This document shows positions 1-64,000 of a DNA stretch of 64,000 nt, piece after piece. The notes beneath the pieces were generated by a model that was not told where the DNA came from, ran no database searches, and saw only the letters and a list, made by a program, of their open reading frames with translations. The translations under genes were made by a program, and so were the position numbers. The stretch lies in contig NZ_LT607733.1 of assembly GCF_900091445.1 (NCBI RefSeq), positions 3,860,501-3,924,500 of the forward strand, read 5' to 3'. Each line of letters starts with the position of its first letter. Within the stretch, counting starts at the first letter, position 1. This DNA is from Micromonospora echinofusca (GTDB lineage: Bacteria; Actinomycetota; Actinomycetes; Mycobacteriales; Micromonosporaceae).

Positions 1-786
1 GGCCATCACCACCAGCCCCTCCTCCCGGCACCGGGCGATCTCCCGGGCCAGGTCGGCGGTGCGCATCCGCCGGTCGGCGTCGGTGGGCACGGTGATCACG
101 GCGTCGGCGCCGAGGCCGAGCAGCTTGGCGGCCTTCTGCACGCTGAAGTGACCGGCCGCCGAGGTGAGGATGCGCAGTCGGGACAGCAGCTCCGGGCGGG
201 ACTGCCGCTCGGTCGCCCGGCCGACCAGGCTCGCGCAGGTCTCCTCGCGGGCCAGCAGCATCGCCTGGAGGTTGGACTGGGTGCCGCCGCTGGTGAAGAT
301 GCCGTCGGCGGCGGGCCCCAGGCCGATCCGGTCGGCGGTCCAGTCGATGAGCCGGCGCTCGATCAGGGTGCCGCCGACACTCTGGTCCCAGGTGTCCAGC
401 GAGGAGTTGACGGCGCTGAGCACCGCCTCGCCGAGCAGCGCGGGGATCACCACCGGGCAGTTGAGGTGCGCCAGGTAGCGGGGGTGGTGGAAGTAGACGG
501 CGTCGCGCAGGTAGACGTCGTGCAGCTCGTCGAGCGCGGCCCCGCTGTCGCCCAGCGGCCGGTCCAGGTCGATGCCGGCGATCCGCGGCGCCAGCTCGTC
601 CGGCGTCGCACCCGTGAAGGGCCGGTCCACCTCGCTCACCCGGGCCGCCACCCGGCCGATCCCCTCGGCCAGCACCCGCCGGTACTCCTCGACCGAGCCG
701 GCGGTGAACAGGTGGGCGCGGGCACCGTCGGACCCGGGGGTCACCCCGGTCGAAGGCACCTGGACGGTGGATCCGGGCAGGCTCAT
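1..786 (-). CDS. desA: PLP-dependent decarboxylase DesA (lysine/diaminobutyrate decarboxylase family), 3' end outside window
   Basis: The minus-strand frame opens at ATG 786 and runs off the left edge, giving about 262 N-terminal residues of a group II PLP decarboxylase. Visible family motifs are HHPRYLAHLN, the TSGGTQSNLQAM turn that binds the cofactor phosphate, and SAAGHFSVQKAAKLLG. The PLP lysine lies beyond the edge. In desferrioxamine clusters DesA decarboxylates lysine to cadaverine, the first pathway step. An iron box lies 83 bp upstream, and the neighbours are a ferri-siderophore permease, a siderophore-interacting protein and desG/desH-type genes. desB, desC and desD would be expected to the left. 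Another diamine decarboxylase is possible, but the context favours DesA. Confidence 0.88.
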   Translation of the reverse strand, partial: MSLPGSTVQVPSTGVTPGSDGARAHLFTAGSVEEYRRVLAEGIGRVAARVSEVDRPFTGATPDELAPRIAGIDLDRPLGDSGAALDELHDVYLRDAVYFHHPRYLAHLNCPVVIPALLGEAVLSAVNSSLDTWDQSVGGTLIERRLIDWTADRIGLGPAADGIFTSGGTQSNLQAMLLAREETCASLVGRATERQSRPELLSRLRILTSAAGHFSVQKAAKLLGLGADAVITVPTDADRRMRTADLAREIARCREEGLVVMA

Positions 787-868
787 GCGGGTCCTCAAAC
801 GGTCGGGAATGGACGTGGGCGGAATGGCGGGACGTCACCGCCCGCCCGCAGCCGGTGATCGAGCGAGC

Positions 869-887
869 TTAGGTTACCCTAACCTAA
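869..887. promoter_or_regulatory. Iron box (DmdR/IdeR-type operator) upstream of desA
   Basis: The 19-bp element TTAGGTTACCCTAACCTAA is a near-perfect palindrome and matches the actinobacterial iron box TTAGGTTAGGCTAACCTAA at 17 of 19 positions. It lies 83 bp upstream of the desA start. By established knowledge, Fe-loaded DmdR1/IdeR bound here represses siderophore genes when iron is plentiful. Confidence 0.93.
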
Positions 888-926
888 GGATGTGTCAACA
901 TCGCCGTCCACATTGAGCTGCATCAC

Positions 927-2168
927 TCAGCCCGGCACCTTCGCGAGCTCCCGCTCGCCCGGCGCCGCACCGGATCGGTGCCGGAAGCGCCGCTGGTGCC
1001 CGAGGCCCAGCGCGACGCCGAGCGCCACCAGGACGACGGCGGCCACGGCGACCACCGGGTAGCCGAACACCTCGGCCGCCGCCAGCGCCACGGAGGCCGC
1101 CACGAAGGAGCAGACCAGCCCGAACGACGACAGCACGGTGAAGTCCGTACCGCCCGTGCCGGGCCGGGAATAGTCCATGTTGACCGTGTAGAGCACGACG
1201 TTGGCGATCGTGTAGGCGGCCATGAAGCAGCAGAGCGCGGCAACCGTCCCCGCGAGCGGGGCCCGGCCGTTCATCAGCGGCAGCAGCATCGCCGTGGAGA
1301 GCGCGAGCGCCACTCCCCCGGCCACGAGGACGCGGCCGCGCCCGAACCGGCCGATCGCGGCCCCGGCGAGCAGACCGGCCACGATGGCCGGCAGGCTGGT
1401 CACCACGCCGGTCACCACGCCGATGCGCGCCAGTGACCAGTCCGCGTCCACCAGGGCGGGCGTCACGAGGGCGTACGTCGCGCCGGCGCCGATGTAGACC
1501 GGCGGCACCACGCCGAAGGTCCACCACCGGCAGCCGGGCTGGCCCAGCACCGACAGCAGCGCCCGGTACGCCGCGCCGGCGCTGGCCACGCGGTCGGTGC
1601 GCTCCGGTTCCCGGAACCGCCACACCACCAGCAGCCCGACGGCGGTCAGGGCGGCGAGCAGCAGGATCGCGGGCACCCAGCCGAACCGGTCGTAGACGAC
1701 CACGCAGGCGCCGCCGCCGAGCAGGTTGCCGACGTAGCTCGCGGCGACCTGGATGCCGTTGCCGGTTCCCCGCGAGCGCTCGGAGAGCAGCCGGACGGCG
1801 ACGGCGTCGACGGCGATGTCCTGCGTGGCGGAGAGGAACACGTACGCGACGCAGATCGCCACGACCGGGCCGAGCTGCCCGGCCGGGCGGTCGAACGGCA
1901 GCAGGGCCAGCAGGGCCAGCACCATGCCGCCCTGGAGCACCACCAGCCAGGACCGGTAGTGACCGCGGTGGCGGGAGCCGTACCTGTCGATCACGGGCGC
2001 CCAGAGGAACTTGATCGGCCAGACCAGGCCGACGAACTGCAACAGCGCCAGCGTGTCGAGGGAGGTGCCGCCGTCGCGCAGGATGGCGGTCAGCCCGACG
2101 GTGATGAAGCCGATGCCGAGGTACTGCGTGACGTAGAGCGCGGTCAGGGTGCCGAGCCGACCCCTCAC
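927..2168 (-). CDS. MFS permease, RhtX/FptX (AmpG-like) family, probable ferri-siderophore importer
   Basis: A 413-residue polytopic protein with about 12 hydrophobic segments. The N-terminal motifs FLWAPVIDRYGS and SATQDIAVDAVAVR are typical of the AmpG/RhtX branch of the major facilitator superfamily. RhtX and FptX are single-protein inner-membrane importers of ferri-siderophores. The GTG start overlaps the stop of the siderophore-interacting protein gene by 4 bp (GTGA), so the two are co-translated and probably share iron box 2904-2922. The role is inferred from this operon; export of desferrioxamine is the alternative. Confidence 0.8.
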   Translation of the reverse strand: MRGRLGTLTALYVTQYLGIGFITVGLTAILRDGGTSLDTLALLQFVGLVWPIKFLWAPVIDRYGSRHRGHYRSWLVVLQGGMVLALLALLPFDRPAGQLGPVVAICVAYVFLSATQDIAVDAVAVRLLSERSRGTGNGIQVAASYVGNLLGGGACVVVYDRFGWVPAILLLAALTAVGLLVVWRFREPERTDRVASAGAAYRALLSVLGQPGCRWWTFGVVPPVYIGAGATYALVTPALVDADWSLARIGVVTGVVTSLPAIVAGLLAGAAIGRFGRGRVLVAGGVALALSTAMLLPLMNGRAPLAGTVAALCCFMAAYTIANVVLYTVNMDYSRPGTGGTDFTVLSSFGLVCSFVAASVALAAAEVFGYPVVAVAAVVLVALGVALGLGHQRRFRHRSGAAPGERELAKVPG

Positions 2169-2875
2169 CTGGCGCTCCAGTAGGCCAGCGAGGTGAGCTG
2201 GTGCTTGCCGACGCCGAGGTTGCGTCGTACGTGCTTGGCGATGCCGCGCGTGCTGGCCGCCTCGCAGGCCACCCAGTAGTGGGCGTCCTCGGCGGCGGGC
2301 AGGGCCGCGCAGACGGTCTCGACCAGGTGCCGACCGTCGTCGCGGCGCGGCACCCAGTTGACGTCGTGCGGGGCCGCGGCGCGCGGCGCCAGCTCCTTCT
2401 CGCCCTCGTGGGCGTACTCCAGCCAGACCGTCGCCGGGACGTCGGGGGCCGCGGCGAGCAGGCTGTTCACCGCCGGGAGCGAGGCGGCGTCGCCGACCAG
2501 GTACAGGTGTCGCGGGGCGGGGTCCGGCAGGCTGAACCCGGTGCCCTGCACGGTGGCGTCGATGGTGTCACCGGCCTGCGCGGCGGCGGCCCACCGGGCG
2601 GCGCATCCGTCGTGGATGGCGAACTCCAGGTCGAACCGGCCGGTCTCCGGGTCCGGGTCGACGATGGTGTACGCGCGCTGGTGCGGCTTGCCGTCGTTGT
2701 CGAACCACAGCCGTACCCACATGGTGGGGTGCACGCCGCACGCCTCCAGCAGCCCGCCGCCGTCCATGCGCAGTCGGCGGTAGTGCTCACCGACGGACTC
2801 CGTGCCGAGCACGGTCAGCCGGAAGTCGCGGCCGCCCATCGCCTTGAGCACCAGGGCTTCCCAGTTTCGCTTCAC
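2165..2875 (-). CDS. desF: Siderophore-interacting protein (flavin ferric-siderophore reductase)
   Basis: A 236-residue protein of the SIP/ViuB family of FAD-dependent NAD(P)H reductases that release iron from imported ferri-siderophores in the cytoplasm. The flavin-binding RAYTIV motif lies near residue 67, LYLVGDAASLPAV forms the nucleotide-binding half, and the C-terminus ends in HQLTSLAYWS as in the family. The GTG start at 2875 is preceded by GGAGG. An iron box lies 29 bp upstream. It is the first gene of a two-gene unit with the permease. The symbol follows the SIP gene of Streptomyces des clusters and is tentative. Confidence 0.9.
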   Translation of the reverse strand: MKRNWEALVLKAMGGRDFRLTVLGTESVGEHYRRLRMDGGGLLEACGVHPTMWVRLWFDNDGKPHQRAYTIVDPDPETGRFDLEFAIHDGCAARWAAAAQAGDTIDATVQGTGFSLPDPAPRHLYLVGDAASLPAVNSLLAAAPDVPATVWLEYAHEGEKELAPRAAAPHDVNWVPRRDDGRHLVETVCAALPAAEDAHYWVACEAASTRGIAKHVRRNLGVGKHQLTSLAYWSAR

Positions 2876-2903
2876 GCACCCCTCCAGGTAAGGTTCGCCT
2901 CAG

Positions 2904-2922
2904 TTAGGGGAGGGTAGCCTAA
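2904..2922. promoter_or_regulatory. Second iron box between the SIP gene and desG
   Basis: TTAGGGGAGGGTAGCCTAA matches the iron-box consensus at 15 of 19 positions. It sits between the divergent siderophore-interacting protein gene (start 2875) and desG (start 2974), so it could control both directions. It is weaker than the box at 869-887. Confidence 0.75.
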
Positions 2923-2973
2923 GTTGACATTCCTGTGGCAGGTGGGCCGAGCGCCCAGCCGCGAGGCGCGACG

Positions 2974-5043
2974 ATGACCGGCATCCATCGCGACCGGTGG
3001 GGGATCCCCCACCTGCGCGCCGACGACGTCGACGGGCTCGCCCGGTTGCAGGGGCGGGTCGCCGCCCTCGACCGGGCCTGGCAGATCGAAGTGGAGCGGT
3101 GGCGCTCGGAGGGTCGGCTCGCCGAGCACGTCGGCCCCGCCGAACTGGGCTGGGACCGCTTCGCCCGCCGGGCCCGCCTCGACGACACCGCCCGGCGCTG
3201 CTTCGAGCGGCTCACCCCCGACACCCGGCGGTGGGTCACCGCCTACGTCGACGGGGTCAACGAGGGGCTGGCCGAGGGGGCCGCGGCGGCACCGGAGTTC
3301 GCGGCGGCCGGCTGCGTCCCGGGACGGTGGCGACCGTGGTCGCCGCTGGGTGTCTTCCTCGTCCAGCACGTGCTCTTCTCCACCTTCCCCAACAAGCTGT
3401 GGCACGCCCACGTCGCCGCCACCCTGGGCCCGGCGGCTGTCGACCTGTTCGCCGTCGAGGGGCCGGGCGGGTCTGGCAGCAACGCCTGGGCCCTGCCCGC
3501 CGACCCCGCCGCCGGGCGGGCGCCCGTCATCGCCGGCGACCCGCACCGCATCCTGGAACTGCCCGGCATCTACCAGCAGGTGCGCCTGGCCTGCCCCGAG
3601 TTCGACGTGTTCGGCTTCGCCTTCCCCGGGGTGCCCGGCCTGCCCCACTTCGGGCACGCCGGCGAGGTCGCCTGGGCCGTCACCAACGCCATGGCCGACT
3701 ACCAGGACCTCTACCGGGAACGGTTGCGCCGCGACGGCGACGTGGTCCTGGTCCGCGAGGCGGACGGCTGGGCGCCGGCACGCCGGCACGTCGAGCGCGT
3801 CGAGGTCCGCGGCGGCGAGCCGGAGACCGTCGAGGTGATCGAGACGCCGCGCGGGCCCGTCGTCGACCACGACCGGGGCACCGGCGAGGCGATCAGCCTG
3901 CGCGTGCCCAGCCGGGTCGAGCAGCGCCTCGGCTTCGACGCGCTGCTGCCGCTGCTGCGGGCCCGCAGCGCCGACGACGTGGCCGACGCGCTGCGCGACT
4001 GGGTCGAGCCGGTCAACAGCGTCCTCGTCGCCGACCGGCACGGGGCGGTCCGCCAGCTCGTCGCCGGGCTCGTCCCGCTGCGCGACGACCGGTGCCGCCG
4101 CGAGCCCGTGCCCGGCGACGACGCGCGCTACGGCTGGCACGGCGGCTACGCCGAGCCGCGCCGCACCGTCGTCGACGGGCCGGCCGTCTGCGCCAACGAC
4201 CGCCGCCCCGACGTGGCGGACCTCGGCACCGGCTTCGCCCCGCCGCACCGGGCCCGCCGCATCCGCGCCCTGCTCGCCGAGGGCGCCCGGGCGGAGGCCG
4301 TACACATGGACACCCGGCTGGAGGCCGCGACGCTGCGGGGCGTGCTGGACCGGGTCGACCCGGTCGCGCTCAGCGGGCCGGCGCGGCGTCTGCGCGAGCG
4401 GCTGACCGCGTGGGACGGGCAGATGCGGGCCGACAGCGCCGACGCCGGCGCCTGGGCCGCCTGGCGCGCGGCCCTGGCCCGCCGCCTGCACGACCACCCC
4501 TGCCTGCGCCCGCTGCGCGACGCCCCGAGCGCGTTCGACGGCCTCTTCGCGCCGTGGACCGACCCGCTGTCGCGCATCGGCCACGCCCTGGACGGGGTGG
4601 CCACCGGGCTGCACCGCCTCGGCGGCGAGATCGGCCCGGTGGCGGCCGGCGCGCTCGAGGACGTGGCGGCGGGCGAGCCGCCGGGGCCGTGGGGCCGGCG
4701 GCACGTGCTGCACCCCGTGCACCTCGGCGTGGCGGCGGCGGTCGACGAGGCGGTACGCGGCATGCGCGAGCGGGTCGCGCTGGGCGGCGACGCCGACTGC
4801 GTGCTGGCCACGTCGAGCGTGCCCGGCGTGTCCGACGCGTGCTGGCGGGGCCCGGTGGCCCGCTACGTGTGGGACCTGACCGACCGCGGGAACAGCCGCT
4901 GGGTCGTCCCCTTCGGCGCGTCCGGGCGACCCGGCGACCCGCACTTCGACGACCAACTGCCGCTGTGGGCCGGCGGGGAGCTGGCTCCGGTGGTCACCGA
5001 CTGGCGTGAACTCACCCGAGAAGCAGGAGACGCGACACCGTGA
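2974..5043 (+). CDS. desG: Penicillin-amidase-family Ntn hydrolase, DesG-like
   Basis: A protein of about 689 residues of the S45 penicillin-acylase family. GSGSNAW contains the hallmark Gly|Ser-Asn processing site; Ser169 would become the N-terminal nucleophile after self-cleavage. No signal peptide is visible, so it is probably cytoplasmic. I chose ATG 2974 because GAGG lies 7 nt upstream; a GTG at 2935 would add 13 residues. The iron box ends 52 bp upstream. The stop overlaps the next gene (GTGA). Penicillin-amidase (desG) and acyltransferase (desH) genes have been reported in some actinobacterial desferrioxamine clusters, linked to aryl/phenylacetyl desferrioxamines. The substrate here is not shown by sequence. 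Confidence 0.88.
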   Translation: MTGIHRDRWGIPHLRADDVDGLARLQGRVAALDRAWQIEVERWRSEGRLAEHVGPAELGWDRFARRARLDDTARRCFERLTPDTRRWVTAYVDGVNEGLAEGAAAAPEFAAAGCVPGRWRPWSPLGVFLVQHVLFSTFPNKLWHAHVAATLGPAAVDLFAVEGPGGSGSNAWALPADPAAGRAPVIAGDPHRILELPGIYQQVRLACPEFDVFGFAFPGVPGLPHFGHAGEVAWAVTNAMADYQDLYRERLRRDGDVVLVREADGWAPARRHVERVEVRGGEPETVEVIETPRGPVVDHDRGTGEAISLRVPSRVEQRLGFDALLPLLRARSADDVADALRDWVEPVNSVLVADRHGAVRQLVAGLVPLRDDRCRREPVPGDDARYGWHGGYAEPRRTVVDGPAVCANDRRPDVADLGTGFAPPHRARRIRALLAEGARAEAVHMDTRLEAATLRGVLDRVDPVALSGPARRLRERLTAWDGQMRADSADAGAWAAWRAALARRLHDHPCLRPLRDAPSAFDGLFAPWTDPLSRIGHALDGVATGLHRLGGEIGPVAAGALEDVAAGEPPGPWGRRHVLHPVHLGVAAAVDEAVRGMRERVALGGDADCVLATSSVPGVSDACWRGPVARYVWDLTDRGNSRWVVPFGASGRPGDPHFDDQLPLWAGGELAPVVTDWRELTREAGDATP

Positions 5044-5600
5044 CATACCAGGAGAAGATTGCCGGCTTCGGCGAGCTGTCGCTCGTCGTGCTGGACCCGA
5101 AGGCCCACGCGGAGCTGGTGCACGGCTGGGTGACCGAGCCCCGGGCGGCGTTCTGGGGCATGGGTTCGCACTCGGTCGACGAGGTGCGCGAGATCTACGA
5201 GTTCGTCGACAGTCTCGACACCCACCACGCTTACCTGATCATGCTCGACGGCGCGCCGGTCGGCCTGCTCCAGACGTACCAGCCGGAGGCGGATCCGGTC
5301 GGCGAGCGCTACCCCGTGCGGCCCGGCGACGTCGGGATGCATCTGCTGCTCGCCCCCGGCAGGCGCCCGCCGAAGGGCCTCACCACGGCCATCGGGCCGG
5401 CCCTGGCCCGCTTCCTGTTCGCCGATCCCACCCGGCTGCGGATCGTCGTCGAGCCCGACGTCCGCAACGAGCGCGCGCTGGAGCGGCTGCGGCGGGAGGG
5501 CTTCACCTTCGCCGACGAGATCGACATGCCCGACAAGCGGGCCCAGCTGGCGTTCCTGACCCGGGAGCGGTTCGAGTCGGAGCACGCGGTACCCGCCTGA
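5040..5600 (+). CDS. desH: GNAT acyltransferase, IucB/AlcB-like siderophore N-acyltransferase (DesH-like)
   Basis: A 186-residue single-domain GNAT protein. The RPGDVGMHLLL core, the IVVEPDVRNERALERLRREGF acyl-CoA-binding segment and the overall length match the IucB/AlcB/RhbD group, which acylates N-hydroxylated amines in hydroxamate siderophores. The GTG start overlaps the desG stop, so both should be translated from one iron-regulated transcript. A strong hairpin terminator follows at 5697-5728. Since the main acyltransferase DesC is expected elsewhere in the cluster, this enzyme probably adds an alternative acyl group. Confidence 0.85.
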   Translation: MTYQEKIAGFGELSLVVLDPKAHAELVHGWVTEPRAAFWGMGSHSVDEVREIYEFVDSLDTHHAYLIMLDGAPVGLLQTYQPEADPVGERYPVRPGDVGMHLLLAPGRRPPKGLTTAIGPALARFLFADPTRLRIVVEPDVRNERALERLRREGFTFADEIDMPDKRAQLAFLTRERFESEHAVPA

Positions 5601-5696
5601 GGGTGTGGTGCGACCGGTGAATCGTCCACGACATCAGCTCGCCAGGGTCCCGCGGGTGGATCCTCCGCCGGCCGGCGCCTCGTTCCGACGAGCACG

Positions 5697-5728
5697 GCGA
5701 GGCCCCGCCGGGTGCGGCGGGGCCTCGC
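5697..5728. terminator. Strong hairpin terminator between desH and the cellulase
   Basis: A perfect 13-bp stem (GCGAGGCCCCGCC with its complement) closes a 6-nt loop. It lies between convergent genes, so it probably ends both transcripts. No long U-tract follows, as is usual in high-GC actinobacteria. Confidence 0.85.
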
Positions 5729-5740
5729 GCGGGAACGGGA

Positions 5741-7198
5741 TCAGGCGGTGGGGAAGTTGTCCGGCGTACGGATGCGGTCACGGATGAGGGCGCCCGACTC
5801 GGTCAGCACGCCCGGGCCGGTGTAGGTGCTCCCGGCGCAGGTGCCCGGCCGCAGCGCGGCACTGCCCTCGGCCTTGTCCGAGTAGGTCCAGTTCGCGTAG
5901 CTGATCTTCAGGCGGTCCAGCAGGTCGATCCAGGCGTTGCTGCTGGCGACGTCCACCCCACCGTCGCCGGTGTAGTCCACCGTGCCGAACTCGGTGACGA
6001 ACAGCGGCAGCCGGGCGGCGGCCCGCTCCACCTCGGCGCGGTAGTTGTCCCGGTGCGACGCGGCGTAGAAGTGGAACGTGTACATGACGTTGGCGGCGTT
6101 CACCGGGTTGTTGATGACCTCGTTGGCGTTCGAGCCGTCGGAGACGCCCAGCGAGGACCAGCCGCGGGTGCCGACCACGACCACCGCGTCCGGGTCGTTG
6201 GCGCGGATCACCGGGATGACCTGCTCGGCGTAGCTCTTGATGGTCGCCCAGCTGACGCCGTTGGGCTCGTTGGCGATCTCGTAGATGACGTTCTTCTTGG
6301 CGGCGTTGCGGGCCGAGACGGCGGCGAAGAACGTCTTGGCCCGGTCGAGGTTGTACGTCGGGTCGCCCGGGGTCAGGGTGTGGAAGTCGATCAGCGCGTA
6401 CATGCCCCGCTGTTCGGCCTCGTCGACGAGGGCGTTGACCCGGTTGGTGAACCCGGCCGGGTCGGTCTCGTAGCCGTCCTCCTGGACGTACATGGCGATG
6501 CGCAGCAGGTCGGCCCGCCAGTCGTCGGCGAGCGCGTCCAGTGAGACGTCGTTGTAGCAGCGGGCGAACCACTGGATGCCGTGGGTGCTCATGCCCCGCA
6601 GCTGGATCGGCCGGCCGTACTGGTTGCACAGGTTGACCCCGCACACCCGCAGCTGGCCGTTGATCGCGACCGGCGTCTGCCCGCCCGGCGGCGGGGTCGT
6701 GGGAGGCGGGGTGGTCGGCGGCGGGGTGGTGGGCGGGGGCGTGGTGGGGGGCGGCGGAGTGGTCGGTGTGGTCGCGCCGGTGCAGGCGGTGCCGTTGAGG
6801 GTGAACGCCGTCGGCGCGGGGTTGGCGGCGCTCCAGGTGCCGTTGAACCCGATGCTGGTCGACGCACCGGTCGCCAGCGCGCCGTTCCAGCTCACGCTGC
6901 GGGCGGTGACGGCGGCGCCGGCCTGGCTCCAGGTCGCCGACCAGCCCTGGCCGACCCGCTGGCCCGCGTCGGGGAAGGCGAAGCCGAGCGTCCACCCGTC
7001 GACCGCGTCGCCGAGGTTCTTGATCGTGATGTTGGCGGTGAAGCCACCGGTCCAGCTGCTGGTCGTGTAGGTGACGGCGCAGCCGGTGGCGGCCTGGGCG
7101 TCGGCGGGCGGGACGGCGGCCGACGCCGCGACGGTCAGCGCGCCGACCGCGCCGGCCATGAGCAGGGTGCGCCGGGACGGGCGCGCAGGGAGCTTCAT
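5741..7198 (-). CDS. Secreted GH5 endoglucanase with N-terminal CBM2
   Basis: A 485-residue exported cellulase. The N-terminus has a twin-arginine-like signal (SRRTLLMAGA, then a hydrophobic stretch and an Ala-rich cleavage region). A family 2 cellulose-binding module follows (residues about 38-140, GCAVTYTTSSWTGGF to GTACTG), then a Thr-Pro linker, then a GH5 domain. IANEPNG carries the acid/base Glu and VTEFGT the nucleophile Glu. The start at 7198 was chosen over upstream in-frame codons because the signal peptide begins there. A CebR-like palindrome lies about 100 bp upstream. It should hydrolyse internal beta-1,4-glucan bonds outside the cell. Confidence 0.94.
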   Translation of the reverse strand: MKLPARPSRRTLLMAGAVGALTVAASAAVPPADAQAATGCAVTYTTSSWTGGFTANITIKNLGDAVDGWTLGFAFPDAGQRVGQGWSATWSQAGAAVTARSVSWNGALATGASTSIGFNGTWSAANPAPTAFTLNGTACTGATTPTTPPPPTTPPPTTPPPTTPPPTTPPPGGQTPVAINGQLRVCGVNLCNQYGRPIQLRGMSTHGIQWFARCYNDVSLDALADDWRADLLRIAMYVQEDGYETDPAGFTNRVNALVDEAEQRGMYALIDFHTLTPGDPTYNLDRAKTFFAAVSARNAAKKNVIYEIANEPNGVSWATIKSYAEQVIPVIRANDPDAVVVVGTRGWSSLGVSDGSNANEVINNPVNAANVMYTFHFYAASHRDNYRAEVERAAARLPLFVTEFGTVDYTGDGGVDVASSNAWIDLLDRLKISYANWTYSDKAEGSAALRPGTCAGSTYTGPGVLTESGALIRDRIRTPDNFPTA

Positions 7199-7294
7199 GC
7201 GGGTGCCTTCGCTTCCGAGGGGGTGGTGGGGGTGCCGGCGGTCCGACGGCGGATCGTCCGGTGGGGAGGCTCGCGGACGCCCTGCCCACGGGGC

Positions 7295-7308
7295 CGGGAG
7301 CGCTCCCA
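7295..7308. promoter_or_regulatory. CebR-like operator upstream of the cellulase
   Basis: CGGGAGCGCTCCCA matches the CebR box TGGGAGCGCTCCCA at 13 of 14 positions and is palindromic apart from its outermost base. CebR is the LacI-family repressor of cellulose and cello-oligosaccharide genes in actinobacteria. The site is 97 bp upstream of the GH5 start. No cebR gene is in the window. Confidence 0.82.
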
Positions 7309-7424
7309 TTGACGGCAGCCTAGGCGGGCCGCCCGCTCCCCGCAACATGGACGCATGTCGACGTGTGCACACGCGCCGACCCCGGGGCGCGTACGCCCCG
7401 GGGCCGGTGTGCCGACGGTGTCGG

Positions 7425-8660
7425 TCAGAACGTGGGAGCCAGGTAGAGCAGGCGGTTCGGGGAACCGGTGCCCGGGTTGGTGATCACGTTGGTGGTGGCC
7501 TGGCCGACCAGGTACGAGTGCACCTGGGCGGGCGTCCAGCTCGGGTAGACGCTGAGCACCCGGGCCGCCGCGCCGGCGACGTGCGGCGACGCCATCGAGG
7601 TGCCGCTGATGGTGTTGGTGGCGGTGTTGCTGTTGTACCAGGCCGACAGGACGCCCACGCCCGGGGCGAACATGTCGGTGCAGGTGCCCCAGTTGGAGAA
7701 CGAGGCCCGCGCGTCGTTGCTCTGCGAGGCGTTGACGGTCAGCGCCGTCGGCACGGAGGCCGGCGAGAAGTTGCAGGCGTTGGCGTTCGAGTTGCCGGAG
7801 GCCACCGCGTAGGTGACGCCGTCGGCGATCGAGTTCGCCACCGCGGTGTTCAGGGAGGCGTTGTAGGAGCCGCCGAGGCTCATGTTCGCCACCGCCGGCT
7901 GGCCCGCCTGGTGGTTCGAGGTCACCCAGTTGATACCGGCGATGACCTGCGCCCAGGTGCCGCTGCCCTGGCAGTTGAGCACCCGCACGCCCACCAGCCG
8001 GACGTTCTTCGCCACGCCGTAGGTGTTGCCGCCGACGGTGCCCGCGACGTGCGTGCCGTGGCCGTTGCAGTCGGCGGCCGGCAGCGCGTTGTCGATCGCG
8101 TCGTAGCCGTCGACGGCCTGACCGGCGAAGTCGTTGTGGCTGGTCCGGATGCCGGTGTCGATGACGTACGCCGTCACGCCGGTGCCGCTGCTGTTGTAGG
8201 TGTAGGTGCGGCTGAGCGGGAGGGGCCGCTGGTCGATGCGGTCCAGGCCCCACGGCGGGTTGCTCTGGGTGGCCGCGAGCGACACGGTGTGGTTCTGCTC
8301 GACGTAGGCGACGTCGGGGTGCGCGGCGAGGCGCTTGGCGGCCCGCTCGGAGAGCTTCACCTCGAAGCCGTTGAGCGCGTCACCGTAGACGTGCCCGACG
8401 CTGCCGCCGAAGCGGGCGGCGAGCGAGCCGGCGGTGCTCTTCACCTCGCCCTGCCGGGTGCCGGCACGGCCGCCGACGCTGGCGTCCTTGAGTACCACGA
8501 TGTAGCTGTCGGCTACGGCGGTCGCGCCACCGGCGCTGAGGATCTCGCCGGTGGCCGAGGCCGCCGCCGGCGCGCCGAGCATGGTGGTGACCATGGCGGC
8601 GCTGGCGAACACGCTGGCCGCAGCGGCGAGGGTACGCCGATGAGTGCGAGGGAGTGTCAT
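7425..8660 (-). CDS. Secreted subtilisin-like serine protease (S8, proteinase K-like)
   Basis: A 411-residue exported protease. A signal peptide of about 35 residues is followed by an I9-type inhibitor propeptide (YIVVLKD to VAYVEQNHTV) and an S8 catalytic domain. The triad is visible as Asp in VIDTGI, His in NGHGTHVAGT and Ser in GTSMASPH. Short spacing and the paired cysteines resemble the proteinase K/aqualysin branch. It ends without an extra C-terminal domain. GGAGG lies just upstream of the start. The 240 bp upstream include an AT-rich stretch (about 8755-8810) likely to hold its promoter. Confidence 0.95.
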   Translation of the reverse strand: MTLPRTHRRTLAAAASVFASAAMVTTMLGAPAAASATGEILSAGGATAVADSYIVVLKDASVGGRAGTRQGEVKSTAGSLAARFGGSVGHVYGDALNGFEVKLSERAAKRLAAHPDVAYVEQNHTVSLAATQSNPPWGLDRIDQRPLPLSRTYTYNSSGTGVTAYVIDTGIRTSHNDFAGQAVDGYDAIDNALPAADCNGHGTHVAGTVGGNTYGVAKNVRLVGVRVLNCQGSGTWAQVIAGINWVTSNHQAGQPAVANMSLGGSYNASLNTAVANSIADGVTYAVASGNSNANACNFSPASVPTALTVNASQSNDARASFSNWGTCTDMFAPGVGVLSAWYNSNTATNTISGTSMASPHVAGAAARVLSVYPSWTPAQVHSYLVGQATTNVITNPGTGSPNRLLYLAPTF

Positions 8661-8904
8661 CTCCCGGTCCTCCTACTGTGGTGGCCCCCGGGTGGCTCGT
8701 GGCGCACCCGACGAGCGATCTGGACGATGAGCAAACCTTAGCCGCCGCATTCATGGTCGTAAATTTTGTTGATGTTCACGATGTGAGGACGATGTTGAGA
8801 AAAGAATTCGTGAATGTCTTGCGTGAGGCGGGATTCCATTGAGACACGTCGACTCTCCTGGTTGACCGCCCCGGGAGCACCGGGCCGTCACGCCTGCTCG
8901 CCGC

Positions 8905-9271
8905 GCTGGCGGCTTCAGCACGGCCACCGACACCTACGACGGCGTGCACCCGAACGCGTCCGGCGACCAGAAGATGGTCGACCGGTGGTACCCGGCGCCG
9001 ACCGAGGCGCTGGGCGGCGTCACCCCGACGCCCACCGCCAGCCCCTCGCCCACCAGCCCCTCGCCCACGCCCAGCGGCCCGGCCACCGGCTGCACCGCGA
9101 GCTACCGGGTGGTGGGCCAGCGGCAGCCAGTCCTGGAACGCCCGGCCGACCCAGAGCGGGGCCGAGGTGACCGCCGGTGACGTCGACTGGAACGGCGACC
9201 TCGCTCCCGGCGCGCGGGCCACCCTCGGCTTCCTCGCCAACACCTCGGAGGCGCCGGCACGGGGCCCGTGA
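8905..9271 (+). pseudogene. Relic of a secreted SGNH/GDSL hydrolase with C-terminal CBM2
   Basis: A plus-strand stretch encodes the last SGNH-hydrolase block, with the catalytic Asp-His pair in DGVHPNASGDQKM, a Ser/Pro/Thr linker and the start of a CBM2 (GCTASYRVVGQ). About 25 residues of the module are then missing. The frame shifts and the module resumes as QSWNARPTQSGAEVT and LAPGARATLGF before TGA 9269-9271. There is no start and no N-terminal catalytic block, so this is the broken 3' end of a gene. An internal deletion with frameshift explains the pattern. Confidence 0.82.
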
Positions 9272-9672
9272 GCTGCACGGCCACCTGACCCGTACGCACC
9301 CGCCAGGACACCGCGGAAGGCGTCCGGCCACCTGGCGGGGCGAGCGCGGCACCGGTGTCGCCCACATCTCGGCCCAATCGAGAGTGATTTTCGCCACACA
9401 CCTGAACGTGACGGTGCCAGCGGCCCGCACCACCGGCCACACAACGGAATTCCCTTCCGGCGGCCCGGATCCACGCCGTCGACAAGTCCGGGGCGATCCG
9501 GCGTCTCTACACGTACCGAGCCGTAACTCGTACGCAGAGTCACCTGCGGCGCCGTCGACGTAGGACGGGACTCCCTGCGGGTTCAGCCGCCCGTCGTCGC
9601 AATTTGCGGCGCTCACTACCCTGATCCTTGATCCCGTGCCTGGGCACACGTCGACAGCGATAAGGGCTTCAC
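9272..9672. other. Gene-free interval
   Basis: About 400 bp separate the CBM2 relic from the next gene. I see no credible coding frame, repeat or strong hairpin. The last 100 bp presumably carry the promoter of the downstream membrane-protein gene. Confidence 0.5.
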
Positions 9673-10539
9673 ATGAGCGACAGTTACCCTCCGTACGGAG
9701 GGCAGCAGCCTGACCCGAACGTCACCCCCTGGAGCGGGCCGCCGGCTCCGCAGCAGGGCGGGTACCCGGGATACGGGCAGCCAGCGCAGGCGCCGCAGTT
9801 CGGTGCTCCCTTCCCGCCGCCGAAGAAGTCGAACAAGGGCCTGATCATCGGGCTGGTCGCCGGCGCGGTGGTCCTCGTGCTCGCCATCTGCGGCGCGGGC
9901 ATCGGCCTCATCCTGGTCAACGGTGACGACGACGAGCCCATCACGGTCGCGACCGCCGGCCCCAGCGCCGGTCCCGGTGCCAGCGGCACCCCGGGCACCG
10001 ACGCCTCCCCCACGCCGGGGCAGCAGGAGACGCAGGAGCCGAACAACAACGCGGTGACCGCCCGCTACTCCAGCGACCTGTCGAACGTCTGCGAGGGTGG
10101 CCAGATCCTGAACGCGGCCCCCTACAACGGCCCGACCGGCGCCAAGGCGTACACGTTCTCGAACAACCCCGACCGGCCGAACTTCTGGTCGACGAAGTCG
10201 GTCGCCTCGAACAAGCCCTACTACGCCAAGAGCGCCGACTTCGAGACGGTGTCGGTGGTCGGCTGCCTGAAGTTCGTGGAAGGCAGCGAGGGCGCGCCCA
10301 AGAAGTGCCAGTACAAGGACAGCGCGGGCAAGCAGGTCACCATCGACTACATCTCGTCGCGCTACACCCTGACCTTCTACGCCGCGAAGACCGGCGAAAA
10401 GATCGGCGACGGCGGCACCATCACCGCCCCGGCGGCGCGCTGCCCGAGCTTCATCTCGTACAACAAGACCACCATGAAGTCGCACGCGGCGCCGGACTCC
10501 GGCAGCATCGAGGCCGCCCTGGACAAGTTCCTGTCCTGA
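9673..10539 (+). CDS. Single-pass membrane protein with Pro/Gly-rich cytoplasmic head, unknown function
   Basis: A 288-residue protein with a Pro/Gly/Tyr/Gln-rich N-terminus (about residues 1-52), a KKSNK positive patch and one transmembrane helix (about residues 57-80). An Ala/Gly/Pro/Thr linker and an exported domain of about 160 residues with four conserved-looking cysteines follow. This layout is common among actinobacterial surface or sensory proteins. I do not recognise the extracellular domain and assign no activity. It is monocistronic and followed by a clear terminator. Confidence 0.85.
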   Translation: MSDSYPPYGGQQPDPNVTPWSGPPAPQQGGYPGYGQPAQAPQFGAPFPPPKKSNKGLIIGLVAGAVVLVLAICGAGIGLILVNGDDDEPITVATAGPSAGPGASGTPGTDASPTPGQQETQEPNNNAVTARYSSDLSNVCEGGQILNAAPYNGPTGAKAYTFSNNPDRPNFWSTKSVASNKPYYAKSADFETVSVVGCLKFVEGSEGAPKKCQYKDSAGKQVTIDYISSRYTLTFYAAKTGEKIGDGGTITAPAARCPSFISYNKTTMKSHAAPDSGSIEAALDKFLS

Positions 10540-10555
10540 GCGGTCCGCGCACGGT

Positions 10556-10587
10556 GTGGGGAGGGACGCGGCGTCGTCCCTCCCCAC
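10556..10587. terminator. Hairpin terminator after the membrane-protein gene
   Basis: A perfect 12-bp stem built on GGGGAGGGAC and its complement closes an 8-nt loop, 17 bp after the stop codon. Confidence 0.82.
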
Positions 10588-10816
10588 CGTCGTCTTCCCA
10601 CCGGGGGCGCTCCGGCGGCGTCAGTCGGCACCGGTGACGTCGAGGACGGGCTCGCTGACGTGATCGTCCGGGCCGGTGCCCGGCGCCGTCGGATCGGGCA
10701 GCGCCCGCCCGGGAGAAGACGACCCGTCGGGGCAGTCGCTCCGCCCGCCTGAAGCGGCCCGTTCGCCGACACTCCGGATCGTCCCTCGCTGGGCGTCCCA
10801 GCCGCCCGAAACTGGT

Positions 10817-10852
10817 CGGGGCCGCCACCGTCGCAAGACGGTGGCGGCCCCG
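10817..10852 (-). terminator. Hairpin terminator of the MarR-efflux operon
   Basis: A perfect 16-bp stem (CGGGGCCGCCACCGTC and its complement) closes a GCAA tetraloop, 22 bp beyond the stop of the minus-strand MFS gene. The rest of the interval 10,588-10,816 holds no convincing gene. Confidence 0.87.
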
Positions 10853-10874
10853 GGTCGTACGCGCGGCGGGCCCG

Positions 10875-12515
10875 TCAGCGGCGGGCCGGCACCTCGCGTA
10901 CGGGGACGTCCCCGGTCACCTGGTCGAGGGCGGGAGCGCCGTCGACGGCGTCGGCGCCCACGGCCGTCGACCTGGCCGGGTCGGGCAGGTCCAGGCTGCT
11001 GCGCAGGCCGACCGGCTTCAGCAGGACCGCGGCGATGACGCCGACGACGGCGATGGCGGCGGAGATGAGGAAGATGTGGCCGGTGGCGTCCCCGTACGCC
11101 GCGCGCACGATCTGCTGGACGGCGGCGGGCATGGCGTCGAGGTTCAGGCTGCCGGCTCCCGCGCTGCCGGAGGTGGGGATGCCGGCGGCGGAGAGGTCGG
11201 TGGTGATCTGGTCGGTGACCCGCCGGGCGAGGACCGCGCCGAGCACCGAGACGCCGATGGTGCCGCCGAGCGAGCGGAAGAAGGCGACGGTCGAGCTGGC
11301 CGCGCCGATGTCCCGCAGCGAGACGGTGTTCTGCACGGCGAGCACGAGGTTCTGCATCGTCATGCCGACCCCCACGCCGACGATGAACATGGCGGCGCCG
11401 ACCAGCACCAGCGAGGTCTCGTGGTCGATGGTGCCGAGCAGGGCGAACCCGATGACGAGCACGATCGCGCCGAAGACGATGTACGGCTTGATCTTCCCGG
11501 TCCTGGTGATCAGCCGGCCGGCGATGATCGACGAGCCGAGGACGCCGGCCATCATCGGGATGGTGAGCAGCCCGGCCTCCGTGGGGCTGTAGCCACGGCC
11601 GATCTGGAAGTACTGCCCGAGGAAGACGGCGCCGCCGAACATCGCCATGCCGACCGCCAGACTGCCCAGGATGGCCAGGGCGGTGGTCCGCTGCCGGACG
11701 AGGTCGAGCGGGACGACCGGCTCCTCGGCCCGGGACTCCACCCGCACGGCCAGGGCGAGCAGCGCCACCGAGCCGCCCACCATTGCGGCGGACTGCCAGG
11801 AGAGCCAGGCGAACGAGTCGTCGACGAAGGAGATCCAGATGAGCAGCACGCTGACGCCGGCCGCGATCAGGGTCGCGCCCAGATAGTCGATCTTGACGTT
11901 CTCGCGGCGGGCCGTCGGCAGGCGCAGGGTGAACTGGAGCAGGACCAGCGCGATGGCGGCGACGGGGACCCCGACGAAGAAGCACCAGCGCCAGCCGAGC
12001 CAGGACGTGTCGACGATGAGCCCGCCCAGCAGCGGACCACCGACCGTCGCCACCGCCATGACGCCGCCGAGGTAGCCGTTGTACCGGCCGCGCTCCCGGG
12101 GCGGGATCATCGCGGCGATGGCGACCTGGACGAGGGCCTGGAGGCCGCCGACGCCGATGCCCTGGAACGCGCGGGCGGCGATGAGCTGGCCGGCGGTCTG
12201 GGCGAAGCCGGCGATCACCGAGCCGACCAGGAAGACGACGATGGCGATCTGGACCAGCAGCTTCTTGTTGAACAGGTCGGCGAGCTTGCCCCAGACCGGG
12301 GTGGTCGCGGTCGCGGTGAGCAGGGTGGCGGTGACCACCCAGGTGTACTGGGTCTGCGACCCGTTCAACGCTCCGATGATCTTCGGCAGCGCCGTCGAGA
12401 CGACGGTGCCGCTGAGCATCGCGACGAACAGCACCAGCAGCAGGCCGCTGAGGGCCTCCAGCGTCTGCCGGTGTGTCATCGGCGCGTCGCCGGCCGTGGC
12501 GGTGGGTGCGCTCAT
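10875..12515 (-). CDS. DHA2-family (EmrB/QacA) 14-TM drug efflux transporter
   Basis: A 546-residue major-facilitator protein with about 14 hydrophobic segments. Motif C-like and family signatures include LSGTVVSTALPKIIG, TQYTWVVTATLLT and PVWGKLADLFNKK. It should export hydrophobic drugs in exchange for protons. The ATG start at 12515 overlaps the stop of the MarR gene by ATGA, so expression is coupled. Longer in-frame starts run back through the MarR gene and are not credible. The C-terminal tail of about 50 residues is hydrophilic. Confidence 0.93.
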   Translation of the reverse strand: MSAPTATAGDAPMTHRQTLEALSGLLLVLFVAMLSGTVVSTALPKIIGALNGSQTQYTWVVTATLLTATATTPVWGKLADLFNKKLLVQIAIVVFLVGSVIAGFAQTAGQLIAARAFQGIGVGGLQALVQVAIAAMIPPRERGRYNGYLGGVMAVATVGGPLLGGLIVDTSWLGWRWCFFVGVPVAAIALVLLQFTLRLPTARRENVKIDYLGATLIAAGVSVLLIWISFVDDSFAWLSWQSAAMVGGSVALLALAVRVESRAEEPVVPLDLVRQRTTALAILGSLAVGMAMFGGAVFLGQYFQIGRGYSPTEAGLLTIPMMAGVLGSSIIAGRLITRTGKIKPYIVFGAIVLVIGFALLGTIDHETSLVLVGAAMFIVGVGVGMTMQNLVLAVQNTVSLRDIGAASSTVAFFRSLGGTIGVSVLGAVLARRVTDQITTDLSAAGIPTSGSAGAGSLNLDAMPAAVQQIVRAAYGDATGHIFLISAAIAVVGVIAAVLLKPVGLRSSLDLPDPARSTAVGADAVDGAPALDQVTGDVPVREVPARR

Positions 12516-12979
12516 CGCGCGGCCTCCAGGTTGTCGTGGTGTCCGAGGGCGGTCTCGACGTCGCGGGTGAACCGGCCGAGCGCGGCGGCGAACGCCGCCA
12601 CCTCCGTCGGGGTCCAGTCGGCGAGCGCGGTGTCGAGGATCCGGCCGTACCAGTCGTAGGTGTCGGTCAGGGCGGCCCGCCCGGCCGGGGTGACGGTCAG
12701 CAGGCTGGCCCGCTTGTCGGCGGGGTCGGCGCGCCGCTCGACCAGCCCGTGGCTGACGAGCGAGGCGATGGAGCGGCTGACGGTCGACGGGTCCAGTCCG
12801 CTGCGGGCGGCCAGCTCGCGGGCGTGGCAGTCGGCGGGCAGCCGCTCGATCTGCATGAGGAGACCGGCCAGGCCGATCGGCACGGCCGGCCGGACGTCGG
12901 CCCGGTGCCGCCTGATCAGCCGCACGCTCCGGACCAGCTCGGACAGCCTCGTACCGAGTTCGCGACCGGCGTTCTCCAC
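12512..12979 (-). CDS. MarR-family regulator of the efflux gene
   Basis: A 155-residue winged-helix protein. AARSGLDPSTVSRSIASLVSHGLVERR is the DNA-binding helix pair and wing, followed by DKRASLLTVTPAGRAAL. GTG 12979 was chosen because GGAGGG lies about 5 nt upstream and the length fits the family; a longer frame upstream gives unlikely sequence. As is usual for such pairs, it probably represses its own operon and is released by a drug or phenolic ligand. Confidence 0.9.
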   Translation of the reverse strand: MENAGRELGTRLSELVRSVRLIRRHRADVRPAVPIGLAGLLMQIERLPADCHARELAARSGLDPSTVSRSIASLVSHGLVERRADPADKRASLLTVTPAGRAALTDTYDWYGRILDTALADWTPTEVAAFAAALGRFTRDVETALGHHDNLEAAR

Positions 12980-13028
12980 GCTGCCCTCCCCTGACGCAGA
13001 TGGTTGCCGCACACAAGCATCTGCCGAT

Positions 13029-13045
13029 CTTGCCCGGAGTGCAAG
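13029..13045. promoter_or_regulatory. Inverted repeat between divergent marR and tetR genes
   Basis: CTTGC-N7-GCAAG lies in the 109-bp gap between the divergent MarR and TetR genes. Its position makes it a candidate operator for one or both regulators. The arms are short, so chance is possible. Confidence 0.4.
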
Positions 13046-13088
13046 TTTGCCCGATGAGAACTGAATCACGGACCCGTAGGCTGTCGCC

Positions 13089-13706
13089 ATGGAGGAGACC
13101 ACCGGGCTGCGGGAACGCAAGAAGGCGGCCACCCGCCTCGCCCTGCACGAGGCCGCCCTGCGCCTCGCCACCGAGCACGGGCTCGACCGCGTCACCGTGG
13201 AGGCCGTCGCCGACGCCGCGAACGTTTCGCGCCGGACGTTCTCCAACTACTTCTCCAGCAAGGAGGAGGCGATCTTCCACGGCGACGCGGTGCGGCTGCG
13301 CCGGCTGCTGGAACTGGTCCGCCGCCAGCCGGCCGACGCGCCGCCGTGGGCCGCGCTCAGCGGGGCCGCCGAGCGCCTCGCCGTCGAGGCGTACGGCAAC
13401 GCCCCGCCCTCCTGGCTGCTGCACCGCCGTCAGCTACGCGGGCACCCGGGCCTCGTCGCGCACCAGGTCGCGGCCTACACCGCCATCGAGCGCGAGCTCG
13501 CCGACGACGTCGCCCGGCGGTTGACCGGCCCCGACCGGGTGCTGCGGTCCCGCGTCCTCGCGGCGACCTTCCTGGCCTCGCTGCGCGTCGCCATCCAGCA
13601 CTGGATCGACCACCCCGACGGCCCACTGCTCGACGTCCTGCGCACGGCGCTCGCCGAGGCCACCTCCGCCCGGCCCGGCGCCCCCACCCCGCAGACGGCC
13701 GGCTGA
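13089..13706 (+). CDS. TetR-family transcriptional regulator
   Basis: A 205-residue protein with an N-terminal TetR helix-turn-helix (VTVEAVADAANVSRRTFSNYF followed by SSKEEAI) and a helical C-terminal ligand domain of the type often annotated TetR_C_17. It is divergent from the MarR-efflux operon and may co-regulate it. It is followed by a perfect hairpin. The ligand is unknown. Confidence 0.92.
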   Translation: MEETTGLRERKKAATRLALHEAALRLATEHGLDRVTVEAVADAANVSRRTFSNYFSSKEEAIFHGDAVRLRRLLELVRRQPADAPPWAALSGAAERLAVEAYGNAPPSWLLHRRQLRGHPGLVAHQVAAYTAIERELADDVARRLTGPDRVLRSRVLAATFLASLRVAIQHWIDHPDGPLLDVLRTALAEATSARPGAPTPQTAG

Positions 13707-13762
13707 CACCGGACGGACACGGCACGGCCGCACACCGCACGCACCGGTACGCGGCCGTCGCT

Positions 13763-13796
13763 CGGGCGGGGCCGCCGCTCCCGGCGGCCCCGCCCG
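13763..13796. terminator. Hairpin terminator between tetR and the chitinase relic
   Basis: A perfect 14-bp stem (CGGGCGGGGCCGCC and its complement) closes a 6-nt loop between convergent units. Confidence 0.85.
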
Positions 13797-13801
13797 CTGG
13801 T

Positions 13802-14560
13802 TCAGCAGGGGCCGTCGTCGGTCCAGACGCCCTGGGCGTTGGCTCCCGGCACGTCGCCCTGGGTCCACCACCTCGCGGTCCACCGGTGGCGGTCGTGGGA
13901 GACCACCGCGCCGCCGGAGTAGGCGGTGCCCGCCGACCAGGCCGGCATCGTGCAGGTCCCGCCCGGCGGGGTCGAGCCGCTCGGGCTGGGCGTCGGCTCG
14001 ACCGGCACGGCTCCACGGGCGTGGTCGCTGGCCAGCGACCACGTCTGCCCGCCGAAGCTGAGGGTGAAGTTGGCCGGCCCGGCGATCGGCAGCTGGCAGT
14101 TGAGGGTCACCTCCGCGTACGCGCCGGGGGCGATGGCGGCCGGCACGGTGAGCCGCACCCGGTTGTAGTCGCCCCTGAGCCCGCCCACGTTGCCGCCGGT
14201 GTGCCCCGTGGACACGGTGGTCAGGGCCCAGCCGGACTGTTGGGTGAGGGTCGGTGTGGTGGTCGGGTAGTCGAACTCCAGCTGCGCGCCGGCCGGGATC
14301 GGGCTGCCGGTGTTGTTGGTGAGCCGCAGTTCGGGGTTGATCGGGTAGTTGTTGTCGCCGAGGGCGAAGCCCCCGACCGTGGCGGTCACGTCGATGGTCC
14401 GGGTCGGCAGGGTGACGGCGGCCCGCCGGGCACCGTATGCGGGCGCCGTGCGGAACTTGTCGTAGAGCAGGGTGGTCAGCGTCTCGCCCATCCCGTACTG
14501 GCCCTTGGCCTGGTCGTAGGCGTAGTCGCCAGCGAGTTCCCAGACCCGAACTCCCCCGCC
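13802..14560 (-). pseudogene. 5'-truncated GH18 chitinase
   Basis: The frame contains the end of a GH18 barrel (VWELAGDYAYDQAKGQYGMG), an Ig-like actinobacterial chitinase domain, a Pro/Ser linker and a terminal CBM5/12 module (AWSAGTAYSGGAVVSHDRHRW to WWTQGDVP). The catalytic DxxDxDxE strand and all upstream parts are missing. An in-frame stop at 14561-14563 closes the frame just beyond the homologous region. It abuts the equally truncated GlxA gene, so one deletion probably removed both 5' ends. Confidence 0.85.
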
Positions 14561-15285
14561 TCAGCGCGCTCGCCCGCCGTACCGCGGCCATCTGCACCGG
14601 CGCGTTCCTACTCGCGGCGGCGCGGCTGCTCGACGGCCGCCGGGCCACCACCCACTGGGCGGCCTGCGCGGAACTCGCGGCGCGGTTCCCCGCGGTCCGG
14701 GTCCGGCCCGACGCCCTCTACGTGCGGGACGGGCCGCTGTTCACCTCGGCCGGCGTGACCGCGGGCATCGACCTGACGTTGACGCTGGTCGAGGACGACC
14801 ACGGCCCCGAGCGCGCCCGCACCACCGCGAAGTACCTGGTGGTCTTCCTGCACCGCCCCGGCGGCCAGTCCCAGTTCACCGTGCGGGGCAGCGCCACGGC
14901 CGCCCCCGGCAGCGCCCTGCGCCGCGTCCTGGACGCCATCGCCGCCGACCCGGCCGCCGGGCACACGCTCGCCACGATGGCGGCGCACGCGTCGCTCAGC
15001 GAACGGCACCTCACCCGCCTGTTCCGCCGCACGGTCGGCACCACCCCCACGCGGTACGTCGAGCAGGTCCGGGTCGAGGCGGCGAAGACCCTGCTCGAGG
15101 CCACCGACGACGGCGTGGACCGCATCGCCCGCGTCTGCGGCTTCGGCTCGGACGACACCATGCGCCGCGCCTTCCTGCGCGGCATCGGCACCACCCCGGC
15201 CGAGTACCGCCAGCGCTTCCGCTCCGCGCACCCGGCACCCGAACAGACCGCGTACCCGACACCCGAAGAGATGAGGTACCCGTGA
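14545..15285 (+). pseudogene. 5'-truncated GlxA-type AraC regulator
   Basis: The frame begins inside a DJ-1/PfpI-like domain (AAICTGAFLLAAARLLDGRRATTHW) and continues through an intact AraC double helix-turn-helix (LATMAAHASLSERHLTRLF and IARVCGFGSDDTMRRAF). GlxA-family regulators normally have about 100 more residues before the CTGAF nucleophile-elbow motif. No proper start exists here; upstream in-frame codons lie in antisense chitinase sequence. The HTH half could still be made from an internal start. Its stop overlaps the HD-domain gene, showing they were co-transcribed. Confidence 0.78.
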
Positions 15286-16040
15286 CGCCCTCCTTCTCGC
15301 GGCGCACCGCCCTCGGCGCCGGCCTGGCCGCCGGCGTGCTCGCCGGCCTGGTGCCCGCCGGCCCGGCCGCCTCGCAGGGGGTGCCGGACGACGACCTGTC
15401 CCTGCCCTCGACCCGGCTGGCCCGCGAGGCGATCCGGCTGATCGGAGAAGCGCAGGAGGCATACCTGCGCAACCACAGCCTGCGCAGCTTCCTGTTCGCC
15501 CGCGAGGCCGCCGCCCAGGCCGGCCGGCGACCCGGCCACGACTACGACGAGGAGGTCGTGTTCCTGATCTGCGCCCTGCACGACATGGGCCTGACCAAAC
15601 GCGCCAACTCCGACCAGCGCTTCGAGATGGACGGCGCCGACTTCGCCGCCCGGTTCCTCGAGGAACGGGGGGTCACCGACCACCGGGTCGACACCGTGTG
15701 GGACGCGATCGCCATGCACACCACGCGCAGCTTCCGCGACTCACCGGTCTTCCGGCGACGCCGCCCGCCCGAGATCGGCATCGCCCAGACCGGGATCGGC
15801 ATCGACCTCATGGGCACCAACAGCCCGGTGCCGCCCGGGTACGCGGACCGCGTCCACCGACGTCTTCCCCGCCTCGGCGGCGCCCGAGCCGTCACCGACG
15901 CGATCGAGGCACAGGCGCTGGCCAACCCCCGCAAGGCCCCGGCCGCCACCCTGCCCGGCGAGATCCTGCACCAGCGCCACCCCGAGCTGCCCTATTTGAC
16001 CTGGGACATGCTCCTGGACGCCAACGCCTGGGGCGACTGA
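15282..16040 (+). CDS. Exported HD-domain protein, cyanamide-hydratase-like
   Basis: A 252-residue protein beginning with a Tat-like signal (FSRRTALGAGLAAGVLAG). An HD domain follows, with metal ligands suggested by RNHSLRSFLF, CALHDMG and AIAMHT. This HD branch resembles cyanamide hydratase/Ddi-type enzymes, but the substrate cannot be read from the sequence. The GTG start overlaps the stop of the truncated GlxA gene (GTGA). Loss of the regulator's 5' end may have removed this gene's promoter. Confidence 0.82.
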   Translation: MTPSFSRRTALGAGLAAGVLAGLVPAGPAASQGVPDDDLSLPSTRLAREAIRLIGEAQEAYLRNHSLRSFLFAREAAAQAGRRPGHDYDEEVVFLICALHDMGLTKRANSDQRFEMDGADFAARFLEERGVTDHRVDTVWDAIAMHTTRSFRDSPVFRRRRPPEIGIAQTGIGIDLMGTNSPVPPGYADRVHRRLPRLGGARAVTDAIEAQALANPRKAPAATLPGEILHQRHPELPYLTWDMLLDANAWGD

Positions 16041-16141
16041 CCCCGCCGGAGGCGGCGTCGAAGGAGATCTGTGCGGCCACTTCCGTCCGACGCGGGGTTC
16101 TGCCAACCTGTAATCCATCTCCTTCAATGTTGGGAGCGCCC

Positions 16142-16969
16142 GTGTCGTTCATCCGTCGGGCGGCGTCCGCCCGTGCCGCGACCACCCTGTTCCTGGTCTC
16201 CGCGCTGACCGTCGGCCTGGTCGCAGCGCCCGCCCGGGCGGCCGCCGCCACCTACACCGCCCTCGGCGACTCGTACGCCTCGGGCACCGGCACCCGGGAG
16301 TACTACTCCGACAGCGGTTCGTGCCAACGTTCCCGACACTCCTACCCCGTCCTGAGTGCCGCACGGATCGGTGCCACCCTCACCTTCCCGGCCTGTGCCG
16401 GCGCGACGGTCTCCGGGGTGCTCAACGGGCAGCTCGGCAGCCTGAACGCCTCGACGAACCACGTCACGGTGACCGCCGGCGGCAACGACATCGGCTGGTC
16501 GTCGGTGATCCTGCAGTGCGCCCTGCCCTGGCCCGCCACCTGCTGGTCGCACATCGACAACGCGGAGAACCTGATCCGCAACACCCTTCCGGGCCGGCTG
16601 GACCAGCTCTACTCCCGGATCCGCGGCCTCGCCCCGAACGCCCGGGTCGCGGTGATCGGCTATCCGCGGCTGTTCAACGGCGAGGAGTGCAACCTCATCG
16701 CGAGGATCTCCCCCGGTGAGCAGGCCGAACTGAACGCCGCCGCCGACCTGCTCGCCACGACCATCCGCAGCCGGGCGGTCGCCCACGGCTTCACCTTCCT
16801 CGACGCCCGGGGCCCGTTCACCGGCCACGCCGTCTGCGACGACGTCGAATGGCTCAACGGCACGTCGAACCCACTCGGCGAGTCGTACCACCCCAACCGG
16901 GCCGGTCACGTCGGGTACGCCGGCATGGTGCAGGCCGCCCTCGGCGGTGCCGCCGCCCGGAGGTCCTGA
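16142..16969 (+). CDS. Secreted SGNH/GDSL esterase-lipase
   Basis: A 275-residue secreted hydrolase of the Streptomyces SGNH esterase type. A signal peptide is followed by block I YTALGDSYASG (nucleophile Ser), block III TAGGNDIGW (oxyanion Asn) and the C-terminal ESYHPNRAGH (catalytic His). Six or more cysteines suggest the usual disulfides. GTG 16142 was chosen because GGGAG lies about 6 nt upstream; ATG 16127 would add five residues. It probably hydrolyses ester or phospholipid substrates outside the cell. Confidence 0.93.
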   Translation: MSFIRRAASARAATTLFLVSALTVGLVAAPARAAAATYTALGDSYASGTGTREYYSDSGSCQRSRHSYPVLSAARIGATLTFPACAGATVSGVLNGQLGSLNASTNHVTVTAGGNDIGWSSVILQCALPWPATCWSHIDNAENLIRNTLPGRLDQLYSRIRGLAPNARVAVIGYPRLFNGEECNLIARISPGEQAELNAAADLLATTIRSRAVAHGFTFLDARGPFTGHAVCDDVEWLNGTSNPLGESYHPNRAGHVGYAGMVQAALGGAAARRS

Positions 16970-17060
16970 CCGCGCCTACCCGTGCGGTTCTTCCTCGGCG
17001 GCAGACCACCGCCGTGCTGACTCCGCAAGCGGAGGCCACGGGCCCGGGCCGGCGGCGGGA

Positions 17061-18641
17061 TCAGCCGGCGCAGTGGGCGTGGCGGGCTGCCCGCTCCGCC
17101 AGCCACAGCCACCGGCGCTGCACCTCGCCACCGGTGGCGGCGACCATCGCCAGGGCGTCCCCGCGCACCGCGGCGAGGGCGTCCGCCGTGGCCGCGCCGT
17201 CGTCGAGCACGGCCGCCGCGTCGCGGAACGCCTCGGCCTCGGCCGCGCCGCCGAAGCGGGGAACGACCTCGTCGCGCCAGAAGTCGGCCCAGGCCAGGTC
17301 GGGGTTCCAGGTGAAGCGGGCGTACGCCAGGTAGCTGATCTCGTTGGTCGGGTGGTACGCCGACGCCTCGGCGAAGATCGTCAGCCCGCGCAGCCCGGCG
17401 TCGCCGGCCCGGCTGCCCATGTCGGCGTACATGTCGGGCACCCAGGAGTGCCGCTGCCGGTTCCACTGGGAGCCGGCGTGGGTGCGCAGCACGTTGGTGG
17501 TGTGCGGGAGCCGCTCGACGTGCGCGGCGGTGAGCCGGTGCCGGTTGTCGTACCAGAAGCCCCGGTTGACGCAGTACTGGTAGGCCACGTCGTCGGGCAG
17601 CTCGGCCAGCGGCTTCTGCGCCTCCAGGTCGAAGATGTTGTCCCAGTAGACCTCGACCAGGTGCCGCAGCGGTACGCCCCCCGGGCCGGTGCGGCGAGCC
17701 GTCTCCAGCAGCGTCGGGTAGACAGAACGCATCGCCTCGTACGACCAGGAGGTCCGCTCGCCGCCCGTGCGGGCCGCGCAGCGCTGGCAGGCGCAACTGC
17801 CGTAGTCGCCGGTCTCGAAGTTGATGCCCCCGACGGGCAGGGTGTCCAACAACCAGTCGACGGCGTCGCGGTGCCAGGCGAGGTTGTCCGGCTGCGAGGG
17901 GCAGGCGGCCATCATGTACTCGCTGGCCGGGAAGTGCAGGTCGCCGAAGTCGTCGATGTCGAAGCCCACCTTCCTGGGCAGTTCGGCGGCCAGGTCGGGC
18001 CGCTGGCGCAGCCAGGTGGCGAGGTTGTAGCGGTGCCGGCCGTCGAAGTAGATGCCCCCGTAGGCGTTGACGCCGATGCCGGCGATGATGCGTACGCCCC
18101 GGGCGTTGGCGTACTCGCACAGCTCGCGGGCCGCCTCGACGCCGCCGTGGGCGTCGCGCAGCAGCCCGTAGACCACGATGCCGCCGATCCGCTCGCGGCT
18201 GCAGAAGTCGACCAGCCGGCGGTAGTCGGCGCCGAAGGCGTCGGCGCCCTTGGCGTACGGGTTGAGCGCGCCGATCTCCTGCTGGCCGAGCTGACGCAGG
18301 TCCCAGTTGGTGGAGTGGTCCCAGGTCCAGAGTGTCCGCAGCGGCAGTCCGGGCGAGTCGGTCCGCACGCCCACGGGCAGACCGGCCGGCGTGGCCAGGG
18401 TGGTCAGCTCCCGGGCGGCGTAGACCAGGCCGGCGAAGGGGTCACCGGTGAGCCGGATGTCGCCCCGCTCGGGCACCTCGATGCGGTAGCCGCCCTCGGG
18501 CAGGGCCGGGTCGACGTTCAGGTCGACCGTCACCGCGTCGGGGCTCTCCCCCCACGCCTGGGTCAGCAGATGGGCGGCGTACGGCGCGGACGCGGCGCCC
18601 CGCACCCGGATTCCGGTGATCTGACGGTACTGCGACATCAT
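17061..18641 (-). CDS. Glycoside-hydrolase-like protein with GH20b/GH67-type N-terminal domain
   Basis: About 526 residues without a signal peptide. The N-terminal 90 residues (YRIEVPERGDIRLTGDP, FAGLVYAARELTTLA) resemble the zincin-like domain found before GH20, GH67 and DUF4838 catalytic domains. A barrel-like region follows, with a metal-site-like CACQRC segment near GGINFETGDYGS. ATG 18641 overlaps the stop of the YciI gene by ATGA; ATG 18638 has the better GGAAGG spacing. It is the last gene of a six-gene operon for sugar-acid metabolism. Exact substrate and catalytic residues are unknown. Confidence 0.7.
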   Translation of the reverse strand: MMSQYRQITGIRVRGAASAPYAAHLLTQAWGESPDAVTVDLNVDPALPEGGYRIEVPERGDIRLTGDPFAGLVYAARELTTLATPAGLPVGVRTDSPGLPLRTLWTWDHSTNWDLRQLGQQEIGALNPYAKGADAFGADYRRLVDFCSRERIGGIVVYGLLRDAHGGVEAARELCEYANARGVRIIAGIGVNAYGGIYFDGRHRYNLATWLRQRPDLAAELPRKVGFDIDDFGDLHFPASEYMMAACPSQPDNLAWHRDAVDWLLDTLPVGGINFETGDYGSCACQRCAARTGGERTSWSYEAMRSVYPTLLETARRTGPGGVPLRHLVEVYWDNIFDLEAQKPLAELPDDVAYQYCVNRGFWYDNRHRLTAAHVERLPHTTNVLRTHAGSQWNRQRHSWVPDMYADMGSRAGDAGLRGLTIFAEASAYHPTNEISYLAYARFTWNPDLAWADFWRDEVVPRFGGAAEAEAFRDAAAVLDDGAATADALAAVRGDALAMVAATGGEVQRRWLWLAERAARHAHCAG

Positions 18642-18937
18642 GACCTTCCATGGGGTGGCGGGATGGCGGCCAGGTAGTCGGCCACGTCGATGGCCGTCCA
18701 CACCCCGTGCCGCCAGTAGGGATCGTCTTCGCAGAGGGCGCGGGCGGCGGTGGCGTCGGCGGCCCGCAGGACGAGGACGGAGGCGCCGAGGTCGGCCCGT
18801 GCCCCGGCGATCAGGGCGGTGCCGTCGGCGAGCAGGGCCTCGACGCGGGCGAGGTGCTCCTGCCGGTGGGGTTCGCGTCGGACGGCGACGTCGGCGGCGA
18901 ACGTGGCGGTGACCAGGAAGGTGGGTTCGAATCTCAC
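18638..18937 (-). CDS. YciI-like small protein
   Basis: A 99-residue ferredoxin-like alpha/beta protein. The pattern HLARVEALLADGTALIAGA then ADATAARALCEDDPYWRHG matches YciI/muconolactone-isomerase-like proteins. It overlaps the upstream regulator gene (GTGA) and the downstream hydrolase gene (ATGA), so it is embedded in the operon. YciI relatives are dimeric and sometimes enzymatic; no activity is asserted. Confidence 0.82.
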   Translation of the reverse strand: MRFEPTFLVTATFAADVAVRREPHRQEHLARVEALLADGTALIAGARADLGASVLVLRAADATAARALCEDDPYWRHGVWTAIDVADYLAAIPPPHGRS

Positions 18938-20256
18938 ACCCCACCGCCGATCTCGTCGAACAGCCGCTGCATCTCCACCCGGTAGACGGTCTGCGGCCGG
19001 CCCGCGCCCGTGCTGACGTGCACGCCGATCTCCTCGGCGTAGCCCGCGGCACGCAGGGAGTTGAGCAGCCGGCGTGCCGAGCGGACCTCCACCCCGTACG
19101 CGTCGGCCAGGCCCCGCGCGGTCACCTCGTTCGGGTCCGTCTGGCGCAGCGCCTCCAGCAGCCGGCGGGTGGACAGCGGCCCGAGCCGTAGCTGCTCGGA
19201 GATGCGCAGCACCCCGGACGCGGTCTCGCGGAGCCGTTGCTTCACCGGGCTCTCGCGGCTGGAGTAGATCTCCCCGTCGGGGAAGACTACGTGGGTGTCG
19301 CCGCTGCCCCGGCCGAGTGCCAACGCCTTGCGGGCGTTGTCCTCGGCGGCGGCGATGGTGGTGCCCGCACCGAAGCCGACGGTGTGCTCGACGTCGACGC
19401 CGCGCAGGGTGAGCAGCGTCGCGTGCCCGGAGCGCTGCCGGGCGATGGCGCTCTCCACGGTGCCCCGCGTGGTGGTGATGAGCAGCGTACGGTCGTCGAT
19501 CGTGCTCAGCCTGCCGCGCATCCGCTCGGCATGTTCCAGCAGGGCCTCGCGCAGCCGCAGCCGCTGCCGCTCCACCTGGTACGGGTCGTGCCCGCGGCCG
19601 GCCTGCTCGGCCACCTCGATCATCATCACCGCGATCTGGGTGGCCCGGGACTGCCGGATCTCGGCGGCGAGCCAGGCCCGGCGCAGGGCGTCGCGGACCG
19701 AGGCGCGCGTGTGCTCGACACGCCAGACCGGCACCCCGCTCTCGCGCAGGTCTCGGTGGACCGCGCCGAGGCAGGTCAGGCACGCCTCGACGGCGCCGGA
19801 GGCGTACCGCTCGCGGTGGAAGGCGACGATCTCGTCGAGGCCGGAGAAGAGCAGCCCCGAGGAGTCGGCGATGGGCAGGATCTCGGTGGGCGGGGTCAGC
19901 TCGATGTCGTGGTAGGTCTCCCGGACGATGTCGGCCTCGATGGTGTCCACGCTGACCGTGGGCAGCCGCCCACCGCTGGCCAGCAGCATCCGCGACAGCG
20001 TGCGGTAGAGGTCGATGCCGGCGTGCGGCATGTAGTCGATCTCGGCGCGCAGCCCTCCGGCGGAGGCCGCGAAGGCGTGCGGGATGCGCCCGGTGAACAG
20101 CAGCACCTGGCACAGTTCGTCGAGTTCGCGGGCCAACTCGGGAGCCTGCTCGGGTCGGGTGTAGGCCCGGACCGTGAGGTCCCCGGCCCGCCCCTCCCCG
20201 GCGGAGACCTCCTGCACGAGCCGGATCGAGTCCTCCGGTCCGATGATGCCGATCAC
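18934..20256 (-). CDS. Transcriptional regulator with central nucleotide-cyclase-like domain and C-terminal winged helix
   Basis: A 440-residue protein starting at GTG 20256, with GGAGG 7 nt upstream. The first 160 residues have alternating alpha/beta character (VIGIIGPEDSIRLVQEVSAG, TRPEQAPELARELDELCQVLL) like an effector-binding module. The middle contains THVVFPDGEIYS and VGFGAGTTIAAAEDNARKAL, resembling GGDEF/GTP-cyclohydrolase-III-like folds. The last 110 residues look like a winged helix (TARGLADAYGVEVRSARRLL). It lies inside the catabolic operon it probably controls. I know no well-studied member. Confidence 0.68.
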   Translation of the reverse strand: MIGIIGPEDSIRLVQEVSAGEGRAGDLTVRAYTRPEQAPELARELDELCQVLLFTGRIPHAFAASAGGLRAEIDYMPHAGIDLYRTLSRMLLASGGRLPTVSVDTIEADIVRETYHDIELTPPTEILPIADSSGLLFSGLDEIVAFHRERYASGAVEACLTCLGAVHRDLRESGVPVWRVEHTRASVRDALRRAWLAAEIRQSRATQIAVMMIEVAEQAGRGHDPYQVERQRLRLREALLEHAERMRGRLSTIDDRTLLITTTRGTVESAIARQRSGHATLLTLRGVDVEHTVGFGAGTTIAAAEDNARKALALGRGSGDTHVVFPDGEIYSSRESPVKQRLRETASGVLRISEQLRLGPLSTRRLLEALRQTDPNEVTARGLADAYGVEVRSARRLLNSLRAAGYAEEIGVHVSTGAGRPQTVYRVEMQRLFDEIGGGV

Positions 20257-20296
20257 CTTGTCGCCTCCACGTCGTCGCCGTCCTCGGATCGGCTGC

Positions 20297-21058
20297 TCAG
20301 CCGGTGTGGACGGTGCCCACGACACCGTCGCTGACCGGCGATGCCAGCAGGACCAGCGTGGACGCGACGTCCTCCGGCCGACCAAGGGCGGCCTCGATCT
20401 CCGCGACCCGCTCCCCGTCCGCGCCGTTCGCCCGCGCCTCGGCCAACGACCTGCGCATCAGCGGCGTGTCGATGTCGCCGGGGCAGAGCGCGTGCACACG
20501 GATCCCCTGTGGACGGAGCTGTCGGGCCAGGGTGAGTGCCAGGCCGTGCAGCCCTCCCTTGCTCGCGCCGTAGGGTACCGACCCCGATCCGTTCAGCACG
20601 CCCGCCTTGGACCCGACGAGCACGAGGACGCCGGACCGGCCGGTGAGGTGCCGTACGGCGTGCTTGGCGACGAGGAACGGCCCGGTCAGGTTGACGGCGA
20701 GCACCTGGGACCACAGCTCGGCGGTGACCTCCCGGACGTCCAGGCCCTGCCCGCGCATGACGCCCGCCACGTGCAGCACGGCGTCGATGCCGCCGAGGTC
20801 GGTGGCGGCGCCGTCGACGGCGGCGGCGACCTCGGCCTCGACGGTCACGTCGACCCGCCGGGCGCAGGCGCTAGCACCGACGGCGCGCGCCTGCTCGGCG
20901 GCGGTGGCCGCGCCGTCGCCGTCGGCGTCCAGCACGGCCACCGCCGCGCCGGCGGCGGCGGCGGCCCGGACCGTGGCGAGGCCGATGCCGGAGGCGCCGC
21001 CGACGACGACCACCCGCCGGCCGGCCAGCAGGCCGGCCGGCCGGGTGTCGACGCTCAC
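20297..21058 (-). CDS. Short-chain dehydrogenase/reductase
   Basis: A 253-residue classical SDR. GGASGIG is the nucleotide-binding glycine motif, LHVAGVM replaces the usual NNAG, and YGASK with an upstream Ser (LVGSKAG) forms the catalytic set. The GTG start overlaps the E1-beta stop. In L-fucose or L-rhamnose non-phosphorylated pathways an SDR oxidises either the sugar or the 2-keto-3-deoxy acid; the neighbours suggest such a role. Confidence 0.9.
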   Translation of the reverse strand: MSVDTRPAGLLAGRRVVVVGGASGIGLATVRAAAAAGAAVAVLDADGDGAATAAEQARAVGASACARRVDVTVEAEVAAAVDGAATDLGGIDAVLHVAGVMRGQGLDVREVTAELWSQVLAVNLTGPFLVAKHAVRHLTGRSGVLVLVGSKAGVLNGSGSVPYGASKGGLHGLALTLARQLRPQGIRVHALCPGDIDTPLMRRSLAEARANGADGERVAEIEAALGRPEDVASTLVLLASPVSDGVVGTVHTG

Positions 21059-22035
21059 GGACGGACCGTCCGGCGCACCGCCGCCACCACGTCGGCGGCC
21101 TCGGGCACGACGGCGGCCTGGAGGGCGGGGGCAGCGGGCATCGGCACGTCCGGGGCGGCCACCCGGGCGACCGGGGCGCGCAGGTCGGCGAAGCACTCGG
21201 CGGCGGCCCGGGCGGCGATCTCCGCGCCGAACCCGCCGGTCAGGTTCGCCTCGTGGGCGACGACCAGGCGGCCCGTGCGCGCCACGGAGGCGGCGACGGT
21301 GTCGAAGTCGAGCGGGTTGAGCCAGCGCAGGTCGATCACCTCGGCCTCGATGCCCTCCTCGGCCAGTTGGCCCGCCGCGTCGAGCGCGGCACCGACCATC
21401 CGGGACCAGGCGACCACGGTGACGTCGCCGCCCGGGCGGACCACGCGGGCGCCGCCGACGGGTTCGACCGGGGCGTCGGTGCGTACGGGCCCACGCGTCG
21501 GGTAGAGCATCCGCGCCTCGGCGACGACCACCGGATCGTCGCTGACCACGGCGGTGCGCAGCATCTGGTACGCGTCGTCGGGGGTGGCCGGCAACGCGAC
21601 GCGCAGGCCCGGGGTGTGCGCGAAGTACGCCTCCGGCGAGTGGGAGTGCTGGGCGCAGGCGCCGGGCGAGTAGCCCTGCTGCATCCGGATCACCAGCGGC
21701 GCCCGCCACCGGCCGTTGCTGGAGTAGTGGATGGTCGAGATCTGGTTGACGAACTGGTCCATCGCCACGAACGAGAAGTCGGCGTACATGATCTCGGCGA
21801 TCGGGCGCAGGCCGGTCATCGCCGCACCGAGGGCCATGCCGAGGAAGCCGGTCTCGGAGATGGGGGTGTCGAAGATGCGGGCGGAGCCGAACCGCTTGTG
21901 CAACCCCTTGGTGGCGCCGAACGGCCCGCCGGGCAGGGCGACGTCCTCGCCGAAGTAGACGGTGTCGTCGCGGCTGTCCAGGGCCCAGGTGAGTGCGGCG
22001 TTGACGGCCTGGATGTAGCGCAGGGACTCAGACAT
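21055..22035 (-). CDS. 2-oxoacid dehydrogenase E1-beta-like (AcoB/transketolase C-terminal type)
   Basis: A 326-residue transketolase-like protein. Motifs VYFGEDVALPGGPFGAT, FDTPISETGFLGMALG and YSPGACAQHSHSPEAYFAHTPG match E1-beta subunits. It overlaps E1-alpha upstream by 8 bp and the SDR gene downstream by 4 bp. No E2 or E3 gene accompanies this pair, which is unusual for a CoA-forming complex. It may act as a thiamine-diphosphate decarboxylase or carboligase on a keto sugar acid, or borrow E2/E3 from elsewhere. Confidence 0.9.
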   Translation of the reverse strand: MSESLRYIQAVNAALTWALDSRDDTVYFGEDVALPGGPFGATKGLHKRFGSARIFDTPISETGFLGMALGAAMTGLRPIAEIMYADFSFVAMDQFVNQISTIHYSSNGRWRAPLVIRMQQGYSPGACAQHSHSPEAYFAHTPGLRVALPATPDDAYQMLRTAVVSDDPVVVAEARMLYPTRGPVRTDAPVEPVGGARVVRPGGDVTVVAWSRMVGAALDAAGQLAEEGIEAEVIDLRWLNPLDFDTVAASVARTGRLVVAHEANLTGGFGAEIAARAAAECFADLRAPVARVAAPDVPMPAAPALQAAVVPEAADVVAAVRRTVRP

Positions 22036-22966
22036 GGACGTGCTCCTTGGCGGTCGCCGGGTCCGGGAACGGCACGGCGCGGGCGGCGGTGACGGCGGCC
22101 TCGACCTCCGCGGCCACCTCGGCGTCGATGGCGTCGAGCCGGGCGGCGAGTGCGGCGTCGGCGGCCTGCCGGATCCGGGCCAGGGGCTCGCGGGTGCGGG
22201 CGGCGGCGATCTCGCCGGCCGGCCGGTAGTGCTGCACGTCGCCGCTGTAGTGGCCGACCAGCCGTTCGGTCATCGCCTCCACGATGGAGGGACCGGCACC
22301 CTCGCGGGCCCGGGTGACGGCCTCGCCGACGGCCTCGGCCACGGCGTCGGTGTCGTTGCCGTCGACGACCCGGCCGGGAATGCCGTAGCCGGCGGCGCGC
22401 TCGGCGAGCTGGCGGACGCGGACCATGTCCTCGATCCGGGACATCTCGGAGTAGACGTTGTTCTCCACGACCAGCACCAGCGGCAGGTCCAGCACGGCGG
22501 CGAGGTTGATCGCCTCGTGCACGTTGCCCTGGTTCATCGCGCCGTCGCCGATGCTGACCAGCGAGACCGTGCCGCTGCCGGTGCGCTGCGCGGTCAGCGC
22601 GGCGCCGGCGGCGACCGGCACCCCGGCGCCGACGATGGAGTTCTCCCCCACGAACCAGCGGCTCGGGTCGGACAGGTACGGCGAGGCGGCCCGGCCGCCG
22701 CAGAGCGCGGAGTCGCGCCCCATCATCTCGGCGAAGAGCCCGGTCATGTCGACGCCCCGGGCGACCGCCCAGCCGTGGCCGCGGTAGGTGGCGGTCACGT
22801 GGTCGCCGTCGCGTAGCGCCCGGCAGGCGCCGACCGGGATCGCCTCCTGGCCGTTGCACAGGTGGATCGAGCCCGGGATCTCGCCGTCGTCCTTGAGGGC
22901 GGCCAGCCGCTCCTCGAACCGGCGGATCCGGGCCATGAGCCGATAGTCGTCCGGCAGACCCATCAC
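22028..22966 (-). CDS. 2-oxoacid dehydrogenase E1-alpha-like (thiamine diphosphate subunit)
   Basis: A 312-residue E1-alpha/AcoA-type protein. The thiamine diphosphate-Mg motif begins GDGAMNQGNVHEAINLA and ends VLVVENN. RGHGWAVARG and GGRAASPYLSD precede it. It is the first gene of the minus-strand operon, and its promoter must lie in the 127-bp gap shared with the divergent enolase-superfamily gene. Confidence 0.92.
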   Translation of the reverse strand: MMGLPDDYRLMARIRRFEERLAALKDDGEIPGSIHLCNGQEAIPVGACRALRDGDHVTATYRGHGWAVARGVDMTGLFAEMMGRDSALCGGRAASPYLSDPSRWFVGENSIVGAGVPVAAGAALTAQRTGSGTVSLVSIGDGAMNQGNVHEAINLAAVLDLPLVLVVENNVYSEMSRIEDMVRVRQLAERAAGYGIPGRVVDGNDTDAVAEAVGEAVTRAREGAGPSIVEAMTERLVGHYSGDVQHYRPAGEIAAARTREPLARIRQAADAALAARLDAIDAEVAAEVEAAVTAARAVPFPDPATAKEHVHV

Positions 22967-22983
22967 ACCCCCAGTAGCAGTTA

Positions 22984-23000
22984 GAGCCTTATTGCGGCTC
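22984..23000. promoter_or_regulatory. Inverted repeat in the divergent promoter of the catabolic genes
   Basis: GAGCC-N7-GGCTC lies 18 bp upstream of E1-alpha within the 127-bp divergent gap, which is locally AT-richer and also contains a repeated AGTAGCA (about 22,974 and 23,049). It could be an operator for the cluster regulator, but the arms are only 5 bp. Confidence 0.4.
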
Positions 23001-23093
23001 GTTCGTTCCGAAGCCTAGACCAGCTCCGTAAGGCTATGGAAGAGTGCAGTAGCAAGTTTCTGGCCGTTATTGGTCTCTAATTTGGGGGCAGGT

Positions 23094-24224
23094 ATGGAGA
23101 TCACCGCCGTCGAGTCGGTGGTGCTGGGCGACGCGCACTTCGTCCAGCTGCACACGTCGGACGGGCTGGTCGGCGTCGGCCAGTCCGCGTGCTGGGGCTA
23201 CCCCGCCGCGGTGCACGCCGTGGTGGAGGCGTTCCGTCCCCACCTGCTCGGCGCCGACCCCCGCCGCATCGAGCACCACTGGCACCACCTCTACCGGATG
23301 GGCCCGTTCCGGGGCTCGGTGCTCTCCGCCGCCGTGGCCGCGGTGGACATCGCCCTGTGGGACCTGCTCGGCAAGCGACTCGGGGTCCCCGTCTGGCAGC
23401 TGCTGGGCGGGCGCGTACGCGAACGGATCCGCCTGCACCTGTTGTTGCCCGGCACCGGCGCCGACGCGCTGGCGGCGCAGGCGGCGGCGGCCGTGGCCGA
23501 CGGCTTCACCGCGGTCAAGTTCGACCCGCTGCCGACCGACTACGCCGACCTGTCGCTGGCCCGCCTGGTCACCTCCACCGAGGCCACCACGGCGGCGGTA
23601 CGCGACACCGTCGGTCCCGACGTGGACCTGCTCGTCGAGCTGCACCGCAAGCTCACCCCGTTGCAGGCCGAAGCGGTCGTGCCCGCGCTGGCCCGGCACC
23701 TGCCGTTGCTTGTGGAGGACCCGATCCAGATCGACAGCGTCAGCAGCCAGGCCGACGTCGCCCGGCGGGCCCTCGGCGTGCCGATGGCCAACGGCGAACG
23801 GCTGCACACCATCTGGGAGTTCAAGGAGCTGCTCGCCCAGGGCGGGGCCCAGTACGTCCGCCCCGACCTGGGCCTGGCCGGCGGCATCAGTCACGCCCGC
23901 AAGATCGCCGCCCTGGCGGAGGCGCACCACGCCGCCGTGGTCAGCCACAACTGCCTCGGCCCGCTGCTGACGATGGCCTCGGTACACCTCGACACCGCCA
24001 TCCCCAACTTCGTGGTGCAGGAGTACTCCCCCCTCGACGACCAACTTGCCGAGGGCCCGGCGCGGGCCTGCGTACGGCGCGAGGGCGGCTTCCTGCCGGT
24101 GCCCGAGGAGCCCGGGCTCGGCGTGACGCTCGACCTCACCGACGCCGCGCCCCTGGACCTGACGGGCCGGCCCCTGCATCGCATCCCGCTGCGCGCGGAC
24201 GGCTCCGTCGCCTACGCGGTCTGA
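23094..24224 (+). CDS. Enolase-superfamily sugar-acid dehydratase (mandelate racemase/galactonate dehydratase type)
   Basis: A 376-residue protein with the capping domain and barrel of the MR/MLE superfamily. Metal ligands are suggested by LLVELHRKL, LLVEDPI and ANGERL; VVSHNCLGP carries the C-terminal catalytic His as in galactonate/mannonate dehydratases. The first ligand position is Glu rather than the usual Asp. ATG 23094 follows GGGGGCAGG. It should dehydrate an aldonic acid to a 2-keto-3-deoxy acid. It is divergent from the E1-alpha operon. Confidence 0.9.
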   Translation: MEITAVESVVLGDAHFVQLHTSDGLVGVGQSACWGYPAAVHAVVEAFRPHLLGADPRRIEHHWHHLYRMGPFRGSVLSAAVAAVDIALWDLLGKRLGVPVWQLLGGRVRERIRLHLLLPGTGADALAAQAAAAVADGFTAVKFDPLPTDYADLSLARLVTSTEATTAAVRDTVGPDVDLLVELHRKLTPLQAEAVVPALARHLPLLVEDPIQIDSVSSQADVARRALGVPMANGERLHTIWEFKELLAQGGAQYVRPDLGLAGGISHARKIAALAEAHHAAVVSHNCLGPLLTMASVHLDTAIPNFVVQEYSPLDDQLAEGPARACVRREGGFLPVPEEPGLGVTLDLTDAAPLDLTGRPLHRIPLRADGSVAYAV

Positions 24225-24231
24225 GCACACG

Positions 24232-24271
24232 CGACGGTTGCCCGGCGGCGCACGCCGCCGGGCAACCGTCG
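24232..24271. terminator. Long perfect hairpin terminator between convergent genes
   Basis: A 19-bp perfect stem (CGACGGTTGCCCGGCGGCG and complement) separates the dehydratase gene from the convergent mutarotase gene. It should stop transcription both ways. Confidence 0.9.
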
Positions 24272-24286
24272 TACGGGCCGTCCCGC

Positions 24287-24700
24287 TCACGCCGAAGGCG
24301 GCCGGCCCGCGTGGTGGAAGACCGGGTACGCCCACAGCGGCTCGCCGTCGGCGTCGGCGATCTCGGCGAACAGGTGCGCCAGCGACCGCGTCCACCGCGC
24401 CTGCACGGCGGATGCCCCGGTGACCCGGCGCACCCGCGGGTAGCCGTCGCGGGTGCGCAGCACGCAGATCAGCAGCAGCCCGTGCCGGTAGATGTGGTAG
24501 TCGTAGACGCCCGCCTCGTCCAGCAACGCCGACATCTCCGGCCAGATCTCGGCGTGCCGGCGCTCGTACTCCCCCTCGGCACCCGGCCGCAGCCGGTAGA
24601 CGTGGCACAGCTGCTCCCCCGGCCGCGCGGCCCCGGGATCGGCCGCCGGCCCGACCCCGCCGGGGCCGGCGGGAACGGGGCCGGCCACCGGGCGGATCAC
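24287..24700 (-). CDS. L-rhamnose mutarotase-like (RhaM family) protein
   Basis: A 137-residue protein whose last 105 residues match RhaM: LCHVYRLRPGAEGEYERRHA, IWPEMSALLDEAG, YDYHIYRHG. RhaM interconverts anomers of L-rhamnose and related deoxy sugars. GTG 24700 overlaps the permease stop (GTGA), so I kept it although it gives an extra N-terminal tail of about 28 Pro/Ala/Gly residues; a GTG a few codons later is an alternative. It is the last gene of the sugar-uptake operon. Confidence 0.85.
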   Translation of the reverse strand: MIRPVAGPVPAGPGGVGPAADPGAARPGEQLCHVYRLRPGAEGEYERRHAEIWPEMSALLDEAGVYDYHIYRHGLLLICVLRTRDGYPRVRRVTGASAVQARWTRSLAHLFAEIADADGEPLWAYPVFHHAGRPPSA

Positions 24701-25530
24701 TTGCCGGAGCCGGCGAGCGCACCGGAGACGAGCTGGCGCTGGAAGACCAGGTAGATGATCAGCACCGGCAGCAGGGCGACGATCAGGCCGGCGCTGACCA
24801 GCGGCACCGACACGTCGTACTGGCCGCTGAGCAGGCTGACGCCCACCATCAGGGTCTTGCTGTCCGAGCCGCCCATGATGACCAGGGGCAGCAGCAGGTC
24901 GTTCCACATCCAGACGAAGTTGAAGATGGCCAGCGCCGCGAGTGCCGGCGCGGCGATCGGGGCCAGCAGGCGGAAGAGGATGGTGAAGTGGCCCGCGCCG
25001 TCGACCCGGGCCGCCTCGATCAGCTCGTCGGGCACCTGCTGGAAGTAGCCCGCCAGCTGGTAGGTGCCCAGGGGCAGCCCGAACGCCGCGTACGCCAGGA
25101 TCAGTCCCTGGTACTCGCCGGACATGCCCAGGTCCAGCACGGTCTGGTAGAGCGGGTAGATGATCGCCTGACCGGGGATGGTCAGGGTGATGATGATCAG
25201 CAGGAAGAGCACCTTGCCGCCGCGGAAGCGCAGCTTCGTCACCGCGTACGCGACCAGCAGCGCGGCGAGCACCGACAGCACCAGCCCGCCCACGGTGGTG
25301 ATCAGTGAGTTGAGCAGCAGCCGGGGCATGTCCATCCGGCGGAACGCCTCGAGGTAGTTGTCGAGGGTGATCCCGCTCGGCAGGCCCAGCGGGTCCTGGG
25401 CGAAGCCCGTCTGCGTCTTCAGCGAGCTGACCACCGTGAACAGCAGCGGATAGACCGCCGCGACCGCGACGACGACCAGCGCGAACGTGAGCAGGTAGCG
25501 CCCGGCCCGGGCGAAGTGGCGCTGGTTCAT
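24697..25530 (-). CDS. CUT1 ABC sugar transporter permease (MalG-like)
   Basis: A 277-residue inner-membrane protein with six hydrophobic helices and the ATPase-docking EAA loop (ELIEAARVDGAGHFTILFRLL). It starts at ATG 25530, overlapping the first permease's stop (ATGA). It pairs with the preceding permease and the lipoprotein to import an oligosaccharide. No ATPase gene is present; CUT1 systems of actinobacteria commonly share the MsiK ATPase. Confidence 0.94.
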   Translation of the reverse strand: MNQRHFARAGRYLLTFALVVVAVAAVYPLLFTVVSSLKTQTGFAQDPLGLPSGITLDNYLEAFRRMDMPRLLLNSLITTVGGLVLSVLAALLVAYAVTKLRFRGGKVLFLLIIITLTIPGQAIIYPLYQTVLDLGMSGEYQGLILAYAAFGLPLGTYQLAGYFQQVPDELIEAARVDGAGHFTILFRLLAPIAAPALAALAIFNFVWMWNDLLLPLVIMGGSDSKTLMVGVSLLSGQYDVSVPLVSAGLIVALLPVLIIYLVFQRQLVSGALAGSGK

Positions 25531-26486
25531 CGCGGCTTCCTGGTCCCCTCTGTGAACATGTGCCGCACGCTGAAGATGGACAGCACGGCGACGAAGACGA
25601 ACAGCGCGATGCCGATGGCGGAGCCGTAGCCACGGTCCAGGAACTGGAAGGTGGTCAGGAAGACCAGGTACTCCGGCAGCATCGTGGCGTCGCCCGGCCC
25701 GCCCTGGGTCAACGCGTAGATCAGCGGGAAGAGCCAGATCAGGACGCCGGAGGCGCACAGCACGCTCCAGTACGCCACGGTGGGCCGCAGCATCGGCACC
25801 ACCACGGAGAGCAGCCGACGCCAGAACCCGGCGCCGTCGAGGTAGGCCGCCTCGAGCGTCTCCTCGGGGATCGTGGCCAGGCCCGCCAGGTAGGTCATCA
25901 CGCCCAGGCCGAAGAAGCTCCACAGGGCGACCGCGACCAGCGAGAACAACGCGCTGTAACGGCCGTTGAGCCACTGGATCGCCAGCGGTTCGAGGCCGAC
26001 CGTCCGCAGCAGGGCGTTGAGCGGACCGTCCGGGGCGAGGATCTGCCGGAACATGATGCCGACGACGATCGGGGCGATGGTGTACGGGACGAAGTAGACG
26101 GCCCGGAAGAACTTCCAGCCCGGCGACCGCTGGTGGATCAGCAGCGCCAGCACCAGCGGCAGCACGATCCACACCGGCAGGGTGGCCACCACCAGCAGAG
26201 CGTTGCGGAAGCTGGTGAGCACCATCGGGTCGTCGAGCATGCGGGTGTAGTTGTCGGCCCCGGCGAACGAGCTGCCACCGAACCCGCTGGACGACTCGGT
26301 GCTGGTGATCACACCCCGGATCAGGGGCACCACCTTGAACATCACGGCCAGGACCAGCGCGGGCAGCACCAGCACGGCGCCCAGCCACCACTCGCGGGCC
26401 CGGCCGGGGCGCGGGGGCCGCCGGGCGGATCGGGTCGGCTTGTCGGCGGCCACCGGCTCCGGCACCGGCGCGGTGGAGATCGTCAT
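25527..26486 (-). CDS. CUT1 ABC sugar transporter permease (MalF-like)
   Basis: A 319-residue membrane protein with a Pro/Arg-rich cytoplasmic N-terminus, six helices and the EAA loop (TLEAAYLDGAGFWRRLLSVV). It follows the binding-protein gene after a 55-bp gap containing a strong hairpin, and overlaps the next permease gene by 4 bp. Confidence 0.94.
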   Translation of the reverse strand: MTISTAPVPEPVAADKPTRSARRPPRPGRAREWWLGAVLVLPALVLAVMFKVVPLIRGVITSTESSSGFGGSSFAGADNYTRMLDDPMVLTSFRNALLVVATLPVWIVLPLVLALLIHQRSPGWKFFRAVYFVPYTIAPIVVGIMFRQILAPDGPLNALLRTVGLEPLAIQWLNGRYSALFSLVAVALWSFFGLGVMTYLAGLATIPEETLEAAYLDGAGFWRRLLSVVVPMLRPTVAYWSVLCASGVLIWLFPLIYALTQGGPGDATMLPEYLVFLTTFQFLDRGYGSAIGIALFVFVAVLSIFSVRHMFTEGTRKPR

Positions 26487-26505
26487 CTGGCTTCCTTCTC
26501 CGGGT

Positions 26506-26533
26506 GGCGGGGCGGGGCGTGTCCCGCCCCGCC
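26506..26533 (-). terminator. Intra-operon hairpin between binding protein and permeases
   Basis: A perfect 11-bp GC stem (GGCGGGGCGGG and complement) with a 6-nt loop lies between the binding-protein stop and the permease start. Such hairpins in CUT1 operons usually attenuate read-through or protect upstream mRNA, so that binding protein exceeds permease. Confidence 0.7.
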
Positions 26534-26541
26534 CCGTACGG

Positions 26542-27840
26542 CTAGTTGCCCTGCTTCTTGGTGGGGCTGCGCTCCAGCGCCTGCTGCATCTGCTCGGCCC
26601 ACTTGTCGACGGTCAGCTGACCGAGGCTCACCTGCTGCCAACCGCGCGCCAGCGCGTCGGCCTCGGGCCCGGAGAGCATCACCCCGGCGTGCAGGGTCGG
26701 CTCGGCGACCAGCTCCTGGATCTTCTGGAAGGCCGGAGAGGAGGGCAGCAGCGCCTTGTCGACGTTCTTGTTCAGCGGCTGACCCTTGGCGTGCTTCACC
26801 CACAGCTCGCCGTTCTCCTTGCCGGCGAGCCAGGTGATGAACTCCAGCCCGGCCTGCTTCTTCTCGCTCCACTTCGTCACGCCGTAGACGGCGCCCTCGA
26901 TGCCGGAGAACTTCTGCGCCAGCGGGGCGCCCGGGTCGGCGGCCGGCCAGCGGGTCACGCCGAGCTTGTCGTCGCCGAGGGCCTTACCGAACGCCTCCCA
27001 GTTCACCGCGTCGGAGATGATCGTCCCGGCGAATGCGGCGTCGCCGCGCTGGAAGATGTCCGCACCGTCGGGGAGCATCGTGATCGACGGGGCGTTGCTG
27101 TTCGCCCAGCCCTTGGTGGTGATCTCGGCGAGCTTGCCCAGCACCGCGACCAGCTTCGGGTCCTTCCACGACAGGGTGCCGGCCAGCAGGCCGCGGATGT
27201 CGTCCTCGCTCAGGTAGCTGCGGGCGATCTCGGGGAAGTCCCAGTAGGCGGGGAAGGTCCCCGACAGTCCGAGGGCCAGGCAGGTCTTGCCGGCCTTCTT
27301 CACCGCGTCGCAGGCGGCGCTGAACTCGGTCCAGGTCGCCGGCGGCTTCTCCGGGTCGAGCCCCGCTGCGGTCAGGATGCTCTTGTTGTAGTAGAGGACG
27401 TTGCCCTGGTACGAGAAGGGCACGCCGTAACAGGGCTTGGCCGTGTCGAAGCCCTCGCAGGCGCCGCTGTAGGTGACGAGGTCCTTGTTGATCTCGGCCG
27501 CCTTGTCGCCCAGCGGCTCGTACGCGCCGCGCCGGTCGAACAGCTCCAGGCCGGCGTTGTTGGCCATCACGTCCGGGCCCGACTGGGAGGTGATGTAGGG
27601 GCCCTGCACCTCGGGGTACTTGTCGAAGGGCACCGACTGCATGTCCAGCTTGATGTCCGGGTGGGTGGCCTCGAAGCTGGTCTTGACCTGCTTCCAGTAC
27701 TCGGTGCCGCCCGGCTCCCAGGTCAGCACCTTGAGGGTGACCGGTCCGGATGAGGCGTCGTCACCTCCGCAACCGGTCAGCAACGCGGCGGCGGCCATGC
27801 CGGCGGCGACGATGCCGGCGGCCAATCTACGTCGAGTCAT
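26542..27840 (-). CDS. ABC sugar-binding lipoprotein
   Basis: A 432-residue extracytoplasmic solute-binding protein of the family 1 type. The signal ends in the lipobox LLTGC, so it is lipid-anchored. The body (VTLKVLTWEPGGTEYWK, DVMANNAGLELFD, YNKSILTAAGLDPEKPP) is typical of CUT1 binding proteins. The start overlaps the Gfo/Idh stop by 14 bp. GGAG lies about 10 nt before ATG 27840. The ligand is probably a sugar or sugar acid processed by neighbouring enzymes. Confidence 0.95.
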   Translation of the reverse strand: MTRRRLAAGIVAAGMAAAALLTGCGGDDASSGPVTLKVLTWEPGGTEYWKQVKTSFEATHPDIKLDMQSVPFDKYPEVQGPYITSQSGPDVMANNAGLELFDRRGAYEPLGDKAAEINKDLVTYSGACEGFDTAKPCYGVPFSYQGNVLYYNKSILTAAGLDPEKPPATWTEFSAACDAVKKAGKTCLALGLSGTFPAYWDFPEIARSYLSEDDIRGLLAGTLSWKDPKLVAVLGKLAEITTKGWANSNAPSITMLPDGADIFQRGDAAFAGTIISDAVNWEAFGKALGDDKLGVTRWPAADPGAPLAQKFSGIEGAVYGVTKWSEKKQAGLEFITWLAGKENGELWVKHAKGQPLNKNVDKALLPSSPAFQKIQELVAEPTLHAGVMLSGPEADALARGWQQVSLGQLTVDKWAEQMQQALERSPTKKQGN

Positions 27841-28858
27841 CGGCAGAAGCTCCTGTCAGCGAGGGGGATGGGGGAACTCGGCGGGGGGCGCCGTCGGCGG
27901 CGGCGCTGTCGACGACGGCGGCGGCGATCTGCACCACGTGCAGCCCGTCGGCGAGGGGGACGACCGGCGTGGGCTCGCTGCCGTCCAGCCGGCGCAGGAA
28001 GTGCCGGATCTCGGCGGCGAGCGCGCCACCGCCGTCGGCCGGGGAGAGCAGCCAGTCCGGCGCTTCGGTCCGCTCGGCCTGCACGAGCAGGGCGGGGTGG
28101 GCGAGGTCGACATGACCGATGCCGTCGGTGCCGTACACCTCGACCAGGTCGGCGGTGTGGTTGGGCGTGTCTTCGGGCAGGAGGTAGCTGTTGCGGACCG
28201 ACGACACGACGCCATTGGCGTGTCGAAGCTCCGCCCACACCAGCACCGGCGTCGCCGATCCCGGGCGGGTCCGGGCCGCCGCGCGCACCTGCACCACCGG
28301 TGACTGCGCGTACCAGAGCGCCAGGTCGATGTCGTGCACGGCGGTCAGCAGGGCGGGATGCTCCCCGGGGAAGAGCCGGGTCAGGGTGCGGGGGCGGTCC
28401 CGGCGGGAGGAGACCGCCAGCACCTGACCCAGCCGGCCGGCGCGCACGGCGTCGTGCAGCGCCCGGTGGGCCGGGCTGTAGCGCAGGATGTGCCCCGGCT
28501 GGCAGAGCACCCCGTACGCCTCGGCGGCGGCGACGATGGCGGCGGCGTCCGCGACGGTCGCGGCCAGCGGCTTCTCGACCAGGACGGGCACCCCGGCGGT
28601 GATCAGGTCGACGGCGACGGCGCGGTGGGCGGAGCCGGGCACGCACACGGAGGCGGCGTCCGGCGCGCCCGCGTCGAGCAGCTCGGCGACGGTGGCGAAG
28701 GTGCGCGGGACGTCGTGACGGGCGGCGACCCGGTGCCGGGTGGCCGCGTCGGGATCGACCAGCGCGTCGACCCGGATCCCCAGCGCCTGGTAGGCGGCGA
28801 CGTGCCGCACGCCGAACGCGCCGCCGCCGATCACCGCCACCTGCGGCCCGTGGCTCAT
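27827..28858 (-). CDS. Gfo/Idh/MocA-family oxidoreductase
   Basis: A 343-residue NAD(P)-dependent dehydrogenase. The Rossmann start is VAVIGGGAFGVRH and the family EKP motif appears as LVEKPLAAT. AVHDIDLALWYA carries the usual C-terminal catalytic Asp/His region. ATG 28858 overlaps the M20 stop (ATGA). In the operon it could oxidise the imported sugar or a ring hydroxyl. Confidence 0.92.
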   Translation of the reverse strand: MSHGPQVAVIGGGAFGVRHVAAYQALGIRVDALVDPDAATRHRVAARHDVPRTFATVAELLDAGAPDAASVCVPGSAHRAVAVDLITAGVPVLVEKPLAATVADAAAIVAAAEAYGVLCQPGHILRYSPAHRALHDAVRAGRLGQVLAVSSRRDRPRTLTRLFPGEHPALLTAVHDIDLALWYAQSPVVQVRAAARTRPGSATPVLVWAELRHANGVVSSVRNSYLLPEDTPNHTADLVEVYGTDGIGHVDLAHPALLVQAERTEAPDWLLSPADGGGALAAEIRHFLRRLDGSEPTPVVPLADGLHVVQIAAAVVDSAAADGAPRRVPPSPSLTGASADDST

Positions 28859-30069
28859 GCGTCCACCGCCCCGGCCGGCGCCGGCACGGCGTCGGCGACG
28901 TCGGCGCACAGTCGGCCGTCGAGGACCGCCCGCGTGAGCCGCTCCAGTGCGGCCACCCCCGTCACCAGGCACCGCTCGTCGACGTCGAACGCGCCGGAGT
29001 GCAGCGGAGCGCCGCCGCGCTCGCCGGTGACGCCCAGCTTGACGTAGAGGCTCGGGCCGAGCGCGCCGAGCAACGCGAAGTCGTCGGTGGTCAACGGCGG
29101 TACGGGCAGGTCGACGACGTCGACGATGCCGGGCAGTTCGGCGTGCGCCAAGGCGACCAGTTCGGCGGCGTTGCGCACCGGGGGCATCTCGTTGGCCCAG
29201 GTGAAGCGCACCCCAAGGTCGAGCGCGGCGGCCTGCTGGCGGGTGACGCGTTCGATCACCGCCTTGAGTCGCTCCCGCACGGCCGGGTCGTGGGTGCGCA
29301 GGGTCCCGGTCGCCTCGGCGCTGTCGGCGACCTGGCTCTGGCTCGCCCCGCCGGAGATGGTGCCGATGTTGAAGGCGACCAACTCCTCGGGGTTGCGGGC
29401 CCGGGCGACGGCGGCGTGCAGGGTGGTGACCATGGCGGTGAGGCCGAGGATGGCGTCGCGCCCCAGCGCCGGGGTCGCGGCGTGCGCGGCCAGCCCGAGC
29501 ACTTCGACGCGGAACGCGTCCTTCGCGGCCATCGCGGTGCTCCGGTCGACGCCGAGCGAGCCCGCCGGCAGGTCGGGCCAGCAGTGCAGGCCGAGCACGG
29601 CGGCGTACCGGCGGTCGCGGAACGCCTCGTGGGCGAGCACCGCGGCCGCGCCGGAGTCCGCGCCGAACGGGATCTCCTCGGCGGGCTGGAACAGCAGGGT
29701 CACCGAGCCGCGGGCCGGCGGGTCGGCCGCGAGCCGGGCGGCGACTCCGTACGCGACGGTCATGTGTACGTCGTGCCCGCAGGCGTGGCAGACGCCGGGG
29801 TTGCGGGAGGCGTACGGCTGCTGCTTGGCATCCTGGACGGGATAGGCGTCCATATCGGCCCGAAGGAGAACACTGGGTCCGGATGCGGCTCCATCGATCT
29901 CCAGGGCCAGGCCCGTCCCGGCGATTCCGGTCCGGATCCGGCCCAGCGGCCGCAGCAGCCCTTCGAGAGTAGCGGCCGTTTGCCTCTCGGTGAACCGCAG
30001 CTCAGGGTGTTGATGTAGCTGGCGCCGCAGCCGAACCAGTCCATCAACGTTGTCGCCTTCCAGCGTCAC
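28855..30069 (-). CDS. M20-family amidohydrolase/peptidase
   Basis: About 404 residues of the M20D type (hippurate hydrolase/N-acyl-amino-acid amidohydrolase). Metal-site motifs are CHACGHDVHM, FQPAEEIPFGADSG and the C-terminal HSGAFDVDE; LLRADMDAYPV lies upstream. I prefer GTG 30069, which has AAGGGG 8 nt before it; GTG 30078 adds three codons. First gene of the sugar-uptake operon. An amidase here suggests an N-acylated substrate such as an amino-sugar or amide-linked sugar acid. Confidence 0.9.
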   Translation of the reverse strand: MTLEGDNVDGLVRLRRQLHQHPELRFTERQTAATLEGLLRPLGRIRTGIAGTGLALEIDGAASGPSVLLRADMDAYPVQDAKQQPYASRNPGVCHACGHDVHMTVAYGVAARLAADPPARGSVTLLFQPAEEIPFGADSGAAAVLAHEAFRDRRYAAVLGLHCWPDLPAGSLGVDRSTAMAAKDAFRVEVLGLAAHAATPALGRDAILGLTAMVTTLHAAVARARNPEELVAFNIGTISGGASQSQVADSAEATGTLRTHDPAVRERLKAVIERVTRQQAAALDLGVRFTWANEMPPVRNAAELVALAHAELPGIVDVVDLPVPPLTTDDFALLGALGPSLYVKLGVTGERGGAPLHSGAFDVDERCLVTGVAALERLTRAVLDGRLCADVADAVPAPAGAVDA

Positions 30070-30180
30070 GCGGTTCACCCCTTGCTCGCGCCCCAGAATC
30101 CGGACCTAATTGAGACAAGAACCTAAGTCAGGGGTGCCGCCGCGTCAATGGCCTGCGGAAATTTGGGTTAGGGTCCGACC

Positions 30181-31077
30181 ATGCGACGCGCCGACGCCCA
30201 CCTGCACCTGTTCGCCGACGGCTACCCCGGCCGCTACGGCCACTCCCCCGCCGGCGGGGACGAACTGGCCGTCTACCAGGCACTACGCCGCGAGCACAGC
30301 ATCGAACGAGCACTGGTGGTCGGCTACGAGGGCGAGCCTCGCTTCGCCGGCAACAACGCCCATGTCGCCCGCCTGGCCGCCGCGCACGACTGGATCGCCG
30401 CGGTCGCCTACGTCCCACCAGGCGGACCGGCGCAGGCGGGCGAGATTGCGCGACGACTGTCCCGCGACTTCGTCGGCGTCGCCGCGTACCTGCCGGACGA
30501 GTCGGCGGCCGAGGCGTTCACCGTCTGGGTGACGCGCGAAGCGCCGGCACTGAACCACGCCGGGGCGGTGGTCAGCCTCAACGCCACGCCCACGGCGACC
30601 GCGGGGCTCGGCCCGGCCCTGGCCGGCCTGGACGGCTGCACGGTGCTGTTCAGCCACCTCGGCCTGCCCGGGGAACGGGCCGGGGTGCCAACCCGCGAGA
30701 CGGTGGAGGCCGTCCTCACCCCCCTGGCGCGGCTGGCCCGGCTACCCCACGTCGGGGTCAAGGTCTCCGGCCTGTACGCGGTCAGCCGCCCCGCGCACGC
30801 CTACCCGCACCACGCGGCCCGGCCCTTCGTCGACCTGTTGCTCGACCGCTTCGGCCCACGCCGGCTGTACTGGGGCTCCGACTTCTCCCCCAGCCTCGAC
30901 CACGTCTCCTTCGCCCAGGCGGCGGACCCGATCGGCCTGGACGGGCTTTCGCTCGGGGACCGCGACGCCGTCCTCGGCGGCAACCTCCTGCGCGCCCTCG
31001 GCCGCCAGGCCGCCGCGACGGGGCGGCAGCCGTCGGCGTCCACGCCACAGGAGGGCCGGCTACCCTCGCCGTCGTGA
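30181..31077 (+). CDS. Amidohydrolase_2-family TIM-barrel hydrolase, lactonase-like
   Basis: A 298-residue metal-dependent hydrolase related to fuconolactonase and pyrone-dicarboxylate hydrolase. The N-terminal AHLHLF holds the metal ligands, LFSHLGLPG the barrel His, and LYWGSDFSPS the catalytic Asp. The end VLGGNLLRALG is family-typical. It is divergent from the M20 operon across about 100 bp. With a mutarotase, dehydrogenases and a dehydratase nearby, it is a good candidate to open an aldonolactone. Confidence 0.87.
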   Translation: MRRADAHLHLFADGYPGRYGHSPAGGDELAVYQALRREHSIERALVVGYEGEPRFAGNNAHVARLAAAHDWIAAVAYVPPGGPAQAGEIARRLSRDFVGVAAYLPDESAAEAFTVWVTREAPALNHAGAVVSLNATPTATAGLGPALAGLDGCTVLFSHLGLPGERAGVPTRETVEAVLTPLARLARLPHVGVKVSGLYAVSRPAHAYPHHAARPFVDLLLDRFGPRRLYWGSDFSPSLDHVSFAQAADPIGLDGLSLGDRDAVLGGNLLRALGRQAAATGRQPSASTPQEGRLPSPS

Positions 31078-32054
31078 CCCACGAGAACGAGATCACCGAG
31101 CCGGTCGACCTGTGTCTCGCGGGTGGGCGGCTCAATCCCGCCGCCGTGGGCTGGAGCCGCCGCCCGCTGCACCGGGCGAACCTGCGCGGCTGGGGCCGCA
31201 ACAAGCGCTGGGAGTACTGGGGAGTCGTCACGCCGACCCACGTCGTCGGTCTGGTCGCCTCGTCGCTGGACTACGCGGGGGTGCACAGCCTCTACGTGCT
31301 CGACCGCACGACGAAGGTCGAGATCGACAGGGGCGCGGTGGTCCCCCTCGCCCGGGGTACGACCTTCCCGCCGGTCAGCGGGGCGGGCGCCGTACGGGCC
31401 CGCGGCGGTGGGCTCTCGATCGACATCGACCAGGAGGCGGCCGGCACCACGATCCGCGCCAGCGCCCCCGGCCTGGAGGTCGACCTCGTGGTGCCGCTGC
31501 CGGCGGGGCACGAGTCGCTCGGCGTGGTGGTGCCCTGGAGCACCCGCCGGTTCCAATACACCGTCAAGGACCTCGGCCGACCGGTACGCGGCACGCTGCG
31601 GATCGACCAGGTGCGGCATGCGGTCGCCGAGGCGGACTCCTTCGCCGTCCTCGACCACGGCCGCGGCAGGTGGCCGTACGCCGTCCGCTGGAACTGGGCC
31701 GCCGGCAGCGGCCCGGGCCGGGCGATCCAGCTCGGCGGCAGGTGGACCGACGGCACCGGCTCGACCGAGAACGGCGTCTTCGTCGACGGCCGGCTGCACA
31801 AGATCGGCGACGAGCTGCGCTGGGCGTACGACCGCGCCGACTGGCTGCGGCCGTGGCGGATCGACGGCGAACGGGTGGCGGTGCGGTTCCACCCGTTCCA
31901 CGAGAAGGTCTCCCGGACGAACTTCGGTGTGCTCGCCAACGAGACGCACCAGTGCTTCGGGCACTTCACGGGCTGGGCGGCGGCCGACGACGGCGAGCGG
32001 ATCGACCTGGACGGCCTGGTCGGCTGGGCCGAGGAGGCACGCAACCGCTGGTAG
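31074..32054 (+). CDS. DUF2804 protein
   Basis: A 326-residue protein of the DUF2804 family, recognised by GWGRNKRWEYWGV near the N-terminus, RPWRIDGERVAVRFHPFHEK and the terminal HQCFGHFTGW. The GTG start overlaps the preceding stop by 4 bp. The fold is predicted beta-rich; function is unknown and no membrane segment or signal is seen. Confidence 0.88.
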   Translation: MTHENEITEPVDLCLAGGRLNPAAVGWSRRPLHRANLRGWGRNKRWEYWGVVTPTHVVGLVASSLDYAGVHSLYVLDRTTKVEIDRGAVVPLARGTTFPPVSGAGAVRARGGGLSIDIDQEAAGTTIRASAPGLEVDLVVPLPAGHESLGVVVPWSTRRFQYTVKDLGRPVRGTLRIDQVRHAVAEADSFAVLDHGRGRWPYAVRWNWAAGSGPGRAIQLGGRWTDGTGSTENGVFVDGRLHKIGDELRWAYDRADWLRPWRIDGERVAVRFHPFHEKVSRTNFGVLANETHQCFGHFTGWAAADDGERIDLDGLVGWAEEARNRW

Positions 32055-32153
32055 CGGCACACGGCGACGCCGAGGCGTCGGCCCTGGCCGCGGGTGCCGG
32101 GGCGACGACGCCGCCGGTCGCCGGGGCGGCGCCGGACGGCCTAGGGTGGGCGC

Positions 32154-33413
32154 ATGGCAAGCCCCGGCCCCTCCGCCGACGCCTCGGCGACCCGCAACCC
32201 GCTGACCCTGCTCACGGTGGACGAACTCCGGCAGCGCACCAGCGTGAAGTGGCGCATGTACCCGCCGGACGTGCTCCCGCTGTGGGTCGCGGAGATGGAC
32301 GTGCCCCTCGCGCCCCCGGTGGCCGACGCCCTGCGCCGCGCGGTCGACCTCGGCGACACCGGTTACGCGTACGGCACGGCGTACGCCGAGGCGCTCGGCG
32401 ACTTCGCCGCCCGGCGCTGGGGATGGCACGACTTCCGCGTCGAACGCACCACGCTCGTGCCCGACGTGATGATGGGCGTCGTCGAGGTGCTGCGGCTCGT
32501 CACCGATCCCGGCGACGCGGTCGTGCTCTGCTCCCCCGTCTACCCGCCCTTCTACGCCTTCGTCGCCCACGCCGACCGGCAAGTGATCGAGGCCCCACTC
32601 GGGCCCGACCGGCGCATGGACCCCGCCGCCCTCGACGAGGCCTTCCGCCGCGCGCGCTCCCACGGTCGCCGGCCGGCGTTCCTGCTGTGCAACCCGCACA
32701 ACCCGACCGGCGTCGTGCACCGGCGCGACGAGCTGGAGACCGTCGCCGAACTGGCCGACCGGCACGGCGTACGGGTGATCTCCGACGAGATCCACGCTCC
32801 CCTGGTGCTGCCGGGGACGCACTTCACCCCCTACCTGACGGTGGCCGGTGCCGAGAACGCGTTCGCGCTGACCTCCGCCTCGAAGGCGTGGAACCTCGCC
32901 GGGCTCAAGGCCGCGCTCGCCGTCGCCGGGCCACGGGCCGTCGCCGACCTGCGCCGCATGCCGGAGGAGGTCAGCCACGGGCCGAGCCACCTCGGGGTCG
33001 TCGCGCACACCGCCGCGTTCCGCGCCGGCGGACCGTGGCTCGACCTCCTGCTCGACGGTCTCGACGGCAACCGCACGCTGCTCGCGACGCTGCTGGCGAA
33101 GCACCTTCCGTCCGTCGCGCACCGCCGCCCCGAGGGCACCTACCTCGCCTGGCTGGACTGCACCGCGCTGGGCATCGCCACGGAGCAGCCGGACGAGCCC
33201 GGCGTGGTCAGCGACGTCGCCGGGCCGGCGAGGATGTTCCTCGACCGGGCACGGGTCGCCCTCAGCTCCGGGCACGTCTTCGGCACCGGCGGGGCGGGCT
33301 TCGTACGACTGAACTTCGCCACCTCGCCGGCCGTCCTCACCGAGGCCGTCACCCGCATGGGTCAGGCCGTCGAGGCGCACCGGTCGGCCCCCCTGCCCCG
33401 CTCCCCCGGGTAG
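32154..33413 (+). CDS. MalY/PatB-type PLP aminotransferase (cystathionine beta-lyase)
   Basis: A 419-residue fold-type I PLP enzyme. The opening [22 protein letters not shown] is diagnostic of MalY/PatB. CNPHNPTG and SDEIHAPLV bind the cofactor and [12 protein letters not shown] contains the PLP lysine. It should cleave cystathionine or cysteine conjugates to pyruvate, ammonia and a thiol. It follows DUF2804 after about 100 bp and appears to have its own start. Confidence 0.92.
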
Positions 33414-33959
33414 CTGCCGGTCGCGCGTCGACTCCCGGCCAGGATCGTGCTTGTCGCCGCCCGAGGGCGACCTCGGCGCCGGACGGGTCGCCGCGCGTTC
33501 GGGCGCCGTCGGGCCCGCCGGACCGGTCGTCCCGCGCCGGCTGGTCGACCAGCCGCTGGTAGCGCCGCACCGCGAGCAGGACCGTCAGCTGACCCAGCGC
33601 GCTGACGGCGACGAACTGGTCGAGGTAGAACACCAGCAGGTTCACCACGCTCAGGGAGGTGAGCAGGCCGGCCTGGGCGATCTCGACGGCCCGGCGCGCA
33701 CTCCGCGCAGCAGCAGCCCGGCGGCCACGACGAGCGCGGCACCCACGCAGACGTCCAGCAGCCCGAGTGCCACGACCAGCCCGACGCGCAGCCGAACCGG
33801 GGTCAGCGAACGCGCCAGCCACGCCCGTACGGCCACCGCCACCCGGAAGATCCACCCCGACCGGTGCTCGTACGGCGGCAGCGTCCCAGGCCGGCTCAGC
33901 TCCAGCAGCGCGACGGCCAGCGGCCGCAGGTGGTCGCCGACCGGACCCGTGGCGGCCAT
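33349..33959 (-). pseudogene. Frameshifted two-helix membrane protein gene
   Basis: From ATG 33959 one frame encodes LRPLAVALLELSRPG, an amphipathic segment and a transmembrane helix (VGLVVALGLLDVCVGAALVV). A second frame, offset by one base near 33,700-33,715, continues sensibly as RAVEIAQAGLLTSLSVVNLL with a second helix (FYLDQFVAVSALGQLTVLL). The first frame stops soon after the shift. The second runs to 33349 and overlaps the convergent MalY gene. Family unknown. A sequencing error rather than decay cannot be excluded. Confidence 0.6.
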
Positions 33960-34192
33960 GTCGAGGCGTCGCCGCAGCTGCGCCCGGTCGCGTTCGCCGA
34001 GTCTGCCGTCGACCGCCTCGCCGATGCCGGTGCGACGGGAAGCTCATGGGACAGCAGACACCGGGCGACCACGTACCGGCGGCGCCTCCGCCGAACGCGG
34101 GCTCCGGACGGCCGACTGCGGGTGCCTGCGCCGCGTGCGGGCTCCAGGCGGCCGTTGTAACAGTTCTTATATATTTCCGGTACAGTGCCGGG

Positions 34193-34705
34193 GTGGCAGA
34201 CGGTGAAGGACAGCCCGACAACCCCGATCTCCTCGACAGTCGCTGGCGCCCGCTGTGGCAGATGCTGCACGCGATGGATCAGGACATCGCGCAGCTGTAC
34301 GACCAGGCCGGCATCACCGGGCTGCGCAACCGTTTCGTGGGCCCCCTGATCCAGTTGGGCCGGCACGGGCCGATGACGATCCAGGAGTTGGCGACCGCCG
34401 TCGAGGTGACCCACTCGGCGATGAGCCAGACCGCCGCCGCGATGCGCGCCGCCGGTTTCGCGGACAGCGCGGAGGGCAGCGACGGCCGGACCCGGCGCAT
34501 CCGGCTCAGTGCACGAGGACGCGAACTCCTGCCACTTCTCCAGGCGGAGTGGCGGGCGACCGAAGCGACGGTGCGGGATCTGGAGGCGGAGATCCCGTAC
34601 CCGCTCACCCAGGTGGTCAAGGACATCAACGCCGCTCTCGCCCGGCGCTCCTTCCGGCAGCGGCTCGACGACAACCTGGCCCGGGCCCTCAAGGAAGACC
34701 CCTGA
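34193..34705 (+). CDS. MarR-family regulator
   Basis: A 170-residue winged-helix protein (PMTIQELATAVEVTHSAMSQ, then DGRTRRIRLSARGRELLP). GTG 34193 follows an AT-rich segment (about 34,150-34,180) with a TATATT box and imperfect TGTAAC/GGTACA repeats that could be promoter and operator. The stop overlaps the start of a broken MFS gene (TGATG), its presumed former target. Confidence 0.88.
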   Translation: MADGEGQPDNPDLLDSRWRPLWQMLHAMDQDIAQLYDQAGITGLRNRFVGPLIQLGRHGPMTIQELATAVEVTHSAMSQTAAAMRAAGFADSAEGSDGRTRRIRLSARGRELLPLLQAEWRATEATVRDLEAEIPYPLTQVVKDINAALARRSFRQRLDDNLARALKEDP

Positions 34706-35163
34706 TGGGTCCCCTCGGCGCACTGGTCGACATCCGCCCGCTGCGGGGGCACCCCACCTTCCGCCGTCTGTGGCTGGGCACCACCGCGTCCGCCGCCTGG
34801 GGCGCAGCGTTGGCCGGAGTCGGCCTGAGCAGCCAACTCCCCGTCGTGCTCGCCCTGATCGCCCTCGCCGGCGCCGCCGACACCTGGTCCGTCGTGTCAC
34901 GTGGCACCATCGTGCAGTCGTCGACGCCGGAAACCCACCGCGGACGAGTCGCCTCCCTCGAACACATCGTCGGCGCCGCCGGGCCACACCTCGGTGGCCT
35001 CCGCGCGGGACTGGTCGCGACGGGGGCGTCCGGCGGCACCGCTCTGCTCGTGGGCGGGCTCACCTGCCTCGCCGGAGTGGGGCTGGTCTCCGCGATCGCT
35101 CCCCAACTCCGCCGCTTCACGATCACCCGGCAGGCTCCAGCCCGAGCCGAGGCCCACGTGTGA
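34705..35163 (+). pseudogene. MFS transporter with large internal deletion
   Basis: The 152-residue frame joins the first 30 residues of an MFS exporter (MGPLGALVDIRPLRGHPTFR) directly to its last third (ALAGAADTWSVVSRGTIVQS, then RGRVASLEHIVGAAGP). Relatives of this EntS/MFS_3-like type have about 420 residues, so about 270 central residues and most helices are missing. The frame is preserved, but the protein cannot be a normal transporter. Confidence 0.8.
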
Positions 35164-35180
35164 CAGCCACGCGGAACGGC

Positions 35181-35200
35181 GCCGGGGTCGCCACCCCGGC
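35181..35200. terminator. Short hairpin between convergent genes
   Basis: GCCGGGGT-CGCC-ACCCCGGC forms a perfect 8-bp stem with a 4-nt loop between the MFS relic and the convergent repeat-protein gene. Confidence 0.6.
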
Positions 35201-35224
35201 CTCAGCGCCCGGCGCCAACCCGCC

Positions 35225-36133
35225 TCAGCGCCGGGCGCCGCCCGGTCGGTCCCGGCCGGTCCCGGGAGCCCGGTGACCGATGCGCGGAGCCCGTACCACC
35301 GTGGCGCTGCCCGCACCTGAGCGGAAGTCCCGCGCCGCGCCGGCAACCATCTCGTCGGGGTCGCGGCCGAGCGCCTGCCGGATGTGCGGCGGAACCAGCT
35401 CCGACGTCGCCATCGCCATCCGCACCTGTACCGAACGGTCGTCGACCAGGCGTCGCAGGTCCGCCTCGTCCAGCTCGACGGCGAGCACCAGCGCGACCCG
35501 GACGTCCACCACGGGATCCTGGGCGAGCGCGCTGCGCTGGGCGGTGGTGGTCCGCGGGTTGCGGGCGAGCCCCTTGCGTACGCGCGCGGTGCGATCGGCC
35601 ATCAGCATGGTGATCACGTCGGGGTCGTGGGTGTGGGTGGCGAGTCTCTCCCGCACCTCGGGTGAGACGTCGTCGGCCAGCCGCGCGGCCAGCTCGTGCT
35701 CCAGTTCGCGCGTCTCCGCGAGGAGACCGCGAAGCTCCTTGTCGGGAGCCTCCGCCATCACCCGGCGAATCGACTCGTTGCAGGCCGGGTTACCGGCGAC
35801 CGCCCAGCGGACCCACCGGTCGGCGTCCTTGACGAGCAGCAGGAGGTTGCCGATCGAGGTCGAGGGGTTCCTCGCCACGGCCTCCCGGACATCACGGTCA
35901 CGGTCCCGGGTCAGCGGTCGCAGTGCCTGCGCGGGCGCGTCGGTGCGGCTCGCCACCGCCTTGCGGACCACGGCCGACGGATCGGACGCCAGGTCGATGA
36001 GGGTCATCTGTGGCGTCGCGGGGTCCTGTGCGACGGCGAGTCGCGCGTCGACGCTGCCACCCGCCGCATCGTCCGCGCCGGCACCTGACCCACTGTGACG
36101 GTCGGTTCCGCCGGTGTCCTGCTGTCTGCCCAT
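35225..36133 (-). CDS. Leucine-rich-repeat-variant/HEAT-like repeat protein
   Basis: A 302-residue soluble helical-repeat protein. Repeats of about 24 residues recur (SDPSAVVRKAVASRTDAPAQ, RDRDVREAVARNPSTS, TARVRKGLARNPRTT, DRSVQVRMAMATSELVP), the pattern of LRV repeats. Such scaffolds mediate protein contacts; no catalytic domain is present. The Gly/Ser/Asp-rich start is probably disordered. It begins 36 bp after the stop of the upstream lipase-like gene, so the two may share a transcript. Confidence 0.85.
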   Translation of the reverse strand: MGRQQDTGGTDRHSGSGAGADDAAGGSVDARLAVAQDPATPQMTLIDLASDPSAVVRKAVASRTDAPAQALRPLTRDRDRDVREAVARNPSTSIGNLLLLVKDADRWVRWAVAGNPACNESIRRVMAEAPDKELRGLLAETRELEHELAARLADDVSPEVRERLATHTHDPDVITMLMADRTARVRKGLARNPRTTTAQRSALAQDPVVDVRVALVLAVELDEADLRRLVDDRSVQVRMAMATSELVPPHIRQALGRDPDEMVAGAARDFRSGAGSATVVRAPRIGHRAPGTGRDRPGGARR

Positions 36134-36169
36134 GACGGAATCATGTCACGGGCCGACAGGGTCACCGCG

Positions 36170-38203
36170 TCACGCGCAGGGCTTCCGCCCGCAGACATCG
36201 ATCACCTTGCCGGTGAGCAGGAAGACCGCCTTCTGTCGCTGGGCCGCGGCCTGGGCGCGCGGGAACTCGTGCGAGTCGTCGCCGTACTCCGGCCCGGCCG
36301 GGGCGAGGTTCGTCGGCGGTGGCGCGTACGCCGCGCCGCTGTTCCAGACCACCATCGCCGAGCCGGCGTACGGGTACCTGCGGATCGGCGCGATTCCCCA
36401 GTACGGCCGCACGTCCGGTGACCAGCCGTCGGCGAGCGCGGGGGTGTGCAGGCGGGCGCCGATGGTGCGCGCCTGGACCTCCGCCGCGACCGTGGAGACC
36501 TGCTGGTCGCCGAAGGCCACGTGCATCAGCACCTGGTGCGCCGGGGTGCCCGGCAACGGCCGGTCGGTCATGTGCTGGGCGTACCCGTTGGCCTCCGAGC
36601 GGTCCCACAACATCTGCAACAGCGCGAGGATCAGCTGCTGGTCGGCCTTGTCCGGGTAGTGGCCATCCATGATCGCCTGGAACGGGGTGAAGGCCACGCT
36701 GCGTTGCAGCAGCGTGGAGTAGTTCATTCCCGGCACGCCGAGCACCGACCGGGTCCAGTCCTGGGCGATGGCGGTGAGCGCGCCGCCGTTGATGCCGCCC
36801 TGGCTGTTGCCGTCGTAGTGCAGGCCGCCGGCCACGTCGATCAACGGCCGTCCGGTGGCGTCCCGGAACGCCGGGTGGGCGGCGAACCCGCCCGGGTGGA
36901 TCATCGTCCGGCCCAGGAAGAGGAAGTTCAGGTAGCTCTGCTGCAACCGGTCGACCACCGCGGGGAAGGCACTGAGGTCGGTGAAGGCGCCGGCCACGTA
37001 GGGGACGTCGGCGGCGGCCATGCCGATCCAGCTGGTCGCGCAGAAGGTGAAGTCGTACGTGTGCGACATCGTCCTGACGTTGCCGGCGTTGATCTCTGTC
37101 GGCCTGCCGAGCAGGCCGTGGCCGTAGAGCGAGAGGTGCGCCGGCCTCGCGGCGGAGGCGCTACGCGGGATGTTGCAGACGAAGTCCGCCGCCACCGTCG
37201 TGCCGGACGGTGTGGGAAGGGCGTTCGGCGTCGGTGGCGTCCCACCGCCGCCGGCCGGCCCGTAGTGCAGCCGGGAGCCGGGCCCGCCGTCGCCGCTCAG
37301 GTAGGACGGTACGCCGATGGTGCCGGTCACCTGCCGGGCGATCAGCGGCTCCTGCTCCGGCGGGTAGTCGGTGACCTGGGTGACGGTGAACGACGGTGCG
37401 GCGCGGCGCAGGGAGGCGAACGCGCCGTCGCGGATCGCCAGCGTCCGCCCGGTCAGACCGTGTCGGCTGGCCACGGTGAAGTCCCAGGCCAGGTAGAGGC
37501 TGTGCCGCTTGACGCCGGCCCGGCCCAGGTCGGCGAGGATCCGCTTCATCTGCGGTGCGCGACGGTCCCGGCGGTCGAGGCCGGCGCCGGTCACGTACGC
37601 CGTGAATCCCTTCGGTGCCGGGATCAGCGCACCGGTGCCGTCGCGCAGGCCGCGCAGGCCGACGACGTAGCGGGTGCCCTCGGTCAGCGCCACCGCCGGC
37701 CGGATGATCAGCACCTGCCGCTGCGGCTGGCCGGCCGCGTGCGCGTCCAGCTCGGCCCAGTACGGCGTACGCCTGCCGGTGCGGGCGTCGAGCAGCACGA
37801 TCGGCGCGTCCGGCGCCAGCGAGCGACCGATGTCGGTGACCGGCGCGATGCCGCTCGCCGCGGCGTCGAGGCCGGGCACCCGCACCAGGATCGGCGAGCC
37901 GGGACTGAACCCGTCCTGCCGGTTCCACTCCGTCGGGTCGATCGGGTTTCCCTGCGCGTTGGCGGGCATGGCGGAGGCCGCGAACCGCACCCGTTTGCCG
38001 GTCGGGCTGCTCCGATCCGGCACGGTGAAGTAGTCGTTCGGGAACGGCAGCAGGCAGGCCGTCGGGTCGATCGGGTCGCAGCCCTGGGGCCCGGCCGGTG
38101 CGGGAGACGCGGGTGGCGCCGCAGCGGCGGCTGCGCCGAGCAGGACGGCTCCTGCGGTCACCAGCACGGACACGGCGAGACGGAGCCGTCTGGGTGTGGT
38201 CAC
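36170..38203 (-). CDS. Secreted lipase-like alpha/beta hydrolase
   Basis: About 677 residues, exported by an N-terminal signal (RRLRLAVSVLVTAGAVLLG). CDPIDPTACLLPFPNDYFT and SPTGKRVRF match the N-terminal domain of large bacterial lipases (Lipase_bact_N/VolA type). GNSQGG is the nucleophile-elbow GxSxG and LYGHGLLG the oxyanion region. I chose GTG 38203 because AAGGAG lies 6 nt upstream; ATG 38209 directly abuts that ribosome-binding site. The substrate is probably a lipid or polyester. Confidence 0.87.
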   Translation of the reverse strand: MTTPRRLRLAVSVLVTAGAVLLGAAAAAAPPASPAPAGPQGCDPIDPTACLLPFPNDYFTVPDRSSPTGKRVRFAASAMPANAQGNPIDPTEWNRQDGFSPGSPILVRVPGLDAAASGIAPVTDIGRSLAPDAPIVLLDARTGRRTPYWAELDAHAAGQPQRQVLIIRPAVALTEGTRYVVGLRGLRDGTGALIPAPKGFTAYVTGAGLDRRDRRAPQMKRILADLGRAGVKRHSLYLAWDFTVASRHGLTGRTLAIRDGAFASLRRAAPSFTVTQVTDYPPEQEPLIARQVTGTIGVPSYLSGDGGPGSRLHYGPAGGGGTPPTPNALPTPSGTTVAADFVCNIPRSASAARPAHLSLYGHGLLGRPTEINAGNVRTMSHTYDFTFCATSWIGMAAADVPYVAGAFTDLSAFPAVVDRLQQSYLNFLFLGRTMIHPGGFAAHPAFRDATGRPLIDVAGGLHYDGNSQGGINGGALTAIAQDWTRSVLGVPGMNYSTLLQRSVAFTPFQAIMDGHYPDKADQQLILALLQMLWDRSEANGYAQHMTDRPLPGTPAHQVLMHVAFGDQQVSTVAAEVQARTIGARLHTPALADGWSPDVRPYWGIAPIRRYPYAGSAMVVWNSGAAYAPPPTNLAPAGPEYGDDSHEFPRAQAAAQRQKAVFLLTGKVIDVCGRKPCA

Positions 38204-38325
38204 GCGCATCTCCTTCGACACCGGAGCGTGGTCCGATGCGGGGGCCGACGATGGTGGGTGGAGCGTGCTGTCCTTCCTACGCTCGTGAATGAATCTCGGC
38301 AAGAGGGTCGATACGACTGGCCACC

Positions 38326-38391
38326 GGAACAGCCCTTGGCTACTGACGCCCTTCTCCGGACAGGAAGAGCATCGACCAAGGGCTGTTTCCG
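38326..38391. repeat. Inverted repeat with 12-bp arms, possible terminator of the CmcI-like gene
   Basis: AACAGCCCTTGG (38,328-38,339) and CCAAGGGCTGTT (38,376-38,387) are perfect inverted arms around a 36-nt spacer, extendable outward with a one-base bulge. It lies about 85 bp beyond the methyltransferase stop. The long loop is unlike the other terminators here, so it may instead be a structured RNA or the ends of a tiny decayed element. The rest of the 270-bp gap shows nothing. Confidence 0.55.
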
Positions 38392-38475
38392 TTCCCGGTC
38401 ACGATCCCCACAGGGCCCCGGGCGTCAAGGATCAAGTTGGTGGCTGGTGCGATGGCGACTGCGCGTCGGGCATCC

Positions 38476-39156
38476 TCACACTCGCCGCAGATAGCCGCCA
38501 GGGAACCAGGTGAACATCAGTTCCTCCTTCGACCTGTCGACTTCGAAGCGCTGATCGGGCAGGAATTCCTCGAGCGCCTCCCAGGGCCCGTCGCCCGGTT
38601 CCCACGGCCCCGCCTGGACCGGGTGCCCGCTGAGGTTGGTGTCCTGCACGATCAGGTAGCAGCCCGGCGTCACCAGGTCGGCGTACGCCGCGAGTTCCGC
38701 GAGGACGTGCTGCTTGCTGTGGTCGCTGTCGAGGATCACCATGACCCGCTCGACGGCCTGCGCCTTTTCCCGCATCTGGGCGACGACGGCAGGGTCGACG
38801 GACGACCCGGTCATGGTGTCGACCCGGTCGAAGTACGGCGAGTCGACCGCCATTCCTTCGCCGTCGATCCAGCCGCTCGGTCCGGCGAGATGTTCGGGCT
38901 TGACGTCGACCGTGGCGACCCGGCCGTTACCGACGAGTCCGAGCATGGTCGCGTAATAGAGTGCGGACCCACCGTGTCGGGTGCCGGTCTCGATGATCAG
39001 ATCAGGTCGCGTCTCCTGAATGATCTCCTGGATCATCCACATGTCCATCGGATTCTGGTGACACGCCACGCCGAGCCATGTCCGGCGACGCCACACCTTG
39101 CTCTTGTAAAAGGCCCGCTGGAACGTGTCCACGGCCCCAGAAACATCAGCATCCAT
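38476..39156 (-). CDS. CmcI-family SAM-dependent methyltransferase
   Basis: A 226-residue protein of the cephalosporin hydroxylase (CmcI) family, which are class I methyltransferases despite the name. MDMWMIQEIIQETRPDLIIE leads into the SAM-binding IETGTRHGGSALYYA; VMVILDSDHSKQHVLAEL supplies the metal-binding Asp-His found in CmcI and rhamnosyl O-methyltransferases. It is transcribed in the same direction as the peptide genes but is separated by a terminator and a palindrome, so it likely has its own promoter. A tailoring O-methylation is inferred. Confidence 0.87.
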   Translation of the reverse strand: MDADVSGAVDTFQRAFYKSKVWRRRTWLGVACHQNPMDMWMIQEIIQETRPDLIIETGTRHGGSALYYATMLGLVGNGRVATVDVKPEHLAGPSGWIDGEGMAVDSPYFDRVDTMTGSSVDPAVVAQMREKAQAVERVMVILDSDHSKQHVLAELAAYADLVTPGCYLIVQDTNLSGHPVQAGPWEPGDGPWEALEEFLPDQRFEVDRSKEELMFTWFPGGYLRRV

Positions 39157-39310
39157 GGGGGGAAACTATCATGACAAATGCTGGCCGGTGGTCATGCCTC
39201 TGACCCAAAAAAACGCCCGTACGGGGTGACCCCTTTTCTCGAACAAAACGGCCAGGAGACACGCCTGAGAAAGGGTCGGGCACTGCGGCTCGTTCCATAA
39301 CCGTAACCAT

Positions 39311-39339
39311 CGGTCACGGCCGGTTCCGGACCGTGACCG
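39311..39339. promoter_or_regulatory. 9-N11-9 palindrome upstream of the methyltransferase gene
   Basis: CGGTCACGG and CCGTGACCG are perfect 9-bp inverted arms with exactly 11 bp between them, 155 bp upstream of the CmcI-like start. StrR-type activators bind sites of the same 9-11-9 geometry (GTTCGACTG-N11-CAGTCGAAC), and a StrR/ParB-like regulator is encoded in this cluster. The arm sequence differs from the StrR consensus. Use as a hairpin is the alternative. Confidence 0.55.
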
Positions 39340-39406
39340 TCTGATCCCCGCCAATGCCGGCAGGTGCGACACGGGACCCGCCGCCCACGTCACCGACAAG
39401 GCGGAC

Positions 39407-39439
39407 GGAGGCGCCTGAGCGAGGTGCCCAAGCGCCTCC
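39407..39439 (-). terminator. Terminator after the precursor-peptide genes
   Basis: GGAGGCGC pairs with GCGCCTCC, and further pairs follow inside the loop, 8 bp beyond the last peptide stop. Its arm CCCAAGCGCCTCCTG is identical over 15 nt to an arm of the terminator at 60,682-60,719. Confidence 0.7.
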
Positions 39440-39446
39440 TGCCGCC

Positions 39447-39539
39447 TTACTGGCAGGCCATCGGGCCGCCGACGACATCGTCCAGCTCGTCGTCGGCCAT
39501 CTCACGGATGTCGACAGCCTCGAAAGTCACCTCGATCAT
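39447..39539 (-). CDS. Mini precursor peptide A, double-glycine leader with core PMACQ
   Basis: A 30-codon gene: ATG 39539, stop TAA 39449-39447. The leader begins MIEVTFEAVDIREMAD and ends DDELDDVVGG, the acidic helix plus Gly-Gly typical of peptides cleaved by C39 peptidases. Only five residues, PMACQ, follow. GGGGAGGGGG lies 9 nt before the ATG. It is the last cistron before a terminator and follows, in the same direction, an operon with a C39-peptidase exporter. Near-identity with peptide B at DNA and protein level across the leader, against a divergent core, is the signature of a duplicated RiPP precursor. Confidence 0.8.
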   Translation of the reverse strand: MIEVTFEAVDIREMADDELDDVVGGPMACQ

Positions 39540-39718
39540 GTTGGTTCACCCCCTCCCCGCATCATCGGTCACTGCACCCGACCAGATGGTCGGACGAATC
39601 ACATGCAGCGGGCCGCGCCCACCACATCGTCCAGCTCCTCGTCGGCCATCTCACGGATGTCGACAGCCTCGAAAGTAACCTCGGTCATGTTGGTTCACCC
39701 CTTTCCGCATCATCGGTC
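39466..39718 (-). repeat. Tandem duplication carrying the two precursor genes (period 149 bp)
   Basis: Two copies, about 39,466-39,570 and 39,617-39,718, share the untranslated stretch GATGATGCGG, then GGGGTGAACCAACATGA, and the leader-coding sequence with few mismatches and one indel upstream of the starts. Homology stops at the Gly-Gly/Gly-Ala boundary, so cores and spacers differ. Start-to-start distance is 149 bp. Confidence 0.85.
39599..39688 (-). CDS. Mini precursor peptide B, GA-type leader with core ARCM
   Basis: A 29-codon gene: ATG 39688, stop TGA 39601-39599. The leader (MTEVTFEAVDIREMAD then EELDDVVGA) differs from peptide A at only a few residues and ends in Gly-Ala, an accepted C39 cleavage variant. 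The predicted core is ARCM, or AARCM if cleavage follows the Gly. Both peptides place Cys at the penultimate position. AAAGGGG lies 9-10 nt upstream within a leader sequence shared with peptide A. Codon choice is less GC-biased than in neighbouring enzymes. Confidence 0.8.
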   Translation of the reverse strand: MTEVTFEAVDIREMADEELDDVVGAARCM

Positions 39719-39835
39719 CTTGTCCACCCGACGGGTTCGATCCGCAAGCCGTGGCGGCGGACTCAAGTCCACAGGTTCCACACGGATCGACAGCCCTTCC
39801 ATAGCGGGCTGGGGGCCATAGGATACCTCCGTCAT
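39710..39835 (-). CDS. Possible 41-residue ORF upstream of the precursor genes
   Basis: ATG 39835 opens a 41-codon frame beginning MTEVSYGPQPAMEGL, with a start resembling peptide B (MTEV). It has no leader motif and no ribosome-binding site, its third-position G/C is weak, and its stop falls in the repeated upstream sequence of peptide B. It could be a decayed third precursor or chance. It overlaps a better-initiated 18-codon frame. Confidence 0.25.
   Translation of the reverse strand: MTEVSYGPQPAMEGLSIRVEPVDLSPPPRLADRTRRVDKDR
39763..39819 (-). CDS. Possible 18-residue Trp-rich peptide
   Basis: GGAGG stands 6 nt before ATG 39819, which opens MAPSPLWKGCRSVWNLWT and then a stop. Three of 18 residues are Trp. 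It sits between the E2 gene and the precursor peptides and could be a regulatory leader peptide, a third product precursor, or chance. Its ribosome-binding site is better than that of the overlapping 41-codon frame. Confidence 0.35.
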   Translation of the reverse strand: MAPSPLWKGCRSVWNLWT

Positions 39836-39868
39836 GTCCACGGGCGATGTCGCGTTGGTCGCGTTCAA

Positions 39869-39882
39869 CTGACAACTGTCAG
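39869..39882. promoter_or_regulatory. Short palindrome after the E2 gene
   Basis: CTGACA-AC-TGTCAG is a 14-bp palindrome 7 bp beyond the E2 stop and upstream of the peptide genes. It may mark a separate promoter/operator for the precursors or a small processing hairpin. Confidence 0.35.
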
Positions 39883-39889
39883 AGGGCTA

Positions 39890-40963
39890 TCAACCGGCCT
39901 CCAGATCGGCCTTGACCGCGCGCAGGAACGCCACCGCCGACCGACCGTTGACAAAACGATGGTCGTATGCCAAACCCAGGTGGAAATAGTCACTGGTGGT
40001 GACCGAGCCATCATTCTGAAGCACCAACTCGCGCTGCATCGAGGCGAGAGAGACCGCGCATGTGTGTTCCGGGAAGATGAGCGGCTGCGCATGCACGACG
40101 TCCGCGTCCGTATGTATCGTGAGCGCGATGTTCGACCCGGCCAGATCCGCCTCGGCGAATTCCCCGCGCACGGCGGCGCGACGGAACCGCAACAGGTCGG
40201 CGGCGACGTCCCGCAGCGGCCGGGTGTCGGCGTCGGCGACGACCGGCAGGTAGAGGCCCCTCCCGACGTCGATGGTGACACCGACGTGCGCTCCCGGCAG
40301 AACCGTCGCCGCCTGATCGCCCTCCGCTCGCGCGAAGCACAGCGGGAACTCCGCCCGCCGCGCCGCGATCGCCTCGACCACCAGCTCCGGGATGCCGACG
40401 AAGCCGATGGTCGCCGCCTCGGCACGCAGGCGTTGTTTCAGTCGATCGGCGACCACCTTGACGACCGTGTACGCGGCGGGGATCTCGCGGTGCGAGGTGG
40501 ACACCGTACGGGCGACCCGTCGTTGGGCCGCGGACACGGTCACCCGCTCGGCCGTGGCCGGCGGCGCCTGCCCGGCGACCAGCTGTTCGATGTCCGACCG
40601 CGCGATGACCGGCTTGCCGATCGACCGTACGTCCGCCTCCGCCACACCGTGTTCAGCCATCAGCCGCCGGGCCGGCTCGGTGATGGTGATCGGATCCGGA
40701 TCGGAAGCCTGCCGCACCGGCGGCGGGCGGTCGTCCCCGCCGACGGTCGCCACCATCTCCCCGGGGCGGCAGGTCGACGGTGCGGACGTCCGCTGCCACA
40801 GGATGCCGGCGTCGTCCGCGACGAGTTCGTGCGCCGCCTTGGAGGTCTCCACCAGAGCTACCGCGGTGCCCGCCTCGACCGGCGCCCCGTCGCCGACCAG
40901 CCACTCGATCAGCGTGTACTCCTCGTCGGTCGCGTTGAGCCGCGGCAGCCGGATGTCACCCAC
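39890..40963 (-). CDS. 2-oxoacid dehydrogenase E2-like acyltransferase with one lipoyl domain
   Basis: A 357-residue protein. Residues 1-75 form a lipoyl domain with Lys42 in VETSKAAHELV. An E3-binding-like segment (ITEPARRLMAEHGVAEADV) follows, then the catalytic domain ending in YDHRFVNGRSA, where the usual DHRxxDG His is present but the following Asp is Asn. It overlaps E1-beta by 8 bp. With E1-alpha and E1-beta it can turn a 2-oxoacid into an acyl-CoA or possibly acyl-carrier-protein. No E3 is nearby; the housekeeping enzyme could serve. Confidence 0.9.
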   Translation of the reverse strand: MGDIRLPRLNATDEEYTLIEWLVGDGAPVEAGTAVALVETSKAAHELVADDAGILWQRTSAPSTCRPGEMVATVGGDDRPPPVRQASDPDPITITEPARRLMAEHGVAEADVRSIGKPVIARSDIEQLVAGQAPPATAERVTVSAAQRRVARTVSTSHREIPAAYTVVKVVADRLKQRLRAEAATIGFVGIPELVVEAIAARRAEFPLCFARAEGDQAATVLPGAHVGVTIDVGRGLYLPVVADADTRPLRDVAADLLRFRRAAVRGEFAEADLAGSNIALTIHTDADVVHAQPLIFPEHTCAVSLASMQRELVLQNDGSVTTSDYFHLGLAYDHRFVNGRSAVAFLRAVKADLEAG

Positions 40964-41978
40964 CGGCGACCGCCGTCACCACGGCGCGGATGTCGTCCGC
41001 CTGGACCAGCACCGCACGCTCGAGGTGGGGTGCGGCGGGGATCGTGCTCGGCGGCGCGTGGAGCAGCCGGACGGGCTGGGACAGCAGGTCCCACATCTGC
41101 TGGTGGATGGTGTGAGCCACCTCGGCCCCCCACGTGCCGCCGGCCGTCGCGTCCTCGACGACCACCACCCGTCCGGCCCCGGCGACCAGAGCAGCCAGCG
41201 GCGCGGGATCGAACGGATAGAGCCGCGACGGCACCACCGCACGCACCGCGATCTCGTCACTCAGATAGGCACCCCGCATCCCGCCGAGCACCCTGTCGGT
41301 GAGGCCGCCCGGTGCGATGACCACGACGTCGGCCCGGTCGACCCCGCGCACGCCCAACACGGCGAAGTCGCAGGCGCCACCGATCCGCTCGCAGTGGAAC
41401 AGCTCGTCTCCGGCCGCCGCGCCGAACCGTCGACGGCCGTAGAGCACCTTGTCCTCGAAGTACATCGCGGGAGCCCCCGAGTCGAGGATGCGGGCCAGTG
41501 TGGCGTGCGCGTCGTGCACCGGGCTCAGCTCGTGCACGGCGAGGTTGGGCACGCCCACGAAGTGCTTCTGCAGGCTCTGGCTGTGGGTGGGCCCGTATCC
41601 GCGGTTGCCCCCCGTCGGGCACCGGATCACCAGCGGCATCCGCACCGGTTCGCCGTACATCGTGACGGCCTTGCTGGCCAGGTTGACGATCTGGTCGAAG
41701 CACAGGGTGGCGAAGTCGGAGAACATCACCTCGACCACCGCCTCCCGGCCCCGCAGGGCCAGGCCGACCGCGAAGCCCACGATCGCCTGCTCGCTGATCG
41801 GAGTGCTGAGGACCCGTTCGGGATACCCGGTGGACAGCCCGCGGGTGACGCCGAAGGCGCCGCCGTACGGATCGGCCATGTCCTCGCCGATCAGATGGAG
41901 ATCCGGCCTCTCCGCGAGCAGGGTCGCCAGGGCACGGTTGAGGCCCTCCCCGACCCGCTCGGCCCCCGGCTCAGCCAT
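40956..41978 (-). CDS. 2-oxoacid dehydrogenase E1-beta in the biosynthetic operon
   Basis: A 340-residue E1-beta/transketolase-C protein (LIGEDMADPYGGAFGVTRG, STPISEQAIVGFAVG, GPTHSQSLQKHFVGVPN). It overlaps E1-alpha and E2 by 8 bp on each side, so the three subunits are translated together. It is clearly divergent from the E1-beta at 21,055-22,035, not a recent copy. Confidence 0.92.
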   Translation of the reverse strand: MAEPGAERVGEGLNRALATLLAERPDLHLIGEDMADPYGGAFGVTRGLSTGYPERVLSTPISEQAIVGFAVGLALRGREAVVEVMFSDFATLCFDQIVNLASKAVTMYGEPVRMPLVIRCPTGGNRGYGPTHSQSLQKHFVGVPNLAVHELSPVHDAHATLARILDSGAPAMYFEDKVLYGRRRFGAAAGDELFHCERIGGACDFAVLGVRGVDRADVVVIAPGGLTDRVLGGMRGAYLSDEIAVRAVVPSRLYPFDPAPLAALVAGAGRVVVVEDATAGGTWGAEVAHTIHQQMWDLLSQPVRLLHAPPSTIPAAPHLERAVLVQADDIRAVVTAVAGG

Positions 41979-42879
41979 GACCGGCGCCGATCAGCGGTCG
42001 GGCGAGTACCGACTCGACCACGTCGCGGATCTTCCCGGTCGCCGCCGCGTCCAGGCGGTCGACCTGCTCCGGGAATGCCGCGCGGTAGTGCGGGTACCAG
42101 TCACGCCCGGCGAGGGCCTCGAGCTCCGCCGGCGTGCGGGTGTCGTCGCCCTTGCTGTGCGGGCCGAGCCGCACCGTGTCGAACTCGACCACCAACGGAG
42201 ACCCGTCGTGACGTACGGCGGCGACGAGCGGCGCCAGGCTGGCCCGGATGGCGTCGACGTCGATGCCGGTCACCTCGACGTGGCGGATGCCGAAGGCGGC
42301 ACAGCGGTCGGCGACGCTACCGGCCATCTGTGCCGAGGTCGGGGTGGACTGGGCGATCCCGTTGTGTTCGACGACGACGACCATCGGCACCCGCCAGAGC
42401 GCGGCGAGGTTGAGCGCCTCGTACACCACCCCCTCGCCCCAGGTGCCGTCCCCGACGTACACCACGGAGATCGAGTTCGTTCCGGTGCGCCGCATGTCGA
42501 AGGCGGTGCCCACCGCGACCGGCACCAGTTGCCCCTGGATGCCGGTGGACATGAAGCCCGGGCGGCGGATGTGCTGCGAACCGCCCATCCCGCCGCACAA
42601 CGCGCCCTCACGGCCGGCGAGCTCGGCGAGCAGCCCCGCCGGATCGTCGTACCGCGCCAGGAAGTGGCCGTGTCCCCGGTGGTTGCTGAACACCTCGTCG
42701 TCGGGGCACAGCAGGGACTCGACCACGACCGGAACGTACTCCTGGCCGAGGCAGGTGTGGCTGGTGCCCGGGATCAGTCCCCGGCCGAGCAGGTCGAGGA
42801 CCGCGTACTCGAAGCGTCGGATGGACAGCATCGCCCCGAGGGTGGAGTCGGCCAGCGGGCGCAGCCGGCTCTCACGCAT
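41971..42879 (-). CDS. 2-oxoacid dehydrogenase E1-alpha in the biosynthetic operon
   Basis: A 302-residue thiamine-diphosphate subunit: GDGTWGEGVVYEALNLAALW then VVVEHN is the cofactor motif and NHRGHGHFLARYDDPAG precedes it. ATG 42879 overlaps the end of the adenylation gene by 8 bp, which supports that start over longer in-frame ones. It probably supplies an acyl unit for the pathway. Confidence 0.92.
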   Translation of the reverse strand: MRESRLRPLADSTLGAMLSIRRFEYAVLDLLGRGLIPGTSHTCLGQEYVPVVVESLLCPDDEVFSNHRGHGHFLARYDDPAGLLAELAGREGALCGGMGGSQHIRRPGFMSTGIQGQLVPVAVGTAFDMRRTGTNSISVVYVGDGTWGEGVVYEALNLAALWRVPMVVVVEHNGIAQSTPTSAQMAGSVADRCAAFGIRHVEVTGIDVDAIRASLAPLVAAVRHDGSPLVVEFDTVRLGPHSKGDDTRTPAELEALAGRDWYPHYRAAFPEQVDRLDAAATGKIRDVVESVLARPLIGAGHG

Positions 42880-44374
42880 GGGTGACCTGTCCGCCGGCCA
42901 CGAGGTCACGGGCCCGCGCGGCGAGCACCCCACGGTCGATCTTGCCGTTCGCCGTGTGCGGGAACGCGTCGATGTCGCGGCACAGCAGCGGAACCATGTA
43001 TCCCGGCAGGATCGAGGACATCGGGCGACGGATGTCCACGCCCGGCGTGCCGACGTAGAACACCGCCAGCTCCGTCCGCCCGGCCGCCTCGAACGCCACC
43101 GCGACGGCCCGTTCCACCCCCGGCAACTGCCCGACGTGCCACTCCAGCTCGTCCAGCTCGACCCGGTAGCCGCGGACCTTCACCTGCCGGTCGACCCGAC
43201 CGAGATAGACGAGTTCACCGCCGGCGCACTCCCGGACCCGGTCGCCGGTGCGGTACCAGCGCACCGAGTCGCCGTCGTGGAAGCGGCCCTCGTCGTCGGC
43301 CGGATCGAGATACCCGGGGAACATCTGCTGCCCGGTCACGCACAGCTCGCCCTCGGTGCCATCGACGCCGTCCTCGACGATGCGGTATCCGAGATGCGGG
43401 TACGGCGCGCCGATGGGGACGACGCCGTGCACGGCGAGGTCGGCGGAGTCCTCGGACAACCGGTGCGCGGAGCAGGCGATGGTCAGCTCGGTCGGGCCGT
43501 ACAGGTTCTCCACCACCGATCCGGCCGCCGCCCGCTGCCAGTCCTCGGCATCCGTCATGCGCAGCGCCTCACCGCAGAAGAGGCTCCACCGCAGCGTCGG
43601 CATCGAGCCGGGAGTCAGCCCACCCCGGCGCCGCACCAGAGCGATGGCGCTGGGCACGGAGAACCAGAACGTCACCCGCTCGGCGGCCAGGAACTCCGGC
43701 AGCGCGGTGAACACCTGCGGCGGTGTGGACACCACGGTGGCACCGGCGCCCCAGGCCACGAAGAGGTCGAACATCGCCAGGTCGAAGGTCTGGTCGAAGG
43801 TCTGCGAGCACACGTCGCCCGGGCCGAGGTCGTAACGGTCGAGGTTGTACCGCAGGAAGCTGTCCATGTTGGCGTGCGTGATCGCCGCGCCCTTGGGCCG
43901 GCCGGTGGAGCCAGAGGTGAACAGCACGTACGCCACGTCGTCGTAGCCGGCCCGGGGCAGGGCGTCCAGCGGCGTCGTGGCCTGCGCCGCCACGGCGAGG
44001 CCGGGCAGGGCCGCCGTGAGGTGCGCAAGCGCCGCCGTCCCCGACCGGTCGACGATCAGCGTGTCGACGCCGGCCTGCGCCGCCATCCGGCAGGTACGCG
44101 CGGCGGGGAAGCCCGGGCTGAGCGGCACCGCCGTCGCGCCGGCGTAGAGCGTGGCGAGGAGCCCGGCGTACGACTCGATGCTGCGCACCGCGAGGATGCC
44201 GACGCTCCGCGCCCCGCACGCGACCAGCCCGCCGGCCCAGCGCCGGGCCACCTGGTCCAGCTCCGTGTACGTCCACTCCTGGCGACCGATCCGCAGCGCG
44301 ACCCGGTCCGGCGCCGTCGCCAGGCCGGCGATGAACCACTCGTGCAGCAGACGTCGTGGCAGCTGACCGGTCAC
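42872..44374 (-). CDS. Free-standing amino-acid adenylation protein
   Basis: A 500-residue NRPS-type adenylation enzyme without fused carrier. Core motifs: FTSGSTGRPKGA (A3), TFDQTFDLAMFDLF (A4, with the Asp expected to bind the substrate amino group), NLYGPTE (A5), GELCVTGQQMFPGYL (A6), YRTGDRV (A7) and NGKIDRG with the A10 Lys. GTG 44374 overlaps the diiron oxygenase stop by 4 bp. It probably loads an amino acid onto the small carrier protein two genes upstream. Specificity is not predicted. Confidence 0.9.
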   Translation of the reverse strand: MTGQLPRRLLHEWFIAGLATAPDRVALRIGRQEWTYTELDQVARRWAGGLVACGARSVGILAVRSIESYAGLLATLYAGATAVPLSPGFPAARTCRMAAQAGVDTLIVDRSGTAALAHLTAALPGLAVAAQATTPLDALPRAGYDDVAYVLFTSGSTGRPKGAAITHANMDSFLRYNLDRYDLGPGDVCSQTFDQTFDLAMFDLFVAWGAGATVVSTPPQVFTALPEFLAAERVTFWFSVPSAIALVRRRGGLTPGSMPTLRWSLFCGEALRMTDAEDWQRAAAGSVVENLYGPTELTIACSAHRLSEDSADLAVHGVVPIGAPYPHLGYRIVEDGVDGTEGELCVTGQQMFPGYLDPADDEGRFHDGDSVRWYRTGDRVRECAGGELVYLGRVDRQVKVRGYRVELDELEWHVGQLPGVERAVAVAFEAAGRTELAVFYVGTPGVDIRRPMSSILPGYMVPLLCRDIDAFPHTANGKIDRGVLAARARDLVAGGQVTHA

Positions 44375-45282
44375 CAGGCCACCGTGTCTTCCGTGAAGAG
44401 CCCCAACCGGTCGAAGAAGCGGGTGGTCTTGTGCATCACGGTCCGATGGAACTCCTGACGGTACTGGTCGCCGAGCACCTCGGCGCGGACCCGCCTGGCC
44501 TCGGGAAGGGCGGCGTCCGCGTACACCTCGGGGTGGTAGAACGCCCGCAGGCACGAGCTGACGTAGCGGGACAGGTACGTCCCGGCTCCCGCCATCTCCT
44601 CCGGCGTCGCGCTCTGCTTCGCCTCCTCGTACAGCGCCCGCATCATCTGCCGACCGAAGGCGATGTGTCGCGACTCGTCCTGGTGGTGGACGGCGTTGAT
44701 CTGCTGCGCGATGTGCGGCAGCCGGCCGTCGGTCGCCATCTTCGCGTTGTAGTAGTCGCACAGCTCCTCCGCGATGAGGATGCGACCGAAGATGACGAGG
44801 TCACGGATGGCGGGGCCACCCTCGATCGCGGTGCCGGCGACGCGCTTGGTCTTGTAGACCTTCCCCCCGTACCGCTGGCAGAACTGGGCGAAGAACCACA
44901 TGTGTTCGTTCTCTTCGTGGATGAAGTCGTGGAAGAACTCCGACAGGCCCGGGTACCGCGTGTCGTAGATCCGCCCGGCCACCTCGCCGATCAGCTCGCG
45001 GATGAGGTGGACGTTGAGACTGAAGAAGTTCACCGCCTCGGCCTGGGTCAGGCGCACCCGTTCGGCATCCGACAGGCGGTCCCACACCGCGGTGCCGTAG
45101 CACGTCGTCAACTCCGGGCTCATCCAGAACTGGTCCGTCGGCAGTTCCGCCGGCCAGTCGAAGATGTCGAAGACGTGGTAGCGCTGGTCCCGCGCCTGGT
45201 CGCTCAACCTGGCGGCGACCGTGGTGAGCCGCTCCCACGACTGGTGCATGTCCGCGTGTCTCTCCTCGACGGGGCCGGTCAC
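44371..45282 (-). CDS. AurF-like diiron oxygenase
   Basis: A 303-residue all-helical ferritin-like oxygenase. Iron ligands are suggested by FIHEENEHMWFF, AEELCDYYNAKM and HHQDESRHIAFG, the last matching the DExxH pattern of AurF/CmlI N-oxygenases. Such enzymes oxidise amines to hydroxylamines, nitroso or nitro groups; PvfB/MgoB-type relatives act on amino acids bound to carriers. The GTG start overlaps the carrier-protein stop (GTGA); ATG 45249 is an alternative. Context suggests N-oxidation of a carrier-bound amino acid. Confidence 0.85.
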   Translation of the reverse strand: MTGPVEERHADMHQSWERLTTVAARLSDQARDQRYHVFDIFDWPAELPTDQFWMSPELTTCYGTAVWDRLSDAERVRLTQAEAVNFFSLNVHLIRELIGEVAGRIYDTRYPGLSEFFHDFIHEENEHMWFFAQFCQRYGGKVYKTKRVAGTAIEGGPAIRDLVIFGRILIAEELCDYYNAKMATDGRLPHIAQQINAVHHQDESRHIAFGRQMMRALYEEAKQSATPEEMAGAGTYLSRYVSSCLRAFYHPEVYADAALPEARRVRAEVLGDQYRQEFHRTVMHKTTRFFDRLGLFTEDTVAW

Positions 45283-45521
45283 ATCAGACTCCTGACCGCG
45301 TTCCAGATGGTGCCCGGAGTCGCGAAGACCTCCGGCTGCAACAGCTCGGGTGGGATCTCGATGTCGAACTCGGTCTCCAGGTTGACGATCAACTCGACCA
45401 CTTCCAGCGAGTCGACACCGAGCTCGGTCAGGCTCTGGTCAGGTTCCAGGGGCGAGTCGGCACTGAGCAGCCGACTGCGCTCCCGAATGAGTGGTTCAAA
45501 GGCGGGTGGCCAATCCACCAT
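45279..45521 (-). CDS. Acyl/peptidyl carrier protein 1
   Basis: An 80-residue four-helix carrier. LGVDSLEVVEL contains Ser38, the phosphopantetheine site. ATG 45521 follows GGGAGGG and lies 1 bp after the stop of the transglutaminase-like gene, which excludes the longer in-frame start. It sits between the oxygenase and that enzyme and is the likely partner of the adenylation protein. Confidence 0.92.
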   Translation of the reverse strand: MVDWPPAFEPLIRERSRLLSADSPLEPDQSLTELGVDSLEVVELIVNLETEFDIEIPPELLQPEVFATPGTIWNAVRSLM

Positions 45522-45522
45522 G

Positions 45523-46434
45523 TCACCCTCCCGTGTCGCGGTAGGTTGGGAATCTCGCGAAAACCGGCTGACCGGCATGCGTCACCAGGTCGCGCCAGCT
45601 GGGTCCGACGCGGCCGAGAATGGCACCGAGCGAGCGGTCGCGCTGCCACTCTGGCCCGGCCATGCCCCACTGCCCAAGGGCGTCCAGGAGCACCGGGTCG
45701 ACCGGGACCCAGACCCCGTCGACCTGGAACTCCGCCCACGAGTGCGATGCGGAGATCGGTGGGGTCAGCGACCTGCCGAAGGAGAACCGGGCGGTCAGTC
45801 CCCGCCTGCGGGCCTCCTCGACCAGCAGGTGGGCCACGCCGACGCAGTCGCCGATCCCGGTGTCACGGACGAAGGCGCTGTCGGCGCGCAACGTCTCCGG
45901 CAGCCAGAGGAACCGGATGTGCCGGGTCTCCGCCAGCAGGTCGAGCACCGCGGTCGGCAGTTCCGGCCAGGTCCGCGGCCGGTCGAACGTCACCGAGTGC
46001 AGCACGCCGCCCCGGTTCTGTACCGACGTCGTCTCGTGCCAGGCGTCGTCCGGCACCGCGAGGCGCCACCGGCACGGCTCGTCGTGCCCGGGCTCCGGGC
46101 ACTGCGCCACGTAGTCCATCCGGTAGCGGGCGTGGGCGGTCGGGCGCCCCAGCTCGCGGATCCACCAGGAGAGGACCTTGCGCCCGCGCGAGCGCGGGTC
46201 CAGGTGCACCGAGACGTTGCGCAGGTCGGTGGCGTCGAACAGGAGGCCGTCCGCGCCGGCCGCCGAGGGCAGACCGGCGGCGACGAGGACGTCGAGGCCC
46301 GGCCCGTCGATCTGGTACTCGGCGGCGGCCGTGGCGGCGTCCATCTCGAAGCGCCGATGCGAGTGCGGCACCTGCAGGATCAGCGGCAGCAGGGCGTCGA
46401 GCGCCTGCCGGTCGAGCCAACGCTCGGCTGTCAC
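45523..46434 (-). CDS. Transglutaminase-like cysteine enzyme
   Basis: A 303-residue protein with a transglutaminase/arylamine-acetyltransferase-like core. Cys197 in DTGIGDCVGVAHLLVEEARR, His231 in SASHSWAEFQ and Asp246 in VWVPVDPV form a plausible triad. The first 190 residues contain a module rich in aromatic residues that I do not recognise. It overlaps the ABC exporter stop (GTGA). AdmF of andrimid biosynthesis is a transglutaminase homologue that joins carrier-bound units, so amide formation from a thioester is the leading hypothesis; a protease role is the alternative. Confidence 0.82.
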   Translation of the reverse strand: MTAERWLDRQALDALLPLILQVPHSHRRFEMDAATAAAEYQIDGPGLDVLVAAGLPSAAGADGLLFDATDLRNVSVHLDPRSRGRKVLSWWIRELGRPTAHARYRMDYVAQCPEPGHDEPCRWRLAVPDDAWHETTSVQNRGGVLHSVTFDRPRTWPELPTAVLDLLAETRHIRFLWLPETLRADSAFVRDTGIGDCVGVAHLLVEEARRRGLTARFSFGRSLTPPISASHSWAEFQVDGVWVPVDPVLLDALGQWGMAGPEWQRDRSLGAILGRVGPSWRDLVTHAGQPVFARFPTYRDTGG

Positions 46435-48809
46435 GAGGCACCTCCCACGAGGCGCCGGTACAGACCGTCCTCGGCCATCAGGTCCTCGTGGCGGCCACGC
46501 TGGACGAGCCTGCCGTCGCTCATGACGAGGATCTGGTCGGCGGCCTCGGGATGGGAGAGGCGGTGGGCGACGACCACCAGCGAGCGCCCGGTCCGGCGCA
46601 GGTTGGCCATGATGCGGTCCTCCGTGAGCCGGTCGAGGGCGCTGGTCGCCTCGTCGAGGATCAGCAGCTCGGAGTTCCGCAGCAGGGCCCGCGCCAGGGA
46701 GATGCGTTGGATCTGCCCACCGGACAGGCCCGCCCCGGAACTGCCGAGCAGCGTCTCGTACCGCATCGGCATCGCGTCGATGTCGTCGTGGACCTCGGCC
46801 AGCCGGGCAGCGGCGATGACGTCCTCCAGGGAGCACTCCGGCCGGCCGAGCGCGATGTTCTCCCGGATGGTTCCGCCGAACAGCCGGGCGTCCTGCCGGA
46901 CGTACGCCATCGACCGCCGCGCGGCCGGCCGGTCCAGCTGATCCGTCGGCGTGCCGTCGAGGGACACCGTGCCGGCGCTGGGCAGGTAGAGCCCCGCCAG
47001 CAGCATGGCGAGCGTCGACTTGCCGGAGCCGGACTCACCGAGGATGAGAGTGAACTGCCCGGGCTCGATCTGTGCGTTGACGTCCACGAGCGCCGGCGTC
47101 CGCGCGCCCGGATAGGCGAACCGCACGTCGTCGAGCGTGATGGCGCCGGTGACGCGGGACGGCACCACCGCGTCCGGGCCGGCTTCCGGTCGCGCGTCCA
47201 GGATGTCGGCGAGCCGGGTCAACGTGGCCCTCAGGCCGGCGACCTCCAGCCCGGTCTGCACCAGACTCGCCAGCGGTACGAACATTCCCATGGCCAGGGC
47301 GGAGAAGCCCACCACCCGGGACAGGGAGATCTCGCCGCGACCGAGCAGGACCAGACCGGCGGCGAGCACGGCGAGCGGAGCGAGGAACTGGATCGCGGTG
47401 CTGACGGCCTCGCACACGCCGAGGAACCGCCGGCTGCGGGTCCTGGCGTTCACCTCGGCGACGAACGTGTGGCTCCAGGTCTCCGCCGCGGCGCCCTCCA
47501 GCCCGGAGGCCTTCAGCGTCGGCACGCTGTCCAGCAACTGGAACAGCTCGGTGTGGCTCTTCGCCTGCGCCTCCAACAACGCCGCGGTCAGGTATTCCTG
47601 CTTGCGCCAGCTGAACGCGAGCAGAGCGAGCTGGGCGACGGCGAGGGTGAGCACCAGCGCGCCGAGACGCCGGTCCGCGACGACGATGAGCCCGCCGTAC
47701 ACGAGCACCAGCACCCCGTCGAGCACGGCCGACAGCGCGGATCCCGTCAGGATCTGACGGACCGCGTTGCTGGTGCGGACCCGCATGGAGAGGTCGCCGG
47801 TGTGGCGCTGGGCGAAGTAGTCGAACGGCAGGGCGACGAGGTGGTGGACCGCTCCGAGGGTCACCGACTTGTCGGCGAGGGTCTGCACGGACAGCAGGGC
47901 CAGCCGACGGACGGTCTGCATCCAGAAGTACATCGCGAACAGCACGACCGCCGCCCCGAACAGCAGCCAGGCGCTGACCGGTTCGCCGGGCTGGCCCGCC
48001 CGGTGCACGACGTAGGTGGAGGCGGCCGGCACCGCCAGGCCGCACAGGGTCAGCGCGACCGAGGTCAGCGCGAGGGGAACCCAGGCGGCCGTACGCGGGA
48101 AGAACTTCGACAGGTACGGCAGGCGGCTCGCGCCGAGGTTCCGGGCGTCGGCCCCTCGCCGCGACGTCGTGGCGCCGACCGGTGGATGGAACTCCAGCGC
48201 CACACCGGTGAACGCCTTGCCGGCCTCGGCCAGGCTGACCTTACGCCGGCCGAAGGCCGGATCGACGATGTACAGGTGGGTGTCGGTCACCCGCTCCAAC
48301 ACGACGAAGTGGATGAAGTTCCAGAAGAGGATGGTCGCCGGGGGGAGGTTGCGCAGCCCTTCGATGGAGACCCGGACTCCGCGCGCGACCAGGCCGCGCC
48401 GCCGCGCGGCAGCGAGCATCGCGCGGGCCGCGACCCCGTCCCGGCCCGTGTTGGTCTCGGTGCGCAACTCGTCGAGGGGGACCGGTTGACCGAAGTAGGC
48501 GAGGACCATCGCCAGCGCGGCGGCCCCACACTCGCTCATCTGCGACTGGAGCACGACCGGAACCCGGGTGCGCGAGACCCGCAGCGCGGCCCGCACGTTG
48601 CGCCACCGCAGGCTGCGCAACGCGGCCAGGCCGGGTAGCGCCCGCCAGCCGAGCTCCACCGCGTCGCCCGCCTCCCGGTTGACGCCGTGGTGACGCAACG
48701 CCTCGCGCCGGAAGCGCTGCCGTCGGTCGGTGAACTCCGTCGGTAGGCTCGTCGCCTCCGGCGGCCGGGGGGCCTGTTCCGCCTGCCCGGTCTTGTCCAG
48801 CGTGCTCAT
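46431..48809 (-). CDS. C39-peptidase-containing ABC exporter (PCAT)
   Basis: A 792-residue bifunctional transporter. After an unusual N-terminal extension of about 80 residues, a C39 domain shows Cys94 in QSQMSECGAAALAM, His167 in FIHFVVLERV and Asp183 in IVDPAFGRRK. Six transmembrane helices and an ATPase follow (GESGSGKSTLAMLLAG Walker A, LSGGQIQRISLARALL signature, ILDEATSALD Walker B). PCATs cut leaders after Gly-Gly or Gly-Ala and export the core. ATG 48809 overlaps the SDR stop. The tandem precursors at 39,447-39,688 are its obvious substrates. Confidence 0.95.
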   Translation of the reverse strand: MSTLDKTGQAEQAPRPPEATSLPTEFTDRRQRFRREALRHHGVNREAGDAVELGWRALPGLAALRSLRWRNVRAALRVSRTRVPVVLQSQMSECGAAALAMVLAYFGQPVPLDELRTETNTGRDGVAARAMLAAARRRGLVARGVRVSIEGLRNLPPATILFWNFIHFVVLERVTDTHLYIVDPAFGRRKVSLAEAGKAFTGVALEFHPPVGATTSRRGADARNLGASRLPYLSKFFPRTAAWVPLALTSVALTLCGLAVPAASTYVVHRAGQPGEPVSAWLLFGAAVVLFAMYFWMQTVRRLALLSVQTLADKSVTLGAVHHLVALPFDYFAQRHTGDLSMRVRTSNAVRQILTGSALSAVLDGVLVLVYGGLIVVADRRLGALVLTLAVAQLALLAFSWRKQEYLTAALLEAQAKSHTELFQLLDSVPTLKASGLEGAAAETWSHTFVAEVNARTRSRRFLGVCEAVSTAIQFLAPLAVLAAGLVLLGRGEISLSRVVGFSALAMGMFVPLASLVQTGLEVAGLRATLTRLADILDARPEAGPDAVVPSRVTGAITLDDVRFAYPGARTPALVDVNAQIEPGQFTLILGESGSGKSTLAMLLAGLYLPSAGTVSLDGTPTDQLDRPAARRSMAYVRQDARLFGGTIRENIALGRPECSLEDVIAAARLAEVHDDIDAMPMRYETLLGSSGAGLSGGQIQRISLARALLRNSELLILDEATSALDRLTEDRIMANLRRTGRSLVVVAHRLSHPEAADQILVMSDGRLVQRGRHEDLMAEDGLYRRLVGGAS

Positions 48810-49534
48810 CCGCCGCTGCCCGAGTCGACCCGGAGCACCTGCGCGGTGATGGCCTCCGCGGCGGGTGAGAGCAGGAACTCGACCGACCGCGCCACGTCGG
48901 CGACGGTGGCGGCCCGGTTGAGCATGTTCCGTCGATTGATCGCGGCGCGGAGGCCGTCCTCGATCGATGCGGTCATGGCGGTGTCGATGAAGCCCGGAGC
49001 GACGCAGTTGACCGTGATGCCCCGGCTGCCGACCTCGGCGGCGAGCACCCTCGAGAACCCTTCCAGAGCGCACTTGGTCGCGGTGTACGCGCCGAGCCCA
49101 CGGAAGGTCCGATGGGCCGCGATCGAGGTGATGTTGACGATGCGTCCGCCACGGCGGTACATCGCCTTGACCGCCGCCTGGGACAGGGACATCGGGACCT
49201 CGACGTTGAGCTGCCACATCCGGGTCATGTCCGACCGTGCGGCGGCCACGTGCAGAGCCGCGCTCGCCACCCCCGCGTTGTTGACGAGACCGTGGAGATC
49301 GGCGCGCTCCCGGAGCCGGTTGGCCACCGCGAGCCGATCGTCGCCGCTGGTGAGGTCGGCGGCGAGGAACGTCAGCGGGTCACCGACGGACTCCCGCAGG
49401 GCCGCGAACTCGCTGGGAGCGGTCCGTGCCACGGCGACCACCCGGTAACCGACGGTCAGCAGCTGCCGGGTGACAGCCAGTCCGATGCCCCGGGTACCGC
49501 CGGTGACGAACACCGTCCCGAGCGCCTCACTCAC
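48806..49534 (-). CDS. FabG-like short-chain dehydrogenase
   Basis: A 242-residue classical SDR: VTGGTRGIGLAV for NADP(H), VNNAGVA, an active-site ITSIAAHRTF Ser and YTATK. The GTG at 49534 overlaps the ligase stop by 8 bp. Its resemblance to 3-oxoacyl-ACP reductases fits action on a carrier-bound beta-keto intermediate, although no ketosynthase is in the window. Confidence 0.92.
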   Translation of the reverse strand: MSEALGTVFVTGGTRGIGLAVTRQLLTVGYRVVAVARTAPSEFAALRESVGDPLTFLAADLTSGDDRLAVANRLRERADLHGLVNNAGVASAALHVAAARSDMTRMWQLNVEVPMSLSQAAVKAMYRRGGRIVNITSIAAHRTFRGLGAYTATKCALEGFSRVLAAEVGSRGITVNCVAPGFIDTAMTASIEDGLRAAINRRNMLNRAATVADVARSVEFLLSPAAEAITAQVLRVDSGSGG

Positions 49535-50726
49535 CGCGGGCCGCCTTTCCGGACGGTGCCGTCGGAAGCTGGTCGACGACGGTGACGCGACGCGGTTGTT
49601 CCGCCGGGGCCAGTACGCGGCGGGCATGGGCCTTGACCCGCTGCACGACCAGGTCACGGTCGGCGCCCGGCGGCGTGACGACGTCGGCGCCGACGACGGC
49701 GCCGAGCACGCTGCTGCGCACCGGGTAGACGCGGACCGCGACGACGTCCGGGAGTTCCCGCAGCAGCCGGGCCACGTGGCCGGGCACGACCTTCACCCCA
49801 CCCACGTTGATGACCTCGCCGCGTCGCCCGAGGATGTGCAGGCGCCCACCGTGGATCGCCGCCTCGTCCCCCGTCGGCAGGTACGGTGCGCCGGGCGCCG
49901 GGGACAGGAGCAGCTCGCCGTCACGCACCGTCAGCGCCTTCCCGGTCGGCCCGTACCCGTCGAGGACGGAGAGCGGCAGGCCCGGCAGCCCGTCGGAGAC
50001 GGTGGCGATCCGGCCCAGCTCGGTGCTGGCGTAGAACTGCAGGACGCGTTGCGGCGCGAACGCCGACTCGATCAGCCGTAGCAGCTGGGCGTCCACCGGC
50101 TCGCCGCCCATCGAGACGGTGTGCACCTGCGGTCGGGCCTCGTCGGTCCCCCGGTGCAGCGCCGCCATCCGCCAGAACGACGGGGTGCCGGCGACGACGT
50201 CGTAGCGTGCGCCCGTCCCGACGGCCAGGTCGGTCGGGGTGAGGAAGTCGATGCTGGCAGCCCGGCCCAACGCCTGGCTCACGGCCTCCACCCCGGCGTA
50301 GGTGAAGGGTGCGTAGCCGATCCCCCACCTCTCGTCACGGTGCGCGGTGTCCCAGTCGGCGCCGCGGGTCAGCTCCGGCCAGGGCCAGTAGGTCGGGGTC
50401 GGGGTACCCGTGGTGCCCGACGAGAAGATCCACAGCCCGCCCTGCCCTGCGCCGGAGGGCCGGCTGCCCTCCTCGGTGGGCTGGATCCGCCCGCTCGCGA
50501 CGTTCAGCACGGCCTGCGGGCGCAGCTCCGCCAGCGCCGACGCGGTGACGGTCGGACCCACCACGACCACGGACGCGTCGAGCGGGCGGAGCGCACGCAG
50601 TGCGACCACGAGATCCGGCCCGGAGGCCACCTCGACCGCGAGGTGGCGCAGGCCGGTCGCCGCGACCGCCTCTCGCAGCCGGACGATCCGCTGCGCCAGC
50701 GGATCGGCATGGATAGTCACGGGCAT
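49527..50726 (-). CDS. Short AMP-dependent acyl ligase
   Basis: A 399-residue adenylate-forming enzyme, about 100 residues shorter than usual at the N-terminus. WIFSSGTTGTPTP is the P-loop, VLQFYASTELGRI the A5 region, YLPTGDEA and GRRGEVINVGGVKVVP the hinge, and APSGKAARGE holds the catalytic Lys. It starts 3 bp after the second carrier gene, its likely acceptor. The short N-domain suggests a small or aromatic acid substrate. Confidence 0.87.
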   Translation of the reverse strand: MPVTIHADPLAQRIVRLREAVAATGLRHLAVEVASGPDLVVALRALRPLDASVVVVGPTVTASALAELRPQAVLNVASGRIQPTEEGSRPSGAGQGGLWIFSSGTTGTPTPTYWPWPELTRGADWDTAHRDERWGIGYAPFTYAGVEAVSQALGRAASIDFLTPTDLAVGTGARYDVVAGTPSFWRMAALHRGTDEARPQVHTVSMGGEPVDAQLLRLIESAFAPQRVLQFYASTELGRIATVSDGLPGLPLSVLDGYGPTGKALTVRDGELLLSPAPGAPYLPTGDEAAIHGGRLHILGRRGEVINVGGVKVVPGHVARLLRELPDVVAVRVYPVRSSVLGAVVGADVVTPPGADRDLVVQRVKAHARRVLAPAEQPRRVTVVDQLPTAPSGKAARGE

Positions 50727-50729
50727 GGC

Positions 50730-50996
50730 TCAGCCTGCTGCCGGTTGCAGCGCCCGGCAGAGGTCCGCGAGCGTCTCCATCCGGTCGACGGCGACGACGT
50801 CCAGCAGTACACCCAGCTCCTGCTCGAACTCGACGATGAGTTCCGCGACGACGAGGCTGTCGATCTCCAGCTCGGCCAACTGCATCGCACCGGTGTAGCG
50901 CGGCGCGTCGCCGACCGGCGGCACGGTGAGCACCCGCTTCGCCACCGCGTCAAGGGTTTCCTCGTCGATCACCGTGTCGACGTGGACACTCTCCAC
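50730..50996 (-). CDS. Acyl carrier protein 2
   Basis: An 88-residue carrier with Ser47 in ELEIDSLVVAEL as the pantetheinylation site. The GTG at 50996 lies 2 bp after the condensation-protein stop; a much longer in-frame extension is antisense-like and rejected. It is flanked by the ligase and the condensation-like protein, which probably load and unload it. Confidence 0.9.
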   Translation of the reverse strand: MESVHVDTVIDEETLDAVAKRVLTVPPVGDAPRYTGAMQLAELEIDSLVVAELIVEFEQELGVLLDVVAVDRMETLADLCRALQPAAG

Positions 50997-50998
50997 GC

Positions 50999-52663
50999 TC
51001 AACCAACTCCATCCATGAATAGCTCCTCGGACCGTTCGACGGCGGCGGTGTCGGACACCACCGCGATGCGCACCGGGACCGCCAGGAACGGCCGGCCGGC
51101 GACGTGGGAACGGACGTGGCTCGCGAGATCGTCCGCCGTGACTCCGGCGTCGGCGGTCGTCACCTCGGCGGCGAGCCGCGATCCGCCGTCCTCGGCGACC
51201 TCCACCGAGACCCTGGCGGAGGCGACCGCGGGGTGCGAGTCGAGGACCGAGGTCACCTCGGCCAGGTCGACGACCAGCACGACCGCACCGTCGGGTGCGC
51301 GAAGTGGCGTGAGCCCGGGGCCGCTCTCCGTCGCCGGCGCGGCGCTGGCCGGGTCGTCTCCGGCCAGCAGTGCGCGGAAGGCGGCGACGAACCTGGTGAA
51401 GGTGGCCTGCGACATGGTCTCGCCGTCGACGGTCAGTCGGACGCCCAGCCCGTTGGGCCGCTCGTTCGCGGCGATCCGCAGGCCGTCGGCGGTCCTGACC
51501 AACGTCGGGGTGTACGCGCCGCGCTCGATGGCGATCGCATCGCCGTCGGCGTCGTCGCGGTCGGCGGTGTCCTCCAGGTACGTCATCGACAGGGTGTCGT
51601 GGACCGGACGGCCCAGGCGCCGGACCGCCGTCGCCCACATGTCGTCCAACGCCTGCCGCGTGACGGTGCGGCGCGAGGTCGCCGACAACAGCTCCCGCCG
51701 CACCTGCACCAGCAGGTCGGCGGGCCGGTCCGGCCGGTCCAGCACGACCGGCACGACGACGTCGAACATGCCGACGACGCCCTGGTCGGCGTGACGCCTG
51801 CCGTTCAGCTTCATCGAGACGACGAGGCGGTCCTGCGGCGTCAGCTGGAACGCGGCGGCCGCGAACAACGTGAGGAGCCACTGGACGGTGCTGAAGCCGG
51901 CGGCCTGCCAGCGCTCGCGCACGTCCTTCCACTCGTCCTCGACCAGGGTCAGCAGCTCGGTGTGGGCGACGGTCGCGGACGGCCCGCCGAGCCCCGGAAG
52001 GAACTGGCACCGGGGCGGCAGCCACGGGCCACGCTGCCGCCAGTACGCGGACACCGCCTGGGCGCGCGCCGAGTCGGCGGCGGCGGCCTGGCCGGTCACC
52101 GCGGCGAGGTAGTCGGCGTCCACGGGGTCGGCGTCGGTCCCGCCGCCGAAGTAGGCGCCCCACAGGTCGCGTACGACGATCATCCGCGCGGTGGCGTCAA
52201 CGGCGTAGTTGGAGAACACCCCGAGCACGGCGTGCAGAGTCGGAGTGAACCGCAGCAACCGCAGCACGAACGGGTACTCGACCGCGAGGTCGAAGGGGCG
52301 CCGGATGTCCGCCGCGAGGACGGAGCGCACGTAGCGGGTGAACTGCTCGGTGTCGTTCGCCGTGACCTGGGTCGTCGCCACGAGCCGGCGATCGTCGGGC
52401 ATCGGCCGGACCCACTGGACAGGTTCACCGTCGAGCGTCGTGACACCGATCCGCAGCGCCGCGTGCCGGGCGACCGTCGAGCGCACCGCGCCGACGAATG
52501 CGGCGACGTCCAGCGGGCCGGTGACCTGGTAGGACATCCAGACTGCCACGCCCTGCTCTGCCGTCCCCGACAGGGCGCGGTGGTGCGCGAGCTGGCCCGG
52601 CAGCAGGGGATGGACAGCGGTGTCGAGATCGACCGCCTCAAGGCGGGTGGGTCGCGACGACAT
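50999..52663 (-). CDS. Condensation-domain-like protein with degenerate active site and C-terminal ligase subdomain
   Basis: A 554-residue protein. Residues about 15-430 follow the NRPS condensation fold (LLPGQLAHHRAL, DGEPVQWVRPM, VVSMKLNGRRHADQGVVGMF). At the HHxxxDG position it reads FSNYAVDAT, so the catalytic second His is Asn and the Gly is Ala. Residues about 445-554 look like the small C-terminal subdomain of an adenylating enzyme (VLDSHPAVASARVSVEV, VPVRIAVVS) but lack the GK lysine. It may be a structural or docking partner, or use another catalytic residue. Confidence 0.82.
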   Translation of the reverse strand: MSSRPTRLEAVDLDTAVHPLLPGQLAHHRALSGTAEQGVAVWMSYQVTGPLDVAAFVGAVRSTVARHAALRIGVTTLDGEPVQWVRPMPDDRRLVATTQVTANDTEQFTRYVRSVLAADIRRPFDLAVEYPFVLRLLRFTPTLHAVLGVFSNYAVDATARMIVVRDLWGAYFGGGTDADPVDADYLAAVTGQAAAADSARAQAVSAYWRQRGPWLPPRCQFLPGLGGPSATVAHTELLTLVEDEWKDVRERWQAAGFSTVQWLLTLFAAAAFQLTPQDRLVVSMKLNGRRHADQGVVGMFDVVVPVVLDRPDRPADLLVQVRRELLSATSRRTVTRQALDDMWATAVRRLGRPVHDTLSMTYLEDTADRDDADGDAIAIERGAYTPTLVRTADGLRIAANERPNGLGVRLTVDGETMSQATFTRFVAAFRALLAGDDPASAAPATESGPGLTPLRAPDGAVVLVVDLAEVTSVLDSHPAVASARVSVEVAEDGGSRLAAEVTTADAGVTADDLASHVRSHVAGRPFLAVPVRIAVVSDTAAVERSEELFMDGVG

Positions 52664-52743
52664 ACGGTCCTCATCCCAGCAGCAGTGGTCACCTACCGGA
52701 GGCCAGATTCAAGATCGGCAGATTAGCAACTCCCCGGACACCG

Positions 52744-54258
52744 TCAAGGAATCCGCACTTGAACGGGGGTCGGCGGTGGGTGCGAACGCGCGATCGCCCG
52801 GATCTGTTGACGGTCCACCTTCCCGTGCGGGGTGAGCGGCAGCGCGTGGACCGCGACGCAACGCTCCGGCGTCTTGGCCGGTTCGAGGCGGCGCGCCAGC
52901 TCCGCCAGCACGTCGTTCTCCGGCAGGACGGTGGCCACCACGACGGTGAGCGGGTTCGCCTCGTCCGGCGCGACGGCGGCGGCCCCGTCGACGCCGTCGA
53001 TGTCCATGGCCGCCGCCTCGATCTCGGCGATGCTCGACCGCACGCCCCGGTGCTTGAAGACGTCATCGCCGCGACCATGCAGATACAGGTGGCCGTCGAC
53101 GTCCAGGTGGCCGCGGTCGCCCGTGTGCAGCCGCCGGCCAGCCGCGGTCGCCCGGAAGGTGGCGGCGCTCAGCTGCCGGTCGCGCCAGTATCCGGCCATG
53201 ACGTTCGCGCCCTCGACGACGACCTCGCCGACGTCGCCGGCGGGTAGCGGTCGACCCTGACGGTCGACGACCCGCACGACGGTGCCCGGGATCGCGCGCC
53301 CGACGGACCCTGGGCGTTCCAGGTCGCCGTCCGGCTCCAGGATCGTGGCTCGCTTGCATTCGGTCAGGCCGTACATCTGCACCACGGCCGCGCCCGGGAA
53401 CGCGTCCCGCAGCCCGTCTGCGAGCCGTGGCGACATCCGGGCGCCGGTGTTCGTGAACATCCGGACCGGCTGCGGCACCGGGAGCGCCGTCCTGGCCGCC
53501 AGCCGGAGCAGCGCGGTGGCGATCTCCGGCACGACGGGCACGACGGTGGCCCCCGCGCTGGTGATCCGTTCGAGGAGGGCGATCCCCTCCCCTGCCTCGA
53601 GCGCCTCCCACCGCGAGCCCGCAGCCGTGGCGAGCAGGAGCTGGTAGAGCCCGTAGTCGAACGAGGGCGGCACGCAGGAGAGCACGACGTCGTCCGGCCG
53701 GTAGCCGAGGACCTGTCCGATCGCCCGGGTCGCGAAGAGGACGCTGTCGTGCGGACAGACCACCCCCTTGGGCCGCGCGCTGCTGCCCGACGTGTACATC
53801 AGGAGGGCGGGCGCCTCCAGGCCACCGTCGGCACGGCGGGCATCGGTCTGGTCCGCGTCCCCGACCGGCGCGTCGAGCGTCTCCAGGATCTCCCGGAACT
53901 GTCCCGACGACCAGGTGCGGGCGGACACCTCGACGGCTGCGGGGTCGATCCCCACCACGAGGGCTGGTTCGATGTCAGCGAGTACCGCCCGAAGTTGGAA
54001 CGGACGCATCATGGCCGACAGCGGCGCCAGCGTCAGGTCCGCGTACGACGCCGCGAACAGGATCGCGGCGAAGCCGGCGCCGCCGGACCGCACGGCGATC
54101 CGGTCCCCCGGCAGCAGGCCCAGTGCGCGGAACCGACCGGCCAGGTTGACGCTTCGCTGCCGGAGTTCCTGGTAGCTCCACCGGTGACTCCGGTCGACGA
54201 CCGCGGTGCGCTGGGGATGCCGTCGCGCGGCGGTGTCCAGCAGGGTGTGGATCCGCAT
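52744..54258 (-). CDS. AMP-dependent acyl/amino-acid ligase
   Basis: A 504-residue complete adenylating enzyme: LMYTSGSSARPKGVV P-loop, QMYGLTECKR (A5), GEVVVEGANVMAGYW (A6), HTGDRGHLD (A7), HGRGDDVFKHRG hinge and PHGKVDRQ with the catalytic Lys. The Cys after TE in A5 is uncommon. It is the second gene of the minus-strand array, 36 bp after the regulator stop, and is followed by an 80-bp gap before the condensation-like gene. Confidence 0.9.
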   Translation of the reverse strand: MRIHTLLDTAARRHPQRTAVVDRSHRWSYQELRQRSVNLAGRFRALGLLPGDRIAVRSGGAGFAAILFAASYADLTLAPLSAMMRPFQLRAVLADIEPALVVGIDPAAVEVSARTWSSGQFREILETLDAPVGDADQTDARRADGGLEAPALLMYTSGSSARPKGVVCPHDSVLFATRAIGQVLGYRPDDVVLSCVPPSFDYGLYQLLLATAAGSRWEALEAGEGIALLERITSAGATVVPVVPEIATALLRLAARTALPVPQPVRMFTNTGARMSPRLADGLRDAFPGAAVVQMYGLTECKRATILEPDGDLERPGSVGRAIPGTVVRVVDRQGRPLPAGDVGEVVVEGANVMAGYWRDRQLSAATFRATAAGRRLHTGDRGHLDVDGHLYLHGRGDDVFKHRGVRSSIAEIEAAAMDIDGVDGAAAVAPDEANPLTVVVATVLPENDVLAELARRLEPAKTPERCVAVHALPLTPHGKVDRQQIRAIARSHPPPTPVQVRIP

Positions 54259-54294
54259 GTCAGGACCGGGCTGAGCTGCCCCTGGCGGCGAGGC

Positions 54295-55320
54295 TCAACG
54301 CCCGACCGTCCGGTGCCGTCTGCGCTCCTCGGGCAGCATCTGGCTGAATTGGTACCAGCCCCCCGCGCAGGCCTGGGCGACGACACGAAGCGACTCGTGG
54401 CAGTGCGCGGGAACGTTGCCAGCGGTGTTCGACGACTGCGAGATGAAGGCGAGCGTCCCGGTGAGCAGCCGGAGCAGGGCCTTGCCGTGGTCCGTGTAGC
54501 GCAGCGCGGGATCCTGGCGGAGCCGCTCCAGCTGCAGTCGGATGTTGGCGGCGAGCTCCTGGTCAGTCGCCGGCAGCCCGTCGGGGGACGAGACGGCTGC
54601 CAACTCGGCGAGCGGCGGTGCCGGGGCCTTCTGCCCGGCCGGGACGCAGGCGCCGCCGCCGAGCGCCTTGCGGCGGACGTCGAAGGCCGTCCCGACCGAG
54701 ATGCCTGACCGGCGCGCCACCTCGCGCAGGCTGGCATCGGGCTCGCGACGCACGATCGCCTCGGCCAACCGCCGGCCCTCTTCTGTCGAGACCGGGTGCC
54801 GGCGCCCGTCCCGGCCGATCCGGACGTCCTGGTGGTGGCCCGTGTCCAGGGATCGCCGCCGCAGGCCGGCGACGGTCTTGGCGGCGACGCCGCACACCGC
54901 CGCTATCCGGCGGTCGGACCACTGGGGGTGCGAGGCGAGGATCCGCTTGGCAGCGGCCAGCCGGTCCCGGGCGCTCAGCGGCAGGCCGTGCTCGAGGTTC
55001 AGCTGCACCGCGGCCACGAAGGCGTCCGCGTCGGAGCCGTCGAAGTAGACGACCGGCAACTGGCGGTCACCCCGCACACGCGCGGCCCGTAGCCGGTGCA
55101 TGCCGTCAACCACCCGCAGCGAGGACCGCTGGACGACGATCGGTGGCAGCTCGACGGTCAGCTCGACGAGGGTCGTGACGTGTCTCGCGCTGATCCCGTC
55201 CAGTCTCGGGGAGAAGCCGACCCGCAACGAGCGCACGTCGGCCACGTCGACCTCCGGAGCCGCTGCCTCCCCCGCCTGGGCGGACTGTGCGGTGGAGTCG
55301 CTATCCGGTCGTCTCTTCAT
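54295..55320 (-). CDS. StrR/ParB-type pathway-specific regulator
   Basis: A 341-residue DNA-binding protein. A ParB-like N-terminal fold (VVDGMHRLRAARVRGDRQLP, LNLEHGLPLSARDRLAAAKR) is followed by helix-turn-helix segments (DRRIAAVCGVAAKTVAGLRR; REVARRSGISVGTAFDVRRK). This matches StrR, NovG and related activators of antibiotic clusters. ATG 55320 follows GAGGG. Being first in the minus-strand biosynthetic array, it probably activates it. The C-terminal third is helical and unassigned. Confidence 0.88.
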   Translation of the reverse strand: MKRRPDSDSTAQSAQAGEAAAPEVDVADVRSLRVGFSPRLDGISARHVTTLVELTVELPPIVVQRSSLRVVDGMHRLRAARVRGDRQLPVVYFDGSDADAFVAAVQLNLEHGLPLSARDRLAAAKRILASHPQWSDRRIAAVCGVAAKTVAGLRRRSLDTGHHQDVRIGRDGRRHPVSTEEGRRLAEAIVRREPDASLREVARRSGISVGTAFDVRRKALGGGACVPAGQKAPAPPLAELAAVSSPDGLPATDQELAANIRLQLERLRQDPALRYTDHGKALLRLLTGTLAFISQSSNTAGNVPAHCHESLRVVAQACAGGWYQFSQMLPEERRRHRTVGR

Positions 55321-56172
55321 TCGTCCCTCGCGCCAAGTCGCCACAGTGAGAATGGTTGCGCTGACGCTGGTCGCCCCGTGCACCTGTGACAACACACAGT
55401 CGCACTTCCCGACGATTTGGGCCCGCCACCATTACCCGTCCGTCACGAAATACCCGTGGCGGCCATGCTACAACCCGCAGGCAGACGCCTTCCAGAGCGC
55501 CACCGACAGCAATTCGAACGGTAACGACGGACGTACCGACAGTTCGACTTCACGCAGGTCGGGACAGCTCGACAGCATCAGCGCGTAAACACCCTGCGGA
55601 CAGTCGGTAATTGTCCGACGCAGAAATCGCCGCAGTCCATGCCGAATTGCGACCGAGCAACACGGAGGGTGGCGACCCTCTGACGCAAATGGGCCATGAG
55701 CATGCTTGTGGATCACCATCACGGTCGGTACTATGCAGGCCCCAAGACCATTGGCCAGTTGTCCGGCCGAAGGCGGGCGTGGCGTTCGAGAAATGCCGTT
55801 CGCCCTTGCTCGACAAAACACTTCAGAGACACCAGCAAACCAATTAGGACGTACGGGCGGGGGCCAATGCCACAGAAATTGAAGCTGCCGGCCACTGTCG
55901 TCGCGCACCGCCACCCCGCCCGGCCGCCGGCCGGGTCGTCAGCATGTGGGGCACCGGCCACCGGAGCAGGCGTCCTGCCGGGGCGCCGGCTTCGGTGGCG
56001 GACTCCCGCCAACCCCGCGACACGGGCTGCGGGGTGAGCCGTACGACGCGGGCACGGACGCGCCTGAGCCGCCCGACGGTCGATGTGCCGACCGCGGCGC
56101 GGGGACAGGCACCCGCGCCGGGTCCGCGACGACGGTTCACCCGACACCACGCACCGGACCGGAGCGGCAGTC
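55321..56172. other. Long divergent intergenic region
   Basis: About 850 bp separate the StrR-like gene from the divergent kinase operon. It is less GC-rich than the genes and must hold both promoters. CCGTCACG-N7-CGTGGCGG (55,440-55,462) is an imperfect palindrome; TTCGAAC and GTTCGAC half-sites occur at about 55,513 and 55,542 in the wrong relative orientation for a StrR site. A 56-codon frame from ATG 55867 has weak coding character. No repeat-rich or mobile sequence was seen. Confidence 0.5.
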
Positions 56173-56944
56173 GTGACTGAGCGGGAGACCAACCGGGTGC
56201 TGGTGCTGCGCCCCCTCGCCGTGCTCAAGCTCTACACCGCTGCCTGGCGCCGCGACACCGAGGTGGCGGCACTCGAGTCGCTGCGCGGACACGCGCCGGT
56301 ACCCGAGGTCATCGGCAGCGCGACGTTCGGCCGGCACAGCGCGGCCCTCATCCGGTACGTGCGGGGCAGCGCACCGAACCCCGCCAGCGCCCTCGACGTG
56401 CGGGCATCGGTCGCCGCGTTGCGGGCCGCGCACACGATCACCGGACCCGCCTTCGGTCGGCTGCACGCGCCCGACCAACCGAGCTGGGCCGGGTTCCTGG
56501 CGGGCCGGCTCGACTCGTACGCCGAGACACTGACGACGTTGGGTCTCACCACGCAGGCGCGGCAGTGCCGGACCCTGCACCACGCGCTCGACGTGCTCGA
56601 AGACACCCGCCCCCACCTGCTGCACAGCGACCCGAACCCCGGCAACGTCATCCTGACCGAACACGGCCCGGTTCTCGTCGACTGGGAGCTGGCGACCTTC
56701 GGCGACCCCGACCTGGATCTGGTCAGGCTGGCCTGGGAGTGGCGCCTGCCGCCGGCGCGGTGGGCGGAATGGGTCGGCCTCGACCCACGGTCGCCCACCG
56801 TCGACCTCTACCTGCGGCTGCACCTGTTCAGCCGCCTGATGAGCGCGAGCAGCAGGCCGGGTGCCGCCTCGGCCGCGCTGGCGCACCGCTGCCTGACCGA
56901 GCTGACCGACCTGTACGACGGCATCCACTCCCCCGGAGGCTCCG

Positions 56945-56955
<11 letters not shown>
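56173..56955 (+). CDS. Aminoglycoside-phosphotransferase-fold kinase 1
   Basis: A 260-residue APH/choline-kinase-like protein. LLHSDPNPGNVIL is the catalytic loop (Brenner motif) and VLVDWELATFGDPDLDL the metal-binding segment. The N-lobe is short, with little glycine loop visible. GTG 56173 follows GGAG at 8 nt. It overlaps the next kinase gene by 11 bp. Substrates could be a sugar, an amino alcohol or the cluster product (self-resistance). Confidence 0.85.
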
Positions 56956-59067
<2,112 letters not shown>

Positions 59068-59075
59068 GCACCATC

Positions 59076-60656
59076 TTGCAGACGATCACCGTGCTGGGCC
59101 GCGTCGTGGCGATCCTGTTCGCCGCGCACGCGGTCTGGGTACTCGTTTGGATCATCGTGGCGGCACGGGCGGTCCGCGACCGCCCTGCGGCGCCGGCCGC
59201 GTCCCCCGCAGACCTTCCCGTCATCGTGGTCATGCTGCCGGCCCTGCGCGAGCAGCGCCTGGTGCGCGAGACGCTGGAATCGTTCGCCACCGCGCGATAT
59301 CCCGGGACGTTGATATCGGTCGCCATCACGAGCGAACGCGAGACGGCCGAACGTGCCGCCCAGGAGGCGGCCCTGCCCGCCGTGGTCACCGAACTACACG
59401 GTCTGGCCAGGCGTGGCAGCCGGGAGCGGGCACTGGAGAAGGTGCTCGCGCCGTCGGTGATCGCCGCGACGCTCGACGAGCTGGAGCGGACGTCGCCGGA
59501 CGAGTGGCCCGGTGTGCTGCGCCGCGCCTTCGACGCGACGCCCACCACGGAGGAGCTGTGCCGGCAGATCACCGCCGAGTTGAACGGCAGGCCCGGTACG
59601 CACCGCTCGTGCCACGTTCACTTCCCCCACACCGACGGGCGCAAGGGTTCCCAGCTCAACTACGCGGTGGAGCTGCTACCCGAGTTGTTGCCGGGCGTCG
59701 ACCCGGACAGCGTCTACCTGGCCGTCTACGACTTCGACGCGGTGGCCCACGGGGAGACCTTCGTGGCGGTGGGAGACCTGGTGCGTGGGGCGGTCGCCGC
59801 GGGCCGCCGCCCGCCGGCGCTGCTGCACCAGGTGCAGCTGCCGCTGCGGTTCCGGGCTCCCTTCGCCCCCGGTGCCGACGGCGCCCTGATGCGCGGACAG
59901 GTGCTGTACTGGCTGCGGCGTGGCCTGGCCGTCGAGGTCGGGCGGATACTCCAGAACGACCTGTTGCGCCGCAGCCCGCGCCTGGTTCGACTGCTCGCCG
60001 CGCCGTTCCGCCCGATGATCTACGCGATCGGCTCGGGGACGTTCGTCCATCTCGGCGCGTGGCGCGAGCTCGGCCCGTTCCCGGAGATGCAGGAGCCGGT
60101 CGGGCACCGCGCCTCGCTGCTCGGCGTCGAGCAGGCGTTGGTGCCGAGCTTCAACCTGACCGAGCCCTACTACCAGACCAGGTCGATGATGAACGGGTGG
60201 GCCAATGTCTGCTACGGCAGCCTGGGGGTCGCCCGGGAACTGGACCACGTACGCCCCTACCCGTCGCCGGTCAGCCTGCCAGGCAAATGGTTGCTGGTGG
60301 CGAAGGAGCTGTTCGACATCGGCATCTGGTTCGCCGGAGTGCTGCTCATCCCCGCCGGGCTGGTGATCACGGCGCTGGGGGGCGGCTGGTGGACCGTGCT
60401 CGCCGTCGGCACCGGCCTGGTGGCGTATCCCGTCACGGCCGTCCTGCTGCTGGCGCTGCTGCCGCGACTGGGCGGGATCGACCGCCAGGACCGCTCCGTC
60501 AGCTGGTTGACCGGGAGACGTCCGAGGCTGACGCTCGTGGCGACGTTCGTCGCCGCGCCCTTCGTCAGCGCCACCGGCCCGTGGCTGATGTTCCTGCGCA
60601 TGCTCCGCTCCTGGCGGGTGGGCACGCCGGTGCTGTCCGGGAAGACCGAACGGTAG
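59076..60656 (+). CDS. Membrane-bound GT2-like glycosyltransferase
   Basis: About 526 residues. One N-terminal helix (VVAILFAAHAVWVLVWIIVA) precedes a GT-A domain (LPVIVVMLPALREQRLVRET, then YDFDA as the likely DxD), and three to four C-terminal helices follow. No ATG fits; TTG 59076 is 8 bp after the mutase stop and GTG 59091 is the alternative. With UDP-galactofuranose made next door, a galactofuranosyl or lipid-linked sugar transfer is plausible but not shown. Confidence 0.82.
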   Translation: MQTITVLGRVVAILFAAHAVWVLVWIIVAARAVRDRPAAPAASPADLPVIVVMLPALREQRLVRETLESFATARYPGTLISVAITSERETAERAAQEAALPAVVTELHGLARRGSRERALEKVLAPSVIAATLDELERTSPDEWPGVLRRAFDATPTTEELCRQITAELNGRPGTHRSCHVHFPHTDGRKGSQLNYAVELLPELLPGVDPDSVYLAVYDFDAVAHGETFVAVGDLVRGAVAAGRRPPALLHQVQLPLRFRAPFAPGADGALMRGQVLYWLRRGLAVEVGRILQNDLLRRSPRLVRLLAAPFRPMIYAIGSGTFVHLGAWRELGPFPEMQEPVGHRASLLGVEQALVPSFNLTEPYYQTRSMMNGWANVCYGSLGVARELDHVRPYPSPVSLPGKWLLVAKELFDIGIWFAGVLLIPAGLVITALGGGWWTVLAVGTGLVAYPVTAVLLLALLPRLGGIDRQDRSVSWLTGRRPRLTLVATFVAAPFVSATGPWLMFLRMLRSWRVGTPVLSGKTER

Positions 60657-60681
60657 ACCGGTCCTCGCGTCGCTCGCGAGG

Positions 60682-60719
60682 CAGGAGGCGCTCGGGCGGC
60701 ATCGCCCAAGCGCCTCCTG
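60682..60719. terminator. Hairpin terminator between convergent genes
   Basis: CAGGAGGCGCT pairs with AGCGCCTCCTG, one mismatch follows, then GGGCG pairs with CGCCC around a GCAT loop. It ends both the kinase-glycosyltransferase operon and the convergent nucleotidyltransferase gene. Confidence 0.88.
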
Positions 60720-60722
60720 TCG

Positions 60723-61853
60723 TCACACGAGTGACTTCGAGGCGGGCAGGTCGCGGTCGGCGTCCGGGTCGAAGAACCGGGTGAGGAAGTCCTGCTGCCA
60801 GGCGCGCGGCTCCGGCAGGTCCCACTGGCCGTACTCGTTGAGCAGGCGCTCCGGCTCCGGGCACCGTTGCCGCAGCGCGGTCAGGGCGTCCGCGGGGACG
60901 GCGTCCGGGAAGAGCATCCGCAGGTGCGCGAGCCCGTAGAAGACGGGGCCGGCCACCGCGTACTCGTCCACCCGCTCGAGCAACAGGTCCCACAAGAGGT
61001 CCGGGCCGGCACGGCGCACGACCTCGGCGATGTCGACGTACTTGAGCAGCTGCCGGTGCTTGCCGCGGTTCATGAACCTGAGGGTCGTCGAGGTCTTGTA
61101 GATGTGGGCGGCGAGGTCGATGACCGCGTCCTCGGGGGACGGCACGAGGAACGAGGCGTCCCCGTACCGGTGGCGGCCGGCGTGCGCCAGGACGGCACCG
61201 ACCGGAACGTCGTAACCCTTGCCGGGCAGCGCCAACGAGACGTTGATGTCGATGCTGACGATCGGCCGGTGGAACTCGCCGAACTTGTTCATCTTGGGCA
61301 GGTCGCTGCCGTACAGGCGCCAGAAGGCCCGTTCCCGCTTGCTCAGCGGGACGATGTCGACGCGCGTCGGGTTGCCTTCCACATAACCGAGTCCCTCGAG
61401 CGCCTTGACCAGGGTGGGCGCCTCCTCCCTGGTGACGAGGACGTCCAGGTCACCCATCGGTCGCGTCCCGGGCTCCTGGTAGACCGCGAAGGCCAGATGG
61501 CCGCCCTTGCGCATGAGCACCGTGATGCCCTGGTCCGCCGCGGCGTCGCTGATCGCCTGGACCTCAGCCAGCATGAGCTCGTTGGCACGTTGCGTGTCCC
61601 GGTAGGCGGAGTACATGAGCAGCACGACGGGAGAATCGAGGCCCGCGACCCTCTCGGTAGTCAACAGGCGCCAGAGATGCCAGCCCACGAGGGGGGCGAC
61701 GCGGTGCCTGGCGGCCTGGACGGCGAATTGCCCCCAGTCCAGGCGCGGCTCGTCCTGACTGATGATCGTGCGCACACGAGCCATCTGCGTGTCCGTCACC
61801 TGCTGCCTGCTGAGCAGGAGCAACAACTCCGATTCGGCTGACAACTCGGCCAT
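60723..61853 (-). CDS. Nucleotidyltransferase-family protein (NTP_transf_5 type)
   Basis: A 376-residue protein of the family often annotated as uncharacterised nucleotidyltransferase (PF14907). ITVLMRKGGHLAFAVY and RPMGDLDVLVTREEAP give the GxD/DxD metal motif; helical C-terminal regions follow. ATG 61853 has GGAGG 5 nt upstream; longer in-frame starts lack this. Relatives occur in lasso, sactipeptide and lanthipeptide clusters, where their role is unclear. Confidence 0.85.
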   Translation of the reverse strand: MAELSAESELLLLLSRQQVTDTQMARVRTIISQDEPRLDWGQFAVQAARHRVAPLVGWHLWRLLTTERVAGLDSPVVLLMYSAYRDTQRANELMLAEVQAISDAAADQGITVLMRKGGHLAFAVYQEPGTRPMGDLDVLVTREEAPTLVKALEGLGYVEGNPTRVDIVPLSKRERAFWRLYGSDLPKMNKFGEFHRPIVSIDINVSLALPGKGYDVPVGAVLAHAGRHRYGDASFLVPSPEDAVIDLAAHIYKTSTTLRFMNRGKHRQLLKYVDIAEVVRRAGPDLLWDLLLERVDEYAVAGPVFYGLAHLRMLFPDAVPADALTALRQRCPEPERLLNEYGQWDLPEPRAWQQDFLTRFFDPDADRDLPASKSLV

Positions 61854-62218
61854 TCGGCCTCCTTCTCGACGGTGCCCCGGGCATTGCACGGCGCTGACTC
61901 GACATCCGTCCGCAGTGGCCACGAGCTCACTCTGCGTGAAGCTCACCCCTGGACGGGCGGCAAAGCTTAACGGTCTCCAGGAAGCGTTTCACCTGCCTGT
62001 CAGTCGGACGCGCGCAAGGGCGTCGCCGTCGACGGGGCGCGTTCCGCTGCTGGGTGGGGCGCTGGCGTGGGGCCCGGGCCGGCAGCGAGGTTGACCAGCG
62101 CTCAACTGCTGCCCGGCGATCGTTCAGCTGATTAGTGGACTCTCGCTCCGATCTTGATCACTATAACGGTCAACGGCACAATGGCCGCTGGGTTCGGCGG
62201 AGACAGCAGGGGGCGTGG
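61854..62218. other. Divergent promoter region
   Basis: 365 bp without a credible gene. A short inverted repeat GTTGA-N7-TCAAC lies at about 62,091-62,107, and TTGATC with ACTATAAC at about 62,154-62,166 could be promoter elements for the aldo/keto reductase. Confidence 0.4.
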
Positions 62219-63262
62219 ATGGAGTTCCATCAACTGGGCCGCAGCGGCTTGCGTGTTTCCACGGTCACTCTGGGTACCTTCAACTTCGGCGGCCCGACCG
62301 ACGAGGCCGCGGCCGAGGAGATCATCCACACGGCGCTCGACGCCGGCGTCAACCTCGTCGACACCGCCAACGCCTACCAGGACGGCCGCAGCGAACAGAT
62401 CCTCGGCAAGGCCATCCGTCACCGCCGCGACGACGTCCTGATCGCCACCAAGTGCTACAACGAGGTCGGACCGGGTCCCAACGACTGGGGCAACTCCGCG
62501 TACGCCATCAAGCGTGAGTGCGAGCGGTCCCTGCGCCGCCTGGGCGTCGACCACATCGACATCTTCCACCTGCACCGGCACGACCTACGGACGCCCGTCG
62601 AGGAGACCCTCGGGGCCTTGGCGGACCTCGTGCGGGACGGAAAGGTCCGTTACATCGGCACATCCACGATGCCGAGCCCGGAGGAGATGGCCGAGCAGGC
62701 CGGCCTCGGCGTGGTGCCGACCTGGCGTCTGGTCGAGATGGCCGTGCTGGCACGAGGCTCGCTCGGCATTCCCGGCCCGGTCGCCGAGCAGTCGCCCTAC
62801 AACCTGCTCGAACGCGAGGTCGAACGGGACATCCTTCCCATCTGCCGCGAGTACGGTGTCGGCTTTGTCGCCTACAGCCCGCTGGCGATGGGCTACCTCA
62901 GTGAACGGTTCCTCGGGGAGCCGCCCGCCGCCGCCCGCTTCACCGAATGGTGGTCACCGAGCGGCGCGATCTGGGAGCCGGTGCAGCGTGCCCTGGCCGC
63001 GCTGCTGGATCTCGCAGCCGAGCACGGCCAGTCGCTGCCCGAGTTCGCTCACTCGTGGCTGGCCGGCAGCGGTGACGTGACCAGCACCATCATCGGTCCC
63101 CGGACCCTCGAGCAACTCACGCTCGCGCTCAAGGCGACAGGGACCGTCGTCGACGCACAGGCCCGTCAGGCGGTCGATGCGATCGTCCCCCCCGGCAGCA
63201 GCCTGTGGTTCCGGACCATCGAGCAGGGCCATCGCGGCAAACGTGACAGCGAGGAATGTTGA
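62219..63262 (+). CDS. Aldo/keto reductase
   Basis: A 347-residue NADPH-dependent (alpha/beta)8 enzyme. The tetrad is visible: Asp in VDTANAY, Tyr in NAYQDGRSE, Lys in IATKCYN and His in IFHLHRHD. IIGPRTLEQL binds NADPH. It resembles the voltage-gated K+ channel beta/sugar-ketone reductase branch. ATG 62219 follows a GGGGG tract. It is coupled to the following dehydrogenase gene. Confidence 0.93.
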   Translation: MEFHQLGRSGLRVSTVTLGTFNFGGPTDEAAAEEIIHTALDAGVNLVDTANAYQDGRSEQILGKAIRHRRDDVLIATKCYNEVGPGPNDWGNSAYAIKRECERSLRRLGVDHIDIFHLHRHDLRTPVEETLGALADLVRDGKVRYIGTSTMPSPEEMAEQAGLGVVPTWRLVEMAVLARGSLGIPGPVAEQSPYNLLEREVERDILPICREYGVGFVAYSPLAMGYLSERFLGEPPAAARFTEWWSPSGAIWEPVQRALAALLDLAAEHGQSLPEFAHSWLAGSGDVTSTIIGPRTLEQLTLALKATGTVVDAQARQAVDAIVPPGSSLWFRTIEQGHRGKRDSEEC

Positions 63263-64000
63263 GCCAAGGCATGAACGACCTCACCTCCCGCCGACCCGTC
63301 GTGCTGCTGACCGACGACGGTCTGCTCTCGGAATTCTGGGCGTTCCTGCGCGAGCGGCTGGAACAACGCCTGTCCCCGACCTGCGAGATTCGCTACATCG
63401 ACGTACGCGAAAGCGATCTGGCTGCCGTCGACTGGGCCGACATCGACGCGGTTGCCCTGTTCGGGGGCGACCTCACCCAGGACATGATCGCCGCCGCGAC
63501 TCGACTGAAGGTGGTGGCCAGCGAGACCGACACCTGCGGAATCGAGGCCATGGACGCGTTGTGGGACGCGGGCATCCCGTTCGTCGAGGGAACTCCCGGC
63601 TGGGGTCAGTCGGTCGCCGAATGTGGGCTGAGCCTGATCCTGTGCGGGTTGCGTCGCATTCCGCAGTGGCACCACCAGGTCATCACCGGCTTCCGCCCCT
63701 GGGACTACCCGTACGTGCAGTTCTGCGACGATCCGCGCTTCGCCAACGGCACCGTGGCGGGCAAGACCGTCGGCATCATCGGGGTCGGCGAGATCGGCGG
63801 TCGCATCGCCACCTGGTGCGCCACCCTCGGCGCGACCGTGCTGGCGTACGACCCGTTCCGCTCCCCGCAGCGCTTCGCCGAGGTCTCAGCGGAGCCGGTG
63901 GACCTCGACCGGCTGGTGCGGGACTGCGAGATCCTCGTCGTCGCGGCACCGGACACCCCCAGCGTCACCGGCGTGGTCGACCGCGACCACGTCTTCGCCC
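63256..64000 (+). CDS. D-isomer-specific 2-hydroxyacid dehydrogenase, 3' end outside window
   Basis: About 248 residues are visible. GIIGVGEIGGRIATWC is the NAD Rossmann motif and EGTPGWGQSVAECGLSLIL the hinge region typical of the family; the catalytic Arg/Glu/His parts are partly beyond the edge. ATG 63256 overlaps the aldo/keto reductase stop, while ATG 63271 is an in-frame alternative. The pair may interconvert a keto acid or sugar acid. Confidence 0.88.
   Translation, partial: MLSQGMNDLTSRRPVVLLTDDGLLSEFWAFLRERLEQRLSPTCEIRYIDVRESDLAAVDWADIDAVALFGGDLTQDMIAAATRLKVVASETDTCGIEAMDALWDAGIPFVEGTPGWGQSVAECGLSLILCGLRRIPQWHHQVITGFRPWDYPYVQFCDDPRFANGTVAGKTVGIIGVGEIGGRIATWCATLGATVLAYDPFRSPQRFAEVSAEPVDLDRLVRDCEILVVAAPDTPSVTGVVDRDHVFA

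Follow-up and report, generated by a model that had tools for sequence, protein, structure and literature searches.

Two very short genes at the end of a biosynthetic array in Micromonospora echinofusca encode peptides that, as far as sequence conservation can tell, are genuine precursors belonging to a ribosomal peptide family, and the partner exporter of these precursors is very likely the C39 peptidase-ABC protein of the same array. Related precursors recur beside a C39-ABC exporter, a carrier protein (ACP), an adenylating enzyme and a condensation-like (C-like) protein that has lost motif histidines. Our best reading of this association, which we hold with moderate confidence, is that of a RiPP family: a unit bound to the carrier protein would be joined to the short core of the peptide, followed by cleavage after Gly-Gly (GG) or Gly-Ala (GA) and export.

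Two precursor genes and their surroundings

The window, by which we mean the whole 64,000-nucleotide stretch of DNA that was analysed, carries the array on its minus strand, with the genes in the order in which Table 1 lists them.

Table 1. Features of the array in the window, from the regulator to the stem-loop that follows the precursor genes
Feature	Position	Strand	Remarks
HTH/ParB-like regulator	54295..55395	-	first gene of the conserved block
Adenylating enzyme A1	52744..54258	-	
Stand-alone condensation-like protein	50999..52663	-	HHxxxDG -> SNYAVDA
AMP-binding protein	49527..50726	-	partial match
SDR, FabG-like	48806..49657	-	
C39 peptidase-ABC exporter	46431..48812	-	C39 Gln, Cys, His, Asp present
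Transglutaminase (TGase)-like protein	45523..46431	-	Cys/His/Asp kept
Carrier protein	45279..45578	-	phosphopantetheine site DSL present
AurF-like diiron oxygenase	44371..45282	-	ligand motifs present; ACP-AurF-A3 set common to Actinocrispum
Adenylating enzyme A3, amino-acid type	42872..44500	-	
2-oxo acid dehydrogenase E1 alpha (E1a)	41971..42933	-	
E1 beta (E1b)	40956..41978	-	
E2 with lipoyl domain	39890..40963	-	
Precursor 1	39599..39688	-	MTEVTFEAVDIREMADEELDDVVGAARCM = leader MTEVTFEAVDIREMADEELDDVVGA + core ARCM; Gly-Ala boundary
Precursor 2	39447..39539	-	MIEVTFEAVDIREMADDELDDVVGGPMACQ = leader MIEVTFEAVDIREMADDELDDVVGG + core PMACQ; Gly-Gly boundary
Stem-loop, intrinsic-terminator-like, 14-bp stem	39407..39439	-	fold z -6.9; 0/200 shuffles as good

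The two precursor genes are the last of the array, and the stem-loop follows them directly. Their products are 79% identical, sharing 22 of the first 24 residues, and a near-identical purine-rich ribosome-binding block precedes each gene. Both leaders place V at -4, L at -7 and M at -12 before the GG or GA. The two minus-strand frames, their coordinates, their ribosome-binding blocks and the cores ARCM and PMACQ were all found as the original prediction had described them. An orthologue in M. sediminimaris has been deposited as a 'hypothetical protein', and an Rfam scan of the window gave no match.

Among the array proteins, the exporter start (~48812) was placed by homology, the listed ORF (46431-49217) being over-long, and the ORF listed for A3 begins further upstream, at 44761. 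The C-like protein has an AMP-binding_C-like tail, seen by eye and in a weak NCBIfam match. Against PDB sequences, the TGase-like protein had no match at E<=1, and the AurF-like protein matched only weakly, to an R2-like oxidase (best E 0.0017) and to ferritins. The roles of the kept C39 residues, of the TGase Cys/His/Asp and of the AurF ligand motifs in the window proteins are our assumption, as is the resemblance of the regulator to StrR. In a plasmid collection, C39-ABC matches among the best 5000 records were all <60% identical, and searches with two precursors found nothing.

Within the genus, 13 of 160 genomes match the TGase query at E<=1e-10, four of them (own genome included) at an identity of at least 74%, and the three other close loci, in G448, G197 and G474, each repeat the array order. 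In G448 both precursors are present and their peptides are identical to those of the window; a single precursor, MTEVEFEAVDIREMADEELDDIVGG with core PNACQ, occupies the same place in G197 and G474, and the same stem-loop sequence follows it (fold z of the equivalent stem in G197, -5.3). A precursor profile (E<=0.01) matched five of the 160 genomes, namely the four cluster carriers and one genome in which the match lies inside a 339-aa frame and is taken as chance; the four precursor-bearing genomes (4/160) are the four with the close TGase. A search of the own genome (E<=0.001) returned two matches, the precursor genes themselves. By NG86, the PxACQ gene compared with its G197 counterpart gives pS 0.35 and pN 0.10 (Fisher p 0.03 on rounded counts), and the first 25 codons of the ARCM gene compared with the same G197 gene give pS 0.51 and pN 0.08 (p 0.0006). 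Because codon changes favour synonymous sites and matches are rare in the own genome and the genus, these frames exceed what chance would provide.

The original prediction had named beforehand, as evidence that would tell against it, an absence of the leader and of the GG/GA boundary from homologous loci. Both are conserved in related loci, and on this half of its refuting condition the prediction stands; the hydrophobic -4/-7/-12 positions and the GG/GA boundary kept in relatives bear out the assignment to the double-glycine type. Related cores of the PxACQ type (PNACQ, PAACQ, PFACQ) retain leader and Gly-Gly.

The Gly-Ala/ARCM gene could conceivably have arisen by duplication of the PxACQ gene and be in decay, as the 79% identity, the shared ribosome-binding block and our failure to see an ARCM copy in G197 and G474 might suggest. 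We consider such decay quite unlikely: the GAARCM end recurs in the diverged peptide P0019, which the same longest-contig figure (35,014) pairs with the PFACQ peptide P0016; the sole difference between window and G448 in the ARCM gene is synonymous; and GA is accepted by C39 enzymes, according to a review (PMC10885120).

Several neighbouring features deserve mention in their own right. Upstream of precursor 1, an 18-codon Trp-rich frame (39763-39819, minus strand; MAPSPLWKGCRSVWNLWT) is also preceded by a purine-rich block; its DNA is identical in G448, and no conserved peptide was found in G197 or G474. Beyond the stem-loop lies a gene for a CmcI-like methyltransferase (38476-39156) with no match in the 20-kb stretches of G197 and G474, and downstream of the cluster a 710-aa protein without Pfam match is encoded at 36170-38302 on the minus strand.

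A family of short cores and a compact cassette

A first protein search returned 57 relatives at E<=1 (73 candidates), and a profile search 160 at E<=0.001 (1837 candidates). Core statistics refer to the 120 relatives listed among these 160, near-duplicates kept, of which 119 were parsed with a first pattern and 120 with a relaxed one. The cores measure 4-21 residues; the earlier notion that such short cores are exceptional for a C39 system does not hold, very short cores being common across this large family. Some family cores contain Ser/Thr, unlike PMACQ and ARCM. Cys occurs in 35 of the 120, and 33 of these 35 have exactly one, as against 13 expected and a maximum of 23 in 2000 random residue deals in which relatedness was ignored. 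In all 35, the last Cys is found 1-6 residues before the C-terminus (ACQ, RCVM, PACVI, PANCI, ASCVI and others). The remaining 85 of the 120 cores lack Cys, and 73 of these contain Lys, compared with 58 expected and at most 68 in deals that again ignored relatedness. This Cys-less sister group falls among P0022-P0154, with leaders such as VDITALADEELDDVVGG and similar, and occurs in Actinomadura, Streptomyces, Nocardia and metagenomes; its sources include Actinomadura madurae, Actinomadura sp. 3N407/9N407, Streptomyces luteogriseus and Nocardia sp. NPDC059691.

Related loci were sought with a single precursor in 397 genomes of the order and with leader profiles in overlapping draws of 396 genomes of the phylum, 394 of the class and 249 of the Actinocrispum family; further draws comprised 101 and 106 genomes of the G836/G898 genus, 7 of the G1112 genus and 11 chosen ones. 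An AurF search led to Actinocrispum wychmicini, where the leader search gave MLMDDQFDLEVVDIRAMPDEELDDVVGG with core TGTLSLCVTC; this precursor adjoins a C-like gene, the C39-ABC lies ~28 kb away, and an ACP-AurF-A3 set is found near the exporter. Short-frame matches yielded the cores AAGRCVM in G836 and FTVITPNCSAA in G898, while G1112 (Kutzneria sp. CA-103260; protein P0108) has three identical precursor copies with core AFSVDPACVI. G887 has a family precursor, SATVPYGCCIVLDGC, found by its leader (E 1.4e-4, 46-aa frame). G836, G898 and G887 may all be Streptomyces.

Together with the four Micromonospora loci, this makes nine loci with a family precursor, and a C39-ABC exporter, a C-like protein, a carrier and an adenylating enzyme are present at 9/9. 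Partner genes were assigned by Pfam in some cases and by tblastn against known members in others, the G898 carrier by motif and position only. Five of the nine loci (G197, G836, G898, Kutzneria, G887) were found by precursor or leader alone; at the other four, co-occurrence is partly by construction, as they were reached through the window or its TGase or AurF genes. Kutzneria, G898 and G887 share the order precursor-C39ABC-C-ACP-A, with gaps short or none. The G887 leader match came after this order was known, and the cassette was seen only on then fetching the region, which is the cleanest test of the cassette order.

A TGase-like gene was seen in the Micromonospora version of the array alone. 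The original prediction had offered AurF-like and TGase-like genes as markers; tblastn found no match to either in the compact cassettes, and by this measure they are not part of the compact form. The recurring partners are instead the C39-ABC, the degenerate condensation protein, the carrier and the adenylating enzyme, and this recurrence supports what the prediction had said of a C39 exporter as partner and of a link to carrier-protein enzymes.

The same loci bear on another account, in which the peptides are secreted unmodified as signals (pheromones) and induce the adjacent biosynthetic genes, with A, ACP and C making an independent small molecule. The small size of the cores is compatible with this, as are the tandem precursor copies (three identical ones in Kutzneria) and an XRE-TPR regulator directly after the Kutzneria cassette, a regulator type that binds short peptides elsewhere. 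However, the neighbouring regulators differ, being ParB-like in the window, LuxR-type in G836 and XRE-TPR in Kutzneria; even in G887, where little else is recognisable, the precursor is accompanied by the C-like/ACP/A set; and a one-Cys rule is not expected of plain signals. We regard a pure signalling role as unlikely.

Other matches were set aside. G960 (E 0.008), one of six leader- or precursor-found short-frame loci with inspected context, gave no C-like match, has a core of 50 residues and was treated as another kind; at this locus (L057, ~9956-16501) the long double-glycine peptide, with leader VETREIADSELDNISGG, lies beside two C39-ABC matches. The distant TGase-like loci L024-L032 were rejected as relatives, their nine genomes being without a leader match at E<=0.1; of the 11 chosen genomes, two gave a leader match, Actinocrispum and a Verrucosispora sediminis record. 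Within this set, L024-L027 encode distant TGase-like relatives (36-41%) with a conserved CPxPxHxxxC stretch, and several of these loci, in genomes that lack the precursor, have AurF-like and carrier/adenylation matches nearby. Leader matches inside long frames (254-1159 aa) were taken as chance, and two further matches fell in 75-76-aa frames in G560 and G870.

Around the related cassettes we also observed transposase-like frames (by eye) close to the five-gene cassette of G887 (L087:1681-9798), followed after the cassette by a fragment resembling a JmjC protein (by eye), and a JmjC protein (Pfam) beside the Kutzneria cassette (L063:13725-14711). In Actinocrispum wychmicini (L039:2426-15437), the two-Cys precursor comes after a gene for a pyridine-nucleotide-disulphide oxidoreductase that contains the motif CPQC. 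Adjacent to the precursor region is a two-NRPS locus with terminal reductase and a UvrA/ABC-like protein.

Condensation-like proteins and the proposed chemistry

The C39 Gln, Cys, His and Asp are kept in 6/6 aligned domains and are readable in G887 too. The C-like proteins present a different picture. All four that were scanned match Pfam Condensation (E 6e-19 to 5e-26), and a C-like profile matches solved C domains (best E 2.5e-17). In seven C-like proteins the HHxxxDG stretch reads SNYAVDA, SALAVDA, QHVAVDD, SQLAVDG, NNVFFDG, QQVVFDG and QNLVFDS, the first His being lost in 7/7 and the second in 6/7; by comparison, 12 of 13 other C-domain proteins keep both. These 13 ordinary proteins, together with nine close ones (64-99%), make up the 22 returned by a C-protein search in which only the 7992 candidates with the most words in common were scored, and no Actinomadura name was among the 22. 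An AlphaFold2 model of the C-like protein, built on a six-row alignment, had a mean pLDDT of 57. Since the HHxxxDG histidines are lost, ordinary condensation by these proteins is doubtful, and without them the C-like protein may be incapable of amide formation; transfer to a thiol and a purely binding role are possible alternatives. The adenylating enzymes differ in type as well: window A3 has an amino-acid-type FDLAMF stretch, and the corresponding stretch in the compact-cassette enzymes, YHLGTL, is nearer to that of acyl-activating enzymes.

From this inventory we infer acylation of the core as follows. The leader, with its hydrophobic -4, -7 and -12 residues ahead of GG or GA, would be read by the C39-ABC exporter of the array. 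The adenylating enzyme would activate a unit and the carrier protein hold it, and before export this unit would be attached to the short core, its single Cys being the most likely site. Carrier and peptide would be brought together by the condensation-like protein, and the exporter would then cut after GG/GA and secrete a small hybrid; in Micromonospora, AurF-like, TGase-like and E1/E2 enzymes may tailor the unit further. A, carrier and C-like protein persist with the precursor while AurF, TGase, E1/E2 and SDR vary or were not found, which suggests that these three would act on the core, and the near-constant Cys count in the Cys group points to the single Cys as the site, making modification of the Cys itself plausible.

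A related possibility is that the ribosomal peptide serves as the carrier, with a small molecule built on its Cys thiol or C-terminus and then released, as in PEARL. The position of the last Cys close to the C-terminus in all 35 Cys cores would suit such a scheme, the AurF, E1/E2 and TGase genes resemble small-molecule tailoring, and PMC11212132 provides a carrier-peptide precedent. On the other hand, the C39 exporter suggests that the core leaves the cell, and the array proteins scanned include no lantibiotic-dehydratase-like gene; we judge release from the peptide improbable.

Our preferred reading, a unit joined to a core that is itself exported, has observations against it: the C-domain histidine loss, the Cys-less majority (85/120 listed), the differing adenylating types, the ~28 kb between C39-ABC and precursor in Actinocrispum and the lack of a C-like protein in G960. 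More tentatively, and with slightly less than even confidence, we propose a new RiPP class defined by the degenerate condensation domain, in which NRPS-type machinery would work on gene-encoded, leader-chosen cores of 4-21 residues: A and carrier would load an acyl or aminoacyl unit, and the C-like protein would pass it to the one nucleophile of the core, a Cys or, in the sister group, perhaps a Lys.

Relation to known systems and significance

According to a review (PMC10885120), C39 substrates have hydrophobic residues at -4, -7 and -12 and a GG, GA or GS boundary. The precursors of C39 exporters (PCAT), such as those of class II lanthipeptides and class II bacteriocins, likewise combine an acidic leader, the -4/-7/-12 pattern, GG or GA and a partner ABC exporter with kept C39 residues; the family described here differs from them in cores of 4-21 residues. 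The window array proteins scanned gave no Pfam match to LanM, no radical SAM match (the sactipeptide/ranthipeptide criterion) and no lantibiotic-dehydratase-like ligase (the PEARL criterion), and PMACQ and ARCM lack the Ser or Thr that class II lanthipeptides combine with Cys. Pfam and NCBIfam lantibiotic/bacteriocin leader models gave sub-threshold matches only. By leader and exporter, the system looks like a C39-processed RiPP, and by the same kind of sequence evidence it would not be a lanthipeptide, sactipeptide or PEARL.

In PEARL (PMC11212132), carrier peptides are extended by aminoacyl-tRNA ligases; the two systems share a ribosomal peptide combined with further chemistry near the C-terminus, and the present one has a carrier protein, an adenylating enzyme and a C-like protein instead of a lantibiotic-dehydratase-like enzyme. 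With NRPS condensation domains, the C-like proteins share their matches to Pfam Condensation and to solved C domains, yet they are stand-alone, have lost the HHxxxDG histidines and are partnered by a gene-encoded peptide. Biarylitides (PMC13417212) have five-residue ribosomal precursors cross-linked by a P450; they resemble our family in an extremely short gene-encoded product that gene finders easily miss, and differ in that C39 leader and carrier enzymes are found here. Finally, in the naphthyridinomycin/dnacin type, two-component transketolases load a hydroxyethyl (two-carbon) unit onto an ACP (PMC7570522), and the thiamine-enzyme-type genes next to an ACP may offer an analogy, for the Micromonospora E1a/E1b/E2 set only.

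Our literature search, whose scope lay outside most subscription papers and all bioRxiv preprints, found no description of the leader or the cassette, and the data suggest an undescribed way of decorating ribosomal peptides. With the leader motif, a large number of peptide genes become searchable, some of which appear in public databases only as 'hypothetical proteins', and the compact five-gene cassette is small enough for direct expression. The family also poses the question of what a condensation domain does without its histidines. If our reading is true, gene-encoded and easily varied cores would be joined with carrier-protein chemistry by way of a leader of ~25 residues.
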